Of a stretch of DNA of 48,366 bases, positions 1-48,366 are shown one piece after another. The notes below the pieces were generated by a model. The model did no database searches. It saw only the letters and a program-made list of their open reading frames with translations, and had not been told where the DNA came from. The translations under genes were made by a program, and so were the position numbers. Source of the DNA: a virus; the IMG/VR virus record IMGVR_UViG_3300042521_004506, positions 1-48,366 of that record. The stretch is one strand, 5' to 3'. How positions within the stretch are numbered: position 1 is the first letter of the stretch; each line of letters begins with the position of its first letter.

Positions 1-384
1 CTTGGGCTCCACGATAAGCACGGTGCTTCTAGTTTAAAAAACTTAGATTATCATCTTTTAGGAGCTAGAGGAGAAGTCGCTTTTAAAAAGTTTTTGGGCG
101 TTGAGGATAAGCTTACAGCTAATACTTTTAAGTCATCTCCAGACGTTAAAAAATACGAAGTAAGAACCGCAAGAGAAGATCATTTTGATTTAATACTTAG
201 AAAAGACGATCCCGACCACAAGATATATGTTCTTGTAGTCGGGAGCGGCTGTAAATACAGGATTGCTGGCTGGCTTAAAGGCTCAGAGAGATATGCTCAT
301 GAGATGAAGACATATAACGAGAGGCCAAAAGCATGGTTTATACCACAATCAGCTATTCATCCTGTCGCAGACTTGCCAGACTGA
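1..384 (+). CDS. Partial phage hypothetical protein, possible PD-(D/E)XK-like fold
   Basis: The reading frame is open from the first base of the window to a TGA at 382-384, so the true start lies to the left. A TTG at 94 is in frame, but the conserved-looking segment before it (GARGEVAF) argues it is internal. Visible elements are GARGEVAF, a PDV Asp, YEVRTA, then HFDLILR followed by DDPD and a beta-rich YVLVV strand, ending with a GWLKGSE motif. This order of an early Glu, then Asp, then E-V-R resembles the PD-(D/E)XK nuclease layout and a recurring family of phage orphans of this type. The nuclease idea is inference from motif order only. Its 3' end overlaps the convergent small basic gene by 28 bases. 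Confidence 0.6.
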   Translation, partial: LGLHDKHGASSLKNLDYHLLGARGEVAFKKFLGVEDKLTANTFKSSPDVKKYEVRTAREDHFDLILRKDDPDHKIYVLVVGSGCKYRIAGWLKGSERYAHEMKTYNERPKAWFIPQSAIHPVADLPD

Positions 385-521
385 CTGGTCAGCCCCTTGC
401 GGCGACGCGATCTTGCTTCTTTCTCCATCTGAGCCTGCGTAATTGCCTGCTGGCGCTTTGCCTTGATTCTTTCCTTACGCTTCTTCTTAACTTTAAGCAT
501 TCTTCTTCCGGTCTTATTCAT
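357..521 (-). CDS. Small highly basic protein (54 aa)
   Basis: The protein is very rich in Lys and Arg, beginning MNKTGRRMLKVKKKRK and ending in a Ser/Arg/Lys tail. The start at 521 is preferred because an AAGAAGG Shine-Dalgarno lies about 9 bases upstream; an extended reading to 560 lacks support. It overlaps the end of the upstream 115-aa gene by 8 bases, so the two are probably co-translated. Such charge suggests binding to nucleic acid or ribosomes. It vaguely recalls short basic ribosome-associated proteins (bL34, mS38 type), but there is no firm match. Confidence 0.55.
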   Translation of the reverse strand: MNKTGRRMLKVKKKRKERIKAKRQQAITQAQMEKEARSRRRKGLTSQSGKSATG

Positions 522-861
522 AGTCTTTTTCCTTCTTTGGGGGATTGGAGACACAATCAATCATTCTCTGCTTTAACGTCTTCTCGAGCTGAATGCATGA
601 ATTTCTTGCAAATTTTAAAGCTTCTTTTTTACTCTTGAAAACGCCAATTGGAAAATACATGCCATCTACACATGTGTAAACATTGTAAATGATTTCTAAT
701 TCTTCTCCCTCTTCATCATCGTTATAAGAAGTTTCAACATAAATCTTAAAGATGTTTCCTGGCAAAAGAAATTCTTTTTTCTGCTCTTTTACGTCTTCAC
801 TATCAGCTAAAAACATGGCAAACTCAATGTCGCCATTCGTTACTTTTTCTCTTTCTTCCAT
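514..861 (-). CDS. Hypothetical protein (115 aa)
   Basis: Not recognised. The start at 861 has a clear AGGAG seven bases upstream. The middle is rich in acidic residues (NDDEEGEELE) followed by alternating hydrophobic residues suggesting beta strands. The C-terminal third is a probable helix (KKEALKFARN) followed by a Lys-rich tail. It is followed by, and overlaps, the 54-aa basic protein gene. A 100-base gap upstream holds a TATATATA-type element that could be its promoter. It is probably a small soluble phage protein of unknown role. Confidence 0.7.
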   Translation of the reverse strand: MEEREKVTNGDIEFAMFLADSEDVKEQKKEFLLPGNIFKIYVETSYNDDEEGEELEIIYNVYTCVDGMYFPIGVFKSKKEALKFARNSCIQLEKTLKQRMIDCVSNPPKKEKDYE

Positions 862-910
862 ATCTTTTCTCCTTTTGATAATTTAGGCGACATACAAAGT
901 ACGCTTCACA

Positions 911-924
911 CCTATATATATCCC
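911..924 (-). promoter_or_regulatory. Candidate phage-type promoter element (GGGATATATATAGG)
   Basis: Read on the minus strand, GGGATATATATAGG lies about 50 bases upstream of the 115-aa gene, in the only gap of note in this cluster. A very similar GGATATATATAC occurs upstream of the deaminase gene at 3307-3318. No good -35 box lies at the right distance. That would fit a -10-only promoter of the T4 late type read by a phage sigma factor. This is pattern inference and AT-rich DNA produces such strings by chance. Confidence 0.3.
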
Positions 925-961
925 TTGCGTAAGACGAGTGACCACAAAACAGGTAGACACT

Positions 962-2011
962 TTAAACACCTATTGTGTGATGTTCGAAGTACTCATTAAG
1001 TTGTCTATTGACACGAATGAATTTCGAATTCATATACAAATCTTTAAGATCAAAACAGTTTGTGTAAGAACAAGTTGAACGCAAGCCTCCCAAAATGTGA
1101 TTTACAGTTTCTTCAACTGAACCCTTAGCTTCCATAAGCACAACTCTTCCTTCCGAAGTTCTGTACTTAGAATTATTTCCTATCTTTTTTAAAGCACGTG
1201 AAGAAGAAGATCCTGAGAAAATAAATCTTCTCTTTTCTCCATCGTCAATGACCACTGCATCGTCTGCGCCCTCGTCATGACCAGCGAGCATCCCACCAAG
1301 CAGAACGATCTCAGCGCCAGCGGCAAAAGCCTTAGACACGTCCCCTGGATGAACACATCCGCCGTCACTAACTATGCCGCATTCACTTTCCTCAGCAGCA
1401 ATCCGACAATCTAAAAGAGCTGAAAGTTGAGGATAACCTATGCCAGCAACGCGCCGTGTTGTGCACACTGAGCCACTTCCTATGCCAACTTTGACAAAGT
1501 CAGCACCAGCACGAGCGGTATCGACAACTCCCTCTGGGGTGACAACATTGCCAGCGAGTATACCAATGTGCGGCCAACGCTCCCTAACGAGACTAACAAA
1601 ATCTAAAAATTTGCCCATATAACCATTTGCGACATCAAGGCAAATAGTAGAAAAGTAATTTTCTATATTTTCGTTGAGGATAAGAGATTTGCTGTAATCA
1701 TCTAACCCAAACGTTCCAAAAACGTAATCTGATTTTTTATAGTCTTCTTTCTCAAAAACGCCAGCTGTTGTATACTTTGTTAAAGTTGTTATCATTTTGT
1801 ATGATGCCAACTTGTTGCCCATCGAAATGGTTCCCACTCCGTCCATATTGGATGCACACACAGGAACGCATGGTAAAGAAAAACCGGCTTTTCTGAAGTT
1901 CAATGGAACTTCAAGATTGACTTCTTTTCTGCTACTTACAGAAGTAGATTTTGGCAAAATTAGTACATCACAAAAATCAAGTTTTACATCTGGCTCAAAT
2001 TTATTATGCAT
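962..2011 (-). CDS. guaC: GMP reductase (IMPDH/GMPR family)
   Basis: GMP reductase converts GMP to IMP and ammonia using NADPH. The 349-aa product matches the usual length (about 347 aa) and motif order. It has the N-terminal [10 protein letters not shown] segment, [22 protein letters not shown], the catalytic loop [11 protein letters not shown] (Cys near residue 183), [24 protein letters not shown] and the C-terminal [10 protein letters not shown]. There is no CBS pair, and the C-terminal motifs are those of GMPR rather than IMP dehydrogenase. The start at 2011 is chosen because AGGAG lies seven bases before it; longer in-frame starts at 2074 and 2134 would run into the TilS-like gene. It lies 13 bases after that gene, in one cluster with it and a deaminase. 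Confidence 0.92.
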
Positions 2012-2024
2012 AATCTGCTCCTGA

Positions 2025-2813
2025 TTAGCCGTCAATACTGGAAGTATGCTTTTTGGTTCTATTGTTTTTCCCATATGATTCTTTCTCGACAATGTCTTGC
2101 ATGAACATTGCTGTTTTAACAACATGTTCAACAAAAGCTGGGTTTAATTTTTCAAGAACTGGAATTACAGAGTGCCTAACATATGCTCTTGACTTTTCTG
2201 TATTGAAGTTAGATTTATCAATACAATAAGGGACATTAGCCTTATTGCACAATTCTTCTAATTTTTTCTTTCTGACCTTAAGTAGTGGTCTTACAACATC
2301 AACATGTCCAAATGAAGAGTTTCTTTCTCTGACACCACAAAGACCGTTGATGCCACATCCTCTTGCCAAATGCATCATAACGGTTTCGGCAATGTCGTCT
2401 GCATGATGCGCCGTCATGATCACATCGCTATGATGTTTGAGGGCATGGTGCTGAAGGATCTGGTATCTTAATTCTCTACCAGCTTCATATGTGTTTTTTT
2501 CAAAAAGCCCAGGATAAATATCATAGTAAAAAAATGGCAAATCAAACATGTCTGCTTGAGACTCGCACATCTCAGCATCATTCAAAGCCTCTTCTCTAAG
2601 GTTGTGGTTTACATGAACGACCTCAACCTTTTTAACAAGGCCTCTATTAAGTAAAACTCTCGAAATTCCCATCATAGCAGCGCTATCTGGGCCACCACTG
2701 CACGCCAAAAGAATATTGCTTTCTTTATTGGAGAAGCATGAGACAAAATCGCTGCAAATCCCAGAACGAGAAAACACCATAGATGCGTATTTGTTTTTTC
2801 TTTCCTTAAGCAT
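2025..2813 (-). CDS. tilS: TilS-like PP-loop ATPase, tRNA(Ile)-lysidine synthase N-terminal type
   Basis: TilS adenylates C34 of the tRNA(Ile) CAU anticodon and attaches lysine. The PP-loop SGGPDS is at residues 39-44, followed by the TilS signatures HVNHNLR, AHHADDIAET, ARGCGINGL, RPLL and the D-x-SN element before RHSVIPVL. At 262 aa it holds the catalytic N-terminal domain and part of the linker but lacks the C-terminal tRNA-binding domain of bacterial TilS. The ATG at 2813 is preferred: it has GGAAGGA upstream and an 8-base overlap with the deaminase gene. A second ATG at 2825 has its SD too close. No tRNA gene is in the window, so the substrate may be a phage tRNA elsewhere. A related PP-loop reaction is also possible. 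Confidence 0.82.
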   Translation of the reverse strand: MLKERKNKYASMVFSRSGICSDFVSCFSNKESNILLACSGGPDSAAMMGISRVLLNRGLVKKVEVVHVNHNLREEALNDAEMCESQADMFDLPFFYYDIYPGLFEKNTYEAGRELRYQILQHHALKHHSDVIMTAHHADDIAETVMMHLARGCGINGLCGVRERNSSFGHVDVVRPLLKVRKKKLEELCNKANVPYCIDKSNFNTEKSRAYVRHSVIPVLEKLNPAFVEHVVKTAMFMQDIVEKESYGKNNRTKKHTSSIDG

Positions 2814-3303
2814 GACATACACCATCCTTCCATCCAAGCTCTCTTCTCAACTGAACTGAATCGAGAATTACAGAATGCTCTTTTGACATTTTATTTTCCA
2901 TAACCAAACCTCCATGAGCATCTGTATATACCATTGTTCCGAATACTCCATCTGCCCATTTCATGCACTTACAGCATGGCCTAGAAATGCCTATATTGGC
3001 AAACCTGTTAATCCTAAAGTTAACAAGAGAAAGTTTATCGTACTCCAAATCTCTAATAAAGTGATGCACTTGGATTAAGGCGTCCAGTTCTGCGTGATAT
3101 TCGCCATACTGATATCCAAACTCAAATGCTATTTGACTTGTTCTGTATCTGTTAAAGCCAACAGCTATGACATCTCCGTCGTAGACTATAGCGCTGCAAT
3201 GCTTTTTCTGCCCATCCATTTGGATCATGGATGAAAAATGCGCGTTCATTAAATTTACGGCAATTTCAGTCAGTCTTTTTTTCATAGGAAAAAATTCTTC
3301 CAT
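2806..3303 (-). CDS. Zinc-dependent cytidine deaminase-fold protein
   Basis: The 165-aa product has the two zinc motifs of the deaminase superfamily: HAE at residues 70-72 (His ligand and catalytic Glu) and SRPCCKC at 108-113 (P-C-x-x-C). The family deaminates cytosine or adenine in free nucleotides or RNA. The spacer between the motifs and the absence of the TadA or dCMP deaminase consensus leave the substrate open. An in-frame ATG at 3285 (starting MKKRLTE) is an alternative start, and would leave a leader after the TATATATA element at 3307. It is the first gene of the deaminase, TilS-like and GMP reductase cluster and overlaps the second by 8 bases. Nucleotide salvage or RNA modification are both plausible. 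Confidence 0.82.
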   Translation of the reverse strand: MEEFFPMKKRLTEIAVNLMNAHFSSMIQMDGQKKHCSAIVYDGDVIAVGFNRYRTSQIAFEFGYQYGEYHAELDALIQVHHFIRDLEYDKLSLVNFRINRFANIGISRPCCKCMKWADGVFGTMVYTDAHGGLVMENKMSKEHSVILDSVQLRRELGWKDGVCHA

Positions 3304-3306
3304 CTT

Positions 3307-3318
3307 GTATATATATCC
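3307..3318 (-). promoter_or_regulatory. Candidate promoter element (GGATATATATAC) before the deaminase cluster
   Basis: GGATATATATAC on the minus strand sits just before the deaminase start, in a 60-bp gap shared with a divergent plus-strand gene. It matches the element at 911-924. A short inverted repeat, ATGAG-gaca-CTCAT at 3319-3332, flanked by two ATATCC copies, lies beside it and could be an operator. If the box is a -10 element, transcription would begin close to the ATG at 3303, which favours the internal start at 3285. Inference only. Confidence 0.3.
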
Positions 3319-3363
3319 ATGAGGACACTCATATCCGACAAAATATAGAAAGAATGATTAATC

Positions 3364-3753
3364 ATGAATTGGTACCTTAAAGGTTTGGAAAACGGCTTTA
3401 AAGACAAGCACATATCTGGTTTAACAGAACTTGGCAACTTTGTGACCGGAATCTTTCAAGCTATAGCCCCAAGCCCTACTAAAGGCTACATACTTGTAAT
3501 CAAAGACAAGAGTGAAAAAAGCCATAACATCTTTCCAGCAAATATAAGAAAAGTTTTCAAAGTACAAAATAAAAAAGAAGACATCTTAAACAGAGTTAAG
3601 ATGAACTTTTGTGGAAACATTGTTGACGGTGTTTCTCAAAAGCAAGATGATAGTGGAATGAAAACAAGAATTGTGACGACAAAAGAACCACACAGCCTCA
3701 AAAAGATGGTTGTTGTAGTTCCAAGCAATCACATAGTCCATGAAGATAAGTAA
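3364..3753 (+). CDS. Hypothetical protein (129 aa), partner of the P-loop gene
   Basis: Not recognised. It begins MNWYLKGLENGF and has a probable membrane-free alpha/beta pattern with a hydrophobic strand GYILVIKDK near residues 41-49 and another VVVVP near the C terminus. It is the first gene of a two-gene plus-strand unit and overlaps the following ATPase gene by 14 bases, which points to coupled translation and a shared function. The SD is weak (AGAAAG). It is transcribed divergently from the deaminase cluster across a 60-bp gap. Confidence 0.65.
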   Translation: MNWYLKGLENGFKDKHISGLTELGNFVTGIFQAIAPSPTKGYILVIKDKSEKSHNIFPANIRKVFKVQNKKEDILNRVKMNFCGNIVDGVSQKQDDSGMKTRIVTTKEPHSLKKMVVVVPSNHIVHEDK

Positions 3754-4432
3754 AATTGAATTTAAAGACCGAGACGGTAAAAATATATTCATAAATTTAA
3801 GTAAACCAGACGGAAATCCATATAACGAATTTGCTATTTATGGAGATCACAATTCAGGTAAAACTTATTTATCAAAATTACTGTCCGACGCATGGCAGAT
3901 GAATCTGTTCCATGGGGAAAATGGCATTTTAAAATCAACACTGGATAGACACATAAGTGTAGAGGGCAATTTTTATGATATGCAACCAATATCTTTTGGC
4001 TTGCCATCCAAATTAACCAATAAAATTGCCATTCAATCTAAGATATCTATAGAAAAAGTTATTAAAAATGCCATATTGTACTACCCAGGAGAAAGACACA
4101 ATGTGGTTGATCAAGACCTTTATTTTGGAGAGATAGCAACAAGCGCTGCAATACCTCTTGCAGACCTGCATGATTCTACCATACAAAATTGCTGCTTGCT
4201 AATTGATAATTGCTGCCGTGGACTCAACGAGTCAGAAACACAGGAGTACATCAAAGCGCTTATAAATTCTTCTCAAAAAAACAACAATCAAATCATAATG
4301 TTTATGGATACTAAAAATGCTGGTATGTTTGCAAGCTCTTCAAGAGCATTTTGTCTTAGCAAAGAAAACCATAAATCTATCATGGATACGTGCATAGAGT
4401 TTATTGCAAAGACAAAGCCTATTGTTACTTAA
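3740..4432 (+). CDS. P-loop ATPase, ABC/AAA15-like
   Basis: The 230-aa product has a Walker A motif GDHNSGKT at residues 35-42 after a beta-rich N terminus, and a Walker B-like LLIDNC at 153-158. In the latter the usual catalytic Glu after the Asp is Asn. IIMFMDTK follows as the next strand, and YYPGERH at 114-120 sits where ABC or AAA15-type ATPases carry their Q-loop or signature region. This layout is typical of compact SMC/RecF-like ATPases. The D-N substitution suggests slow or absent hydrolysis. No SD is evident; translation is probably coupled to the 129-aa gene. The last 8 bases overlap the end of the convergent protease gene. Role unknown. Confidence 0.7.
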   Translation: MKISKIEFKDRDGKNIFINLSKPDGNPYNEFAIYGDHNSGKTYLSKLLSDAWQMNLFHGENGILKSTLDRHISVEGNFYDMQPISFGLPSKLTNKIAIQSKISIEKVIKNAILYYPGERHNVVDQDLYFGEIATSAAIPLADLHDSTIQNCCLLIDNCCRGLNESETQEYIKALINSSQKNNNQIIMFMDTKNAGMFASSSRAFCLSKENHKSIMDTCIEFIAKTKPIVT

Positions 4433-5378
4433 TATTAAAGATTGCATCTTCTACCATTTCAGACACTTTTTTATTTTTCCAATTTGTGTCAATGTACATG
4501 TACATTTCATCATACCTGAATCCAAGGATGCATTTTCTCATATATTCCATTTGATCTTTTGTAAAATGTCTTTCTACCCCATTGGGAGAATAAGTCATAA
4601 TATTGTGAAAGTTAGGATCCTCTAATGTTCCAATGTTTGATTCAAGAATGGGTCCATTTGGAGTGTCTGGGATGTTATCTCCTCCTTCCATGAAGGTATG
4701 TTGAAGGCCAAAATAATGTCCCATTTCATGTGCAAGCAAGTAGTCATGGATAGATGGCCCACAGATTCGGATGCCACGACAATTTTCCCAATAGGGCATC
4801 TTGCTCAAGCCTGCGTAATTTTTTCCAATCGAAAATTGGAAGAAAATACTACAAGATCTTTTATTATTCATTGCTTTCTGATCGCAAGAAGCTTCATCGT
4901 CCCTATTCATTACTTCAGTGATTTTTTCAGAAAGCACTTTTTCAATATCTGATGCATTATTGACGCAAATCTTTTCGACTAATGGGTGAACTTCATTTAC
5001 AAAAAAATCAACATTCATTGGAGCAAAAGAAGATCTCAATAGATCAATCTCTTTGTCAATCAAATCAGGATCAAGACTTGACAATATAAGCTTTTTATCA
5101 ATGTCTCTAATTTCACAGACTACAACTTCAAAGTAGATATCAATTTTCAAAGAAACCGTCTCGCCACGATGCATGGCAACGGACAAGTCCACAATTCTTC
5201 GACTGCCTGCCTGTTCGCTCCATGCATCGTGGCAAGTATATTCAGATGAACAAGAAACTCCAAATGAAAAAATGAGAGCTGTCAGCGATGCAAGAGCATA
5301 TGACGAAACTCTCATTTGAGTAAGATAGCTTATGTGTTTTGTTTTTTGAAGAAGATCAGAAAATTTCCATCTCTTCAT
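4425..5378 (-). CDS. Secreted pappalysin-family (M43-like) zinc metalloprotease
   Basis: The 317-aa product carries HEMGHYFGLQH at residues 217-227, the extended zinc site HExxHxxGxxH of metzincins. It is followed by GDNIPDTPN, a pappalysin hallmark, and the Met-turn NIMTYS near residue 260. The N terminus has a short basic stretch and a hydrophobic segment (ALASLTALIFSFGV) ending at Cys, which reads as a signal peptide or imperfect lipobox. An internal ATG at 5315 would put this segment at the very N terminus. Cys residues in the mature part could form disulfides. It overlaps the upstream 418-aa gene by 23 bases, as the last gene of the sigma-SET operon. A secreted protease could attack host surface proteins or act in lysis; this is inference. 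Confidence 0.85.
   Translation of the reverse strand: MKRWKFSDLLQKTKHISYLTQMRVSSYALASLTALIFSFGVSCSSEYTCHDAWSEQAGSRRIVDLSVAMHRGETVSLKIDIYFEVVVCEIRDIDKKLILSSLDPDLIDKEIDLLRSSFAPMNVDFFVNEVHPLVEKICVNNASDIEKVLSEKITEVMNRDDEASCDQKAMNNKRSCSIFFQFSIGKNYAGLSKMPYWENCRGIRICGPSIHDYLLAHEMGHYFGLQHTFMEGGDNIPDTPNGPILESNIGTLEDPNFHNIMTYSPNGVERHFTKDQMEYMRKCILGFRYDEMYMYIDTNWKNKKVSEMVEDAIFNIK
5163..5233. repeat. 14-bp perfect inverted repeat with 43-base spacer
   Basis: GCCACGATGCATGG at 5163-5176 is the exact reverse complement of CCATGCATCGTGGC at 5220-5233. It lies inside the protease gene, just after its signal-peptide coding part. In the mRNA it could form a long stem with a 43-base loop. A perfect 14-bp arm this close is unlikely by chance in a window of this size. 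Function unknown. Confidence 0.6.
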
Positions 5379-6612
5379 CTAAAATATTGATACTGTTTTT
5401 CTTAGGCTTATCCTTCAAGAAAATTTCTTCTTCCAGATAATTTGACCAAGCAGCAGAATAGACAGGGAGAGATTTTTTCATGTCTTGTACGGTACCGCTA
5501 AACACGTTTCGTGCCAAGTAGGTATCGTGTATCTTACACACCATTCCACTTTTGTCAAGCAAGTACTGCTCGTAAATGTGTCTAAATTTTTCTCTCAGTT
5601 CTACAATATCTATGCATGATGGTGAACGAAGATAAAAGTCTCCAATTGCAGAACTGATAGATAGTGCAGTCCTGAAATCAGCCTGGCTGTCTATTTTAGA
5701 CATAGGATGTACATACTGAAAATGGTTGATATAACAATATGAAAAATTTTCTCTCATAAAAGGCATACAGCGTTCAATAAAGCCTAAGTCCTTTTCATTA
5801 TCACTCATCACCATATAAGATTTCCAGTTATCATAATATTGATAGCAATCAGCAAGCATATGACGATCATCTTTTTCGCCTAACGCTATATGAAAATTTT
5901 CAGATTTACTAATAATTTTTTTCCTAAATATTAGACGACCATCTATATAGCAAGCATCAAGTAGACATTTTCTGCTTACTGGTAATGCAAAATTCTTTTT
6001 AAAATCATCAGAACATGGCATGTTCACATGATGAACAAGCTCCATAGTTTCTGAAGACATTAGATTATCCCAATTGCTAGCAGAAAAAGCGCTTGTAAAA
6101 AATCTTTGCCTTTCTAAATCATCCAAATTGCAATAACCCAATAAACTATTGCAGCTTTTAACTACAAAGTTATATATCTTTTCCTTAATTTTTTTAGAAC
6201 ACCAAATATGAAACCACTTTGTCATCCTGTCTGTAAATCTTTTTTCTACAAGACTTGAAGACAGTGAAAATTCTCTAAAACTTTCATAATTACTTATATC
6301 TTTAAAGCAGTTTGCAAGAGACAAACTTAAAGAAGTTACTATCTTGTCTATCGAGTGAGGACTTCTAACAATATTGCCATTCACCAAAAAGCATATGCCT
6401 GTAGGATTTCTGCTATAGCAAATTCTTAAACTATCGATATTTGCAGAAACGCAATCTTCTACACTTCTTTTAGGAATGTGTAGACGAATATCAACTGAAG
6501 CGTATTTGTAGCTGTCTATTTTTGATAAAACAAAAACAATTTTTTTACTTACTAAGTCTAACTTGCAATCAAAAATAACGTCTTTAAATCTGAATGTTTC
6601 TCCAGTAGCCAT
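5356..6612 (-). CDS. Hypothetical protein (418 aa)
   Basis: Not recognised. The start at 6612 has AGAAG about 8 bases upstream and overlaps the SET gene by 29 bases. The protein is soluble by eye, with many Cys residues and aromatic clusters (DCYQYYDNW, RENFSYCYINHFQYVHP). The N-terminal 60 residues look beta-rich; the rest is mostly helical. No signal peptide or catalytic motif is evident. It lies between the SET-domain gene and the secreted protease in one overlapping operon, so it may be a partner or substrate of either. That is a guess from position. Confidence 0.75.
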   Translation of the reverse strand: MATGETFRFKDVIFDCKLDLVSKKIVFVLSKIDSYKYASVDIRLHIPKRSVEDCVSANIDSLRICYSRNPTGICFLVNGNIVRSPHSIDKIVTSLSLSLANCFKDISNYESFREFSLSSSLVEKRFTDRMTKWFHIWCSKKIKEKIYNFVVKSCNSLLGYCNLDDLERQRFFTSAFSASNWDNLMSSETMELVHHVNMPCSDDFKKNFALPVSRKCLLDACYIDGRLIFRKKIISKSENFHIALGEKDDRHMLADCYQYYDNWKSYMVMSDNEKDLGFIERCMPFMRENFSYCYINHFQYVHPMSKIDSQADFRTALSISSAIGDFYLRSPSCIDIVELREKFRHIYEQYLLDKSGMVCKIHDTYLARNVFSGTVQDMKKSLPVYSAAWSNYLEEEIFLKDKPKKNSINILDEEMEIF

Positions 6613-7084
6613 CTTTTATCTTCTTTATTTCGTCTAGCAGACCATCAGACTTAATGGGACTGCCGTAGTTTTTTAACTCTTTTGTCCTAATCAAAACGGG
6701 AACATCAATTATAAAAGGGAAGAAATTTTGCATCAATGTATCAAAGGCATCTTGATAATTGATAAAAAGTTCCTCATCTTTTTGTAATCTATGTATAGCT
6801 TTAGCCTCTAATCCAAAACTTGGATTGATTACAAGAATGACGTTTGGGTTCTCTCTGTGATTCATAAACCGGCACAGTTCGTCCCTAACAAATCTGTTAA
6901 TTTTTCCTAAATTTTCATCCTTTTTCAGATGAAGAAAGTTGCCTATTTTTTCATCTTGTTTCACATGCCTTTTTACAAAAGCACCTAATCCATGAACATC
7001 ACTGCTTTTAAAGTAATAAGGATCTTGCTCTCTAGTCGAGATTAAGACGGGAAAAGATTGCTTCTTTGATCTTCTGAATAGCAT
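6584..7084 (-). CDS. SET-domain protein, putative lysine methyltransferase
   Basis: SET proteins transfer methyl from S-adenosylmethionine to protein lysines. The 166-aa product has the SET motifs in order: SSDVHGLGAF at residues 27-36 (the S-x-x-x-G-x-G-x-F entry), NHRENPN at 75-81 (cofactor-binding NHxxxPN), EAKAIHRLQKDEELFINY ending at 110 (the GEEL-x-x-x-Y element with the catalytic Tyr). There are no pre- or post-SET cysteines, so this is a minimal domain like the viral vSET type. The start at 7084 has GAAG seven bases upstream and overlaps the end of the sigma gene by 53 bases. Possible targets are host or phage DNA-binding or ribosomal proteins. Substrate is not deducible here. Confidence 0.8.
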   Translation of the reverse strand: MLFRRSKKQSFPVLISTREQDPYYFKSSDVHGLGAFVKRHVKQDEKIGNFLHLKKDENLGKINRFVRDELCRFMNHRENPNVILVINPSFGLEAKAIHRLQKDEELFINYQDAFDTLMQNFFPFIIDVPVLIRTKELKNYGSPIKSDGLLDEIKKIKDGYWRNIQI

Positions 7085-7877
7085 TCTTGCGCTTCTTTCT
7101 AAAAGTAGCCAAGTTAATATTCAAAGATTTTGCCCTTTCGTCCTGTAACAGATCCTCAAATTCCATTCCAAACTCATGGACAATGATAGAGCGCTCAAAA
7201 TCAGTAAGGAAAGAAGCGGTGTTGTTTTCCCCATTGCAGCCATCCCAAATATCCTTCACCTCGACAAGTGCTGGAGAGAGGGTGGGAGCAACTTCCTTGA
7301 CACAAGAAACGTCCACGAGGTCCATCTCAAGGTCTTTTTGCCTTTTCTTATTGTCACGTACATCCTTCAGAATAATGTTATCAAGAGCCCTGAACAAATA
7401 TCCAAGAAACTTAGCCTGCTTGCTGCAGTCAAATCTATCAATGCAATTGACCAAAACACGCAGACCTTCGCTTTGCTTGTCTTCAATCGTAAGAAGATGC
7501 CTATTTGTACTTCTATTCCTCTTCTGCTTGCTGACCCAAGCTTGAACCATAGGCATGTGCTGATAAATTAAGATTGTACGGACACGCATTACATCTTCCA
7601 ACATCTTATCTGGATCAATAAGATGCTGACTCTGGATAAAATCAGCCCGAACACTGCCGTACAGAGAGAAAAATTCTTTCTCTTCTTCTTCGCTGAACCA
7701 CTTGACGTTAGAAACATCTAAAGTATTGTGGTTTACCAAAGAATCCGAAGTGCGCTCAACAAGCCTTCCGTAGCTAGCAACCATCTCCTCGGTGGACAAA
7801 ATAGAGGTATTGATGGTAGAGATGTCTTTTTTCATTTTTTCAATCAAGAACGACTTCCTATCGTTATCAGAACCCAT
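7032..7877 (-). CDS. Sigma-70-family RNA polymerase sigma factor (281 aa)
   Basis: Residues 97-182 fit sigma region 2: a helix ending in HMPMVQAWVSKQK, then EDKQSEGLRVLVNCIDRFD, then FLGYLFRALDNIILKDVRD, as in core-binding and -10-reading helices. Residues 235-281 fit region 4, with LTDFERSIIVHEF and the helix-turn-helix end LNINLATFRKKRKNAIQKIK. A long acidic N terminus precedes them. The start at 7877 is fixed by a near-perfect AAGGAGG six bases upstream; a longer frame to 7946 has no such site. It should redirect the host core polymerase to phage promoters. It heads an operon with the SET, 418-aa and protease genes and has its own host-like promoter. Confidence 0.8.
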   Translation of the reverse strand: MGSDNDRKSFLIEKMKKDISTINTSILSTEEMVASYGRLVERTSDSLVNHNTLDVSNVKWFSEEEEKEFFSLYGSVRADFIQSQHLIDPDKMLEDVMRVRTILIYQHMPMVQAWVSKQKRNRSTNRHLLTIEDKQSEGLRVLVNCIDRFDCSKQAKFLGYLFRALDNIILKDVRDNKKRQKDLEMDLVDVSCVKEVAPTLSPALVEVKDIWDGCNGENNTASFLTDFERSIIVHEFGMEFEDLLQDERAKSLNINLATFRKKRKNAIQKIKEAIFSRLNLD

Positions 7878-7907
7878 ATATCCTCCTTGTGGATGGGGCG
7901 AAACACC

Positions 7908-7936
7908 ATTGTACTGTATAGTGCCGCTAAAGTCAA
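7908..7936 (-). promoter_or_regulatory. Host-type sigma-70 promoter of the sigma-SET-protease operon
   Basis: On the minus strand TTGACT (7936-7931) and TACAAT (7913-7908) are separated by exactly 17 bases. They match the -35 TTGACA and -10 TATAAT consensus at five of six positions each. The expected start point is near 7900, leaving a leader of about 25 bases with AAGGAGG before the sigma ATG at 7877. The -35 box overlaps the stop codon of the dCMP deaminase gene. A promoter of this quality suggests early expression by the unmodified host polymerase. Confidence 0.65.
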
Positions 7937-8481
7937 GTACCCTCAAGCCACTTTTTGTGGTCCCAGGGCACGATTTTATCTAGATCTTGACTGTCTTGAG
8001 TGTATACTGACACTCCGTAAAGCTCGCACAGAACTGCCTTTGCGATCATGGATTCAGAATCTTCTTGAAAAGTTCTAGAACCAGCAAAGATTTTTGAGAT
8101 TCCTGCTCCCAACAGGTGCAAAAGACAACTTCTACACGGTAGTCCAGTGATGTACACCGAGTAGCCACGCACATCGCAACGAGCAGAAAGGAGCGCGTTC
8201 ATCTCTGCGTGGACTATGTATGGATACTTTTCTGGGCGTACATTTGGCAAAATTTCATCTGGTCCATTTGAAGGGAACCCGTTGTACCCTGTAGATACAA
8301 TTCTGTTTTCTTTATCTACGATTACCGCACCATGCCTAGTCTGAGCATCTGGAGATCTTGAAGAAACAAGATAACAAAGATCAAAAAAGTATCTATGCCA
8401 AGATATTCTTTCTGAAGCAACTCTGTACTTAGAAAAGTTTCTTATTTTTTCTTGTAAGGCTTCAAAGTTTTCTTCGGACAC
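7933..8481 (-). CDS. dCMP deaminase (ComEB-like)
   Basis: dCMP deaminase makes dUMP, the precursor of dTMP. The 182-aa product has the family core: SSRSPDAQTRHGAVIVD, GYNGFPS, HAEMNAL at residues 91-97 (zinc His and catalytic Glu), and LPCRSC with C116 and C119 as zinc ligands. Length and motifs match phage and bacterial dCMP deaminases. The best start is a GTG at 8481; no good SD is visible, so this start is tentative, and a TTG about 12 codons further upstream is also open. It lies 34 bases after the HExxH gene and shares its last bases with the promoter of the sigma operon. Confidence 0.88.
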   Translation of the reverse strand: MSEENFEALQEKIRNFSKYRVASERISWHRYFFDLCYLVSSRSPDAQTRHGAVIVDKENRIVSTGYNGFPSNGPDEILPNVRPEKYPYIVHAEMNALLSARCDVRGYSVYITGLPCRSCLLHLLGAGISKIFAGSRTFQEDSESMIAKAVLCELYGVSVYTQDSQDLDKIVPWDHKKWLEGT

Positions 8482-8515
8482 ACAATACAGTATCCCGAGT
8501 GGATGTCAGCTGATA

Positions 8516-9106
8516 TCAAAACTGAGAAGGTGCTGAAAAACTTTGTCCAAATTGTTTTCCAGCTGATTCAGCTTCCGATTCTGGATTGTAGTCAACCGGC
8601 TTGCCCTCTCTTATGTCTAATATGGTTCTTTTTTTATGATGAGTTTCGTGAGCCACTGTATCTGCCACCTGTTTTGCTATCGCTTCATAAACTTTTTTTG
8701 CTATAGACTTTTTTAAATCAGGGTCCAAAGATGCTCCCTCATTTGGAAGCTGAACATTCGGTGGAAACATGCCATTCATTACATGATTCACTATCTTCTC
8801 AACATCTACATAAATTTTACCAGATTCTCTATCAACATAGCCATGAGCGTCTCCATGTATGTCAATTTTAGCCAAACCAAGAACTTTAGAATCAGCTATG
8901 GGGCTTGTGTCTATAGTATGAACCTTTGCTTCCGCAAAAGCACCTTTCAGCTGAGATGCTATTGCCTGAAGTAGATCCATTAATCTTATAGAATAACCAG
9001 TTTTTTTCACTGGGATAGATCTAGAGGCAGCTGGCCCAATGATTTTTACTGAACCAACGGGAGCATCAAAATTTTTAAATTGATCAATTCTAAAGATATT
9101 TGACAT
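8516..9106 (-). CDS. HExxH-motif protein, putative phage metallopeptidase-like
   Basis: The 196-aa product has HETHH at residues 153-157 in a helix (VADTVAHETHHKKR), followed 21-23 residues later by ESEAES, where gluzincins place a third zinc ligand. The N-terminal half has GDAHGYVD and IYVDVEKIV, typical of a strand-helix lead-in to such domains. The start at 9106 has GGAGG seven bases upstream. There is no signal peptide, so it would act in the host cytoplasm or in the virion. It could be a maturation protease or a degenerate fold member; activity is unproven. Confidence 0.65.
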   Translation of the reverse strand: MSNIFRIDQFKNFDAPVGSVKIIGPAASRSIPVKKTGYSIRLMDLLQAIASQLKGAFAEAKVHTIDTSPIADSKVLGLAKIDIHGDAHGYVDRESGKIYVDVEKIVNHVMNGMFPPNVQLPNEGASLDPDLKKSIAKKVYEAIAKQVADTVAHETHHKKRTILDIREGKPVDYNPESEAESAGKQFGQSFSAPSQF

Positions 9107-9129
9107 AATCGTCCTCCAATACGGATATT
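9100..9129 (+). promoter_or_regulatory. Candidate promoter of the MoxR-VWA pair
   Basis: TTGACA at 9100-9105 is a perfect -35 hexamer. GATATT at 9124-9129 follows after 18 bases and matches four of six -10 positions. Transcription would start near 9136, leaving a leader of about 20 bases with AAGGA before the ATG at 9156. The -35 box overlaps the start codon of the divergent HExxH gene, so expression of the two may interfere. Confidence 0.4.
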
Positions 9130-9155
9130 ATTACTAAGAAGGATAAAAATCACCT

Positions 9156-10778
9156 ATGAAACAAATTGAATCAAAAGATCTTTTTAACAAGTTACAATTT
9201 GCTCTCAAAAACGGCTTAAATGTCATTATTGAAGGCAAACACGGTGTTGGTAAGACATCGATAATACATGACGTTATTGCTCATAACGGTCTTAAACCTC
9301 AATCAGAATATGTTTCTTTTAGCGCTGCAACCATGGACCCATGGATAGACTTTTTGGGTATTCCAAAAATGTCAGAAAAAAATGGGGAAACTGTTATAAA
9401 ATTAGTGAAACCAGAATACATCAATCCAGAGGTGATAAAAGTTCTTTTCTTTGATGAGTTTAATAGATCTCAAAAAAGAGTTAGAAACGCAGTTATGGAG
9501 CTTATACAATTTAAGTCAGTAAATGGCATCAAATTCCCCAATTTGCAGTGTGTTTGGGCGGCGATCAACCCAGAGGATTCCATGGATACTTATGATGTTG
9601 AAAAAGTAGACCCAGCACAAATGGATCGATTCCATCTGCAATATAAAATTAAAGATACAATTTGCATTGACTTCTTTTCGCAAAAGTATGGAAATGAAAA
9701 AGCACAAAACATTGCAGAATGGTACAACTCTTTAGAGAAAAAAGAAAAAGATAAGATATCTCCAAGAAGAGTTGAATATGCTATTGACGTAATGCAAGAA
9801 GGCGGAGACCCAGAAGACGTTCTCCCAGAGTCAATCGACATACAAGAATTTAAAGATTCCATTAATTCTATAACACTAAAAAGCATAATCTCACAAGCTG
9901 TGCTGAAAAAAGACTTTAATAAAATTAAAAGTCTTCTCAACGATTTTGATTCAGTAATGAATACTGTAAGCAAAACAACTAATGAAAATGTAATACAAAC
10001 ATGCGTTGAATTTATGAACGAAGAACAGTTAGCTTCTTCTTTTATTCAATATGAAAATATAAGAATTTGGGCAGAAAAAAGAATTGAAGAGCTGTATGAA
10101 GATAATACATCATTTAAAAATACTGCAAGCCATGCGCACAAAGATCCAAAGCGCCCGGATGAAATTCAAAAGAAAATCATATCTTGCATGGCTAACATCA
10201 CTGCAATAAACAACAATAAAGCTGCATCGAATTGGGCAGAAAGTATTATAAAAGTATGCGTGCCTGGATATAAAATCATTTCCAATAAAGAAATGACAAG
10301 CAAAGAATTCCAGTATCAGTGTGCAAAAAGGTATGAGCATATCAATTATAGGGTTGACGAGTGGATGAATAAACATCCAAATGTCAGGACGGTTTCCAGA
10401 TGGTCTGATTGGGGCAATATATCTTTTGATAAATCTTATGAGCCAATAGAGATAGATGAAGCAAAAGATATGCTTATTGTTCTGGAATCTAGTCTTAAAA
10501 ATAAAAGAATTAGAAATTCTATTGAAAAAGATCCATCCATGATCAATGTGGCTGAAAAAGCAGCACAAATGATTAGTTATCATTTGCACACATCAGCAAA
10601 TATGTCAAAAGACTCTATGTTTGAATTAGGATGGTCTAGAATCGCTGGAGAGGAATTGGTTACGGGAGAATTTCAAAACATATACAAGTATCTGATACTT
10701 CCTGATGTTGAAAAGTACGGGTATGCTCATAATATCAAGTTGAATGAAAGAGCTCAAGTTTATTCTTTCATTAAATAA
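9156..10778 (+). CDS. MoxR-like AAA+ ATPase
   Basis: The N-terminal 170 residues form an AAA+ module: Walker A GKHGVGKT at 27-34, Walker B VLFFDEF at 96-102 followed by NRS, sensor-1 AAINPE at 135-140 and an Arg-finger region MDRFH at 156-160. The NRS and sensor pattern is that of the MoxR/dynein-like AAA+ group, which remodels protein complexes. The remaining 370 residues are helical and unlike known domains. An AAGGA sits 12 bases before the start. It is followed after 2 bases by a metallopeptidase-like/VWA gene, the classic MoxR-VWA pairing seen in bacterial operons (as in RavA-ViaA). The ATPase probably acts on or through its VWA partner. Confidence 0.82.
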   Translation: MKQIESKDLFNKLQFALKNGLNVIIEGKHGVGKTSIIHDVIAHNGLKPQSEYVSFSAATMDPWIDFLGIPKMSEKNGETVIKLVKPEYINPEVIKVLFFDEFNRSQKRVRNAVMELIQFKSVNGIKFPNLQCVWAAINPEDSMDTYDVEKVDPAQMDRFHLQYKIKDTICIDFFSQKYGNEKAQNIAEWYNSLEKKEKDKISPRRVEYAIDVMQEGGDPEDVLPESIDIQEFKDSINSITLKSIISQAVLKKDFNKIKSLLNDFDSVMNTVSKTTNENVIQTCVEFMNEEQLASSFIQYENIRIWAEKRIEELYEDNTSFKNTASHAHKDPKRPDEIQKKIISCMANITAINNNKAASNWAESIIKVCVPGYKIISNKEMTSKEFQYQCAKRYEHINYRVDEWMNKHPNVRTVSRWSDWGNISFDKSYEPIEIDEAKDMLIVLESSLKNKRIRNSIEKDPSMINVAEKAAQMISYHLHTSANMSKDSMFELGWSRIAGEELVTGEFQNIYKYLILPDVEKYGYAHNIKLNERAQVYSFIK

Positions 10779-10780
10779 TC

Positions 10781-11998
10781 ATGATGCAAAACAATTTTGA
10801 AAAAACAGAAATATGCAATGTTTTAGCAAAGAAGAGCAAGATTTTGAGCAATCTTGTAATGTGTTTTGATTTCTTAGAAAATAATGACATACCTACTGCT
10901 TGTGTAAATTTCAGCACCAGGTCTAGGGCTCCACTTCATATAGCTTACAATCCATATTTTTGGGAACCATTATCTATTTATGAAAAAGCTGCAATAGTAT
11001 CTCATGAACTTCTTCATATCATATTAAATCATGGAAAAAGATTTTCAAGCAAACCTCAAGTCGTTAAAATTGAAAATGTATGCATGGATATATGCGTAAA
11101 CGAGATACTTAAGAATGAATTTGATTTTCATCCTTCCAATTGCCCAGTTTTACAAAACGCTGTTTATTTGGAAAAAATTGACGCTTCTCTGCAAAGCGGA
11201 AGATGTTTTGAATATTATTACAAAAATATTATAAATTCCAATATAGATATTAACAAATTTGCTAATGGAATAGACCACGAATGGTTAGAAAAAATTAGTA
11301 ATTTAGGGGATGAACAACTAAAAAAAATTACTGATTGGCTGAAAAAGAACGGAGTAGATCTAAAAGATCTGCAAAAACTAATAAAAAAAATTAAACAAAA
11401 ATATTCAATTCCAGGGACAGAACCTGGAAACATAGAAAAAGCATTAAACTTTAACGAAGAAGAAGATCTAAAAAACACAAATTGGCAAAATGTTTTAAAT
11501 AAAATAGTAAAAAGATTTGAAAACCAAAACTCTCAGGTTGAAAGCTGGTTTGAGCAACCTAGAAGAAGAGACTGGCAATCAGACTATGCACTTCCAAATA
11601 ATGAATCGCTGTGTGATACAATAGCTAAAAGAAACATTCATATTTTTATGGATACAAGCGGCTCATGTTTAAACTGGAGCTCAGCTTTTATGTCTTCCGC
11701 AATGGCTTTTCCAAAAGATAAATTTAACGTATTTTTATATAACTTTGACGTAAAAGTTTATGAAATAAACAAAAAAAGTAAAACTTTATTAGGATATGGC
11801 GGAACTTCATTTAGATGTATTAGCGATTATGTAAATAATAAAATTAAAAAATATGACGCAATTATAGTTTTAACTGATGGATACGGAGATTATGCAGAAT
11901 ATAAAAAACCCAGACTTTGGCACTGGGTTCTTATAGAAGACTACAAAATATGCATACCGAACGAAAGTAAGATATATAATCTAAGCGATTTAAAATAA
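10781..11998 (+). CDS. DUF2201-like metallopeptidase-domain and VWA protein
   Basis: Residues 70-110 contain SHELLHIILNHGKRF and CMDICVNEIL, the HExxH-x4-H and D/N pattern of the DUF2201 putative metallopeptidase domain. The C-terminal part is a VWA-like domain with the MIDAS motif DTSGS near residue 291 and the later VLTDGYGD loop. A Lys-rich helical region joins them. This is the usual architecture of the partner protein in MoxR-VWA systems. Two ATG codons in tandem begin the gene 2 bases after the ATPase stop, so translation is coupled. The metal site looks intact, but proteolysis is not established for this family. Confidence 0.82.
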   Translation: MMQNNFEKTEICNVLAKKSKILSNLVMCFDFLENNDIPTACVNFSTRSRAPLHIAYNPYFWEPLSIYEKAAIVSHELLHIILNHGKRFSSKPQVVKIENVCMDICVNEILKNEFDFHPSNCPVLQNAVYLEKIDASLQSGRCFEYYYKNIINSNIDINKFANGIDHEWLEKISNLGDEQLKKITDWLKKNGVDLKDLQKLIKKIKQKYSIPGTEPGNIEKALNFNEEEDLKNTNWQNVLNKIVKRFENQNSQVESWFEQPRRRDWQSDYALPNNESLCDTIAKRNIHIFMDTSGSCLNWSSAFMSSAMAFPKDKFNVFLYNFDVKVYEINKKSKTLLGYGGTSFRCISDYVNNKIKKYDAIIVLTDGYGDYAEYKKPRLWHWVLIEDYKICIPNESKIYNLSDLK

Positions 11999-12373
11999 TT
12001 ATTTTGTATTTTCTGGAAGTTTTTTAACGCCTTCTTTTTCAAGCGCATATAAAACTCTTATCTGTAGCTCTGTGAGCTTCACTTCCATATCTCTTAGCCT
12101 GTTTGAAATGTCCATAAGAAGAGTATTTTGCTTCGTACTTAGTGCTTGAAGATCGTCTGTCATTTTTTTATCATTTTGCTGTAAGCTGCGAATCTCTTCC
12201 TCAATATAAGATATTCTTGTATTAACAACTGACTGAGTAGAATACATAGTTGCAAAGAACACGCCAGCGCCAACTATTACAGTCCAAAATGTTTGACCTA
12301 TGTTGGAGATAAAATTCAATTTATTCATAGAGTCATTATCTGAATTGATTTCTTTATCTTCTTTTGGTGGCAT
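11999..12373 (-). CDS. Small membrane coiled-coil protein, possible holin or spanin-like
   Basis: The 124-aa product has a short charged N terminus, one transmembrane segment at about residues 26-44 (GQTFWTVIVGAGVFFATMY), then a long heptad-like helix rich in Glu, Lys, Gln and Leu (ISYIEEEIRSLQQ onward). The start at 12373 has AAGGAG close upstream. One membrane span plus coiled coil is common in phage lysis-associated and virion-anchoring proteins, but no specific family is recognised. It lies just downstream of the giant genes, and its stop codon abuts that of the convergent VWA gene. Confidence 0.7.
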   Translation of the reverse strand: MPPKEDKEINSDNDSMNKLNFISNIGQTFWTVIVGAGVFFATMYSTQSVVNTRISYIEEEIRSLQQNDKKMTDDLQALSTKQNTLLMDISNRLRDMEVKLTELQIRVLYALEKEGVKKLPENTK

Positions 12374-12409
12374 TTATTAAACTCCTTGCAATAAAACATA
12401 AACCACAAT

Positions 12410-12428
12410 CATTTATATATTTATGAAA
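12410..12428 (-). promoter_or_regulatory. AT-rich element, possible late-type promoter
   Basis: The minus strand reads TTTCATAAATATATAAATG in the 76-base gap between the last giant gene and the small membrane protein gene. It includes TATAAAT, close to the T4 late box TATAAATA. No clear terminator hairpin is seen in the gap. Weak evidence only. Confidence 0.2.
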
Positions 12429-12449
12429 ATATTATTCCTTTTTATTTGT

Positions 12450-15400
12450 TTAAATAAATGGGAACTTTTCATTACTTGAAGAGCTGCTACTTTCTCCTTC
12501 TGAAGTGGAAGAAGAACTACCTCCTGTGCCTGGCCCTCCGGCCTCAATTACGCCACACACAAGAGTTGGGCCAGGGCCATCACAATCCCAGCACGTCCAG
12601 CGTCTGCGAAAATCTAAGCACAATGTAGGGTCTGAATCGGACCACCTTACACAATACTCGAAAACATCGCAGCATTGACCTCCGGTAAAACTACTAGGAG
12701 CAAGTTCAGAGACAGTCGCCCAGCCATTATCAATCATTTCTCTGTAAGAGAATATTGCAGGGATGTTAACAAAAACAGTATTGCCTACAGAGGTTTGATC
12801 CTCTATAATAGCATCAGCGATTGTTTGACGCTGACTGACTAATTCTTCATCAAATTCACTTACAGCCGCTGGAATCATTACACAGAAAGTAAAGTTTTCC
12901 TCATCAAAGCCAAGGCTAAGACATACTGCCGTAATTTGGTCTTTTATGTCCTGAATATCCTCTAAAAGAGTAGATTCAGAATTTGAATTTGCCTGTATGA
13001 AGAAAACCATTCTACCTGGACTACCAACAGTGACATCTAAAGAGTTGTAAGCAGAAACTGATCTTTGATTTATTACTTTTAAATATGTTTGAAGCGTAAA
13101 AATCACTTCAGCTTTGTTAAAATCTGACCGTATTGATTCAAGAGTTGCTCCTTCATAGGTATGGAATGGAGTAATAGCCAATCCTCCTATGCCTTTTCTA
13201 TGCAAACTGTGCAGTCCTACTGCAAAATCTCCGCTTATTCCTGATCGAGGCCCGTCTCTCATAGAGCCCAAGAATGAGAATTTAAGACCAGATACGCCAT
13301 GAACATTGTACGAGTAAAGGAACTCAACTTTGTCTACTACCCATTCTGAGGTAGAAAGTGAATCGCCAGCAAACGGGGAGCTAACAAATATATTTTCTCC
13401 ATCGTATGAAGATACAGAAAGAGTGTAAGAACCAGTGAAATTAGCAACTCTAATGACCATGTATTCCAATACAGAATTATCATCTAGCGGAATACCGATA
13501 GAAGGTTCAGTGTTTGCCGCATATATACCAGAAGAATATTCTACATAAAATTCTTCTACTATTTCTGGCGCAAATCCCCACTCAATTCCCTTTCCATATG
13601 GCTTAACAGAATTATGTAACGATTCATATATGCCTTCATCAGGGAAAACAGCACTACCTTTCTGGAGTATAGCTCCAGTTTCACTAAATCTACGAAAAAA
13701 TCCTGGCTCCCAGTCATTTGATAAAGTAGTTACATTTTGTGCAATATCGTATGAGTTTGATGTAGTAGCTGGCATAAATGGAGACCCATAAGATTTTGTT
13801 CCAAGAGAATTAAAGCCTCTATTTAATCCAGAAACCCAAAATCTTGAATCTTGACCTATATATATAATGTCTACTACATTTCTATCATTCTTAGCATCAG
13901 AAATAAATCTTCCAAATTTATTAGATCCATAAATTTTGAGTGGAGGACCGGATGGAATGGATGAACTAGATGATGAACTGCTAGAACTAGATGATGAACT
14001 GCTAGAACTAGATGATGAACTAGATGATGAACTAGATGATGAACTAGCAGACCAATCGAAATTTGGACACTTTATGCATCCATAGGTAAGTCCTTGAAAG
14101 AGACCCATGTCAGCTCCACTAATGTTTCCATCCCCATCTAAATCGGCTGCAATAGAAACAATGTTATTATAATCTACTGGTCCGAACATAATACCCAAGA
14201 AAAAGCCAAAATCATTACCATTAATAAATCCGTCGTTGTTTAAATCTGGACATCCTGGATTAGACCATATTCTAGTGCATCCTGAAGAAGATGAAGAAGA
14301 TGCACTTGAAGACGAAGACGAGCTGCTTGAGGACGATGAAGAGCTAGAAGATGTAACATTACAATTGAGAATATCACATCCTAAATCTACCCACCAATTT
14401 GTTATACTATCTGGGTCTAAATCCGAGCTACATACTCCAAATACTACTAATCTTAGTTTTTTGTACATAGGATCTACCGGATCAAATGCAACAGAAAATT
14501 GTCTTACTCTTATCGTTGTGATAACAGAAGAAGTAGCCCCAGTAGCAACACATCCACTATCAAACAATATTGACCTACTAGGTAGAGTAAATTGGCTGCC
14601 TTCGTATGCAAAGATGGGATGATCTGGATGAGAAAAACCAGATAATTGACCATTTTCATAGAGAAGTCTTCTTCCATAATGCTCATAGTCTAAATCACCA
14701 TTCTTAAGGACAGCATCTGTAGACAATTCGTCATCTCTTGTGGCTACTATCATTATCCTATCAGCAGCTTCTGAACCTGTCACATATTCAATACAAATAT
14801 CTATATATTCACCGCTGGAATCTGATTGGATATCAAATCCATTTAAATCTATAATGCTAGAATATGCCTGAGTCCCAGTTGTATTTAACCATTGTCCAAA
14901 TGACTGAACGCATGAGAAGCTAGAACTGCTTGAACTACTGCTTGAACTACTGCTACCGTTCCAATTAGGACATTCGACGCACGAACCCCAATATGATTGA
15001 AGAATACCAAGATCCAATCCGTCAACAACGCCATCTCCATTTAAGTCAGCAATCGGGTTATAATCTGCAGAAGCACTGAAATATACTGCAAGGTCTGAAC
15101 CACCAACAAACCCGTCACCATCCATGTCCGGGCAGCCAGGACCAGTCCAAACAACACACCCAGAACTTGAACTACTGCTGCTAGAACTAGATGATGAACT
15201 AGATGATGAACTTACAACACATGTAGGACTACGTATGCCAATTATAGCACCAGATAAACTACCTCCACCTGATTCCTCATTAAAAGATCCCCAATTAAAA
15301 TTATCTGTTTTATACTTGCCTCCAGGAATTTGACCATTTGTCCAAATTAACTTTGGCAAAAATGAGCTTGTAACCATACGCACTCCGCCAATAGCTAAAA

Positions 15401-18400
15401 GATAAGATCCCTGATTAAGAGTTGTAGATACGCTGGGGTCAAAATTCATATCAATTTGAAAATTCTTTGATGGATTCGGAGTAGTAAAAGTACTGCCCTG
15501 ATCATTCAGTATTAGAGAACTTGAAATCTTCAAATATCCAGTGGCGCTTGAATATATTTCCCAAGTACCTGTTGATTGCTGCAATTTGAATATGTTAATT
15601 CTGATAGAAGCTATGTTGCTGCTTAATTGATTTCCATCTGATCCGCCAGTACTCTCGTTGAAATATTCACTTCCGCCCCACATTCTAAACTTATATACTC
15701 TCCATTCGCAATTAACAGGAACTTGGAATTGTTGAGCAAATAATGTGCCATCGTTACCGTTACTTAAAAGATGAGCGGTATACTCGCCTTGAACTATCAT
15801 GCTTCCACTGCCATTGTCTACAGCTTTCATAGGCGGATTTATCCAAAGCACTACCTCATCTCCAGTAATTTGAGAACTACTGCTAGAAGATGAAGAAATA
15901 ACTGAAGATGAAGAGCTGCCTGCGCCGCACAGCAAAGAAGCGTTAAAGCACTCATTTGCTGGGCTCCCCACAAAAGTAAGATCTTGAGTGGCCATGTTAG
16001 CACATTTTCTACAAGCATCATTGCAGTCTCTAGCAACTATAGTTCTTTCTATAAGTACTACATTATCTGAAGAATCTTTACAATCTGCGTCTCCTCTTGC
16101 GCATTGACCATCCGAACAACAAGATGTAGGATTTGCACATAGAGCAATTGGATTGCCTAATTGCCATGAACTTACAAACTTAACAGTGTTACAATTTCCA
16201 CTTGAGCACCTGCATGCAAATTGACATACGAATGGATTATCTGCAACAACCACTTCATTCCCATCTAGGGGGCTGCCAGTAGTAGGATTGTTGGTTCCAA
16301 GTCCATCTGAAATTAACCCAATATTTGTAGAGCCATTCTCTATAGTAGAAGTTGCTGGATTTATTAAATCCTTATAAAGGCTAGTATTTATGCTAACACC
16401 TATTTCGCCAAATCCTATCGTGTTAGTATAGTTATTAGATGAACCCGTATGAACTAGCATGCCTCCTGCGAATATGCAATGGAATGGCTCAGTTGTAATA
16501 TTAATTGTAATTGATTTTTTGTTTATTACACTTGGATGTGACATCGGTGTCATTTCCAAATCTATGTTGTACCCATATACATTATCTTGCATGTATACTG
16601 CACTTCTAAACTTTAAAACTCCATCAACATCCATGATCAACACTGGGTGCTCAAAAGTAAGTTTCAAATAATCTGAAAACTTGTATATAGAAGATTCAGA
16701 ACCAATCCTAATCTTTTTAACTCTTGTTTCTGCAAATTTTATATATTGAGAATCACTTAATGTCCATCCGCTATTTATTTGCTCAAGAGTTGGATTTCTC
16801 TCTATACCAAATTCGTTAAAGTAAGCTGATAAGAGTATGTCTCCTTCTTTAATGTCTTCTATCCTTTTTTCACTACCATCTGCCATCTTAATCATGGTCC
16901 CCAATCCAAAGCATGTTGAAGTGCAGCAATTTGGACTTGGATCACATATCGGGCATGAGCAATCTACGGGATAATCAGGGAAAAAATCTTGGAATCTTTG
17001 TGAAAAATCCCAGTAAAATATAGAAGGCAAATCTGCGTCTCTTGTAAATTCTGCTCTCCAATAAAATTTACAAGAACCGCCGTCAACGCTACATATCACA
17101 AGTTGAGCTTGACCACTTGTAATAAGCCACTGCCAAAAATCCACCCAAGAAATGCAATCAATATCCCATATGCTAATTTCTATGTCACATTCTATAGAAA
17201 ATTGATTTTCTTGCGGGCAATCACAGCATGTAGCACAAGTTTTGAACCATTTTATTTTTAGTACTGCATCAGATGGGAATCCAACCTTGCTACAATTGAC
17301 TATTCCATTAGCCCAATCTTCTCTATCTAATATTATAGAGGGGATGTTATCGCAATCTGGACATGCACTACTTGAGCTAGAACTAGATGATGAACTAGAT
17401 GATGAACTAGATGATGAACTAGATGATGAACTAGATGATGAACTAGATGATGAACTAGATGATGAACTGCTTGAAGAAGATGTCAAACAAACACATGGAT
17501 CATTATTGTCACTTGAAGAACTTGAAGAACTTGAAGAAGAATTTCCATCTACACCTACACACACTAAATCATTAGGAGCCCAAGCAGCCCCGTGAGCAAC
17601 TCCTATATTTTGAACATTCAATCCAGTATCAATCCAACTATAAGTATTTGGGTCAATTTTAATAATTTTATTATTAGATTCACCAACAATTACATATAAA
17701 AATCCGTCTTTTGCATTTGTAATTGCCCAAACTTTATTTCCGTATGTAAATTCATCAGAAGTAGTAATTAACTCACCAATGCATTCTTGGTCAGCTGAAT
17801 CATATCTTGAAATATAAATTTGATCATTTACCTCTCCAGAGCCTATAATAAAAAAGTAATTTTCTAAAAGATCATTTGTCCATACGGCAGCATCACCACT
17901 GCAGCCAATTCCAAAATCGTCACAGGCTACAGAAGCAACTGCAGTCTGAGTGTCAATTGTAAATAATGGAAATTTCTCTAAGGCCTGAGGGCCTGGCGGG
18001 AAATATCCATCGGCGGCAAAACCGTACAAAACATTGTCTTTACTAAAAGATAAACCAGATAATATTGGTGCGTATTGCGGAGTGGAGAATGTTATATTGC
18101 CTACTATTGTAGCAATACCCGTATTAGGATCAACGCGATACAGCCTGTCGCTGTCGTTGATGTAAATTTCTCCTGTGTCGTTTACCGCTATATCCATAGG
18201 TATACTACCAGAGTAGCTTCCACCTACATCTATTTGAGATAAAATATTACCAGTTTTTACATCTATCTTTACAAGCTTTACGGGCTGTCCACTCGCTGTA
18301 GGCTCACATATTAACCATACTGGTATGACAGAACAATCTTCTGCTGTTAGCCTAAAAGCGTTATCGTCTTCAAAGTCTCCATCCCAATATGCAGCTCCTA

Positions 18401-20465
18401 CGCCACAACATAAGCCAGATTGTGAAAAATCACATATAGCCACCATTGAAGCATTGCCCGTGTCCCATCTATTAAAGGCATATATTTTTTGATCAGCAAT
18501 CGCTACAGGTTGAGGGGTAGAAGATCCCCGCTCTCTCGCCAAACCAAAAACTCTAGGAACAACAGAAAGTTTTACTGATGAAGTAACGCCGCTTGTTCCT
18601 ATTGCAACTTCTAATAATATATTAGAGTTACCATTTTTGGCAGACACCAGCAATCTGTTTGTGCCAGACTTAGCACTACATATATCTCCGTTCCCAGTGT
18701 AACCGATATTTCCTATTGACGTACTACCGCCATTTATAGTATTTAAAGAACATAAAGTCGAATTATTAACCGTGTATAATTTTCCATCTTTACCAAAACC
18801 AAGACCGCTCGTATTCCTTAGTCCAGAGTCTCCGACAATATCTGCATGTCCATTTATTTTATTTATCAAATATAAAATGCCAGAAGTTCCAAGACCATAA
18901 AGATTTCCTTCATCGTCAAAATCAATATCATGTATTTGATCATCTAAAGTGTTACCTTCATCATTTTTTATTCTTAATATTCTTCCAGACAGGTTGCCAG
19001 TAATAAGATCTATTTTACCAATTTTATTCTGATCATCAAGTACAAATACGCCAAAATTAAAGTTTTCAGAACTAGAGCTAGAAGAAGCAACGCCGCCACA
19101 AATAGAAAGATCGCTGTTGCAGTTGTTGCATGCTAAACAGTTTAACTCAAGTTCCCAAGAAGTATTTTCACCCGTACTTTGACAGCCAGAAAAAATAACT
19201 ATTCTAATTTTGTTATCCCATTCAGAACCTGTACCTGTAGAAAAAAGTGCTTTATCTATTAAGATACAGGCAAAATCAGAATTAGCATCATTTCCACCCT
19301 CTCTGAACGGAGGCTTATTTGTATTATTGTTTGTGGTGCAACATGGAGCGTTCATACATCCTGATCTCAAAATTGGACTTACAGGACGATCATAAACATT
19401 TCCGCTTTCTGGATCCCATGTTTTTAATATTTCATCAGAAGAAGCGTATTCAATAAAATTTGAAGAACTTAAATAGCCTTGACCTTGAGAACTACTGTGA
19501 ACATATGGTTGGTCAGACGAAGGAGTGACTACAGCTGCGCCCCACAAAGGTTTTCTCAAAAATTCTGTTTGCTGAGCATTTGAGCCCAGTGTAGGCATGA
19601 TGACAAATCTTGAGCCGTTCCCCATGCTCCTCCATCTTATGCATATATAACCATAAGAATCAGTGCCGCTTTCTATACAGGAGCCCACGACCTCTGACAT
19701 GTCTAGTATTATTTCAACTGGCTTGCCGTTAGAGTCTGGAGCTGTTGTTGAACTAATTGTTTTAGTAAAAGAACATCCTGTGCCAAATGCAATGTCGGCA
19801 AATGGATAAGTAAATACAAGTTTATTATTTATAAATTTTAATTTATTTAGAACTGAAATAGCACTGTTAACCCATTTAACTTGATCCTTTAAATATTCAT
19901 TAAGAGTTGCGTAAGGGCTTGATGGATTATCGAAAGATGGAGGATTATTAAATCGATCAATATCATCACTTGTCAAATAATCTCCATCAACAATTTCATC
20001 AAAATACTCAAAATAATCGTCTCCAATTGTAGTTGCTTCAGAACTTGGGTCACCTATTTTATGAAAAAATCCACCTGCCCTCAATACGTAAACTTCGTCA
20101 TCTGGATTTTGATACTGTATAATTGATGGTCTATATGCAACTTTTTCATACAAACCAGATGGATGCCCAGCAAACATTTGCTTAACAGCATTTACAATCA
20201 GCAGAGAAGTATCATATATTCCCTGAGGCGTATCAAAGGAAAGTCCTAGCAAACTTATTTGACTGTAATCTTCGCCGTCTATTTTAGCAGGATTATTAGA
20301 AATATAACCTATCCTGATTGCCTCTTGACGTATCCTTGTCTGATTAACAAGAAATTGCATTAAAACGTCTATGCCAGTTAATCCAATTCCAGAAGAATCT
20401 AGTATAATATTTTCTTTTAAAAAATTAGACGCATACTGTGTAGTTTCAAATGGGTTTCTAATCAT
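12450..20465 (-). CDS. Giant modular adhesin/tail-fibre-like protein with Hint, dockerin-like and poly-Ser modules (2671 aa)
   Basis: Domain order by eye: an orphan N-terminal region; a Cys-rich module ending near residue 450; a beta-propeller-like stretch at about 468-969 with repeats such as GKIDLITGN, LYRVDPNTG and DDEGNLYGLG; long poly-Ser linkers near 974-1035; a Cys-rich segment; a Hint domain at about 1185-1342; more Cys-rich and beta modules; two dockerin-like EF-hand pairs near 1770-1834 and 2062-2139; and a C-terminal domain at about 2180-2580 with weak SGNH-hydrolase resemblance, then a Ser-rich tail. The start has AAGAGG seven bases upstream and overlaps the 3947-aa gene as TAATG. 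No signal peptide is seen, as expected for a virion protein. Surface adhesion or fibre function is inferred. Confidence 0.85.
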   Translation of the reverse strand: MIRNPFETTQYASNFLKENIILDSSGIGLTGIDVLMQFLVNQTRIRQEAIRIGYISNNPAKIDGEDYSQISLLGLSFDTPQGIYDTSLLIVNAVKQMFAGHPSGLYEKVAYRPSIIQYQNPDDEVYVLRAGGFFHKIGDPSSEATTIGDDYFEYFDEIVDGDYLTSDDIDRFNNPPSFDNPSSPYATLNEYLKDQVKWVNSAISVLNKLKFINNKLVFTYPFADIAFGTGCSFTKTISSTTAPDSNGKPVEIILDMSEVVGSCIESGTDSYGYICIRWRSMGNGSRFVIMPTLGSNAQQTEFLRKPLWGAAVVTPSSDQPYVHSSSQGQGYLSSSNFIEYASSDEILKTWDPESGNVYDRPVSPILRSGCMNAPCCTTNNNTNKPPFREGGNDANSDFACILIDKALFSTGTGSEWDNKIRIVIFSGCQSTGENTSWELELNCLACNNCNSDLSICGGVASSSSSSENFNFGVFVLDDQNKIGKIDLITGNLSGRILRIKNDEGNTLDDQIHDIDFDDEGNLYGLGTSGILYLINKINGHADIVGDSGLRNTSGLGFGKDGKLYTVNNSTLCSLNTINGGSTSIGNIGYTGNGDICSAKSGTNRLLVSAKNGNSNILLEVAIGTSGVTSSVKLSVVPRVFGLARERGSSTPQPVAIADQKIYAFNRWDTGNASMVAICDFSQSGLCCGVGAAYWDGDFEDDNAFRLTAEDCSVIPVWLICEPTASGQPVKLVKIDVKTGNILSQIDVGGSYSGSIPMDIAVNDTGEIYINDSDRLYRVDPNTGIATIVGNITFSTPQYAPILSGLSFSKDNVLYGFAADGYFPPGPQALEKFPLFTIDTQTAVASVACDDFGIGCSGDAAVWTNDLLENYFFIIGSGEVNDQIYISRYDSADQECIGELITTSDEFTYGNKVWAITNAKDGFLYVIVGESNNKIIKIDPNTYSWIDTGLNVQNIGVAHGAAWAPNDLVCVGVDGNSSSSSSSSSSDNNDPCVCLTSSSSSSSSSSSSSSSSSSSSSSSSSSSSSSSSSSSSSSACPDCDNIPSIILDREDWANGIVNCSKVGFPSDAVLKIKWFKTCATCCDCPQENQFSIECDIEISIWDIDCISWVDFWQWLITSGQAQLVICSVDGGSCKFYWRAEFTRDADLPSIFYWDFSQRFQDFFPDYPVDCSCPICDPSPNCCTSTCFGLGTMIKMADGSEKRIEDIKEGDILLSAYFNEFGIERNPTLEQINSGWTLSDSQYIKFAETRVKKIRIGSESSIYKFSDYLKLTFEHPVLIMDVDGVLKFRSAVYMQDNVYGYNIDLEMTPMSHPSVINKKSITINITTEPFHCIFAGGMLVHTGSSNNYTNTIGFGEIGVSINTSLYKDLINPATSTIENGSTNIGLISDGLGTNNPTTGSPLDGNEVVVADNPFVCQFACRCSSGNCNTVKFVSSWQLGNPIALCANPTSCCSDGQCARGDADCKDSSDNVVLIERTIVARDCNDACRKCANMATQDLTFVGSPANECFNASLLCGAGSSSSSVISSSSSSSSQITGDEVVLWINPPMKAVDNGSGSMIVQGEYTAHLLSNGNDGTLFAQQFQVPVNCEWRVYKFRMWGGSEYFNESTGGSDGNQLSSNIASIRINIFKLQQSTGTWEIYSSATGYLKISSSLILNDQGSTFTTPNPSKNFQIDMNFDPSVSTTLNQGSYLLAIGGVRMVTSSFLPKLIWTNGQIPGGKYKTDNFNWGSFNEESGGGSLSGAIIGIRSPTCVVSSSSSSSSSSSSSSSSSGCVVWTGPGCPDMDGDGFVGGSDLAVYFSASADYNPIADLNGDGVVDGLDLGILQSYWGSCVECPNWNGSSSSSSSSSSSSFSCVQSFGQWLNTTGTQAYSSIIDLNGFDIQSDSSGEYIDICIEYVTGSEAADRIMIVATRDDELSTDAVLKNGDLDYEHYGRRLLYENGQLSGFSHPDHPIFAYEGSQFTLPSRSILFDSGCVATGATSSVITTIRVRQFSVAFDPVDPMYKKLRLVVFGVCSSDLDPDSITNWWVDLGCDILNCNVTSSSSSSSSSSSSSSSSASSSSSSGCTRIWSNPGCPDLNNDGFINGNDFGFFLGIMFGPVDYNNIVSIAADLDGDGNISGADMGLFQGLTYGCIKCPNFDWSASSSSSSSSSSSSSSSSSSSSSSSSSSSSSIPSGPPLKIYGSNKFGRFISDAKNDRNVVDIIYIGQDSRFWVSGLNRGFNSLGTKSYGSPFMPATTSNSYDIAQNVTTLSNDWEPGFFRRFSETGAILQKGSAVFPDEGIYESLHNSVKPYGKGIEWGFAPEIVEEFYVEYSSGIYAANTEPSIGIPLDDNSVLEYMVIRVANFTGSYTLSVSSYDGENIFVSSPFAGDSLSTSEWVVDKVEFLYSYNVHGVSGLKFSFLGSMRDGPRSGISGDFAVGLHSLHRKGIGGLAITPFHTYEGATLESIRSDFNKAEVIFTLQTYLKVINQRSVSAYNSLDVTVGSPGRMVFFIQANSNSESTLLEDIQDIKDQITAVCLSLGFDEENFTFCVMIPAAVSEFDEELVSQRQTIADAIIEDQTSVGNTVFVNIPAIFSYREMIDNGWATVSELAPSSFTGGQCCDVFEYCVRWSDSDPTLCLDFRRRWTCWDCDGPGPTLVCGVIEAGGPGTGGSSSSTSEGESSSSSSNEKFPFI
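13964..14041 (-). repeat. 12-bp repeat array encoding a poly-Ser linker
   Basis: Five copies of AACTAGATGATG (plus-strand view) occur. The first two are separated by a 9-base variant unit and the last three are tandem. On the coding strand each copy encodes four serines. The linker separates the second dockerin-like pair from the C-terminal domain. Copy-number change by slippage would keep the frame. Confidence 0.85.
14050..14283 (-). other. Second dockerin-like EF-hand pair (within the 2671-aa protein)
   Basis: The encoded segment has two calcium-loop motifs, DLNNDGFINGNDF and DLDGDGNISGADM, bracketed by GCPD at the start and CIKCP at the end. Duplicated D-x-D/N-x-D-G loops about 30-40 residues apart are the pattern of type I dockerin or related EF-hand repeats. 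Poly-Ser tracts flank it on both sides. Confidence 0.7.
14965..15157 (-). other. First dockerin-like EF-hand pair (within the 2671-aa protein)
   Basis: Encodes DMDGDGFVGGSDL and DLNGDGVVDGLDL, two canonical calcium loops, with flanking GCPD and SCVECP cysteine motifs like those of the second pair. Serine tracts lie on both sides. The two pairs are clearly related copies. Confidence 0.72.
16440..16913 (-). other. Hint (hedgehog/intein) autoprocessing domain (within the 2671-aa protein)
   Basis: The segment starts CFGLGTMIKMADGS with Cys1 at about residue 1185, continues with IEDIKEGDILLS (block A end), has LTFEHPVLI (block B T-x-x-H), and ends with PFHCIFAGGMLVHT (blocks F/G). Cys1 and the block B Thr and His needed for the N-S acyl shift are present. 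The terminal Asn of inteins is replaced: His is followed by Thr-Gly. This predicts cleavage or thioester attack at the N-terminal side but no splicing. Confidence 0.75.
17381..17464 (-). repeat. Seven perfect 12-bp tandem repeats encoding poly-Ser
   Basis: AACTAGATGATG is repeated seven times without a mismatch. Read on the coding strand it gives TCATCATCTAGT units, four serines each, forming the longest Ser linker of the 2671-aa protein. Perfect identity implies recent expansion or ongoing slippage. The plus-strand reading (Asp-Asp-Glu-Leu repeats) is a shadow. Confidence 0.9.
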
Positions 20466-23400
20466 TATGCGCCTCTTATGATATGGTAAAATCCATTAAA
20501 TGTATTCATAAACTTTCTCATAAATTCTTCTTTGACATTATCCATTTGATCTGATGAATCTGTATCGACTATATGTATGCATCCTGCAGGATCCATGAAC
20601 TTTTGTCCTTCAATTACGTCATATAAACTGTTTTTAATCTTTGTCATTAATTCAGATATGTTTGCAGAACCAGTTTTATTTAGCGCATAGTTAATAAAGT
20701 TTGAACTAATTTTTCCACACAATACTAAATCTTTGACTGATGAATTTTCACTAGAAGAAGTATTTATTTTATTCCTAATAGGTGCCGGAGAAGTATCCCC
20801 AATTCCTACAGTTATTATATCTAATAAATTCTTATCATTTCCTCCTGAAGACCCATTCATTTTCCACTTAGACACTTTGCGACTAGCGTTCCGCATTTCA
20901 CCTGAACAAACACAAGCTCCCATTGATGGCTTGTAATCAGGCACGTCTGCATTAGAAATAGTCGTCAGAACAGGAGCAAAATACCATTCTGCCTCTGGAT
21001 GTGATGCAGACACTGAATCTTCATATATGTAAGACAGCTTAATCAAAAGCATTCTATCACCATTATATATGCATCCATGGTTTGGATCAAAGCACCCAGC
21101 GAAATCCTTGATCAAATAATTCCATTTTGTATTATATAATCCATACACTGATTTTCTAGCAAAAACTATATTACCTTCACATCTTGGTATACTAATATTA
21201 GGCATAGAAAAACCACCCTGATTAATTTGCAATGCAGATTTACTATAAAGTAAACTCATAGAATCATCTATAAACATGTCTAATGCGTAATCTCTATATG
21301 GATTTGAAAATTTAGATGCAGAATAATTGTAGAATGGAATTACATTATTAAAACCAAATCCTGAATCTCTGTATATTTGTTCATTCATATGATCAGTAAA
21401 GTCATTTAAAACAACTACACAACGTTGTAATCCAAGTTTTTCTCTAGATCTTAATAACGGTATTATAGATGTAAAATTTTGATGCATTAAATCAAAAGTG
21501 CCATAATTTGTTACTGCAGAAACAGTAATGACTTTTGGTCCTGTCAATCCGCACCCACTAGTTCCAATATAATCGTTGTCTCCACAAGCCGGATTTGCCA
21601 CTAATTGGTTACTATTATTTGGCATGGAGAATTTTACCATAGCATTTTTGTTAACACTTTGAATACCCAAAGATAAACTCTTATAATAAGTCTTGTTTGC
21701 TGCATAATTTTCCAACAATATATCAGAAGTAGATGGAGAATAGTGCTGATCATATTTGTATGATCTCATCACATATATGTCATTAGTTCCCCACCACAAG
21801 ATGCCGGAAACGTCATTCCAGTCCATCTGCATCAGAGTGCCTTTTATCTGATCTATTTGATTGTGATAATCACGGTAAACATTATTCCCGTCTAGTGGCA
21901 AGAATTCATTGCCTCCAAAATAAAACTGCTTCTTTTCTATATCTGGAACAGGTGGCTTTACTAAAATATGAGCTTCGTTATCTGAAGTATATTCGTATCC
22001 AGAATATTGCAACTCTCCGTCTCCAAGACTGCTTGACAAATCATATGCATAAATCCAAGACTTTATACTTGGGTTATATATTTGAGTTTCTGGATTTGGC
22101 TGACCAGATGTGTAGCCAAATCTTTTTGCACTTAGAGCAGAATATGCTGGATAACAAATACTACTACTCATATCTTCATTTACGTCAAATACGCCAACTT
22201 GAGATACATCAGCATTCCCAACAACCAACGATGTATAGTTAGATATAGAAAATATTTTTCTATATGGATTGTTGTCAATTGAAAGTTCAATAAATGCTAT
22301 CTTGGATGCTAATTTATTAAATCCAGGAGAAGCAGAAGCGTTTACTGTTGGTACTGATACCGTAGACATGACTGAGATATCAGAATTATCTGCATAAGTT
22401 ATATTGTTAGTATTATTTGTATTTCCAACATACCCGTATTGGGAATAAGGAGTTAAAACTCTTTTGACTGACACATTAGGAACTGGAGATCCTCCAACAA
22501 TACTATCAAGATTCCAACCAGAGCCTTGAGAATTAGATGGACTCATCTTCATAAGGTGACCCAAAGAAGAAGCAACAAGTGTATTGTTGTAGAACATTAA
22601 ACCACAACTACCGTTCTTTGCGCTTACTGGCGTCATAGTCCAGAAATTCAAATTAGCAAATGATTTATTATTTTCACTAAAAGTAGGATCTGTGGGAGGT
22701 ACGATATCGCTTAGCTCTATTGTTCTTTTTACAGCTCCATTGCCGGAAGGAATTGAAGCAGTGAAAACAGTCACTCTGCCTAAACGTCTTTCAAAATTTG
22801 AAGCATTATAATTAGCGGTATTTGAATCTAAATAATCTAAATAGTCAGTATCTGGATCTATGCCAGAACACACATATATATCATATAAAGAATTGTTAGA
22901 GCCATTAGCTACACCCCAAATAGCAGAACAAAATACGTCAACTGGCGCACCATTACTTGTAGAAGAAGGAGACAGACCTTGCTCTAGCAATTTAGTATAT
23001 GAGACACTAGATCCTGTTACTTGCTTTTTATACAAATCTATGTAGAACAAAGCTGGAAGAGGTTCGCCGTTTGGACTTACCTCATCTGCCTGAGCATCCC
23101 ATCTATGATTACCTATCGCTATAATACTTGCATCGTTGCTCATCCAAACTTGATACTTAAATGACTGGTTGCACAGGTCGTTTATTCCTGTAACTGCCAT
23201 ATCATTTATTTTTGACTCATAGACCATGCCCGGACCAGTAAAGAAGTCAGCGTCCTGTTGTCCATTTGATTTAAACTTAAATACATAAGTAAATGCGCCA
23301 CTACTATCATTTCCACTATTTCCAGTAATAACAAATCTATCATTACCATTAAAGAACCCGTTCAATCTGTGTAAAGAGTAAGCAGACTCTAGTTGTGTAG

Positions 23401-26400
23401 CTATGCTATCAGGATTACCATCTGCATCTTGATAAGTAGCGATTATTGGAATTTGTGTTATTTTAGGCTTTTTTGAAGTTGCAGAAGCAGAGGGCTCAAT
23501 TTTGTAAAAAGCATTTCTCCAGAAAACAAACGCATGGATCTTACTGCCCTCAGAAACATTAAAGCCTACTCCTTCTCCAAGTATAGCAACTGAATTATTT
23601 ACAGCACCAACACCGACTGGGATACGGAATCCTTCAGTTTCGCTGTTGTAGTCAAACCATTGCTCGTTAGGCGGAAATTGAGATCCTCCACCGCCGTTAA
23701 GGGTGCCGTAAGCTGCAAATTCTGAGACTAAATTCGCACCAAAATCTTGCGTGTAAGAATCATTTCTAAAAAATGATTGAACCATGCGCTGCGCTTCACC
23801 ACTATACGCAGAGAATGCAAATAGAGCATTAGCTGAGTTAATCGTACTCATGTCAGTAAATGATAATCCAAATTTTTGGAAAACTATAGGTCGTGAGTCC
23901 CAAACGTATTGAGGCATTTTAAAACATGAAGATTTATTTTGGTTTGCCCACCAAAGAGGTCCCTTATCTAATTCATCGTTTTCTATTCTATACACGCATG
24001 GACCTATGACGGCAAAATACTTTTCACTACCAGAGCCTGAATTGTACTTAAGCATTATATGCTTGCCAAGCTTGATCATATAAGATCTATTGATTGGGAC
24101 TTTTATCATGCCTGGAGATGTATGGAAGTAGTTTGTGGAGCTTGTTGCCTGATCTCCTGGATTAACTCCTAAATACTTTATGTCGCTAGAAGCACTCCAT
24201 GGAAAATTTCCTGGCCAATAGTGTGGAGAGTTATCTTTGGAAATTTTTCTAGTTCCAAGAAGTGGCTGCAGCCATATGCCCATTCTACACCAAGAAGTCT
24301 CTGGCAAAACTTGAGGGCCAGTACCTACCGTGCTTCTCTTAATAGAACCAGATAAAGTAGCTTCGGAATTGGCAAAAGTTGATTTAACCGAACTTACTTC
24401 GCCATTTATATCAAGTTTTGCAGTTATTACTGCACATATTAATCCACCGCCAAATATATTCTGCGTGGAAATATTATTCTTCCATCCAAAACTATGTTTT
24501 GATGGACTGTTAGCACTCCAAGTATTGCCGTTTAAAGAGGCAAGTATCGTAACTGTAAGAATTCTTTGACCCTGACTGGTGGAAATAACAGAAGAGTTTA
24601 CGTCGATAACGTGAGCTAGTCCATTTTTAATTGCTTTCCAAAAAGCAGATTGTTTTCCTGCGTCTACGTTATATCCTAAATTGTTTTTATCATTAGTAGT
24701 TAAATTGCCTGTGAATCCAACAGCTCCAACATTTCCAGAGTCTGGATAATCGCCAGATGGCATATCGCTAAAAGTATTGACGAGACCAAAAATATGTGTA
24801 AAACTATTGACGGTTACAGCGAAATCTAGCAAATCAGGCATTCCAAAAGTTGGTAGACAAACAAGCGTTTCAGGGTTATTGAAAAAGTCTTTTGGGCTTA
24901 CTCTATCAAACAAAGAAAATCTTCGATATTGTTTGCTAATTTGATCACCATTAACAGTGTTAGTAGCAATATCAGTTTGATATTCTTCTCTAATGTGTGA
25001 TTTAGAAAGATTAGAATTGTCCTCTGGACTCAATCTGTTGCTAATATTAAGTGAGACTATATTTGTAGCATCATTAGACCAAGTGTCCCCATTAGTGTTT
25101 TGATTATTTACATAACTTCCTAAATTAGATGCACTAGCATTCACACTTCCAACAGTATCAATAGAATGTACTGGAGAGAATTCTGCTCCACTTTCATTTA
25201 CTGTTCCAGAAGAATTCTGTCTATGATAAGAAAGCTTTCTATATATAAATTCATTTTGATAAACAATTTCATCTCTACTTATACTTCTTAATTCAGCTCC
25301 AAGAACAGATACTTGCACATTTCGCCCACGACCTGTGAGCATATTAGTCTTGTAGGGATACTTAAATGAAGAGTGTTTTCCAAGCTTTGGATATACAGGA
25401 TTAGTAGCAAAATAGTTTCCGACTAAACCATTCAGAGTGGCAGGGAATTTGTCTAGCAAAGTTTGTGCGTTAGTGTTGTTGTACCTATAACGCGACCAGA
25501 AACTTATTGAATTTCCATTGGAGGCATTGTATAAGTATGGCAAGTTGTAAGAACCCTGTAACGTGTAGTATGTTGGAGCATATTCCCCAATGGTCCCGTT
25601 TGATTCTGGACCGCTTACTCCGTTGGGTGTAAAAACAGAAGCAAAATGCGAATACCACTGTAGCAAAGAAGGACCGCCGCCATTGTAAAGCGCTCCAACG
25701 GTAGCCAATGAAGTATTTGTTGAAGTACCGGTATTATCCCAATAGCTAAAGCCAGCAGCAGATGGTCTGAAGTGATCAATAGAAGTTATTGATGGATATA
25801 ATATGGTTTTATATTTATAAGAAAAGTTATTTATATAACTAGAACTTGAGCTACTGCACCAGCTGCTACCTAAGCCACTAGAGCCAATAAAACTACTTAA
25901 ATGAACTCCACTTTCATTCGTATTTGATCCGACAACTAAACCGATTCCGTCAGTAAATGTTTTGCAAGACACTATATTAATGTAACTTGTGTTATATTCA
26001 ACCCTTAATGCATTACTGCATGTGCTTGAACTTAAATTCTGAGAAGCACTAAAGTATGCACTTCTACTATCATCATATGCAGTAGCGCTATCATTTTGAG
26101 GATCTCTCGCACCGGTAAAAAAAACAGCCTCTCCAATATGGAGCACTTGAGGACAGACCGTACATGATAAATGAGTAAGCTGATTTCTGTTTAAAGGATA
26201 CGCTCTTATAGGGAAGAGATTAAAATCAGACTGAGCTAAACCACGCTCTGTCTTTTTAGGCAACAGCATATTGTCATAAACGTCAGTAAAATTGCCTTCA
26301 AAATTACTACTGAAAATGGCTGCTCTTATTTGAGATGGACTTGGAGTATTACTGTCGGGATCATAGTCCCAAAAAAGATCAACCATATACATGGTGTCTG

Positions 26401-29400
26401 TTGGAGCTACTCTAGCGTTAAATGAATTTGGATAAGAATTAGTTACCCAAGACGGATTATTTGTAAAGCTGTTGGCAAAATGGGATGGATTCTTTGCAAC
26501 TTTTCCCCAAGCAGAATAAGGATTACCACTCGTGTTCCAGTCCGCTAAACCACCAAAATTATTTTTCCAAGATTTGTATGAAGATAACCTTTGATCTAAA
26601 ATGCAAGTAAATTTAATTGATGGAGCAAAATAAGATGGGCCATTGTTGTTGCCATTAATAGAATAAATTTTTGAACCATAGCCTGAAACAAAAGTTACTA
26701 TCTGAGATCTTCTGTCTGCTATTGTGGAAATTTGATTGGTGTCTCCAGTATTGTTTGATTTTTGGAATCCATGATAGTTATAGTGGCCATGTATGATTAT
26801 ATCTTTAACACCAACATTCATAAGTGTGTTATTCCAGCCAACTGCATTTAAATACAATGCATGAGTAGAACCATTAGGAGCAAGCTTAATCGCATCAATA
26901 GTGCTAGCACCCCCTAGAGTTTGATTATACGGTCTGGTATTACCTGTAGAACATCTAAAATTAATTGGTGGATAACTTAATATATGACCAAGATTAAAGT
27001 CATAAGATTCATATGATGGCATATACCCTGTATACACAGAAGAATATTCAGTACTATTAGTATTTCTGTCTTCTGCAACAGTACAACCACTCCAGGTTAA
27101 ATATTTTGAAGTTTGATGCAATCTATGACCAGTTACAGATGTTGAAGTATTATAAGCATTTATAAATACGTTATATGAACCATCAGCTAGCTTTAATCCC
27201 CAAAAATATCCCTTATCAATTTTGCAAGCATCTACTCCAGTTTTGTCAGATGACAAAGCGCCAGGTTTTATAGACAATTTTCCAAGATAAAAATTTTCAG
27301 TACCACTAAAACTTGTTATGCTTGCTCCCCAGTTAGTATTTGCAGAAGAAGTACCCTGCGGCAGATTAAAATTCGGCCACACAACCATGTGGCCCTCTGT
27401 TGAGGAGTCCACTAACTGGACACATCCTGGAGATATGTAATTTCTTGTAGACCACCAGAAGCCAGAGTTAATAGTTCCATTGTATGGTTTAATAAGCGGG
27501 TTTCCAGTAACGTCTGTATGCGGAGAAGTTGAAGATCTAATAAAAGGAGAAGAATTAAAATAATATCCACCAGATATATTATATTCAACACTGGCAGATG
27601 TTGGATTCCATACTGCAATACCATCTATAAATATAGAATAATTGTCATTGCTAATCTTCGATATAGGAACTATCCATCTATTAGCTCTAACAGGCGCTAT
27701 GGCAAAAGAATTTGTATTATCAATGCTACCCCTCCATCTGTCAGACTGCGGACTTATAATAGGAGCGTACAAGTAGACATTATCATTCAGTTCATTAAAA
27801 GTTGGAGTAGCGAAATCGAAATAATCAGATCTAATTTGCTGAGGTAAGTTAGCAGCTGCACTGTCTTCTTGATCAGGAGAACTCATGGATGCATCAACTG
27901 TTCTATATGGTCTTGGATGCATTTCCATAACTCTTATGTTAAGATTTTCTTTATCATATAATGAAAGATTTGCGATACTTATGTCAGAAACATTTGAAGC
28001 AGTATTTGACAAAGTAAATGCACCTATATCGCTATATGTAGAAGCAAAATCTTCCGCCTCAGCGAAAACAGGGTCTTTAATAAACTTTCCTAATTTGAAA
28101 GATGGTATAGAATTTTCATTAATAGAAGTCTTTATGGCAGATTTTTCAAGCAATCTTGCTGGATAATATTTCCAAACATATCTTGAATTTGCAACACTTG
28201 AAGAAATATCATGTGCAACATGCTTTAATCCAAGAGCGGAAGACTTTATAAAATATTCAGCTGAAACATTATCATCTTGATTAACAAGCACACTAGGTAT
28301 TCTAGACGGAAGAATTCCAAGAGCCTTACTGCCAGATACCACTACAGACTTTACTATTCCTGCGCCGTATCTATAATCAGTATTGCCTACAACAGCGTTT
28401 TGAGAGAAGCCATTTAATGCCTTCGCTGATGTCATGTTTCCAGGAGCTGATATAAAGGCTATAAAATCGTTTTGGTCATTAGATGGAGAACTTGACAGAA
28501 CTTCTATCTTATGTCCAAATCTGTCCCCCTTGTGTGCGTCATAATAGCAGCCAGTAAAAGACCAGGTGCCACTTTTATTTTTATCCAACATGAATACGTT
28601 GCCATAAGACCCACTCTGAGCAGATGGACCTATGACAAGATCGTCATCACAAGCACTTATTAAAATTTTATTACTAATTAATTTTACAAACTTACCAAAC
28701 TTCTTTTTCTGCCACTGCAAAGAATAAGCGCCACCGCCAAGCTGATAGACTTGCTGCGGAACATTGAACTGAGACAAGGAGTTTAAGTTAATTATACTTT
28801 GAGATGCATCAAAAACATCTCTTTCGCCAAGAGCAGAAGGCTGATTAAATTCAAATACTCTTACTGAGCCTCCTTCTTGTATATTACTGGACTCGCCAAC
28901 AGCACTATATCCAGTATCATATGGAGAAGAAATGACTATATGCTTATAATCTGCATCAATGTCATAACCAAAATAAGGCTTAGTAGATACGTTTGGATTA
29001 AAATTACTTCCTTCAATAATCTTATACAATGGACCATTTACGTCTGATTCGAAAGAAGTGAGTGCTCCATTTAAGTAAAAGAGCATTACCGCTCCGTTTC
29101 CTTGCTGTATTAGGGCATTATCTGGTGGCTTGATTTCTAATGAATCTTCTTCCACAGAATCAATAAAAGATATTATTGATGAAGAAAGATATGCAGAATT
29201 AAATGTTGGATAACCAACAGCTACGGTAACGCCTCCAACGGTAGGTTCGTAAACACAAGATAATCCAAAACGTGCACCAAAAGATAAATTGTTAAAACTA
29301 CTTAATTTTACATAAGAACCAGAACACTGATTTATTAAAGTAATATTATTAGATGTATTAATAAATTGTGCATAACCTGTTTTATTATTGTTTGTAAAAC

Positions 29401-32308
29401 AGCTTATGGAAATGCTAATATCACTTATTCTTTTTATCTCAAATATAGAAACATCTGTTGTTGATGGGTCTAAATTTAATCCGCCCACCGTCATTAACCC
29501 ATCAGACAATTCAGACCATTCAAACAACTGATCTACATCATTCCAATAATAAATTCTTGTATAGTCAGAAGTGTTTCCTCTGTAGGAACAGACTAAAGAC
29601 ATTACGCTAGTATCGGAAGCATCTTTGGTTGCAAACAAACAAATTTGTTTTCCAAAAGCTATGGCGTTAGCATCTGGATGCTGGATCTTTTGTATAACTT
29701 TAAATCCCTTATCATATCTTTTAAATATGTATATTGCACCTCTACCATGCTGGCCGTTTTGCTGTCCAAGAATTCCTCCATTATTGGCACCCAACAAAGA
29801 ACCTTCAGTTGGAGCAGAAATTGCTAAATAACTTTCATTTTGCCAAACAAAAGAACTTACATCATATCCAAACATTCCAGAATCAACTTGCATTCTACTT
29901 TCAATATTTTGAGATTGAGCAAAGTAAGGATGCGTCAAATACTCTGAATTTTCAAATATATTTATTTTTCCACTTAAATTGTTGCTATAAATATCAGTGT
30001 TATAACCTAATAATCCTTTAGAAGAAATCAAACTTGTTCTTGTGGTCAAGTTTGCCCATTCATCAATTACATTACTAGTATTGTCTAAATAAATTTTTCT
30101 TAATTGATTTAAAAACTCATAATCTATGAAATCAACTGTATTAGAGCTAGATGCCGAACTGGTGTTGTGTATTGGCAAGTCGCTAAGAACCGTAGATACT
30201 GTGTAATAAACTGACTTATTAGAAGAAGAACTTAGCCCTTCTGAATAAACAACAATAAGATAACTGCCAAATGCGTCTATGTCTAATATTGGCTTGGTTT
30301 CACTCAAATCCCAAGATGAATATTTTATGAAGCTAGAATCATAGTCAGAACCATCCCATATACTTACCCCATTAATATATCCTCTTGCATACAACTTTGA
30401 TGCTCCAGAGCTGGAGGATAAATAGACGGCAAAAAAACTATCTCCACATACTAATTTTTTAACACTATATCCATTAGATATATCATCATTTATAAATTCT
30501 TGCAAATCATCAGCATCATCCTGGCTTGGAATTTCACTTCCAGATCTGTTGACAAATATTTTTACTTGACTACTTGATGTAATCCCAACTATAAAATCTA
30601 TTCCACAAGACATATATGAGTATTGTGTATTATTTGATCTTTCAATATCAATTGCGTTTTTTAAATCACTATCTACAGAATTGTATGATAGAAGATATGG
30701 AAGCTTAGTGTCAAGTTCTATAATACATATTTTTTCTATGCCAGAATATATGCTAGATGCTTTTAACAATGTGCCATCATCACCTATGATATTGTCATCT
30801 TCTGGAAAATTAATATTAGAATTTTTATTTTTACGTATACTGATATTCAGATCTGAATCTATAATTGATAAAAATTCATTTTTCTTATCTCTATCACAAC
30901 CCCAACTCATAGAAAATATTTCACCCGTTAGACTTGAAGAGTTTAAATCTTCATATTCGCTAGAAGTACCAGTGTTAGAGCCACCAAAGTATAGCATATC
31001 AGCTGGATATTTTTTCCAACCACCAGGGATAAGCCCGTATACGCCTTCTGTGCTCTCAATTCCATTAACAACATTTGAAGTAACAGGCGTTGAGTCTTTT
31101 GCTCCGCCACTACATAAAGCCCACAAATAGCCACGAGTGTCCCATGATATAGACTGTATAGATACAGGTAAGTCAAAATTGTTATCATATGCATGATAAG
31201 TGCATAGATTGCCATCACTGTGAGACAAATCACTTTTATTAAAAATTGGATCTTTATGCAAAGCCATTGCGTATGGCTTATTTTCACGGAAAGATATATA
31301 ACCAGCATGCTGCCAATTTATTTCATTCCATGATTTTTCTCCATTTAAAACATCTTCAACATCAGCATACACTAGTTCTGATGCTATGTAATTTTTTCTT
31401 ACTACTTGACCAGAACCTAAGAAAAAATTACCTTCATAAATAGCGTTATTGCTAATATTAACATCAGCAGTTTGTCTTACGGCCCATATTCTTCTTCTAT
31501 CATTATGTATGGACGGCTGACTCCTAAGCGTAAGCCCAGAAGAGCAAGATTCTAAAGTACTTGAACTACTACTTGACGAACTAGACTCTTCAGAAGAACT
31601 AGAACTAGACTCTTCAGAAGAACTAGAAGAACTCTCTGACACATCTATATTGCAACATCCTATTTTGGTTACTTCTTCTTGATATTTAATATTTATGAAA
31701 AAACTATTTGGAACACCATCTTCGTCTACAAAAGTTTTTGAAGACATAGCATCAACAAGCTGCTGATGAGTTTGATCTCCCTCAGAACTAACTTCATTTG
31801 GTATATTAGTTGCATCAAAAAAAGCATTTGGCTCGTTTCTTAGTTGAGCTCCAGTCTCCCCTTCTTTGTGCGCTCCAAACAAAACATATTTTACTTGAAC
31901 TCTAGCGCCATCATTATTATCATCTTTGACAAGACTAAGTTGCTCAAGAGTATCAACCACAATTGGATTGCCAAGAACTGCTTTTAATTCAACAACGGCT
32001 AAATCAAACCATACAAAACCAGGAGATGCATTAGGATTGTTTGATCTTATGGTTGTTCTTTTGTCATCATCATTTGAGTCTCTAGTGATGCCATTTGCAA
32101 CAGATATGTCAATAAGCCATTCGTACCCTGTAGAAGCAGAAAACGCTCTTACATTAGGAGATCCATTGACTATAATGGGATTATCTACGTTCAATCCCAT
32201 ATCAAGAGTGGATATAGAATCATTCGGCAGAGATTCTGGATTTATAGTCTCAGCATCTCCAGCGTAAATAGCAAAATGCCAGTATATGATTTTTCTAATT
32301 TTTATCAT
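20465..32308 (-). CDS. Giant virion-like protein with FG-GAP-type propeller repeats and Ser/Glu linker (3947 aa)
   Basis: The largest gene in the window. The N-terminal 220 residues are an orphan domain ending GCCNIDVSE. A Ser/Glu-rich linker follows (about residues 223-252). Residues about 810-1290 contain repeats of the type FGYDVS, FGARFG, FGYDID, DRFGHKIE, each with a nearby AISAP, VAVGYP, VISSPY or AFISAP strand. This is the FG-GAP/integrin-like beta-propeller signature. The remaining 2600 residues are beta-rich, Ser/Asn/Tyr-rich and unrecognised. Its ATG at 32308 overlaps the stop of the 1936-aa gene as ATGA; the stop overlaps the next gene as TAATG. Length, composition and context suggest a tail fibre or host-contact protein. 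Confidence 0.82.
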   Translation of the reverse strand: MIKIRKIIYWHFAIYAGDAETINPESLPNDSISTLDMGLNVDNPIIVNGSPNVRAFSASTGYEWLIDISVANGITRDSNDDDKRTTIRSNNPNASPGFVWFDLAVVELKAVLGNPIVVDTLEQLSLVKDDNNDGARVQVKYVLFGAHKEGETGAQLRNEPNAFFDATNIPNEVSSEGDQTHQQLVDAMSSKTFVDEDGVPNSFFINIKYQEEVTKIGCCNIDVSESSSSSSEESSSSSSEESSSSSSSSSTLESCSSGLTLRSQPSIHNDRRRIWAVRQTADVNISNNAIYEGNFFLGSGQVVRKNYIASELVYADVEDVLNGEKSWNEINWQHAGYISFRENKPYAMALHKDPIFNKSDLSHSDGNLCTYHAYDNNFDLPVSIQSISWDTRGYLWALCSGGAKDSTPVTSNVVNGIESTEGVYGLIPGGWKKYPADMLYFGGSNTGTSSEYEDLNSSSLTGEIFSMSWGCDRDKKNEFLSIIDSDLNISIRKNKNSNINFPEDDNIIGDDGTLLKASSIYSGIEKICIIELDTKLPYLLSYNSVDSDLKNAIDIERSNNTQYSYMSCGIDFIVGITSSSQVKIFVNRSGSEIPSQDDADDLQEFINDDISNGYSVKKLVCGDSFFAVYLSSSSGASKLYARGYINGVSIWDGSDYDSSFIKYSSWDLSETKPILDIDAFGSYLIVVYSEGLSSSSNKSVYYTVSTVLSDLPIHNTSSASSSNTVDFIDYEFLNQLRKIYLDNTSNVIDEWANLTTRTSLISSKGLLGYNTDIYSNNLSGKINIFENSEYLTHPYFAQSQNIESRMQVDSGMFGYDVSSFVWQNESYLAISAPTEGSLLGANNGGILGQQNGQHGRGAIYIFKRYDKGFKVIQKIQHPDANAIAFGKQICLFATKDASDTSVMSLVCSYRGNTSDYTRIYYWNDVDQLFEWSELSDGLMTVGGLNLDPSTTDVSIFEIKRISDISISISCFTNNNKTGYAQFINTSNNITLINQCSGSYVKLSSFNNLSFGARFGLSCVYEPTVGGVTVAVGYPTFNSAYLSSSIISFIDSVEEDSLEIKPPDNALIQQGNGAVMLFYLNGALTSFESDVNGPLYKIIEGSNFNPNVSTKPYFGYDIDADYKHIVISSPYDTGYSAVGESSNIQEGGSVRVFEFNQPSALGERDVFDASQSIINLNSLSQFNVPQQVYQLGGGAYSLQWQKKKFGKFVKLISNKILISACDDDLVIGPSAQSGSYGNVFMLDKNKSGTWSFTGCYYDAHKGDRFGHKIEVLSSSPSNDQNDFIAFISAPGNMTSAKALNGFSQNAVVGNTDYRYGAGIVKSVVVSGSKALGILPSRIPSVLVNQDDNVSAEYFIKSSALGLKHVAHDISSSVANSRYVWKYYPARLLEKSAIKTSINENSIPSFKLGKFIKDPVFAEAEDFASTYSDIGAFTLSNTASNVSDISIANLSLYDKENLNIRVMEMHPRPYRTVDASMSSPDQEDSAAANLPQQIRSDYFDFATPTFNELNDNVYLYAPIISPQSDRWRGSIDNTNSFAIAPVRANRWIVPISKISNDNYSIFIDGIAVWNPTSASVEYNISGGYYFNSSPFIRSSTSPHTDVTGNPLIKPYNGTINSGFWWSTRNYISPGCVQLVDSSTEGHMVVWPNFNLPQGTSSANTNWGASITSFSGTENFYLGKLSIKPGALSSDKTGVDACKIDKGYFWGLKLADGSYNVFINAYNTSTSVTGHRLHQTSKYLTWSGCTVAEDRNTNSTEYSSVYTGYMPSYESYDFNLGHILSYPPINFRCSTGNTRPYNQTLGGASTIDAIKLAPNGSTHALYLNAVGWNNTLMNVGVKDIIIHGHYNYHGFQKSNNTGDTNQISTIADRRSQIVTFVSGYGSKIYSINGNNNGPSYFAPSIKFTCILDQRLSSYKSWKNNFGGLADWNTSGNPYSAWGKVAKNPSHFANSFTNNPSWVTNSYPNSFNARVAPTDTMYMVDLFWDYDPDSNTPSPSQIRAAIFSSNFEGNFTDVYDNMLLPKKTERGLAQSDFNLFPIRAYPLNRNQLTHLSCTVCPQVLHIGEAVFFTGARDPQNDSATAYDDSRSAYFSASQNLSSSTCSNALRVEYNTSYINIVSCKTFTDGIGLVVGSNTNESGVHLSSFIGSSGLGSSWCSSSSSSYINNFSYKYKTILYPSITSIDHFRPSAAGFSYWDNTGTSTNTSLATVGALYNGGGPSLLQWYSHFASVFTPNGVSGPESNGTIGEYAPTYYTLQGSYNLPYLYNASNGNSISFWSRYRYNNTNAQTLLDKFPATLNGLVGNYFATNPVYPKLGKHSSFKYPYKTNMLTGRGRNVQVSVLGAELRSISRDEIVYQNEFIYRKLSYHRQNSSGTVNESGAEFSPVHSIDTVGSVNASASNLGSYVNNQNTNGDTWSNDATNIVSLNISNRLSPEDNSNLSKSHIREEYQTDIATNTVNGDQISKQYRRFSLFDRVSPKDFFNNPETLVCLPTFGMPDLLDFAVTVNSFTHIFGLVNTFSDMPSGDYPDSGNVGAVGFTGNLTTNDKNNLGYNVDAGKQSAFWKAIKNGLAHVIDVNSSVISTSQGQRILTVTILASLNGNTWSANSPSKHSFGWKNNISTQNIFGGGLICAVITAKLDINGEVSSVKSTFANSEATLSGSIKRSTVGTGPQVLPETSWCRMGIWLQPLLGTRKISKDNSPHYWPGNFPWSASSDIKYLGVNPGDQATSSTNYFHTSPGMIKVPINRSYMIKLGKHIMLKYNSGSGSEKYFAVIGPCVYRIENDELDKGPLWWANQNKSSCFKMPQYVWDSRPIVFQKFGLSFTDMSTINSANALFAFSAYSGEAQRMVQSFFRNDSYTQDFGANLVSEFAAYGTLNGGGGSQFPPNEQWFDYNSETEGFRIPVGVGAVNNSVAILGEGVGFNVSEGSKIHAFVFWRNAFYKIEPSASATSKKPKITQIPIIATYQDADGNPDSIATQLESAYSLHRLNGFFNGNDRFVITGNSGNDSSGAFTYVFKFKSNGQQDADFFTGPGMVYESKINDMAVTGINDLCNQSFKYQVWMSNDASIIAIGNHRWDAQADEVSPNGEPLPALFYIDLYKKQVTGSSVSYTKLLEQGLSPSSTSNGAPVDVFCSAIWGVANGSNNSLYDIYVCSGIDPDTDYLDYLDSNTANYNASNFERRLGRVTVFTASIPSGNGAVKRTIELSDIVPPTDPTFSENNKSFANLNFWTMTPVSAKNGSCGLMFYNNTLVASSLGHLMKMSPSNSQGSGWNLDSIVGGSPVPNVSVKRVLTPYSQYGYVGNTNNTNNITYADNSDISVMSTVSVPTVNASASPGFNKLASKIAFIELSIDNNPYRKIFSISNYTSLVVGNADVSQVGVFDVNEDMSSSICYPAYSALSAKRFGYTSGQPNPETQIYNPSIKSWIYAYDLSSSLGDGELQYSGYEYTSDNEAHILVKPPVPDIEKKQFYFGGNEFLPLDGNNVYRDYHNQIDQIKGTLMQMDWNDVSGILWWGTNDIYVMRSYKYDQHYSPSTSDILLENYAANKTYYKSLSLGIQSVNKNAMVKFSMPNNSNQLVANPACGDNDYIGTSGCGLTGPKVITVSAVTNYGTFDLMHQNFTSIIPLLRSREKLGLQRCVVVLNDFTDHMNEQIYRDSGFGFNNVIPFYNYSASKFSNPYRDYALDMFIDDSMSLLYSKSALQINQGGFSMPNISIPRCEGNIVFARKSVYGLYNTKWNYLIKDFAGCFDPNHGCIYNGDRMLLIKLSYIYEDSVSASHPEAEWYFAPVLTTISNADVPDYKPSMGACVCSGEMRNASRKVSKWKMNGSSGGNDKNLLDIITVGIGDTSPAPIRNKINTSSSENSSVKDLVLCGKISSNFINYALNKTGSANISELMTKIKNSLYDVIEGQKFMDPAGCIHIVDTDSSDQMDNVKEEFMRKFMNTFNGFYHIIRGA
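31578..31625 (-). repeat. 24-bp direct repeat encoding Ser/Glu linker
   Basis: Two perfect copies of a 24-bp unit (31578-31601 and 31602-31625, beginning GAACTAGACTC in plus view) encode alternating serine runs and Glu-Glu pairs in the N-terminal part of the 3947-aa protein. The unit shares the GAACTAGA core with the poly-Ser repeats of the neighbouring gene. Confidence 0.8.
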
Positions 32309-35300
32309 AATAAACGTCTATCTTCATTATATAAGAATCTTATCGAAAATTTTTGCAATAAATTAGGCTGTGTTTGCCCAGTTGGAATTACAAATTTTAT
32401 TCCAAATATCATTCTATCCTGCCAAAAATCTGTGGCAGATGGCTTCCAGTCTTTAAATACGAATCCTATGCTTGCTACGACTTTTTCTGTAGCAGAGCTC
32501 ATGCCAAATTCATCAACTAAAGGAAATCTAGTTTTTGGCTGCACAAGCATAAATCTACTAAGACTATTTATTCCTCGTGCTATTTCACCACTATTAATAG
32601 TGTAATCTAAATAATTTTGTGGATTTGTGTATAAAATTGTCTTATTTATCCTATCTATACCAGGGACAAAGCTGCAGTCAAACTCCCAAGGTCTTTCTTG
32701 GTTCACGGCAGTTGGGGTGCTTAGCTTGCCAATTGTGTCAATATCTGGAGTAAATATATCTCTTACTTGAGTTTCAGCAGTGTCAGCTTTTATAAGAAGT
32801 AAAGCGTTGCCGTTATCTAGCATGGGTATTTTATTAATGTTAAGCATAAAATAGCTTACAATTTCAATCTTCTGCAGACCATCTTCCTCAATATTCCTTG
32901 CCACTGAATCGCAATTGATATACTCTATAAAATTCACTTCTATTGAATCCTGTATAACAAAAGCGGATGGTGGCTGAAGGGGAGATCCAAGATTCCAGAA
33001 AAAATCACAGAAATTGTAATCAAAAACACATCCAACGTTATTAAATATCCTTATGTTGCAAGTGCCAGAAGATTCGGTGATATTAGCCTGAAAGTATACG
33101 GGGATATCTACATAGCATCCGTCTTGACTTGCTCCACCAGCCGCCCTACGTCTATTAACCAAATACGTTTTTACTGCTGGGTCTATTCTGAGGACCCACA
33201 CTTGCTGATATCCAGGAACAGGGATAAGAGTAATGCTATTTCTTATTGGCTCTGGTATCATCGATTTGTCAAACCCGGTAATGTCATTATCAACATCACT
33301 AATAATTGGGTTGCCTATACCAGCAACAAATCTATCATCTGTGTCTATGACTGTGCGAGAATAACCCCTTCCATTAAAGGTAAATTCTCCAGCATCAGAA
33401 GTTTCCAAAATACCCTCAGGAGCTATAAGGATGTCCCAAAAACCATAATTATCTAAAACCAAACCAAAAGTCTTGCCATCTTTGGATACTTTCATATCAT
33501 AATTTGGATTATTTTTATTTATTGCCAAAAATCCAAAGTTGTTTATCTCTGATGGAGCATCTATAATTTTTACAGAAGTTGAAAGACCAGTGCTAGACAT
33601 ATTTATGCTAACGTAACTTACTGTTGATTTAAGTGGGATTTTTAACATCACTGGAAATACTAAATAACTCTCTGAATCTCCCTCAGAATTTATAAATTCA
33701 ACATTTTCTACAGTATCTCCAGGAGCGAATTCTCCAACTACATATGCTGGATCAACTGGAGAATTGTAGTTAACAGTAGCAGTTATCATAGATGCAAAAT
33801 CATTAGAAGCAGAATTATTAGGACCGTATCTTCCATCACTATATGCAACTCTTACAATCACTAACGCAAAGTCTGCGTCAACAGTTCTAAACTGAACATC
33901 TCCAATACCAGTTTGCTGATAATTTGCAAAATATGTATTTGGAGCCGGATTTGTTCTAATTATCCCATTTGCTATATATCCACCGTAGGAAACCTCAAGC
34001 GCAATCATGTTTGAAGGAAGCATCATTAATTTTTGAGTATAGTTATTTTTACTATAATTGTCTTGATTGTCTTGAGAAATCAATTCACTTGATTCTATAA
34101 ACCTATTTTCATCATCAAAAGAACTAGATAATACTGGCGATGAAATATTCTCCATATCCGAAACGCCTATTACATTTCTTGGTCTTCCACCAAATACTTG
34201 TTCATTTTTTGCAGAACTATAATTGGTAGACTTAGAAACAAAAGACACGTTCAAGACATCTGGCTGATCATGCTGTGAGTCATACGTGTCATAATATATA
34301 CCAATAGTTTCATTACTTGACTCTGAAACTCTCACTCTTTCAAATGTGACTGCATTAATTTCAGATTGTAAAATAGACGGATTAACTTTAGGCAATCTAG
34401 AAAGAGATTCTGCAACAAATCTTTTACTCTCTGTAGGATATTCGTATGGGCTTGTATATGCGTCCGAATATTGTTGAGTATAAGGATCAAAAGAATAATT
34501 TCCAACAAGCGATTCAGTAGCGGAGGCCTCTGATGTACCAATAACATTGACATTAGACTCAAACAAACTTGAATATGGGTTTTCTTCCAAAGATTCTATA
34601 TATGGATTTGGTTCTATATTTTCAGAAACAATATCTAGCTGACTGGATTCAATAAATGGATATACTTTCTTGAATATGTAATTTGCTTCTACTATTTTTG
34701 CAGGTTCTTTTTCAACAAGCCTACGAGTAGAATATGCTTTTGGATTTTGAACTAGGGATTTAGCTACAATCCCGAATTCCAGTAATCTGCTATTTACGTC
34801 ATCGACTAAATCATCTATTGAATTATATTTTGGGTTATTTAAATAAAACTTATAAGACCTAGGATACTTATTGTTTTGTATCATGTCTATTTGCAAATTG
34901 AATCCAGACTGCATCCTTGGAATAACCGTATTTTTGTACACCATCAATAAACCCGTTTTTGCTACTTCCTGAGGAGGTGTGTAAGGGTTGACATATGGCT
35001 CGTAGTAATATGGCTCGTGGTAATATGGCTCGTGGTAATATGGCTCGTAGTAATATGGACTATTAGAGCTATAGGGATTTGACCACATTTCAAAAGTGCC
35101 AATATTTTCAGAATACAAACCACTATTCAGTTCCATACCTTGAACAGGACTATATGGATTTGAAGCATACGGATAATAATAAGGCTCTTCAGAAATTATC
35201 TCTACTACTGGTCTTTTTCCGCCAATATTAGTTATTGCAGTATTAAATACGAAATCCTCATAAGGCATAACATCAGTTGCCCTGATAACTGGCTTTGCCT

Positions 35301-38115
35301 CTATCTCTAAAAGTCCATCAAAAGTACCTGTGTGCGCATCAATAAATGACTGTAGAGTATTGCCAATAAATTTACTTGTACCTAAATTGTCTGCATAAGC
35401 TATTTCTTTAGTAGAAACATCGTAATTTAAATAAGAAAATACTTCTTTATCACCGCTTCCAGTTAGAGAAATGATTCCATTTGAATTTTGATCTCTCTTA
35501 TAAGAGTAAAAACTAAAACTTAAAGTTTTTCCAACAGACCAACCTCTATCTTTTGCCCAATCAAGCATTTCTCTTCTTAAGAAAGCGCATACAATTTTAG
35601 ACTTTTCAGGTGCATTATTTATCCAATTCATGCATGGCGCAATTTGAACCCTTCTTTTTGGAGTTTCTTGTTCCGAGCCACCTTCATAGCACAAAAGAGC
35701 ATTATTGTCAAATATAAATGGATCTAAAGACAAAGAATAATATGATGCTTCTTTATTAGCTGCAGTATTATCTATGTTAAAATGGCAACCAAGACCAGAT
35801 GTGGTGTAGAGAGAAGAAAATATACCCCCATTATATAAATTCTTACTGTCCTCACCATAAATATTTATGCCATACCTCTTTGGATTAGGGACATACTCGT
35901 AAGAACGGTGAGACATCGTTCCTGGAAACATCTTATTATGCTTGTAATGGAGTGATATGAAATTTGATCCACCAGAAAAATCAGATAACTTTTTTACAAG
36001 ATTCTCCGAAAGCACAGAACTAGGTTCTCCAAAACCTAAATGCGAAATCATATAAGCTGGAGTAGTTTCAAAAAAACCGTTTTGATCTTTGTAAGTTTTT
36101 CCCAAAAAGTCAAATGCTACACCTATCTGTGATGCTCCAACAAGTTTTCTTAACTTGCCAAAATGAGCAGACTTTGTAGCAGGTCCTCCAACCTGCATAT
36201 TCTCTGATTCATAAATAGGTAAATTTAAAATTGCATTAAAATAGTTGTCGCCAAACGCCATAACTTCAATGCTTTTCTTTATAGTATTATATTTATAAAA
36301 TCTATTATAGCCCTTGCCGCCATCTTCTATGGGTTTAAAGTCATCATCTGCAACATGTTCTTGAAATGATTTTATTTCACCACGTACAAATGCGGTAGTG
36401 AACGCTCTGCACAAAGGAGCTAGTCCAACATAGTTTTCTAAATCCACAGTATGCGCAAGACCTCTAGTGTAAATAGAGCCAGACCTTGAACCTTTTGATA
36501 AAACAATACTCTCGGCTTCTTCGGAAGAGGCAGTCAAATAAGAATTATCCTTATTACCATTCCATAGTCTTGCCGCTGGCATCATGGCGCAACCCATAAA
36601 ATCTCTACCTTCTAAAAATTCAATAATTGGCTCATTTGGATTGGCAGAAAAAATACCAATTTCAGAAAAAGTAGGAATAAATCCATTTTGAGTGCCATCA
36701 GAAGTGCCATTTGTTGACAATATATTGACATTGCCAGACAAATTCTTTTTCAACGCATCTAATACATCCATTATTGTTAAACCATAAGTTGGTTCGTTTA
36801 GTGGATCTGTAGATTGTGTATCTGAATAAAATACTTTAGATTTACCAAATGAAAAATTAGCGTTCTTATATGCATCAGTTATATCTAAATTTAATTTACC
36901 ATAATAAAACTTATTGCCCATATTCGAATAAACAACAGTTTTACTATTTAAAGATATTTTATTTAATGATCTTTCGCTGATTGAAAAATAAAATTCTACA
37001 TTATTAATAGCAGAAGACTTTATTTTAATATCAATAGGTTTTGCTAAGGAATCACTTGGTTTGACAAACTTTGGACAAAAATAAAAGTGATATGGAGCTT
37101 TCCCGTTTGTTCCACTTTCCTTTTCTGCATATTCTCTTCTAAAATGTAGAATTGGGATATCATCGTAATGGCCAACAGAATTAAATATATCTCTTACGTG
37201 AACAAGAGGATGGTTTCTTCCTCCACCTCCAGATGAAGATTTAAGCCCACGAGTAATCACTTGGTCATAAAATGCTATGCCATTTGCGTCAAAGTATTGC
37301 TTGTGAACTATAGAGCTGTCAAGTTGTGGGCTACTTTTCTTGTAAAATAATCCATTTTCTAATACTGGACTTTCCGCTCTATCCACAATGGATATTAATG
37401 GGAATCCAGCTGGCACAGAAACTGTAGCCTTATTTTTTATAATAACATTTTTTAGATTAACTTCATCATCAAATACAAATTCACCGGAACCAACATACAA
37501 AACATTATATCTTTCACATCCAAAATAATTATCTTGTAAATTAAAATTAACAAGTCTGTTTTGAGAAAACCTTTTAAATTCGTCAATAACCAAAGCATCA
37601 TCTTTATTGCCTTTTTTATCAATTCTGACGTTTAATCCATCAAACATTTTTTCAGCAACTTTAGTAGGAGCAATTTCAATAATTGGCTTTTGCTTTATAA
37701 TTTTACCTCTTGTAATGCCCCCAGAAGTAAAATTCAATTTTAAATTAAATTTAAAAAAACCATTATTGAAGATAGATCCAGTATTAATTTCTACAATGTT
37801 TTTACTTCTGTTATAAGATATATGACCTTTGATTTGTAATGCGTTTTTTGGAGCATTGTTATACGGAATAATTACATCAAATGGATTTTCTTCGTTTAAC
37901 AAATACAATACATTTTCTTTTGTTGAATTATTCTCATACGCATATTTTGAATTTGTCAGAGACTTAATGTCTAATACAACTTTTTCACAGCTTGAAAAAG
38001 AAGTTCCTATTTCAATCACATCTCCATTTTTTAATAATTTTTGACTATAAAGTTTAGCCTTGTTCTGGCTAATGCCTATTGCTACAGTATCGTATGCGTT
38101 ATATGATTTATTCAT
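32305..38115 (-). CDS. Large virion-like protein with Tyr/Pro-rich repeat (1936 aa)
   Basis: Not recognised as a family. The N-terminal half is mixed alpha/beta with Asn/Lys-rich segments. A Tyr/Pro/Ser-rich region lies in the middle (around residues 1000-1050) with tandem YYHEP-type pentapeptides and many NPYS motifs nearby. The C-terminal part is beta-rich. The gene is first of the three giant genes: its start overlaps the 298-aa gene by one base (TAATG) and its end overlaps the 3947-aa gene by four. No SD is clear at the start, so translation may be coupled. A baseplate or proximal fibre role is inferred from order and size. Confidence 0.8.
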   Translation of the reverse strand: MNKSYNAYDTVAIGISQNKAKLYSQKLLKNGDVIEIGTSFSSCEKVVLDIKSLTNSKYAYENNSTKENVLYLLNEENPFDVIIPYNNAPKNALQIKGHISYNRSKNIVEINTGSIFNNGFFKFNLKLNFTSGGITRGKIIKQKPIIEIAPTKVAEKMFDGLNVRIDKKGNKDDALVIDEFKRFSQNRLVNFNLQDNYFGCERYNVLYVGSGEFVFDDEVNLKNVIIKNKATVSVPAGFPLISIVDRAESPVLENGLFYKKSSPQLDSSIVHKQYFDANGIAFYDQVITRGLKSSSGGGGRNHPLVHVRDIFNSVGHYDDIPILHFRREYAEKESGTNGKAPYHFYFCPKFVKPSDSLAKPIDIKIKSSAINNVEFYFSISERSLNKISLNSKTVVYSNMGNKFYYGKLNLDITDAYKNANFSFGKSKVFYSDTQSTDPLNEPTYGLTIMDVLDALKKNLSGNVNILSTNGTSDGTQNGFIPTFSEIGIFSANPNEPIIEFLEGRDFMGCAMMPAARLWNGNKDNSYLTASSEEAESIVLSKGSRSGSIYTRGLAHTVDLENYVGLAPLCRAFTTAFVRGEIKSFQEHVADDDFKPIEDGGKGYNRFYKYNTIKKSIEVMAFGDNYFNAILNLPIYESENMQVGGPATKSAHFGKLRKLVGASQIGVAFDFLGKTYKDQNGFFETTPAYMISHLGFGEPSSVLSENLVKKLSDFSGGSNFISLHYKHNKMFPGTMSHRSYEYVPNPKRYGINIYGEDSKNLYNGGIFSSLYTTSGLGCHFNIDNTAANKEASYYSLSLDPFIFDNNALLCYEGGSEQETPKRRVQIAPCMNWINNAPEKSKIVCAFLRREMLDWAKDRGWSVGKTLSFSFYSYKRDQNSNGIISLTGSGDKEVFSYLNYDVSTKEIAYADNLGTSKFIGNTLQSFIDAHTGTFDGLLEIEAKPVIRATDVMPYEDFVFNTAITNIGGKRPVVEIISEEPYYYPYASNPYSPVQGMELNSGLYSENIGTFEMWSNPYSSNSPYYYEPYYHEPYYHEPYYYEPYVNPYTPPQEVAKTGLLMVYKNTVIPRMQSGFNLQIDMIQNNKYPRSYKFYLNNPKYNSIDDLVDDVNSRLLEFGIVAKSLVQNPKAYSTRRLVEKEPAKIVEANYIFKKVYPFIESSQLDIVSENIEPNPYIESLEENPYSSLFESNVNVIGTSEASATESLVGNYSFDPYTQQYSDAYTSPYEYPTESKRFVAESLSRLPKVNPSILQSEINAVTFERVRVSESSNETIGIYYDTYDSQHDQPDVLNVSFVSKSTNYSSAKNEQVFGGRPRNVIGVSDMENISSPVLSSSFDDENRFIESSELISQDNQDNYSKNNYTQKLMMLPSNMIALEVSYGGYIANGIIRTNPAPNTYFANYQQTGIGDVQFRTVDADFALVIVRVAYSDGRYGPNNSASNDFASMITATVNYNSPVDPAYVVGEFAPGDTVENVEFINSEGDSESYLVFPVMLKIPLKSTVSYVSINMSSTGLSTSVKIIDAPSEINNFGFLAINKNNPNYDMKVSKDGKTFGLVLDNYGFWDILIAPEGILETSDAGEFTFNGRGYSRTVIDTDDRFVAGIGNPIISDVDNDITGFDKSMIPEPIRNSITLIPVPGYQQVWVLRIDPAVKTYLVNRRRAAGGASQDGCYVDIPVYFQANITESSGTCNIRIFNNVGCVFDYNFCDFFWNLGSPLQPPSAFVIQDSIEVNFIEYINCDSVARNIEEDGLQKIEIVSYFMLNINKIPMLDNGNALLLIKADTAETQVRDIFTPDIDTIGKLSTPTAVNQERPWEFDCSFVPGIDRINKTILYTNPQNYLDYTINSGEIARGINSLSRFMLVQPKTRFPLVDEFGMSSATEKVVASIGFVFKDWKPSATDFWQDRMIFGIKFVIPTGQTQPNLLQKFSIRFLYNEDRRLL
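34993..35058 (-). repeat. 15-bp tandem repeat encoding Tyr-Tyr/His-Glu-Pro-Tyr
   Basis: Four copies of a 15-bp unit (ATATGGCTCGTAGTA or its one-base variant with GTGGTA) plus a partial fifth. They encode YYEPY or YHEPY pentapeptides in the 1936-aa protein. The A/G variation switches Tyr to His at one position. Confidence 0.88.
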
Positions 38116-39011
38116 TAGTCAACAAACTCTATTAAAAAATATGTTTTTGGATCATCTAAATTATACTTCATAGAACCTGCATCCCATTTAACATTGATTA
38201 TATTTGCAGATTTACCTACTACAGTTCCTACCGATTTGCTTTTCATTAAATTTGTTGGCTTCGCGACCACCTTAGAGCCAACATGAACTATTTTATTGCC
38301 GCCAGACATATAGCGAAGCAACTCATGCAAACCATCCTTGCTGACATCTACAGAAATAAGTGATTTTGCAATCTTAATAGGATCTTTAGAAAGTAAGTCA
38401 AAATTTTCTTTTACATTTGACGCATATTTTTTAAGAGCTGACATTATATTTTTGTCATGATAAACCAAATTACTACCCTGACTTGCAAAAGTAAATTTAT
38501 GATATCTCCATTTTTCTTCATCTCTCATAGTGAGAATTTCAATATTAAAATTTTTACTTTTAGTGAATCTTGTCATTTCTTCCAGAGGATGATCGTTCAT
38601 TACCACTATTCCTTCACATCTAGCTCTAAAATTTGGGATACCGTTTGGTATTAAACAAACAGTTCCAAAATCTTTTTGTTGCAAGTCTTTGCGATTTATT
38701 TTGCACAAAACCATGTCCGTATTGGAAAGCATAGAGATTTTTGAAAGAGTAGATCCAAATACGGTTTGACCATAAAATTTTTGGTCTAAGGCTAATGATA
38801 TTGACACATCCAATATACTCAATGGCACATAAGCATATTCACCCATAGGATCTCCATTTGCTAGCAAGTCTGGCAAACGGGCGATTCTATTATCCCTAAC
38901 ATTATTATTATCAATGAACAGACTTACTGCCTCTATTATTGAGGCAGCATCGTCTGGTGATACAAAAATATCTCGCTTTAAATTAAAAGCATTTATTATA
39001 TCTTCTATCAT
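38115..39011 (-). CDS. Hypothetical protein with possible C-terminal SH3/KOW-like domain (298 aa)
   Basis: Not recognised. The N-terminal part is helical (PDDAASIIEAVSLFI). The last 60 residues (GSKVVAKPTNLMKSK, VGTVVGKSANIINVKWD) read as five short strands with a V-G-x-V-V-G turn, like a KOW or SH3-type barrel. It sits immediately upstream of the giant genes and overlaps the first by one base; its start overlaps the 65-aa gene by four. It is probably a virion or assembly protein expressed with them. Confidence 0.7.
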   Translation of the reverse strand: MIEDIINAFNLKRDIFVSPDDAASIIEAVSLFIDNNNVRDNRIARLPDLLANGDPMGEYAYVPLSILDVSISLALDQKFYGQTVFGSTLSKISMLSNTDMVLCKINRKDLQQKDFGTVCLIPNGIPNFRARCEGIVVMNDHPLEEMTRFTKSKNFNIEILTMRDEEKWRYHKFTFASQGSNLVYHDKNIMSALKKYASNVKENFDLLSKDPIKIAKSLISVDVSKDGLHELLRYMSGGNKIVHVGSKVVAKPTNLMKSKSVGTVVGKSANIINVKWDAGSMKYNLDDPKTYFLIEFVD

Positions 39012-39205
39012 GAATTCTTTTTACGAGAACATGCACCGCAACCCCTTGAACCATTATTATTGTTATTATTGGTTTTTTGATCAGCTGGATTTTGCTGCTT
39101 TGGGGGATTTGTGGGACCCGAAGCAGGCTTGTTATTGCCAATAGATTGCTTTAACTCTGCTATCTTTTTAAGTAAATTAATTTTTTGATTATTCATGTTT
39201 TCCAT
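39008..39205 (-). CDS. Small Asn/Pro-rich protein with CxxC-like tail (65 aa)
   Basis: The N terminus is a helix (INLLKKIAELKQS), followed by a Pro/Asn/Gln-rich disordered stretch with six consecutive Asn, then GCGACSRKK. A good AGGAGG lies 11 bases upstream of the ATG at 39205. It overlaps the upstream gene by 17 bases and the downstream gene by four (ATGA). Role unknown; the layout suggests a short adaptor or assembly peptide. Confidence 0.6.
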   Translation of the reverse strand: MENMNNQKINLLKKIAELKQSIGNNKPASGPTNPPKQQNPADQKTNNNNNNGSRGCGACSRKKNS

Positions 39206-39818
39206 TTTCTAATAAACCTCCTATATTGCCCTGTAAATCGGAAACCAAATCTATGAGAATATTTTTTAATTCTGGACTTTTACTACTTCTTACCCTTATT
39301 TCAATAATTTCTTGTAATTTCTTTATTACTATTCTAGCTGGTTCAATCCGTTCAGATTCTTCAGTAAGAGCTAGTTGTATAGTATTTGCCTGATCTATAA
39401 GCTTATTCAAGACTTCAGTCTGCTTCATGCTTTCAGGATCTGTTCTATCCTCAACAGCACTAGCAATCTGAAATATTCTTTTTTCTAATATAGACAAATA
39501 AGTTTGCAATCTTTCTGCTTTTGATGCAGATACCTCTTTCCACTTTGAAAGATCTTCAACATATTCTCTCATTTTTTCGTGCCTATTGACATCAATAAAA
39601 TGATTAATCATATGTGACCTAATTGAAGGAATAGAAATATCTTCATTATTTGACTTCAAGAGCCTATGCACGGCAGTCAGATTTTTCTCATGTCCATACA
39701 GTTCTTCTGCGTCCTGCCTGAATGCGCTATTGCAAAGCTTGCAATTACTTTTTATAATAACTGCATCAGCTTTTTGCTTACTAATAGAATTAATTGTTCT
39801 TAGAGCTCTGTCTTCCAT
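39189..39818 (-). CDS. Zinc-finger-like DNA-binding protein, possible small terminase-type (209 aa)
   Basis: Near the N terminus CKLCNSAFR (C-x-x-C) is followed about 45 residues later by SHMINHF (H-x-x-x-H), consistent with a zinc ribbon or finger. The intervening stretch has helix-turn-helix character (HRLLKSNNEDISIPSIRSH). The rest is a long helical, probably coiled-coil region. Such Cys/His plus HTH layouts occur in phage proteins beside packaging genes, so a small-terminase or regulatory role is possible but unproven. The gene overlaps both neighbours (29 and 17 bases). Confidence 0.65.
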   Translation of the reverse strand: MEDRALRTINSISKQKADAVIIKSNCKLCNSAFRQDAEELYGHEKNLTAVHRLLKSNNEDISIPSIRSHMINHFIDVNRHEKMREYVEDLSKWKEVSASKAERLQTYLSILEKRIFQIASAVEDRTDPESMKQTEVLNKLIDQANTIQLALTEESERIEPARIVIKKLQEIIEIRVRSSKSPELKNILIDLVSDLQGNIGGLLENGKHE

Positions 39819-40089
39819 TTGATTTTTTATTAGATTTATAAGATTCTATCATAATTTCATGATTTTTATGCACCAAATCCATACACTCTTTAATGTAAGA
39901 TTGGAATTTTTTTGGACTATCTAGGCCGACTTCACAAGATGATTTTAGTAAATATAATACTTTTTCGTCTTCTGGCTTAAATTCTTGAATAACAGATTTA
40001 ATTATATCAATAGCTTTTTTTTGGTCAGTATTGACACAATTATGAGCCCTTACCAGTTTTGTCATAAAATCATCTAAATAATAAATCAT
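39790..40089 (-). CDS. Hypothetical protein (99 aa)
   Basis: Not recognised. Predicted helical, with a Lys/Ser/Asn-rich C terminus. The helical pairs (KKAIDIIKSVIQEFKPEDEK, then VLYLLKSSCEV) slightly resemble a TPR-like or helical-hairpin fold. Starts with ATG overlapping the previous stop (ATGA) and overlaps the next gene by 29 bases. It belongs to the continuous block leading to the giant genes. Confidence 0.6.
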   Translation of the reverse strand: MIYYLDDFMTKLVRAHNCVNTDQKKAIDIIKSVIQEFKPEDEKVLYLLKSSCEVGLDSPKKFQSYIKECMDLVHKNHEIMIESYKSNKKSNGRQSSKNN

Positions 40090-40550
40090 AATTCAACTAT
40101 CTTAAAATGTTTTGAAATATTATCCCACTCTTGGCCTCTACTTTTGGCGACAATGGGCCTACCTTCATCTCCCATTATTATTACTTCCAAACCGCTCCAT
40201 TGACCTTGAATCGAAAAATTATTATATAATATCTCGTTTTCTTTGGAACCTATTTGGCACTTTTCTTCAGATATATTAGAAGTATAATTGCATACTATAG
40301 TCATATTAAACTTAATTGCATATTTTTCTAATAAACTAATACATTTTATTTTCTTTTCTTCTGGTAACTCTGATATTATATTGTTTAATTTCTCTAAGTC
40401 TTTAAAGCTTTGCTTGTTACTTGTATCTCGATCTTGAGAAACAGCCTTAACTTGCTGAGCTGGACCACCTCTACCTATATTCATAAGCATATTTTCCAAC
40501 CCACTTTCATCAATTGAAAATGCTTTGGGTTCTAAAAATTCATTTGCCAT
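40086..40550 (-). CDS. Hypothetical protein (154 aa)
   Basis: Not recognised. The first 50 residues look disordered (Gln/Ser/Asp-rich, with GRGGPAQQ). Then comes a helix (FKDLEKLNNIISELPEEKK) and a C-terminal beta-rich domain ending in SKHFKIVEL. AAGGAG lies six bases before the start. It overlaps the RuvC-like gene by 11 bases and the next gene by four. Confidence 0.65.
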   Translation of the reverse strand: MANEFLEPKAFSIDESGLENMLMNIGRGGPAQQVKAVSQDRDTSNKQSFKDLEKLNNIISELPEEKKIKCISLLEKYAIKFNMTIVCNYTSNISEEKCQIGSKENEILYNNFSIQGQWSGLEVIIMGDEGRPIVAKSRGQEWDNISKHFKIVEL

Positions 40551-41103
40551 AATTTCTCCTTAGCCAATTAGCCATCAGCAAGGCTTCTGCCATGCCATCA
40601 TGTTTTACTTGGGTTATCTCTGAAGCTATTTCAGGAAATAATTTTTTGGCTAGCTCTATTCCCTTTTTCTTAGCTTCTGCTTTTTGTTTACGTTTCCATG
40701 AAGATATTTGAGACGCAGACATCAAGGCTCTTTGTTCTTTTGTCAATTTTTCTTGATACAGCTCTGGATACATATCTTTCCACTTTTGAGGAGTGCAAAA
40801 TATATGTGAAAGGCCAAGAGCGCCGACTATACCCTCCCATATGCCATGACCCCTACCAAAATGATACATAGAAACCCCTCCATTTCCAGGCATTGCATGG
40901 GTAAGCTCCTGGCATACATGAGCTTCTTTTCCAACAAATTGTTTGAGGTATGCAGACATAGTTGCAACATCATAGTCAGATTTTTTTTTATTATTTTTTT
41001 TAATACTTATGCATGGGGTAGTTTTTATAAAAAAACACTTACCATTATCGTTAATTGCCGCTATTCCACCGCTAATGCCTGGATCTATGCCAACAAATAT
41101 CAT
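40540..41103 (-). CDS. RuvC-like Holliday junction resolvase/nuclease
   Basis: RuvC-family nucleases cut four-way DNA junctions, for phages often before packaging. The 187-aa product starts MIFVGIDPGISGG with catalytic Asp7, has CQELTHAMPGNG with Glu66, and ends with KHDGMAEALLMA with Asp169 and Glu173. The segment MYHFGRGHGIWEGIV is typical of this phage branch. The ATG at 41103 is chosen because it forms a TAATG overlap with the epimerase stop, has GGTGG upstream, and starts directly at the RNase H-fold strand. A start at 41118 would add five residues. It should act in recombination or debranching of replicated DNA. Confidence 0.85.
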   Translation of the reverse strand: MIFVGIDPGISGGIAAINDNGKCFFIKTTPCISIKKNNKKKSDYDVATMSAYLKQFVGKEAHVCQELTHAMPGNGGVSMYHFGRGHGIWEGIVGALGLSHIFCTPQKWKDMYPELYQEKLTKEQRALMSASQISSWKRKQKAEAKKKGIELAKKLFPEIASEITQVKHDGMAEALLMANWLRRNYGK

Positions 41104-42065
41104 TATGAAAACCACCAATCTATTGTGTTGTCTACGCCTTTCCAGAAGTCAGCTTGTGGCTCATAGCCTAAAATACGTTTAGCTTTTTCTATACTAGCTA
41201 AAGTCTCTCTTACATCTCCTGGTCTTGGAGGCTTATTAGACACAGAAATCATTCCATCTGCAAATCTATCTGTTAAATAATTTAATAATTCATTACAAGA
41301 ATAGTTTTTGCCACAACCAATATTAAAAGCTTCATGCATACTATCAGCTTTTTGCGCAGAAAGCAAGCAAGCATTTACTACGTCTCCAATATAGCAAAAA
41401 TCTCTTCTCTGCTCACCATCACCCTCCATTGAAATAGGTAAACCATTTTTTATTTTATGCATCCATGCGGCCAAAACTGTTGAATAAGCAGAAGACCCAT
41501 CTTGGCCTGGACCATAAACATTAAAAAATCTCAAAATGATACTGTTATAATTTTTTATGTCTTTATATATATTTAGATATTTTTCAAAAGTTGCTTTTTG
41601 CAAAGCATATGGACTAATTTGCTTTAATGGCTCATCTTCAAATGTTGGTAAATTTTTTGCTCCTCCGTAAACCGAAGACGATGAAGCAAAAACCATAGAA
41701 GTATTAGACTTAAGGCAAGACTCCAATAGTGCCACAGATTTATTTATATTGTATTCATCAGTTCTACGTGGATTTTCTACAGAGTAAGCAACTCTTGGAA
41801 GAGCTGCCAAATGTATTATTCTATCAAACATTCCATCTGAGACTTGATCCAATATCTGACTACTACAAAAATCTACGTTAATTAAATGATGAGATGTTCC
41901 GTTCGCCCAATCAGTGCCAAGGTTCATTCTCAACTTGTCGCAAGCAAAAGAATCTATATCTACGCCTAAGACACTGTCTATGTTCCACTTTTCCTTATTG
42001 ATAACGCATTCTCTAAAAATTGCAGATCCTATAAAGCCAGCGGCTCCAGTAATCAAAATTCTCAT
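41103..42065 (-). CDS. NAD-dependent epimerase/dehydratase (UDP-sugar 4-epimerase-like)
   Basis: An extended SDR enzyme of 320 aa. It has the NAD motif GAAGFIG at residues 7-13, the strand VDID around 35, SSSSVYG with the catalytic Ser near 130, SPYALQK with Tyr153 and Lys157, RFFNVYGPGQ and DFCYIGDVV. The pattern is that of UDP-glucose/UDP-GlcNAc 4-epimerases and related dehydratases. AGGAGG seven bases before the ATG supports the start. It may supply or alter sugars for glycosylation of virion parts or host surface glycans. Its place within replication and structural genes gives no direct clue. Confidence 0.88.
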   Translation of the reverse strand: MRILITGAAGFIGSAIFRECVINKEKWNIDSVLGVDIDSFACDKLRMNLGTDWANGTSHHLINVDFCSSQILDQVSDGMFDRIIHLAALPRVAYSVENPRRTDEYNINKSVALLESCLKSNTSMVFASSSSVYGGAKNLPTFEDEPLKQISPYALQKATFEKYLNIYKDIKNYNSIILRFFNVYGPGQDGSSAYSTVLAAWMHKIKNGLPISMEGDGEQRRDFCYIGDVVNACLLSAQKADSMHEAFNIGCGKNYSCNELLNYLTDRFADGMISVSNKPPRPGDVRETLASIEKAKRILGYEPQADFWKGVDNTIDWWFS

Positions 42066-42277
42066 TTGATACCTCCTAGTAAATCTTTTTCTTTCAAAAT
42101 GTCTACTATGTTTGAATCAACTATCAAATTGAATCCGTCTTTACTTTGAACTATAAATAATTTATCTTTTTTTGCAATTAGAAAGTAATTATGATTATCT
42201 CCGAACTTAACATCTTTAATTTCGTTAATAACCTCTATGTCTGCAGATGAAGCATGTTTTATATTTTTGTATAACAT
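42062..42277 (-). CDS. Hypothetical protein (71 aa)
   Basis: Not recognised. A small beta-rich protein by eye, with FGDNHNYFLIAKKDKLFIVQSKDG resembling successive short strands (about residues 26-49). It overlaps the epimerase start by four bases (ATGA) and begins two bases after the acidic-tailed gene. It has a modest GGAAAG upstream. Confidence 0.55.
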   Translation of the reverse strand: MLYKNIKHASSADIEVINEIKDVKFGDNHNYFLIAKKDKLFIVQSKDGFNLIVDSNIVDILKEKDLLGGIK

Positions 42278-42279
42278 AA

Positions 42280-42633
42280 TTATTTCTTTCCGTCTACATC
42301 GGCCTCTAAATCATCGTCATCATCAAAATCATCATCGTCGTCATCATCATCGTCGTCATCCATTGGCGATATGTCGCTACCTGTCATGTTCGCCATTTCG
42401 TCATCGTAATTTTCTTCTAAAAATTCCATCATATTTTTTACTAAAGACCAAACATTGCATAATGTAGCACTATATGCGTGCATGTCAGTTGCATTAATGT
42501 CTTTTGAGCTTGGATTATGTAATCTAATCCATAGCTCATCTACTATTTTTTCTGCACAATTAATTATTTGATCATTTTTTATTCCAAGATCATCAAGTGG
42601 CTGGCTATTATTTTTGTCGTTATTCTTGCTCAT
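42280..42633 (-). CDS. Protein with poly-Asp C-terminal tail (117 aa)
   Basis: A helical N-terminal domain of about 85 residues is followed by a tail with eleven Asp in a row, Phe, then five more Asp. Acidic tails ending single-stranded DNA-binding proteins (T4 gp32, T7 gp2.5) recruit replication partners or mimic DNA. No OB-fold is visible here, so the SSB analogy covers the tail only. The gene lies downstream of the clamp and clamp-loader-like genes. It overlaps the 305-aa gene by 14 bases. The tail is encoded by a GAT/GAC repeat tract (about 42312-42360) prone to slippage. Confidence 0.65.
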   Translation of the reverse strand: MSKNNDKNNSQPLDDLGIKNDQIINCAEKIVDELWIRLHNPSSKDINATDMHAYSATLCNVWSLVKNMMEFLEENYDDEMANMTGSDISPMDDDDDDDDDDDFDDDDDLEADVDGKK

Positions 42634-43537
42634 GTAAATTCCTTATTAAATTTATCGATTGTTTTTTGTTTACTTTTCCAGTAATTGCTGCTCTCACATA
42701 AACTATACTTAATAAACTATTTTCAAATGTTTTCATTCTTGCAATGTAGGACCAACATAAAGAACAGAACATGCAATCTTCAAGTTTTATAAAACCTTTT
42801 AATTTTTGATATATCATCTCTGTTAATTTAGATGAAAATCCCAAATTTGTTTTGTTAATTAAATGAGAAGTGTCTCCATTTGATATTAAAAATTTAGACA
42901 CGGTATGAACCCACATTGACATTTGAGTATTAACTTGTTTTGAATTACTAAAATAATAATAACAAAAGTTAATAAAATCACTTTCTGATTTGCAAAAAGC
43001 ATTAGTCATATCAAGAGAGCTTGCCGGTACGCCCAAAGACAAATCTGCAGCATGACAACTATTATTATTTTGACAATAGACAACATTTATTTTGTGCAAG
43101 ATATTACTCACAAAATCTCTAGAGAGTCTTTCAGAAAGTGGAGTAGACTCTATTTGCTTAACCAAATTTGAAGCAATTTCTTTTTCTATATCTGTAGATT
43201 CCAAAATACTATGTTTTAAATCTATATACTTAGGTATAGAGACACTTTTAAATTCCACTGCATTTTTTGTTAAATATTGTTTTGCTTTATCAAAATCAGA
43301 ATTCCACAAAAACAAAAACTTGTATGACTTATTTAAGAAAACACAATTTTCAAAATCTTCTAAATTTTTTATATTACATACTAGACATACGTCACTCTGG
43401 TCTTCAATAGAAAAGATATCAGAACTAATGATGGGCATTGGCTCTCCAGGAGACCAATATGACAAGTTTGAATTTTTACTCAGAGACTTAGCGTGAGTAA
43501 ATGCATCAAAAAATGGAACATCTGCTAAGACTATCAT
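42620..43537 (-). CDS. Hypothetical protein, possible clamp-loader delta-like subunit (305 aa)
   Basis: Not recognised directly. The first 110 residues alternate strands and helices (CLVCNIKNLEDF, YKFLFLWNSDFDKA) and the remainder is helical. This resembles the mini-Rossmann lid plus C-terminal bundle of DNA polymerase III delta subunits, which also lack Walker motifs. It follows the clamp gene with an ATGA overlap, close to DnaX, where a delta subunit would be expected. The assignment rests on position and shape, not on motif identity. Confidence 0.6.
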   Translation of the reverse strand: MIVLADVPFFDAFTHAKSLSKNSNLSYWSPGEPMPIISSDIFSIEDQSDVCLVCNIKNLEDFENCVFLNKSYKFLFLWNSDFDKAKQYLTKNAVEFKSVSIPKYIDLKHSILESTDIEKEIASNLVKQIESTPLSERLSRDFVSNILHKINVVYCQNNNSCHAADLSLGVPASSLDMTNAFCKSESDFINFCYYYFSNSKQVNTQMSMWVHTVSKFLISNGDTSHLINKTNLGFSSKLTEMIYQKLKGFIKLEDCMFCSLCWSYIARMKTFENSLLSIVYVRAAITGKVNKKQSINLIRNLHEQE

Positions 43538-44676
43538 GTGACTGCAAAAAAAGTTTTATATACGCAATTCTCAACTAAAGAAGTTAAAAGAACTGGAGAA
43601 CTTTTGCCTTTAAAATTTGAAGCATCTATATTTATCGTTACTTTTTCGCCAAGCATTTTTGACTTCATAGACATTGGTATGCAAACAGCATCTATGGTTA
43701 CGTCCCTGCTTTCATCGTCTTCTGATAAAGAATTTATGTGAGACTCTACCTTGCATGAACCATCGACTAAAAAATTTATACTATTTTTAAAAGTAGTAAG
43801 CTTGCATTTTAATGTGTTATTTTTCCCGTCATAAGATTCGCAAGCTAAATCTATGTTTGAGCATATTTCTTTTAGATCAGAAGTCACTACGGTATAGTCA
43901 GTGCCAGTATTACGGTTTAATATAGATGATGCATCTGGCCAATTTATAGACTTTTTGTCCACGGCTATATAAAACTTCATGCATGAAGACTGTATGACAA
44001 CACTATGATCATCAAAACTAAACTTAACATAATCATCGTCACACAAATCTAAAACTGGCATAATTGCATTAACAACACCTATAGGCAATATACACTGCTT
44101 TTCTTGTGATGCTTCTTTAAGAGCTTCACATTTGGTGTATGCAAAAAAAGAACCATTACCACAAATACATGATATGTTTTTGTCAATAAAACCTAACAAC
44201 GCATAATAATAAGGCCTCTCAGCATCAATGTCAGAGCCAGCAAAAGATGTACTTTTAATAACGGATATAAAAGATGCAGTTGAAACCTCTACGCATTCTT
44301 TACAAAGTTTTTTGTTCTTTAAGGAGCCAGTAGGCTGAGAAAGTGGCATAGAAACATTGGTGTTATTACCACTAGATATCTTTAAAGAAGAAGGAGTACC
44401 TTCCACATTAAATATAAACTCTACATCTATAGTTTCATCTTTGCTTTTATTAATAAATTTTGAAAGCAATTTACCATCTACCATGCATTCTAAGTCTGCT
44501 GGTGAGTTATGCTTTATACTTACTGGAACTATGCATGAAAATTTATCACTATAAACAGCTAAGAATGTACGACTTTCCTTGATAATCAAAGATAGAAGTC
44601 CATGGCTTGCTACATCTTTTGGTATTAACTTTTGAGATATTCCAGAGAGCGCTTTTGCTACATCAAATATATTCAT
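43534..44676 (-). CDS. dnaN: DNA polymerase sliding clamp, beta (DnaN)-like
   Basis: The 380-aa length fits a three-domain bacterial beta clamp (about 366 aa). The first domain has the typical pattern: helix, LLSLIIKESRTFLAVYSD strand pair, VDGKLLSKFINKS helix, then VEF and LKISSGNN strands. Similar strand-helix modules recur near residues 130-240 and 260-380. Sequence identity to DnaN looks low, so this is a fold-level call supported by the DnaX-like gene two genes upstream. It should tether a phage or host polymerase. The SD is weak, and the gene follows the second sigma gene after 2 bases. Confidence 0.68.
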   Translation of the reverse strand: MNIFDVAKALSGISQKLIPKDVASHGLLSLIIKESRTFLAVYSDKFSCIVPVSIKHNSPADLECMVDGKLLSKFINKSKDETIDVEFIFNVEGTPSSLKISSGNNTNVSMPLSQPTGSLKNKKLCKECVEVSTASFISVIKSTSFAGSDIDAERPYYYALLGFIDKNISCICGNGSFFAYTKCEALKEASQEKQCILPIGVVNAIMPVLDLCDDDYVKFSFDDHSVVIQSSCMKFYIAVDKKSINWPDASSILNRNTGTDYTVVTSDLKEICSNIDLACESYDGKNNTLKCKLTTFKNSINFLVDGSCKVESHINSLSEDDESRDVTIDAVCIPMSMKSKMLGEKVTINIDASNFKGKSSPVLLTSLVENCVYKTFFAVT

Positions 44677-44678
44677 AT

Positions 44679-45443
44679 TTAAAACGGCTCAATGCCTAAT
44701 TCATCAACAACTTGTTTAGCTTTTATTTTTATTCTGCTCAAAGCGTTATCTACGCCTTTTATGTTGACTTTTTTGCCGTCTCCATTTCTATTGAGTTTAT
44801 CGGCAATCTCTTCATAGCTAAACCTTTGTGCATATAGAGCAAGAACCTTTTTTTCAAAGTCTGACAGGTGCTCCATTAAATTAGATATAATTGAACGAAA
44901 TATTTCCTGATTTTCACTTGCTATAGACTGAGAAGTTTCTTCTGAATTCATTAAAGCGCTCATGTCAAAACTTTCTTCATCTTCTGAAGCCAAAGCATTA
45001 AAACTTACAGATGTATTTAAAGCTGCCTTCTTATTCTGAAAACTGCACTTTAGCAAAGTAGATAGATGTCTTTTGACACAAAGTGCAGCAAATTTTTCAA
45101 ACCCAACAAAATCATCACCAATGATTCTACTAACGTCGAAGTCTGATATTGCTTTGAACCTTACTGCGTACAAAGCTTCTTGATATAAATCAGAACTTTC
45201 ATATCCGGGAATATTAAATTTGCCAACTATTCTTTTTATAAGTGGATCAATTTTTTCTATTATATCGTTGAATATGATATCTTGGCCTGCCTTAGTTCTT
45301 TCTTTCTGAAGCTTTATAACCATTTCTGCTATTGAGCCAGGTCTTGCGACACTGGGCTTTTGTGCAACTTGTTCTTTTTTTGAACCAGTCTTTTTGACAG
45401 AAGACTTTTTTGGTACTTTTTTATTTGCTTTCTTTTTTGACAT
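44679..45443 (-). CDS. Second sigma-70-family factor (254 aa)
   Basis: A Lys-rich N terminus (about 45 residues) is followed by sigma region 2 at about 60-135 (IVGKFNIPGYESSDLYQEALYAV and FAALCVKRHLSTLLK, in sequence with a DFDVSR -10-reading helix) and region 4 at about 195-250 (LSDFEKKVLALYAQRFSYEEIADKL and the recognition helix GVDNALSRIKIKAK). It resembles SigH/ECF-size factors, not the factor at 7 kb. The clear HTH predicts -35 reading. Its place between clamp loader and clamp genes suggests co-expression with replication, perhaps for a late or middle promoter class. Confidence 0.82.
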   Translation of the reverse strand: MSKKKANKKVPKKSSVKKTGSKKEQVAQKPSVARPGSIAEMVIKLQKERTKAGQDIIFNDIIEKIDPLIKRIVGKFNIPGYESSDLYQEALYAVRFKAISDFDVSRIIGDDFVGFEKFAALCVKRHLSTLLKCSFQNKKAALNTSVSFNALASEDEESFDMSALMNSEETSQSIASENQEIFRSIISNLMEHLSDFEKKVLALYAQRFSYEEIADKLNRNGDGKKVNIKGVDNALSRIKIKAKQVVDELGIEPF

Positions 45444-46551
45444 GATTTTTATGATATGATATAATAGATTTAACTACGAAAGTTTCAAATGCTAGTGCTG
45501 GTATAATTCCTTGCGTCATTTCTTCTTTTGCTTCTTTTATAAAACCAACAATTTCAATAAGGCTTTCAATACTTATTTTCGACAAAATTTGCTTTATATA
45601 AAATTTTGTTTTAGGATTTATGTCAATAAGTTCATTAGCATTTGGACATGTTTTTGCCAAAAGTATGTATCTAATAATTCTAGCCATATTTTTTAAATTA
45701 TTTTCATATGTAATCCCATCATTTGCAAGCTTTAATGACTTCTCTACGCAACCAGCAGCGTCTTTCTTCAAGATGCAATTAAATATATCAACAAATTGAT
45801 CTTCATCAACAATCATTAAATATTTTTTAACTTCCTCTTTAGATATAACCCCATCAGCACAAGTTATGATTTTCTCAAGTAATTGCAATGACTTTCTAAC
45901 ACAGCCATCACTATGATCAGCTATGATAGACAAAGCATCCGTGTCTGCCTTTTGATTTTCTAAAGAACAAATCTTGCCAAGATGTGCACATATCATCTGA
46001 TTAGACACAGGCTTAAAGACAAAGTCAATACATCTATTAATAATAGTTTCCTTAAGCTTTTCTACCTCTGTAGTGCAGAATATAAATACAGTATGACTGG
46101 GCGGCTCTTCTATCATCTTAAGAGCAGCTTCTATCGCTTGCCCCGTAAGTCCATGAGCTTCATCTATAATTACAAACCTTTTACGACATTCAAAAGGTGC
46201 ATATTTGATTTCCTGTCTCAAATTTCTGATATCGTCAATGCTTCTATTAGAAGCAGCATCAATCTCTCTTATGTCATTGCACATGCCATCTACAATCTTA
46301 AGAGATAAACTACCAGGGGACATGTCTGGTGACAAAGACTGACCTGACTCATTGTTTACTGCTGCTGCTATTATTCTTGCAACCGTGGTCTTTCCAGTAC
46401 CAGAAGATCCAGTAAAAAGATAAGCATGATGAAGCATGTTTTTAGCAATAGCATTTTTAAAATATGCTTTTACGTGATCTTGCCCAACAACATCTTCAAG
46501 CAGTTTGGGTCTGTACTTGTTCGCTAAGTTCGTCTTGTTTACGTAGGACAT
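45421..46551 (-). CDS. dnaX: Clamp-loader ATPase, DnaX (gamma/tau)-like
   Basis: The 376-aa product begins with the family motif NKYRPKLLEDVVGQ, then Walker A GSSGTGKT at residues 48-55, DAASNRSIDDIR near 98-109, Walker B VIIDEAH at 127-133, ALKMIEEPP, sensor-1 FCTTE and the NRC motif at 172-174, where bacteria have SRC with the Arg finger. The Arg finger is conserved. The zinc module of bacterial DnaX normally has four Cys between Walker A and the DAAS motif; here only one Cys remains, so zinc is probably lost. It lacks the long tau C terminus. The gene overlaps the dNMP kinase by 56 bases. It loads the beta-like clamp encoded two genes downstream. Confidence 0.9.
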   Translation of the reverse strand: MSYVNKTNLANKYRPKLLEDVVGQDHVKAYFKNAIAKNMLHHAYLFTGSSGTGKTTVARIIAAAVNNESGQSLSPDMSPGSLSLKIVDGMCNDIREIDAASNRSIDDIRNLRQEIKYAPFECRKRFVIIDEAHGLTGQAIEAALKMIEEPPSHTVFIFCTTEVEKLKETIINRCIDFVFKPVSNQMICAHLGKICSLENQKADTDALSIIADHSDGCVRKSLQLLEKIITCADGVISKEEVKKYLMIVDEDQFVDIFNCILKKDAAGCVEKSLKLANDGITYENNLKNMARIIRYILLAKTCPNANELIDINPKTKFYIKQILSKISIESLIEIVGFIKEAKEEMTQGIIPALAFETFVVKSIISYHKNHVKKESK

Positions 46552-47302
46552 TTTCGAAATACTTTCTTGTTGCTTTGAATGCTATGTCATTTTTCGACAT
46601 GATATCAACATCTGGAATGCTATAAAAATGAGGATAGCCAGTAAATAAACTTAAATCTAATCCATTTTCGCTTTTATGAGATCCGCCTTGACCCCACATT
46701 CTTGCTAAGTGGATAATCATTGCATCTTCTTTCATTAAGGAAATTGCTTCATTGTTAAACCGTAAATCATCAACAAAAATTACATCTGCATCAGATTTTT
46801 TAATTCTACTAATGAGGCAGTCAACCCATACAGATTGAGAAAAATAGTTTCTGAATATATCTGTGCCAAGTATCTGCATAATTTCACGAGCTGTCATTTG
46901 GCCAGACTTAAAAGATCCATATGAATTTTTTATATGTTCAGGCATATTTTCCCAAACATATTTAGTTGTTAAGTTCTTTTGCTCATCTGAGCCGTATATG
47001 CTATTGTAATCGATATCTAGCACATTGATGCAAAAATCCTTAATTGGACCAGCAAAACTAATAGTCTCTACGTTTGGATCTCTTTTCAATTTAGCTTCAA
47101 CATAATTTCTGCCGTTGTCAGTTATGTACACTTTTTGACTCGCATCCTTTGGAACTTGAGCCAATAGTCTATTGTCGAAAGAGCCAGCCAATTTATCATT
47201 AAGTATGAGACCGTCTACACGAGCAATTAAATATGTTAAGTAGCGACAAAGGCTACTCTTGCCGGAATTTTTGCATCCAGCAATCGCAATAACCGCCTTC
47301 AT
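46496..47302 (-). CDS. Deoxynucleoside monophosphate kinase (T4 gp1-like)
   Basis: These kinases phosphorylate dNMPs to dNDPs for phage DNA synthesis. The 268-aa product has Walker A GCKNSGKS at residues 9-16, FAGPIKDFC, the REIMQILGTDIFRNYF segment with VWVD, and IFVDDLRFNNEA, all in the order of the phage dNMP kinase family. The C terminus is Gln/Thr-rich. A modest AAGG precedes the start. It ends inside the start of the DnaX-like gene, an overlap of 56 bases. It would complete the route from dCMP deaminase products toward dNTPs. Confidence 0.85.
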   Translation of the reverse strand: MKAVIAIAGCKNSGKSSLCRYLTYLIARVDGLILNDKLAGSFDNRLLAQVPKDASQKVYITDNGRNYVEAKLKRDPNVETISFAGPIKDFCINVLDIDYNSIYGSDEQKNLTTKYVWENMPEHIKNSYGSFKSGQMTAREIMQILGTDIFRNYFSQSVWVDCLISRIKKSDADVIFVDDLRFNNEAISLMKEDAMIIHLARMWGQGGSHKSENGLDLSLFTGYPHFYSIPDVDIMSKNDIAFKATRKYFENVLRKQDELSEQVQTQTA

Positions 47303-47308
47303 TTTTAT

Positions 47309-47707
47309 TTAAACCTTTTTAAAGAAAATAAAAGCCTTATTGTTCAAGCTTGGATCATCCACCACGGATATATCTACACTTTTGTGGTTCTTAGCGAACC
47401 ATGGCTTACCATTTCTATTGCCGAGCAATATTTTTGCAGACTTACTTTCAGTCTTTGAGTTATCTTCTGGATTAAAGAAAAAATGCACACTCCCCCTAAC
47501 CTTACCGCCATACAAAAAACCCTCAGAATCAGATGCCTGTGGCATAAAGCATTCCCAATTCTTATCTCTTTCTGCGGAAGTAAGAGCATTATCTGTGTTG
47601 ATAGAGTCTAAGACCTCTATAGCTTTCTTGGTAGCCTCTGCAGATGTCTTATATCTACCTTGAATGTTTGCCTGACCATATTCATCTCTCATCCATACTT
47701 CTATCAT
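47309..47707 (-). CDS. Hypothetical protein (132 aa)
   Basis: Not recognised. The start at 47707 has an excellent GGAGGT five bases upstream. The N-terminal half is helix-rich (TSAEATKKAIEVLDSI) and the second half beta-rich (GSVHFFFNPED, SAKILLGNRNGKPWF). It lies 3 bases after the preceding gene and 6 bases before the dNMP kinase. Confidence 0.65.
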   Translation of the reverse strand: MIEVWMRDEYGQANIQGRYKTSAEATKKAIEVLDSINTDNALTSAERDKNWECFMPQASDSEGFLYGGKVRGSVHFFFNPEDNSKTESKSAKILLGNRNGKPWFAKNHKSVDISVVDDPSLNNKAFIFFKKV

Positions 47708-47710
47708 GTT

Positions 47711-48139
47711 TTACCTCCAATGGTGATGTGTATTAATTATATCGGGTATATCTGGATTGGTTTCGTAGTCTACTCCAAAATTTAACACCATAGATTTAGA
47801 GTCGTGTAAATCGTAACCTCTTGCAACAATTCTTTCTTTACATTCCATGCAAGATAGCATAGAGGCCACGACTATTGCCTGAGCTTTTTCATCCATGTCG
47901 GACCAGCAATCAAAATTAATAATTACAGCTAAGTCTGTTTCCAAAAGCTCGTTAACAGGATCTGCTATAAATACAAAGTGCCATATTTTATTATGTTCTT
48001 TTGGAGGTTTAGCATTAAGGATACCAATAAACTTAAGTCTTTCGTAAGGAATTTTTCCAAATTTATCGTCATACTTATTAATTAATGAAATAGCAATTTT
48101 TTTGGCATCAGCCATCTCAATCCACTCACATTTTCCCAT
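47711..48139 (-). CDS. Degenerate phage metallopeptidase-like protein (142 aa)
   Basis: The layout recalls the phage putative metallopeptidase family: a strand set WHFVFIADPVNE, IINFDCWSDMDEKAQAIVVA, a helix, then a downstream D-L-H-D and a final G-V-D-Y near a Pro-rich end. In that family the helix after the second strand starts HExxH; here it reads ASMLSCMEC, so the zinc His residues are missing. The protein is therefore probably not a protease. AGGAG lies eight bases before the ATG at 48139. It overlaps the 76-aa gene by 14 bases. Confidence 0.6.
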   Translation of the reverse strand: MGKCEWIEMADAKKIAISLINKYDDKFGKIPYERLKFIGILNAKPPKEHNKIWHFVFIADPVNELLETDLAVIINFDCWSDMDEKAQAIVVASMLSCMECKERIVARGYDLHDSKSMVLNFGVDYETNPDIPDIINTHHHWR

Positions 48140-48356
48140 TGCATATACTCCTATATATTTTTAATACATCTCTATCGTCGCATTTTTTTAATTCATGTTT
48201 TCCGTAAGAAATTGAATCGATTAAATTATTGACATGCTTATTGAAAATGGCGGTTTTACTTTTAAAAATTCTATGATTTTTTATGAAATCTTTATGCATT
48301 GCAATTGTACCATTTACAGATGACATTATTGCGTCTTGCTCCAAATGGTATAACAT
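48126..48356 (-). CDS. Hypothetical protein (76 aa), start uncertain at the window edge
   Basis: Not recognised; Lys/His/Asn-rich and probably helical. Two starts are possible: ATG at 48356, ten bases from the edge, or ATG at 48326 with GGAG about 12 bases upstream. No in-frame stop lies between 48356 and the window end, so the gene could begin further right. It overlaps the degenerate metallopeptidase gene by 14 bases. Confidence 0.5.
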   Translation of the reverse strand: MLYHLEQDAIMSSVNGTIAMHKDFIKNHRIFKSKTAIFNKHVNNLIDSISYGKHELKKCDDRDVLKIYRSICNGKM

Positions 48357-48366
48357 TATTAATATT

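Follow-up and report, generated by a model that had tools for sequence, protein, structure and literature searches.

Two dockerin modules on poly-serine linkers in a giant phage protein, a possible tail adhesin

The window analysed here is the whole of IMG/VR record IMGVR_UViG_3300042521_004506, 48,366 bases at 35% GC, and probably represents part of a larger genome. Four overlapping genes on its minus strand encode, in order, proteins of 298, 1936 (P0003), 3947 (P0002) and 2671 (P0001) amino acids, with overlaps of 1, 4 and 1 bases as read from the coordinates (Table 1). At the P0002/P0001 junction the sequence reads TAATG, the start codon of P0001 and the upstream stop codon having one base in common. 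P0001, described as one protein in the initial annotation, is indeed a single open frame, and the plus strand across the same interval is full of stops. No Pfam or PHROG family was found for the 298-aa protein, no Pfam family over cut-off for P0002 or P0003, and no tail family for any of the four by Pfam, PHROGs and another profile search. The four overlapping genes suggest translational coupling and products that go into one assembly, with tail fibres or adhesins as the most plausible candidates; the arrangement suggests a tail-fibre or adhesin operon.

Table 1 Coordinates of the four overlapping genes and of the modules of P0001
Feature	Residues of P0001	Position in window	Strand	Remarks
298-aa protein		38115..39011	minus	first of overlapping run; 1-base overlap with P0003
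P0003, 1936 aa		32305..38115	minus	4-base overlap with P0002
P0002, 3947 aa		20465..32308	minus	Ser-rich linker; directly upstream of P0001, 1-base overlap
P0001, 2671-aa giant protein		12450..20465	minus	one open frame; last of four overlapping genes
Propeller-like repeat region	467-975	17541..19067	minus	sub-threshold Pfam matches
Longest poly-Ser linker	996-1033	17367..17480	minus	38 Ser; 12-base unit x7.4
Cys-rich module	1034-1180	16926..17366	minus	15 Cys
Diverged Hint domain	~1185-1340	16446..16913	minus	Cys1185; TFEH 1270-1273; end His-Thr, not His-Asn
Cys-rich module	1360-1516	15918..16388	minus	14 Cys
Poly-Ser linker before D1	1752-1768	15162..15212	minus	17 Ser
Dockerin D1	1769-1837	14955..15161	minus	Dockerin_1 30.0 bits alone; cut-off 22.9
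Dockerin D2	2062-2140	14046..14282	minus	Dockerin_1 19.9 bits alone, under cut-off 22.9
Poly-Ser linker after D2	2141-2169	13959..14045	minus	29 Ser
C-terminal region	2170-2658	12492..13958	minus	no Pfam match over cut-off

PHROG matches in the window speak for a phage, naming a clamp loader, a DNA polymerase processivity factor, a Holliday junction resolvase and two sigma factors. Portal, terminase and major capsid were not identified among the window proteins given to Pfam and PHROGs. The protein at 10781-11998 carries the PHROGs label HNH endonuclease; by eye, we take it to be a VWA-type partner of the upstream ATPase. Its single match in 50,697 phage records is to a 595-kb uncultured phage (27.5% identity), and we infer that the record is part of a large phage. 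P0001 has no relative in these phage records, nor in IMG/VR when searched with three pattern sets (whole protein, residues 1-460 and residues 2170-2658). D1 alone as a query had no match in the phage records, P0003 had no relative there, and P0002 had none in IMG/VR. P0003 and the clamp loader, each searched in IMG/VR, returned one contig each time, 3300011113_000744, on which a protein is 77% identical to P0003 residues 1-511 and which breaks off inside P0003.

P0001 is laid out as a series of modules. From the N terminus, residues 1-460 are followed by the propeller-like region, a poly-serine linker, the first Cys-rich module, the Hint domain and the second Cys-rich module; the second half runs through residues 1532-1751, poly-serine, D1, poly-serine, residues 1850-2038, poly-serine, D2, poly-serine and the C-terminal region. 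No family could be assigned to residues 1-460, 1532-1751, 1850-2038 or 2170-2658. By its motifs the last of these might be read as serine-esterase-like (SGNH), a reading not adopted here, and Pfam offers nothing over cut-off for it. In the propeller-like region every match falls just under its cut-off (DUF4394, 28.4 of 29.6 bits; DUF6923, 26 of 27; Kelch_6, 21.6 of 25.3; also DUF5074). Residues 225-460 and 1850-2038 resemble an internal repeat weakly, over one short aligned stretch (z 4.0, a value that 2 of 200 shuffles reach). The poly-serine linkers and Cys-rich modules of the initial annotation were both confirmed, with 11 runs of at least five serines, the longest of 38. The serine codons are mixed, and the runs are coded partly by 12-base tandem units, so their lengths probably vary by slippage.

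Dockerins are calcium-folded clip-on domains best known from cellulosomes. Two dockerin-like EF-hand pairs had been noted in P0001, at practically the positions found here (1770-1834 and 2062-2139 previously), and both are dockerins with complete calcium-ligand sets rather than generic EF-hands. The whole protein matches Pfam Dockerin_1 (PF00404) at 36.1 bits (cut-off 22.9, E 7.3e-9). D2 is taken to be a dockerin through its similarity to D1; the two modules are 41% identical (E 1e-17), 31 of the 69 D1 positions being identical in their alignment. The calcium-ligand positions of a dockerin loop are 1, 3, 5 and 12, and in all four loops of D1 and D2 the first three are Asp or Asn and the last is Asp. 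Four cysteines are common to both modules, two on either side of the EF pair (1770, 1778, 1829 and 1832 in D1), and both modules lie inside the chain with poly-serine on their flanks.

We modelled D1 from a 19-row alignment, which gave a pLDDT of 79.3 and helices at 21-30 and 48-56; a model from D1 and D2 alone was poor (pLDDT 50). The alignment took in 17 of the 22 EF pairs from 80 of the at least 120 viral loci described below and left aside the other 40 loci read; dropped from it were L046 (an unreadable residue), L072, the second L092 pair, L103 (a copy of L101) and L118. Since its rows were chosen by dockerin motif, the fold result depends on the sequence result. In Foldseek, the first 18 rows were all cohesin-dockerin or cellulosome entries, led by 2y3n_B (TMq 0.71, E 0.011), with no row at E 0.001 and calmodulin-type rows lower down (TMq 0.20-0.27). 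The same entry was best in VIA (Z 8.3, rmsd 2.5, 60 aligned residues), with three dockerins at Z 8.3, 6.8 and 5.7, in a search where queries lacking any clear match still commonly reach a best Z of 7 to 8, and where a value of about 8 can mean a common arrangement only. On the comparison that the initial annotation had proposed, dockerin against other EF-hands, the D1 model thus matches dockerins far better than calmodulins, and D2 would follow by its similarity to D1. The non-dockerin fold that would have spoken against that annotation did not appear in the modelled D1.

The nearest known family is the type I dockerin of PF00404, and the solved structures nearest by fold are 2y3n_B (a type II cohesin-dockerin entry from Bacteroides cellulosolvens) and 2ozn_B (C. 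perfringens NagJ/NagH). P0001 shares with this family two D-x-[DN]-x-D-G...D loops with a helix after each, a score over cut-off and the fold match. It differs in that its modules are internal, are flanked by poly-serine and by two shared cysteines on each side, do not sit on an enzyme and have no cohesin in the record. A second likeness is to the GC-type dockerins of NCBIfam model NF041540, which P0001 matches weakly at D1 (17.7 bits, under the cut-off of 29), where a loop-helix pair is followed by W-G-x-C. In a Phycisphaerae genome (G001), 9 of 11 motif matches read start at most 51 aa from the C terminus, whereas both P0001 modules are internal. A literature search for 'GC-type' dockerins found no paper.

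Hint domains carry a catalytic Cys1, a T-x-x-H motif and a terminal His-Asn. The Hint domain of the initial annotation stands in part. A match to phrog_38766, homologues in phages and the Cys1185 and TFEH residues speak for it; the Pfam Hint models stay under cut-off (Hom_end_hint, 20.0 of 32.1 bits; Hint, 13.6 of 29.7) and the domain is diverged. In the alignment Cys1185 is kept, as is T-x-x-H in the form LTFEH, and His-Asn is replaced by His-Thr, so Asn cyclisation is not expected and splicing is unlikely. N-terminal cleavage is at most possible, and we consider it rather doubtful that the domain cuts the chain N-terminal to Cys1185 and leaves the dockerin part as a separate piece.

In Erwinia jumbo phages the P0001 Hint domain has relatives that are virion structural proteins. 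The family phrog_38766, labelled 'virion structural protein' and filed by PHROGs under head and packaging, matches residues 1180-1340 at 3.3e-6. A tblastn search (E up to 0.1) matched the region to 26 phage records, the best at 1e-4. Erwinia phages account for 19 of these, identity is about 27-31% among the matches listed, and one match, in a Dickeya phage, is annotated as a putative tail protein. In Erwinia phage pEa_SNUABM_2 the homologue, annotated as a virion structural protein, has another such protein next to it and a tail-fibre gene two genes away. This Alexandravirus Hint virion protein (phrog_38766; gp110 of pEa_SNUABM_2) shares the Cys, T-x-x-H and terminal His with P0001 at about 31% identity. 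In gp110, however, the domain is C-terminal in 480 aa and ends in His-Asn, whereas that of P0001 is internal in 2671 aa and ends in His-Thr.

Scanning IMG/VR viral contigs for the dockerin motif returned at least 120 stretches, in which a simple pattern finds 34 EF pairs in 32 loci (22 pairs in 80 of these loci); L018, scanned with the same pattern, had no match. Dockerin_1 scored over cut-off in 8 of the 10 ORFs tested (L060, L062, L065, L080, L101, L104, L109 and L113). For six loci we also tested the genes nearby, 20 ORFs in all. At L101 they are a head-tail adaptor, major head, head assembly and tail genes, and at L104 a 1469-aa protein with the dockerin at its end directly follows the tape-measure gene. 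Near L080 there is a strong match to a single-strand DNA binding protein, and some 6 kb off there are weak ones to tail and baseplate proteins. The L060 neighbourhood includes a primase and a repetitive protein that matches tail fibres, that of L065 an SbcC-like protein and that of L062 a ribonucleotide reductase. The ten dockerin proteins tested have no PHROG match themselves, so their place in the virion is suggested by their neighbours only. Together with a BFVD entry named 'Dockerin type 1 [Myoviridae sp. ctagO6]', these loci indicate that phage dockerins are recurring and already annotated. A narrower motif, CPD[LIVMF][DN]GDG, was found in viral contigs at 12 loci; for two, L005 and L011, the surrounding frame is a plausible calcium-bead protein, and most were judged to be chance, in short or implausible frames.

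The eight over-cut-off loci, some of them among structural genes, resemble P0001 in their Dockerin_1 match. They have one EF pair each where P0001 has two, and their proteins are smaller (seven of 239-422 aa, and the one at L104). The longest serine run in the motif-bearing ORFs of the at least 120 loci is 5, against 38 in P0001, and the idea that serine linkers point to plant-polymer-degrading hosts gains no support from this count. No Hint family is among the matches of the ten tested ORFs, unlike P0001. Hint and long poly-serine together with dockerins were seen in P0001 only, among the at least 120 viral loci. Among the literature matches listed, none reports, by title or abstract start, phage dockerin recurrence or a use of phage dockerins in attachment. 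The nearest published parallel, in the text available of each source, is a structural protein of an E. coli phage, part of which is described as structurally similar to a 'dockerin carbohydrate binding module' (PMC5967307). Gene 40 of VvAW1 shows blastp similarity to a dockerin type I cellulosome protein (PMC3558961), and dockerins have been counted in Hydrogenedentes genomes (PMC9377139); the available text of these three sources contains no protein with the P0001 architecture.

The 'cellulosome-like architecture' of the initial annotation was not upheld. Cohesin PF00963 is absent at E 1 from the six frames of the window and from the one related contig (G002), both of which may be fragments, and no enzyme, glycoside hydrolase or carbohydrate-binding Pfam family was found in P0001-P0003 or in ten pieces of P0001. 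In a separate search of 13 records no cohesin was found. As expected, no resemblance was seen between the dockerin and cohesin profiles. A cohesin-like N-terminal domain in L101/L109 is not claimed (hhalign probability 1.5%, P 0.033, 43 columns; cohesin profile from 10 of 11 cohesin loci, with L036 left out).

Turning to bacteria, we searched 101 genomes from the class that a Phycisphaerae genome belongs to, and 19 of them have cohesins. A profile of D1 and D2 matched 0 of 199 genomes from the phylum of a Phycisphaerae genome at 1e-6; with the threshold then loosened to 0.01 it matched 26, some matches crossing a stop codon, and the best-matching genome (G020) has two cohesin matches. The profile also matched 10 of 198 genomes from the phylum that includes a Saprospirales genome, and its best score there was just as good (31.5 bits, against 31.0 in the Phycisphaerae phylum). 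A planctomycete origin of D1 and D2 is not accepted on these figures, which come from two sampled phyla with names presumed from the record titles of L018 and L020, and because both phyla match with equal best scores we name no host. The GC-type model matches 12 of the 199 genomes, with many copies in some. The Phycisphaerae genome G001 has 24 GC-type matches at E 0.01 (8 over cut-off) and no cohesin match, and contig 3300011113_000744 has no GC-type dockerin at E 0.01. A bacterial scan with the D1/D2 alignment gave 81 stretches, none confirmed, and a second scan, by pattern, gave six loci, four archaeal and one Saprospirales locus being calcium-bead-like and one Phycisphaerae locus carrying a dockerin-type motif.

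We propose that P0001 belongs to a large tailed phage and serves on its tail as an adhesin (fibre) subunit. It would be made from the four-gene overlapping run and built as beads on a string, with globular domains and two dockerins held by poly-serine joints, and D1 and D2 would act as calcium-stiffened docking modules; to this explanation as a whole we give a probability of about one half. That P0001 sits on the tail is probable. The overlapping giant genes give indirect support, as do the Hint relatives, which are virion structural proteins, one of them near a tail-fibre gene; some dockerins elsewhere lie near structural genes. Against this stand the lack of a tail family match in the four proteins and the filing of phrog_38766 under head and packaging. 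The dockerins have about an even chance of folding on calcium and serving as protein-protein docking modules, not mere spacers. A partner on the surface of the host, and so external to the virion, can be put forward tentatively and is somewhat more likely than another virion protein, which seems an unlikely partner. Weighing against the proposal are also the lack of any P0001 relative in IMG/VR or the phage records, the lack of a cohesin in the window and related contig, the score of D2 alone and the moderate fold match.

An external partner could be a cohesin on a non-cellulosomal surface scaffold of the host, bound by phage dockerins that mimic those of the host and so recruit the virion. 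A non-cellulosomal cohesin-dockerin 'planctosome' has been proposed for freshwater Planctomycetes (PMC6461901) and a cellulosome-like complex with peptidases inferred in Cloacimonadota (PMC8542988), as far as the available text of these papers goes; the cohesins in the Phycisphaerae class, the profile matches in its phylum and the cohesin matches of G020 agree with such docking. Yet the profile scores equally well in the Saprospirales phylum, P0001 stays under the GC-type cut-off, G001 combines many GC-type dockerins with no cohesin match, and nothing ties the phage to a Phycisphaerae host, so that we hold docking onto host cohesins to be improbable as it stands. The dockerins might instead join tail-fibre subunits through calcium-dependent contacts, the partner being an unrecognised part of another virion protein. 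Two more giants come from the same run, neither with a Pfam family over cut-off, and could supply one, but the six frames of the window hold no cohesin at E 1, and self-assembly of this kind likewise appears unlikely.

A partner may not be needed at all if the EF-hand pairs are borrowed calcium-stabilised beads, comparable to the EF-hand or thrombospondin-type beads of adhesins. Their internal position between poly-serine flanks would suit a spacer or stiffener, as would their divergence to 41% identity with calcium ligands and cysteines kept. Conservation of D1 and D2 reaches partly beyond the calcium ligands, which argues for more than a bead, although duplicated beads would show the same; such a passive role is a minority possibility. 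A chance EF-hand-like match in a low-complexity protein could account for the modest single scores, that of D2 and the best Foldseek E-value among them, but it is already contradicted by the mutual E-value of D1 and D2, the whole-protein E-value and a fold like dockerins, not calmodulins, and has very little probability left.

The tail adhesin with docking modules could belong to a wider pattern. Phages of hosts with non-cellulosomal cohesin-dockerin scaffolds might repeatedly, in apparently unrelated lineages, have given their virion proteins dockerins to clip onto host cohesins, P0001, with its pair of dockerins on serine arms and a Hint domain that may cut the adhesin in two, being an extreme case; we offer this as a long shot. 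Even if the modules are no more than calcium beads, dockerins recur in the neighbourhood of phage head and tail genes, a pattern that none of the literature matches listed reports by title or abstract start. If phage dockerins do bind host cohesins, a bacterial protein pairing of very high affinity would be a phage receptor system, and the cohesin scaffolds of uncultured freshwater bacteria would then be entry points open to testing, and predictors of the host.

Recognisable families are nearly absent from the four overlapping proteins of 298, 1936, 3947 and 2671 aa encoded at positions 12450-39011 of the window. At the C-terminal end of the 2671-aa dockerin-bearing protein (P0001), residues 2170-2658 (12492-13958, minus strand) may resemble a degenerate SGNH hydrolase, with GQDS present and the D-x-x-H motif absent. 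Elsewhere in the window, the metallopeptidase appears by eye to be secreted, and the frames of the PP-loop protein and the PHROG 'dehydrogenase' overlap.

Features of the window and of dockerin proteins in other viral contigs
Feature	Sequence	Position	Strand	Remarks
Four overlapping genes (298, 1936, 3947, 2671 aa)	window	12450-39011	-	more than half of window
Tandem 15-base repeat in P0003 (1936 aa)	window	34993-35058		encodes YYEPYYHEP-type stretch
Metallopeptidase	window	4425-5378	-	Peptidase_M43 34.4 bits, cut-off 23
SET-domain protein	window	6584-7084	-	PF00856 30.6 bits, cut-off 22.4
PP-loop protein	window	2025-2837	-	TilS-like by eye
PHROG 'dehydrogenase'	window	962-2134	-	IMPDH/GMP-reductase-like by eye
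Small protein, poly-Asp tail	window	42280-42633	-
Dockerin protein	L101	7188-7925	-	same layout in L103, L109
Dockerin-pair protein, secreted-looking	L080	11973-12824	-	also L107, L081
GDSGSP region and dockerin in one protein	L060; L062	2225-3490; 1832-2923

Dockerin proteins in other viral loci from the motif scan take several forms. The protein shared by L101, its copy L103 and L109 carries a C-terminal dockerin behind a domain of no known family, whose resemblance to cohesin is faint (P 0.033). Its start is signal-peptide-like as judged by eye, and in L101 its gene is enclosed by a head/tail gene block. A dockerin pair is combined with a signal-peptide-like start, again by eye, in L080, L107 and L081, hence their secreted appearance. 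The GDSGSP region of the L060 and L062 proteins looks trypsin-like by eye. Among 40 of the 120 loci listed by the scan, further large ORFs of 744-1668 aa with dockerin-type EF pairs occur in L125, L133, L135, L140 and L163. On the bacterial side, cohesin domains were found in 19 of 101 genomes from the class of the Phycisphaerae genome G001.
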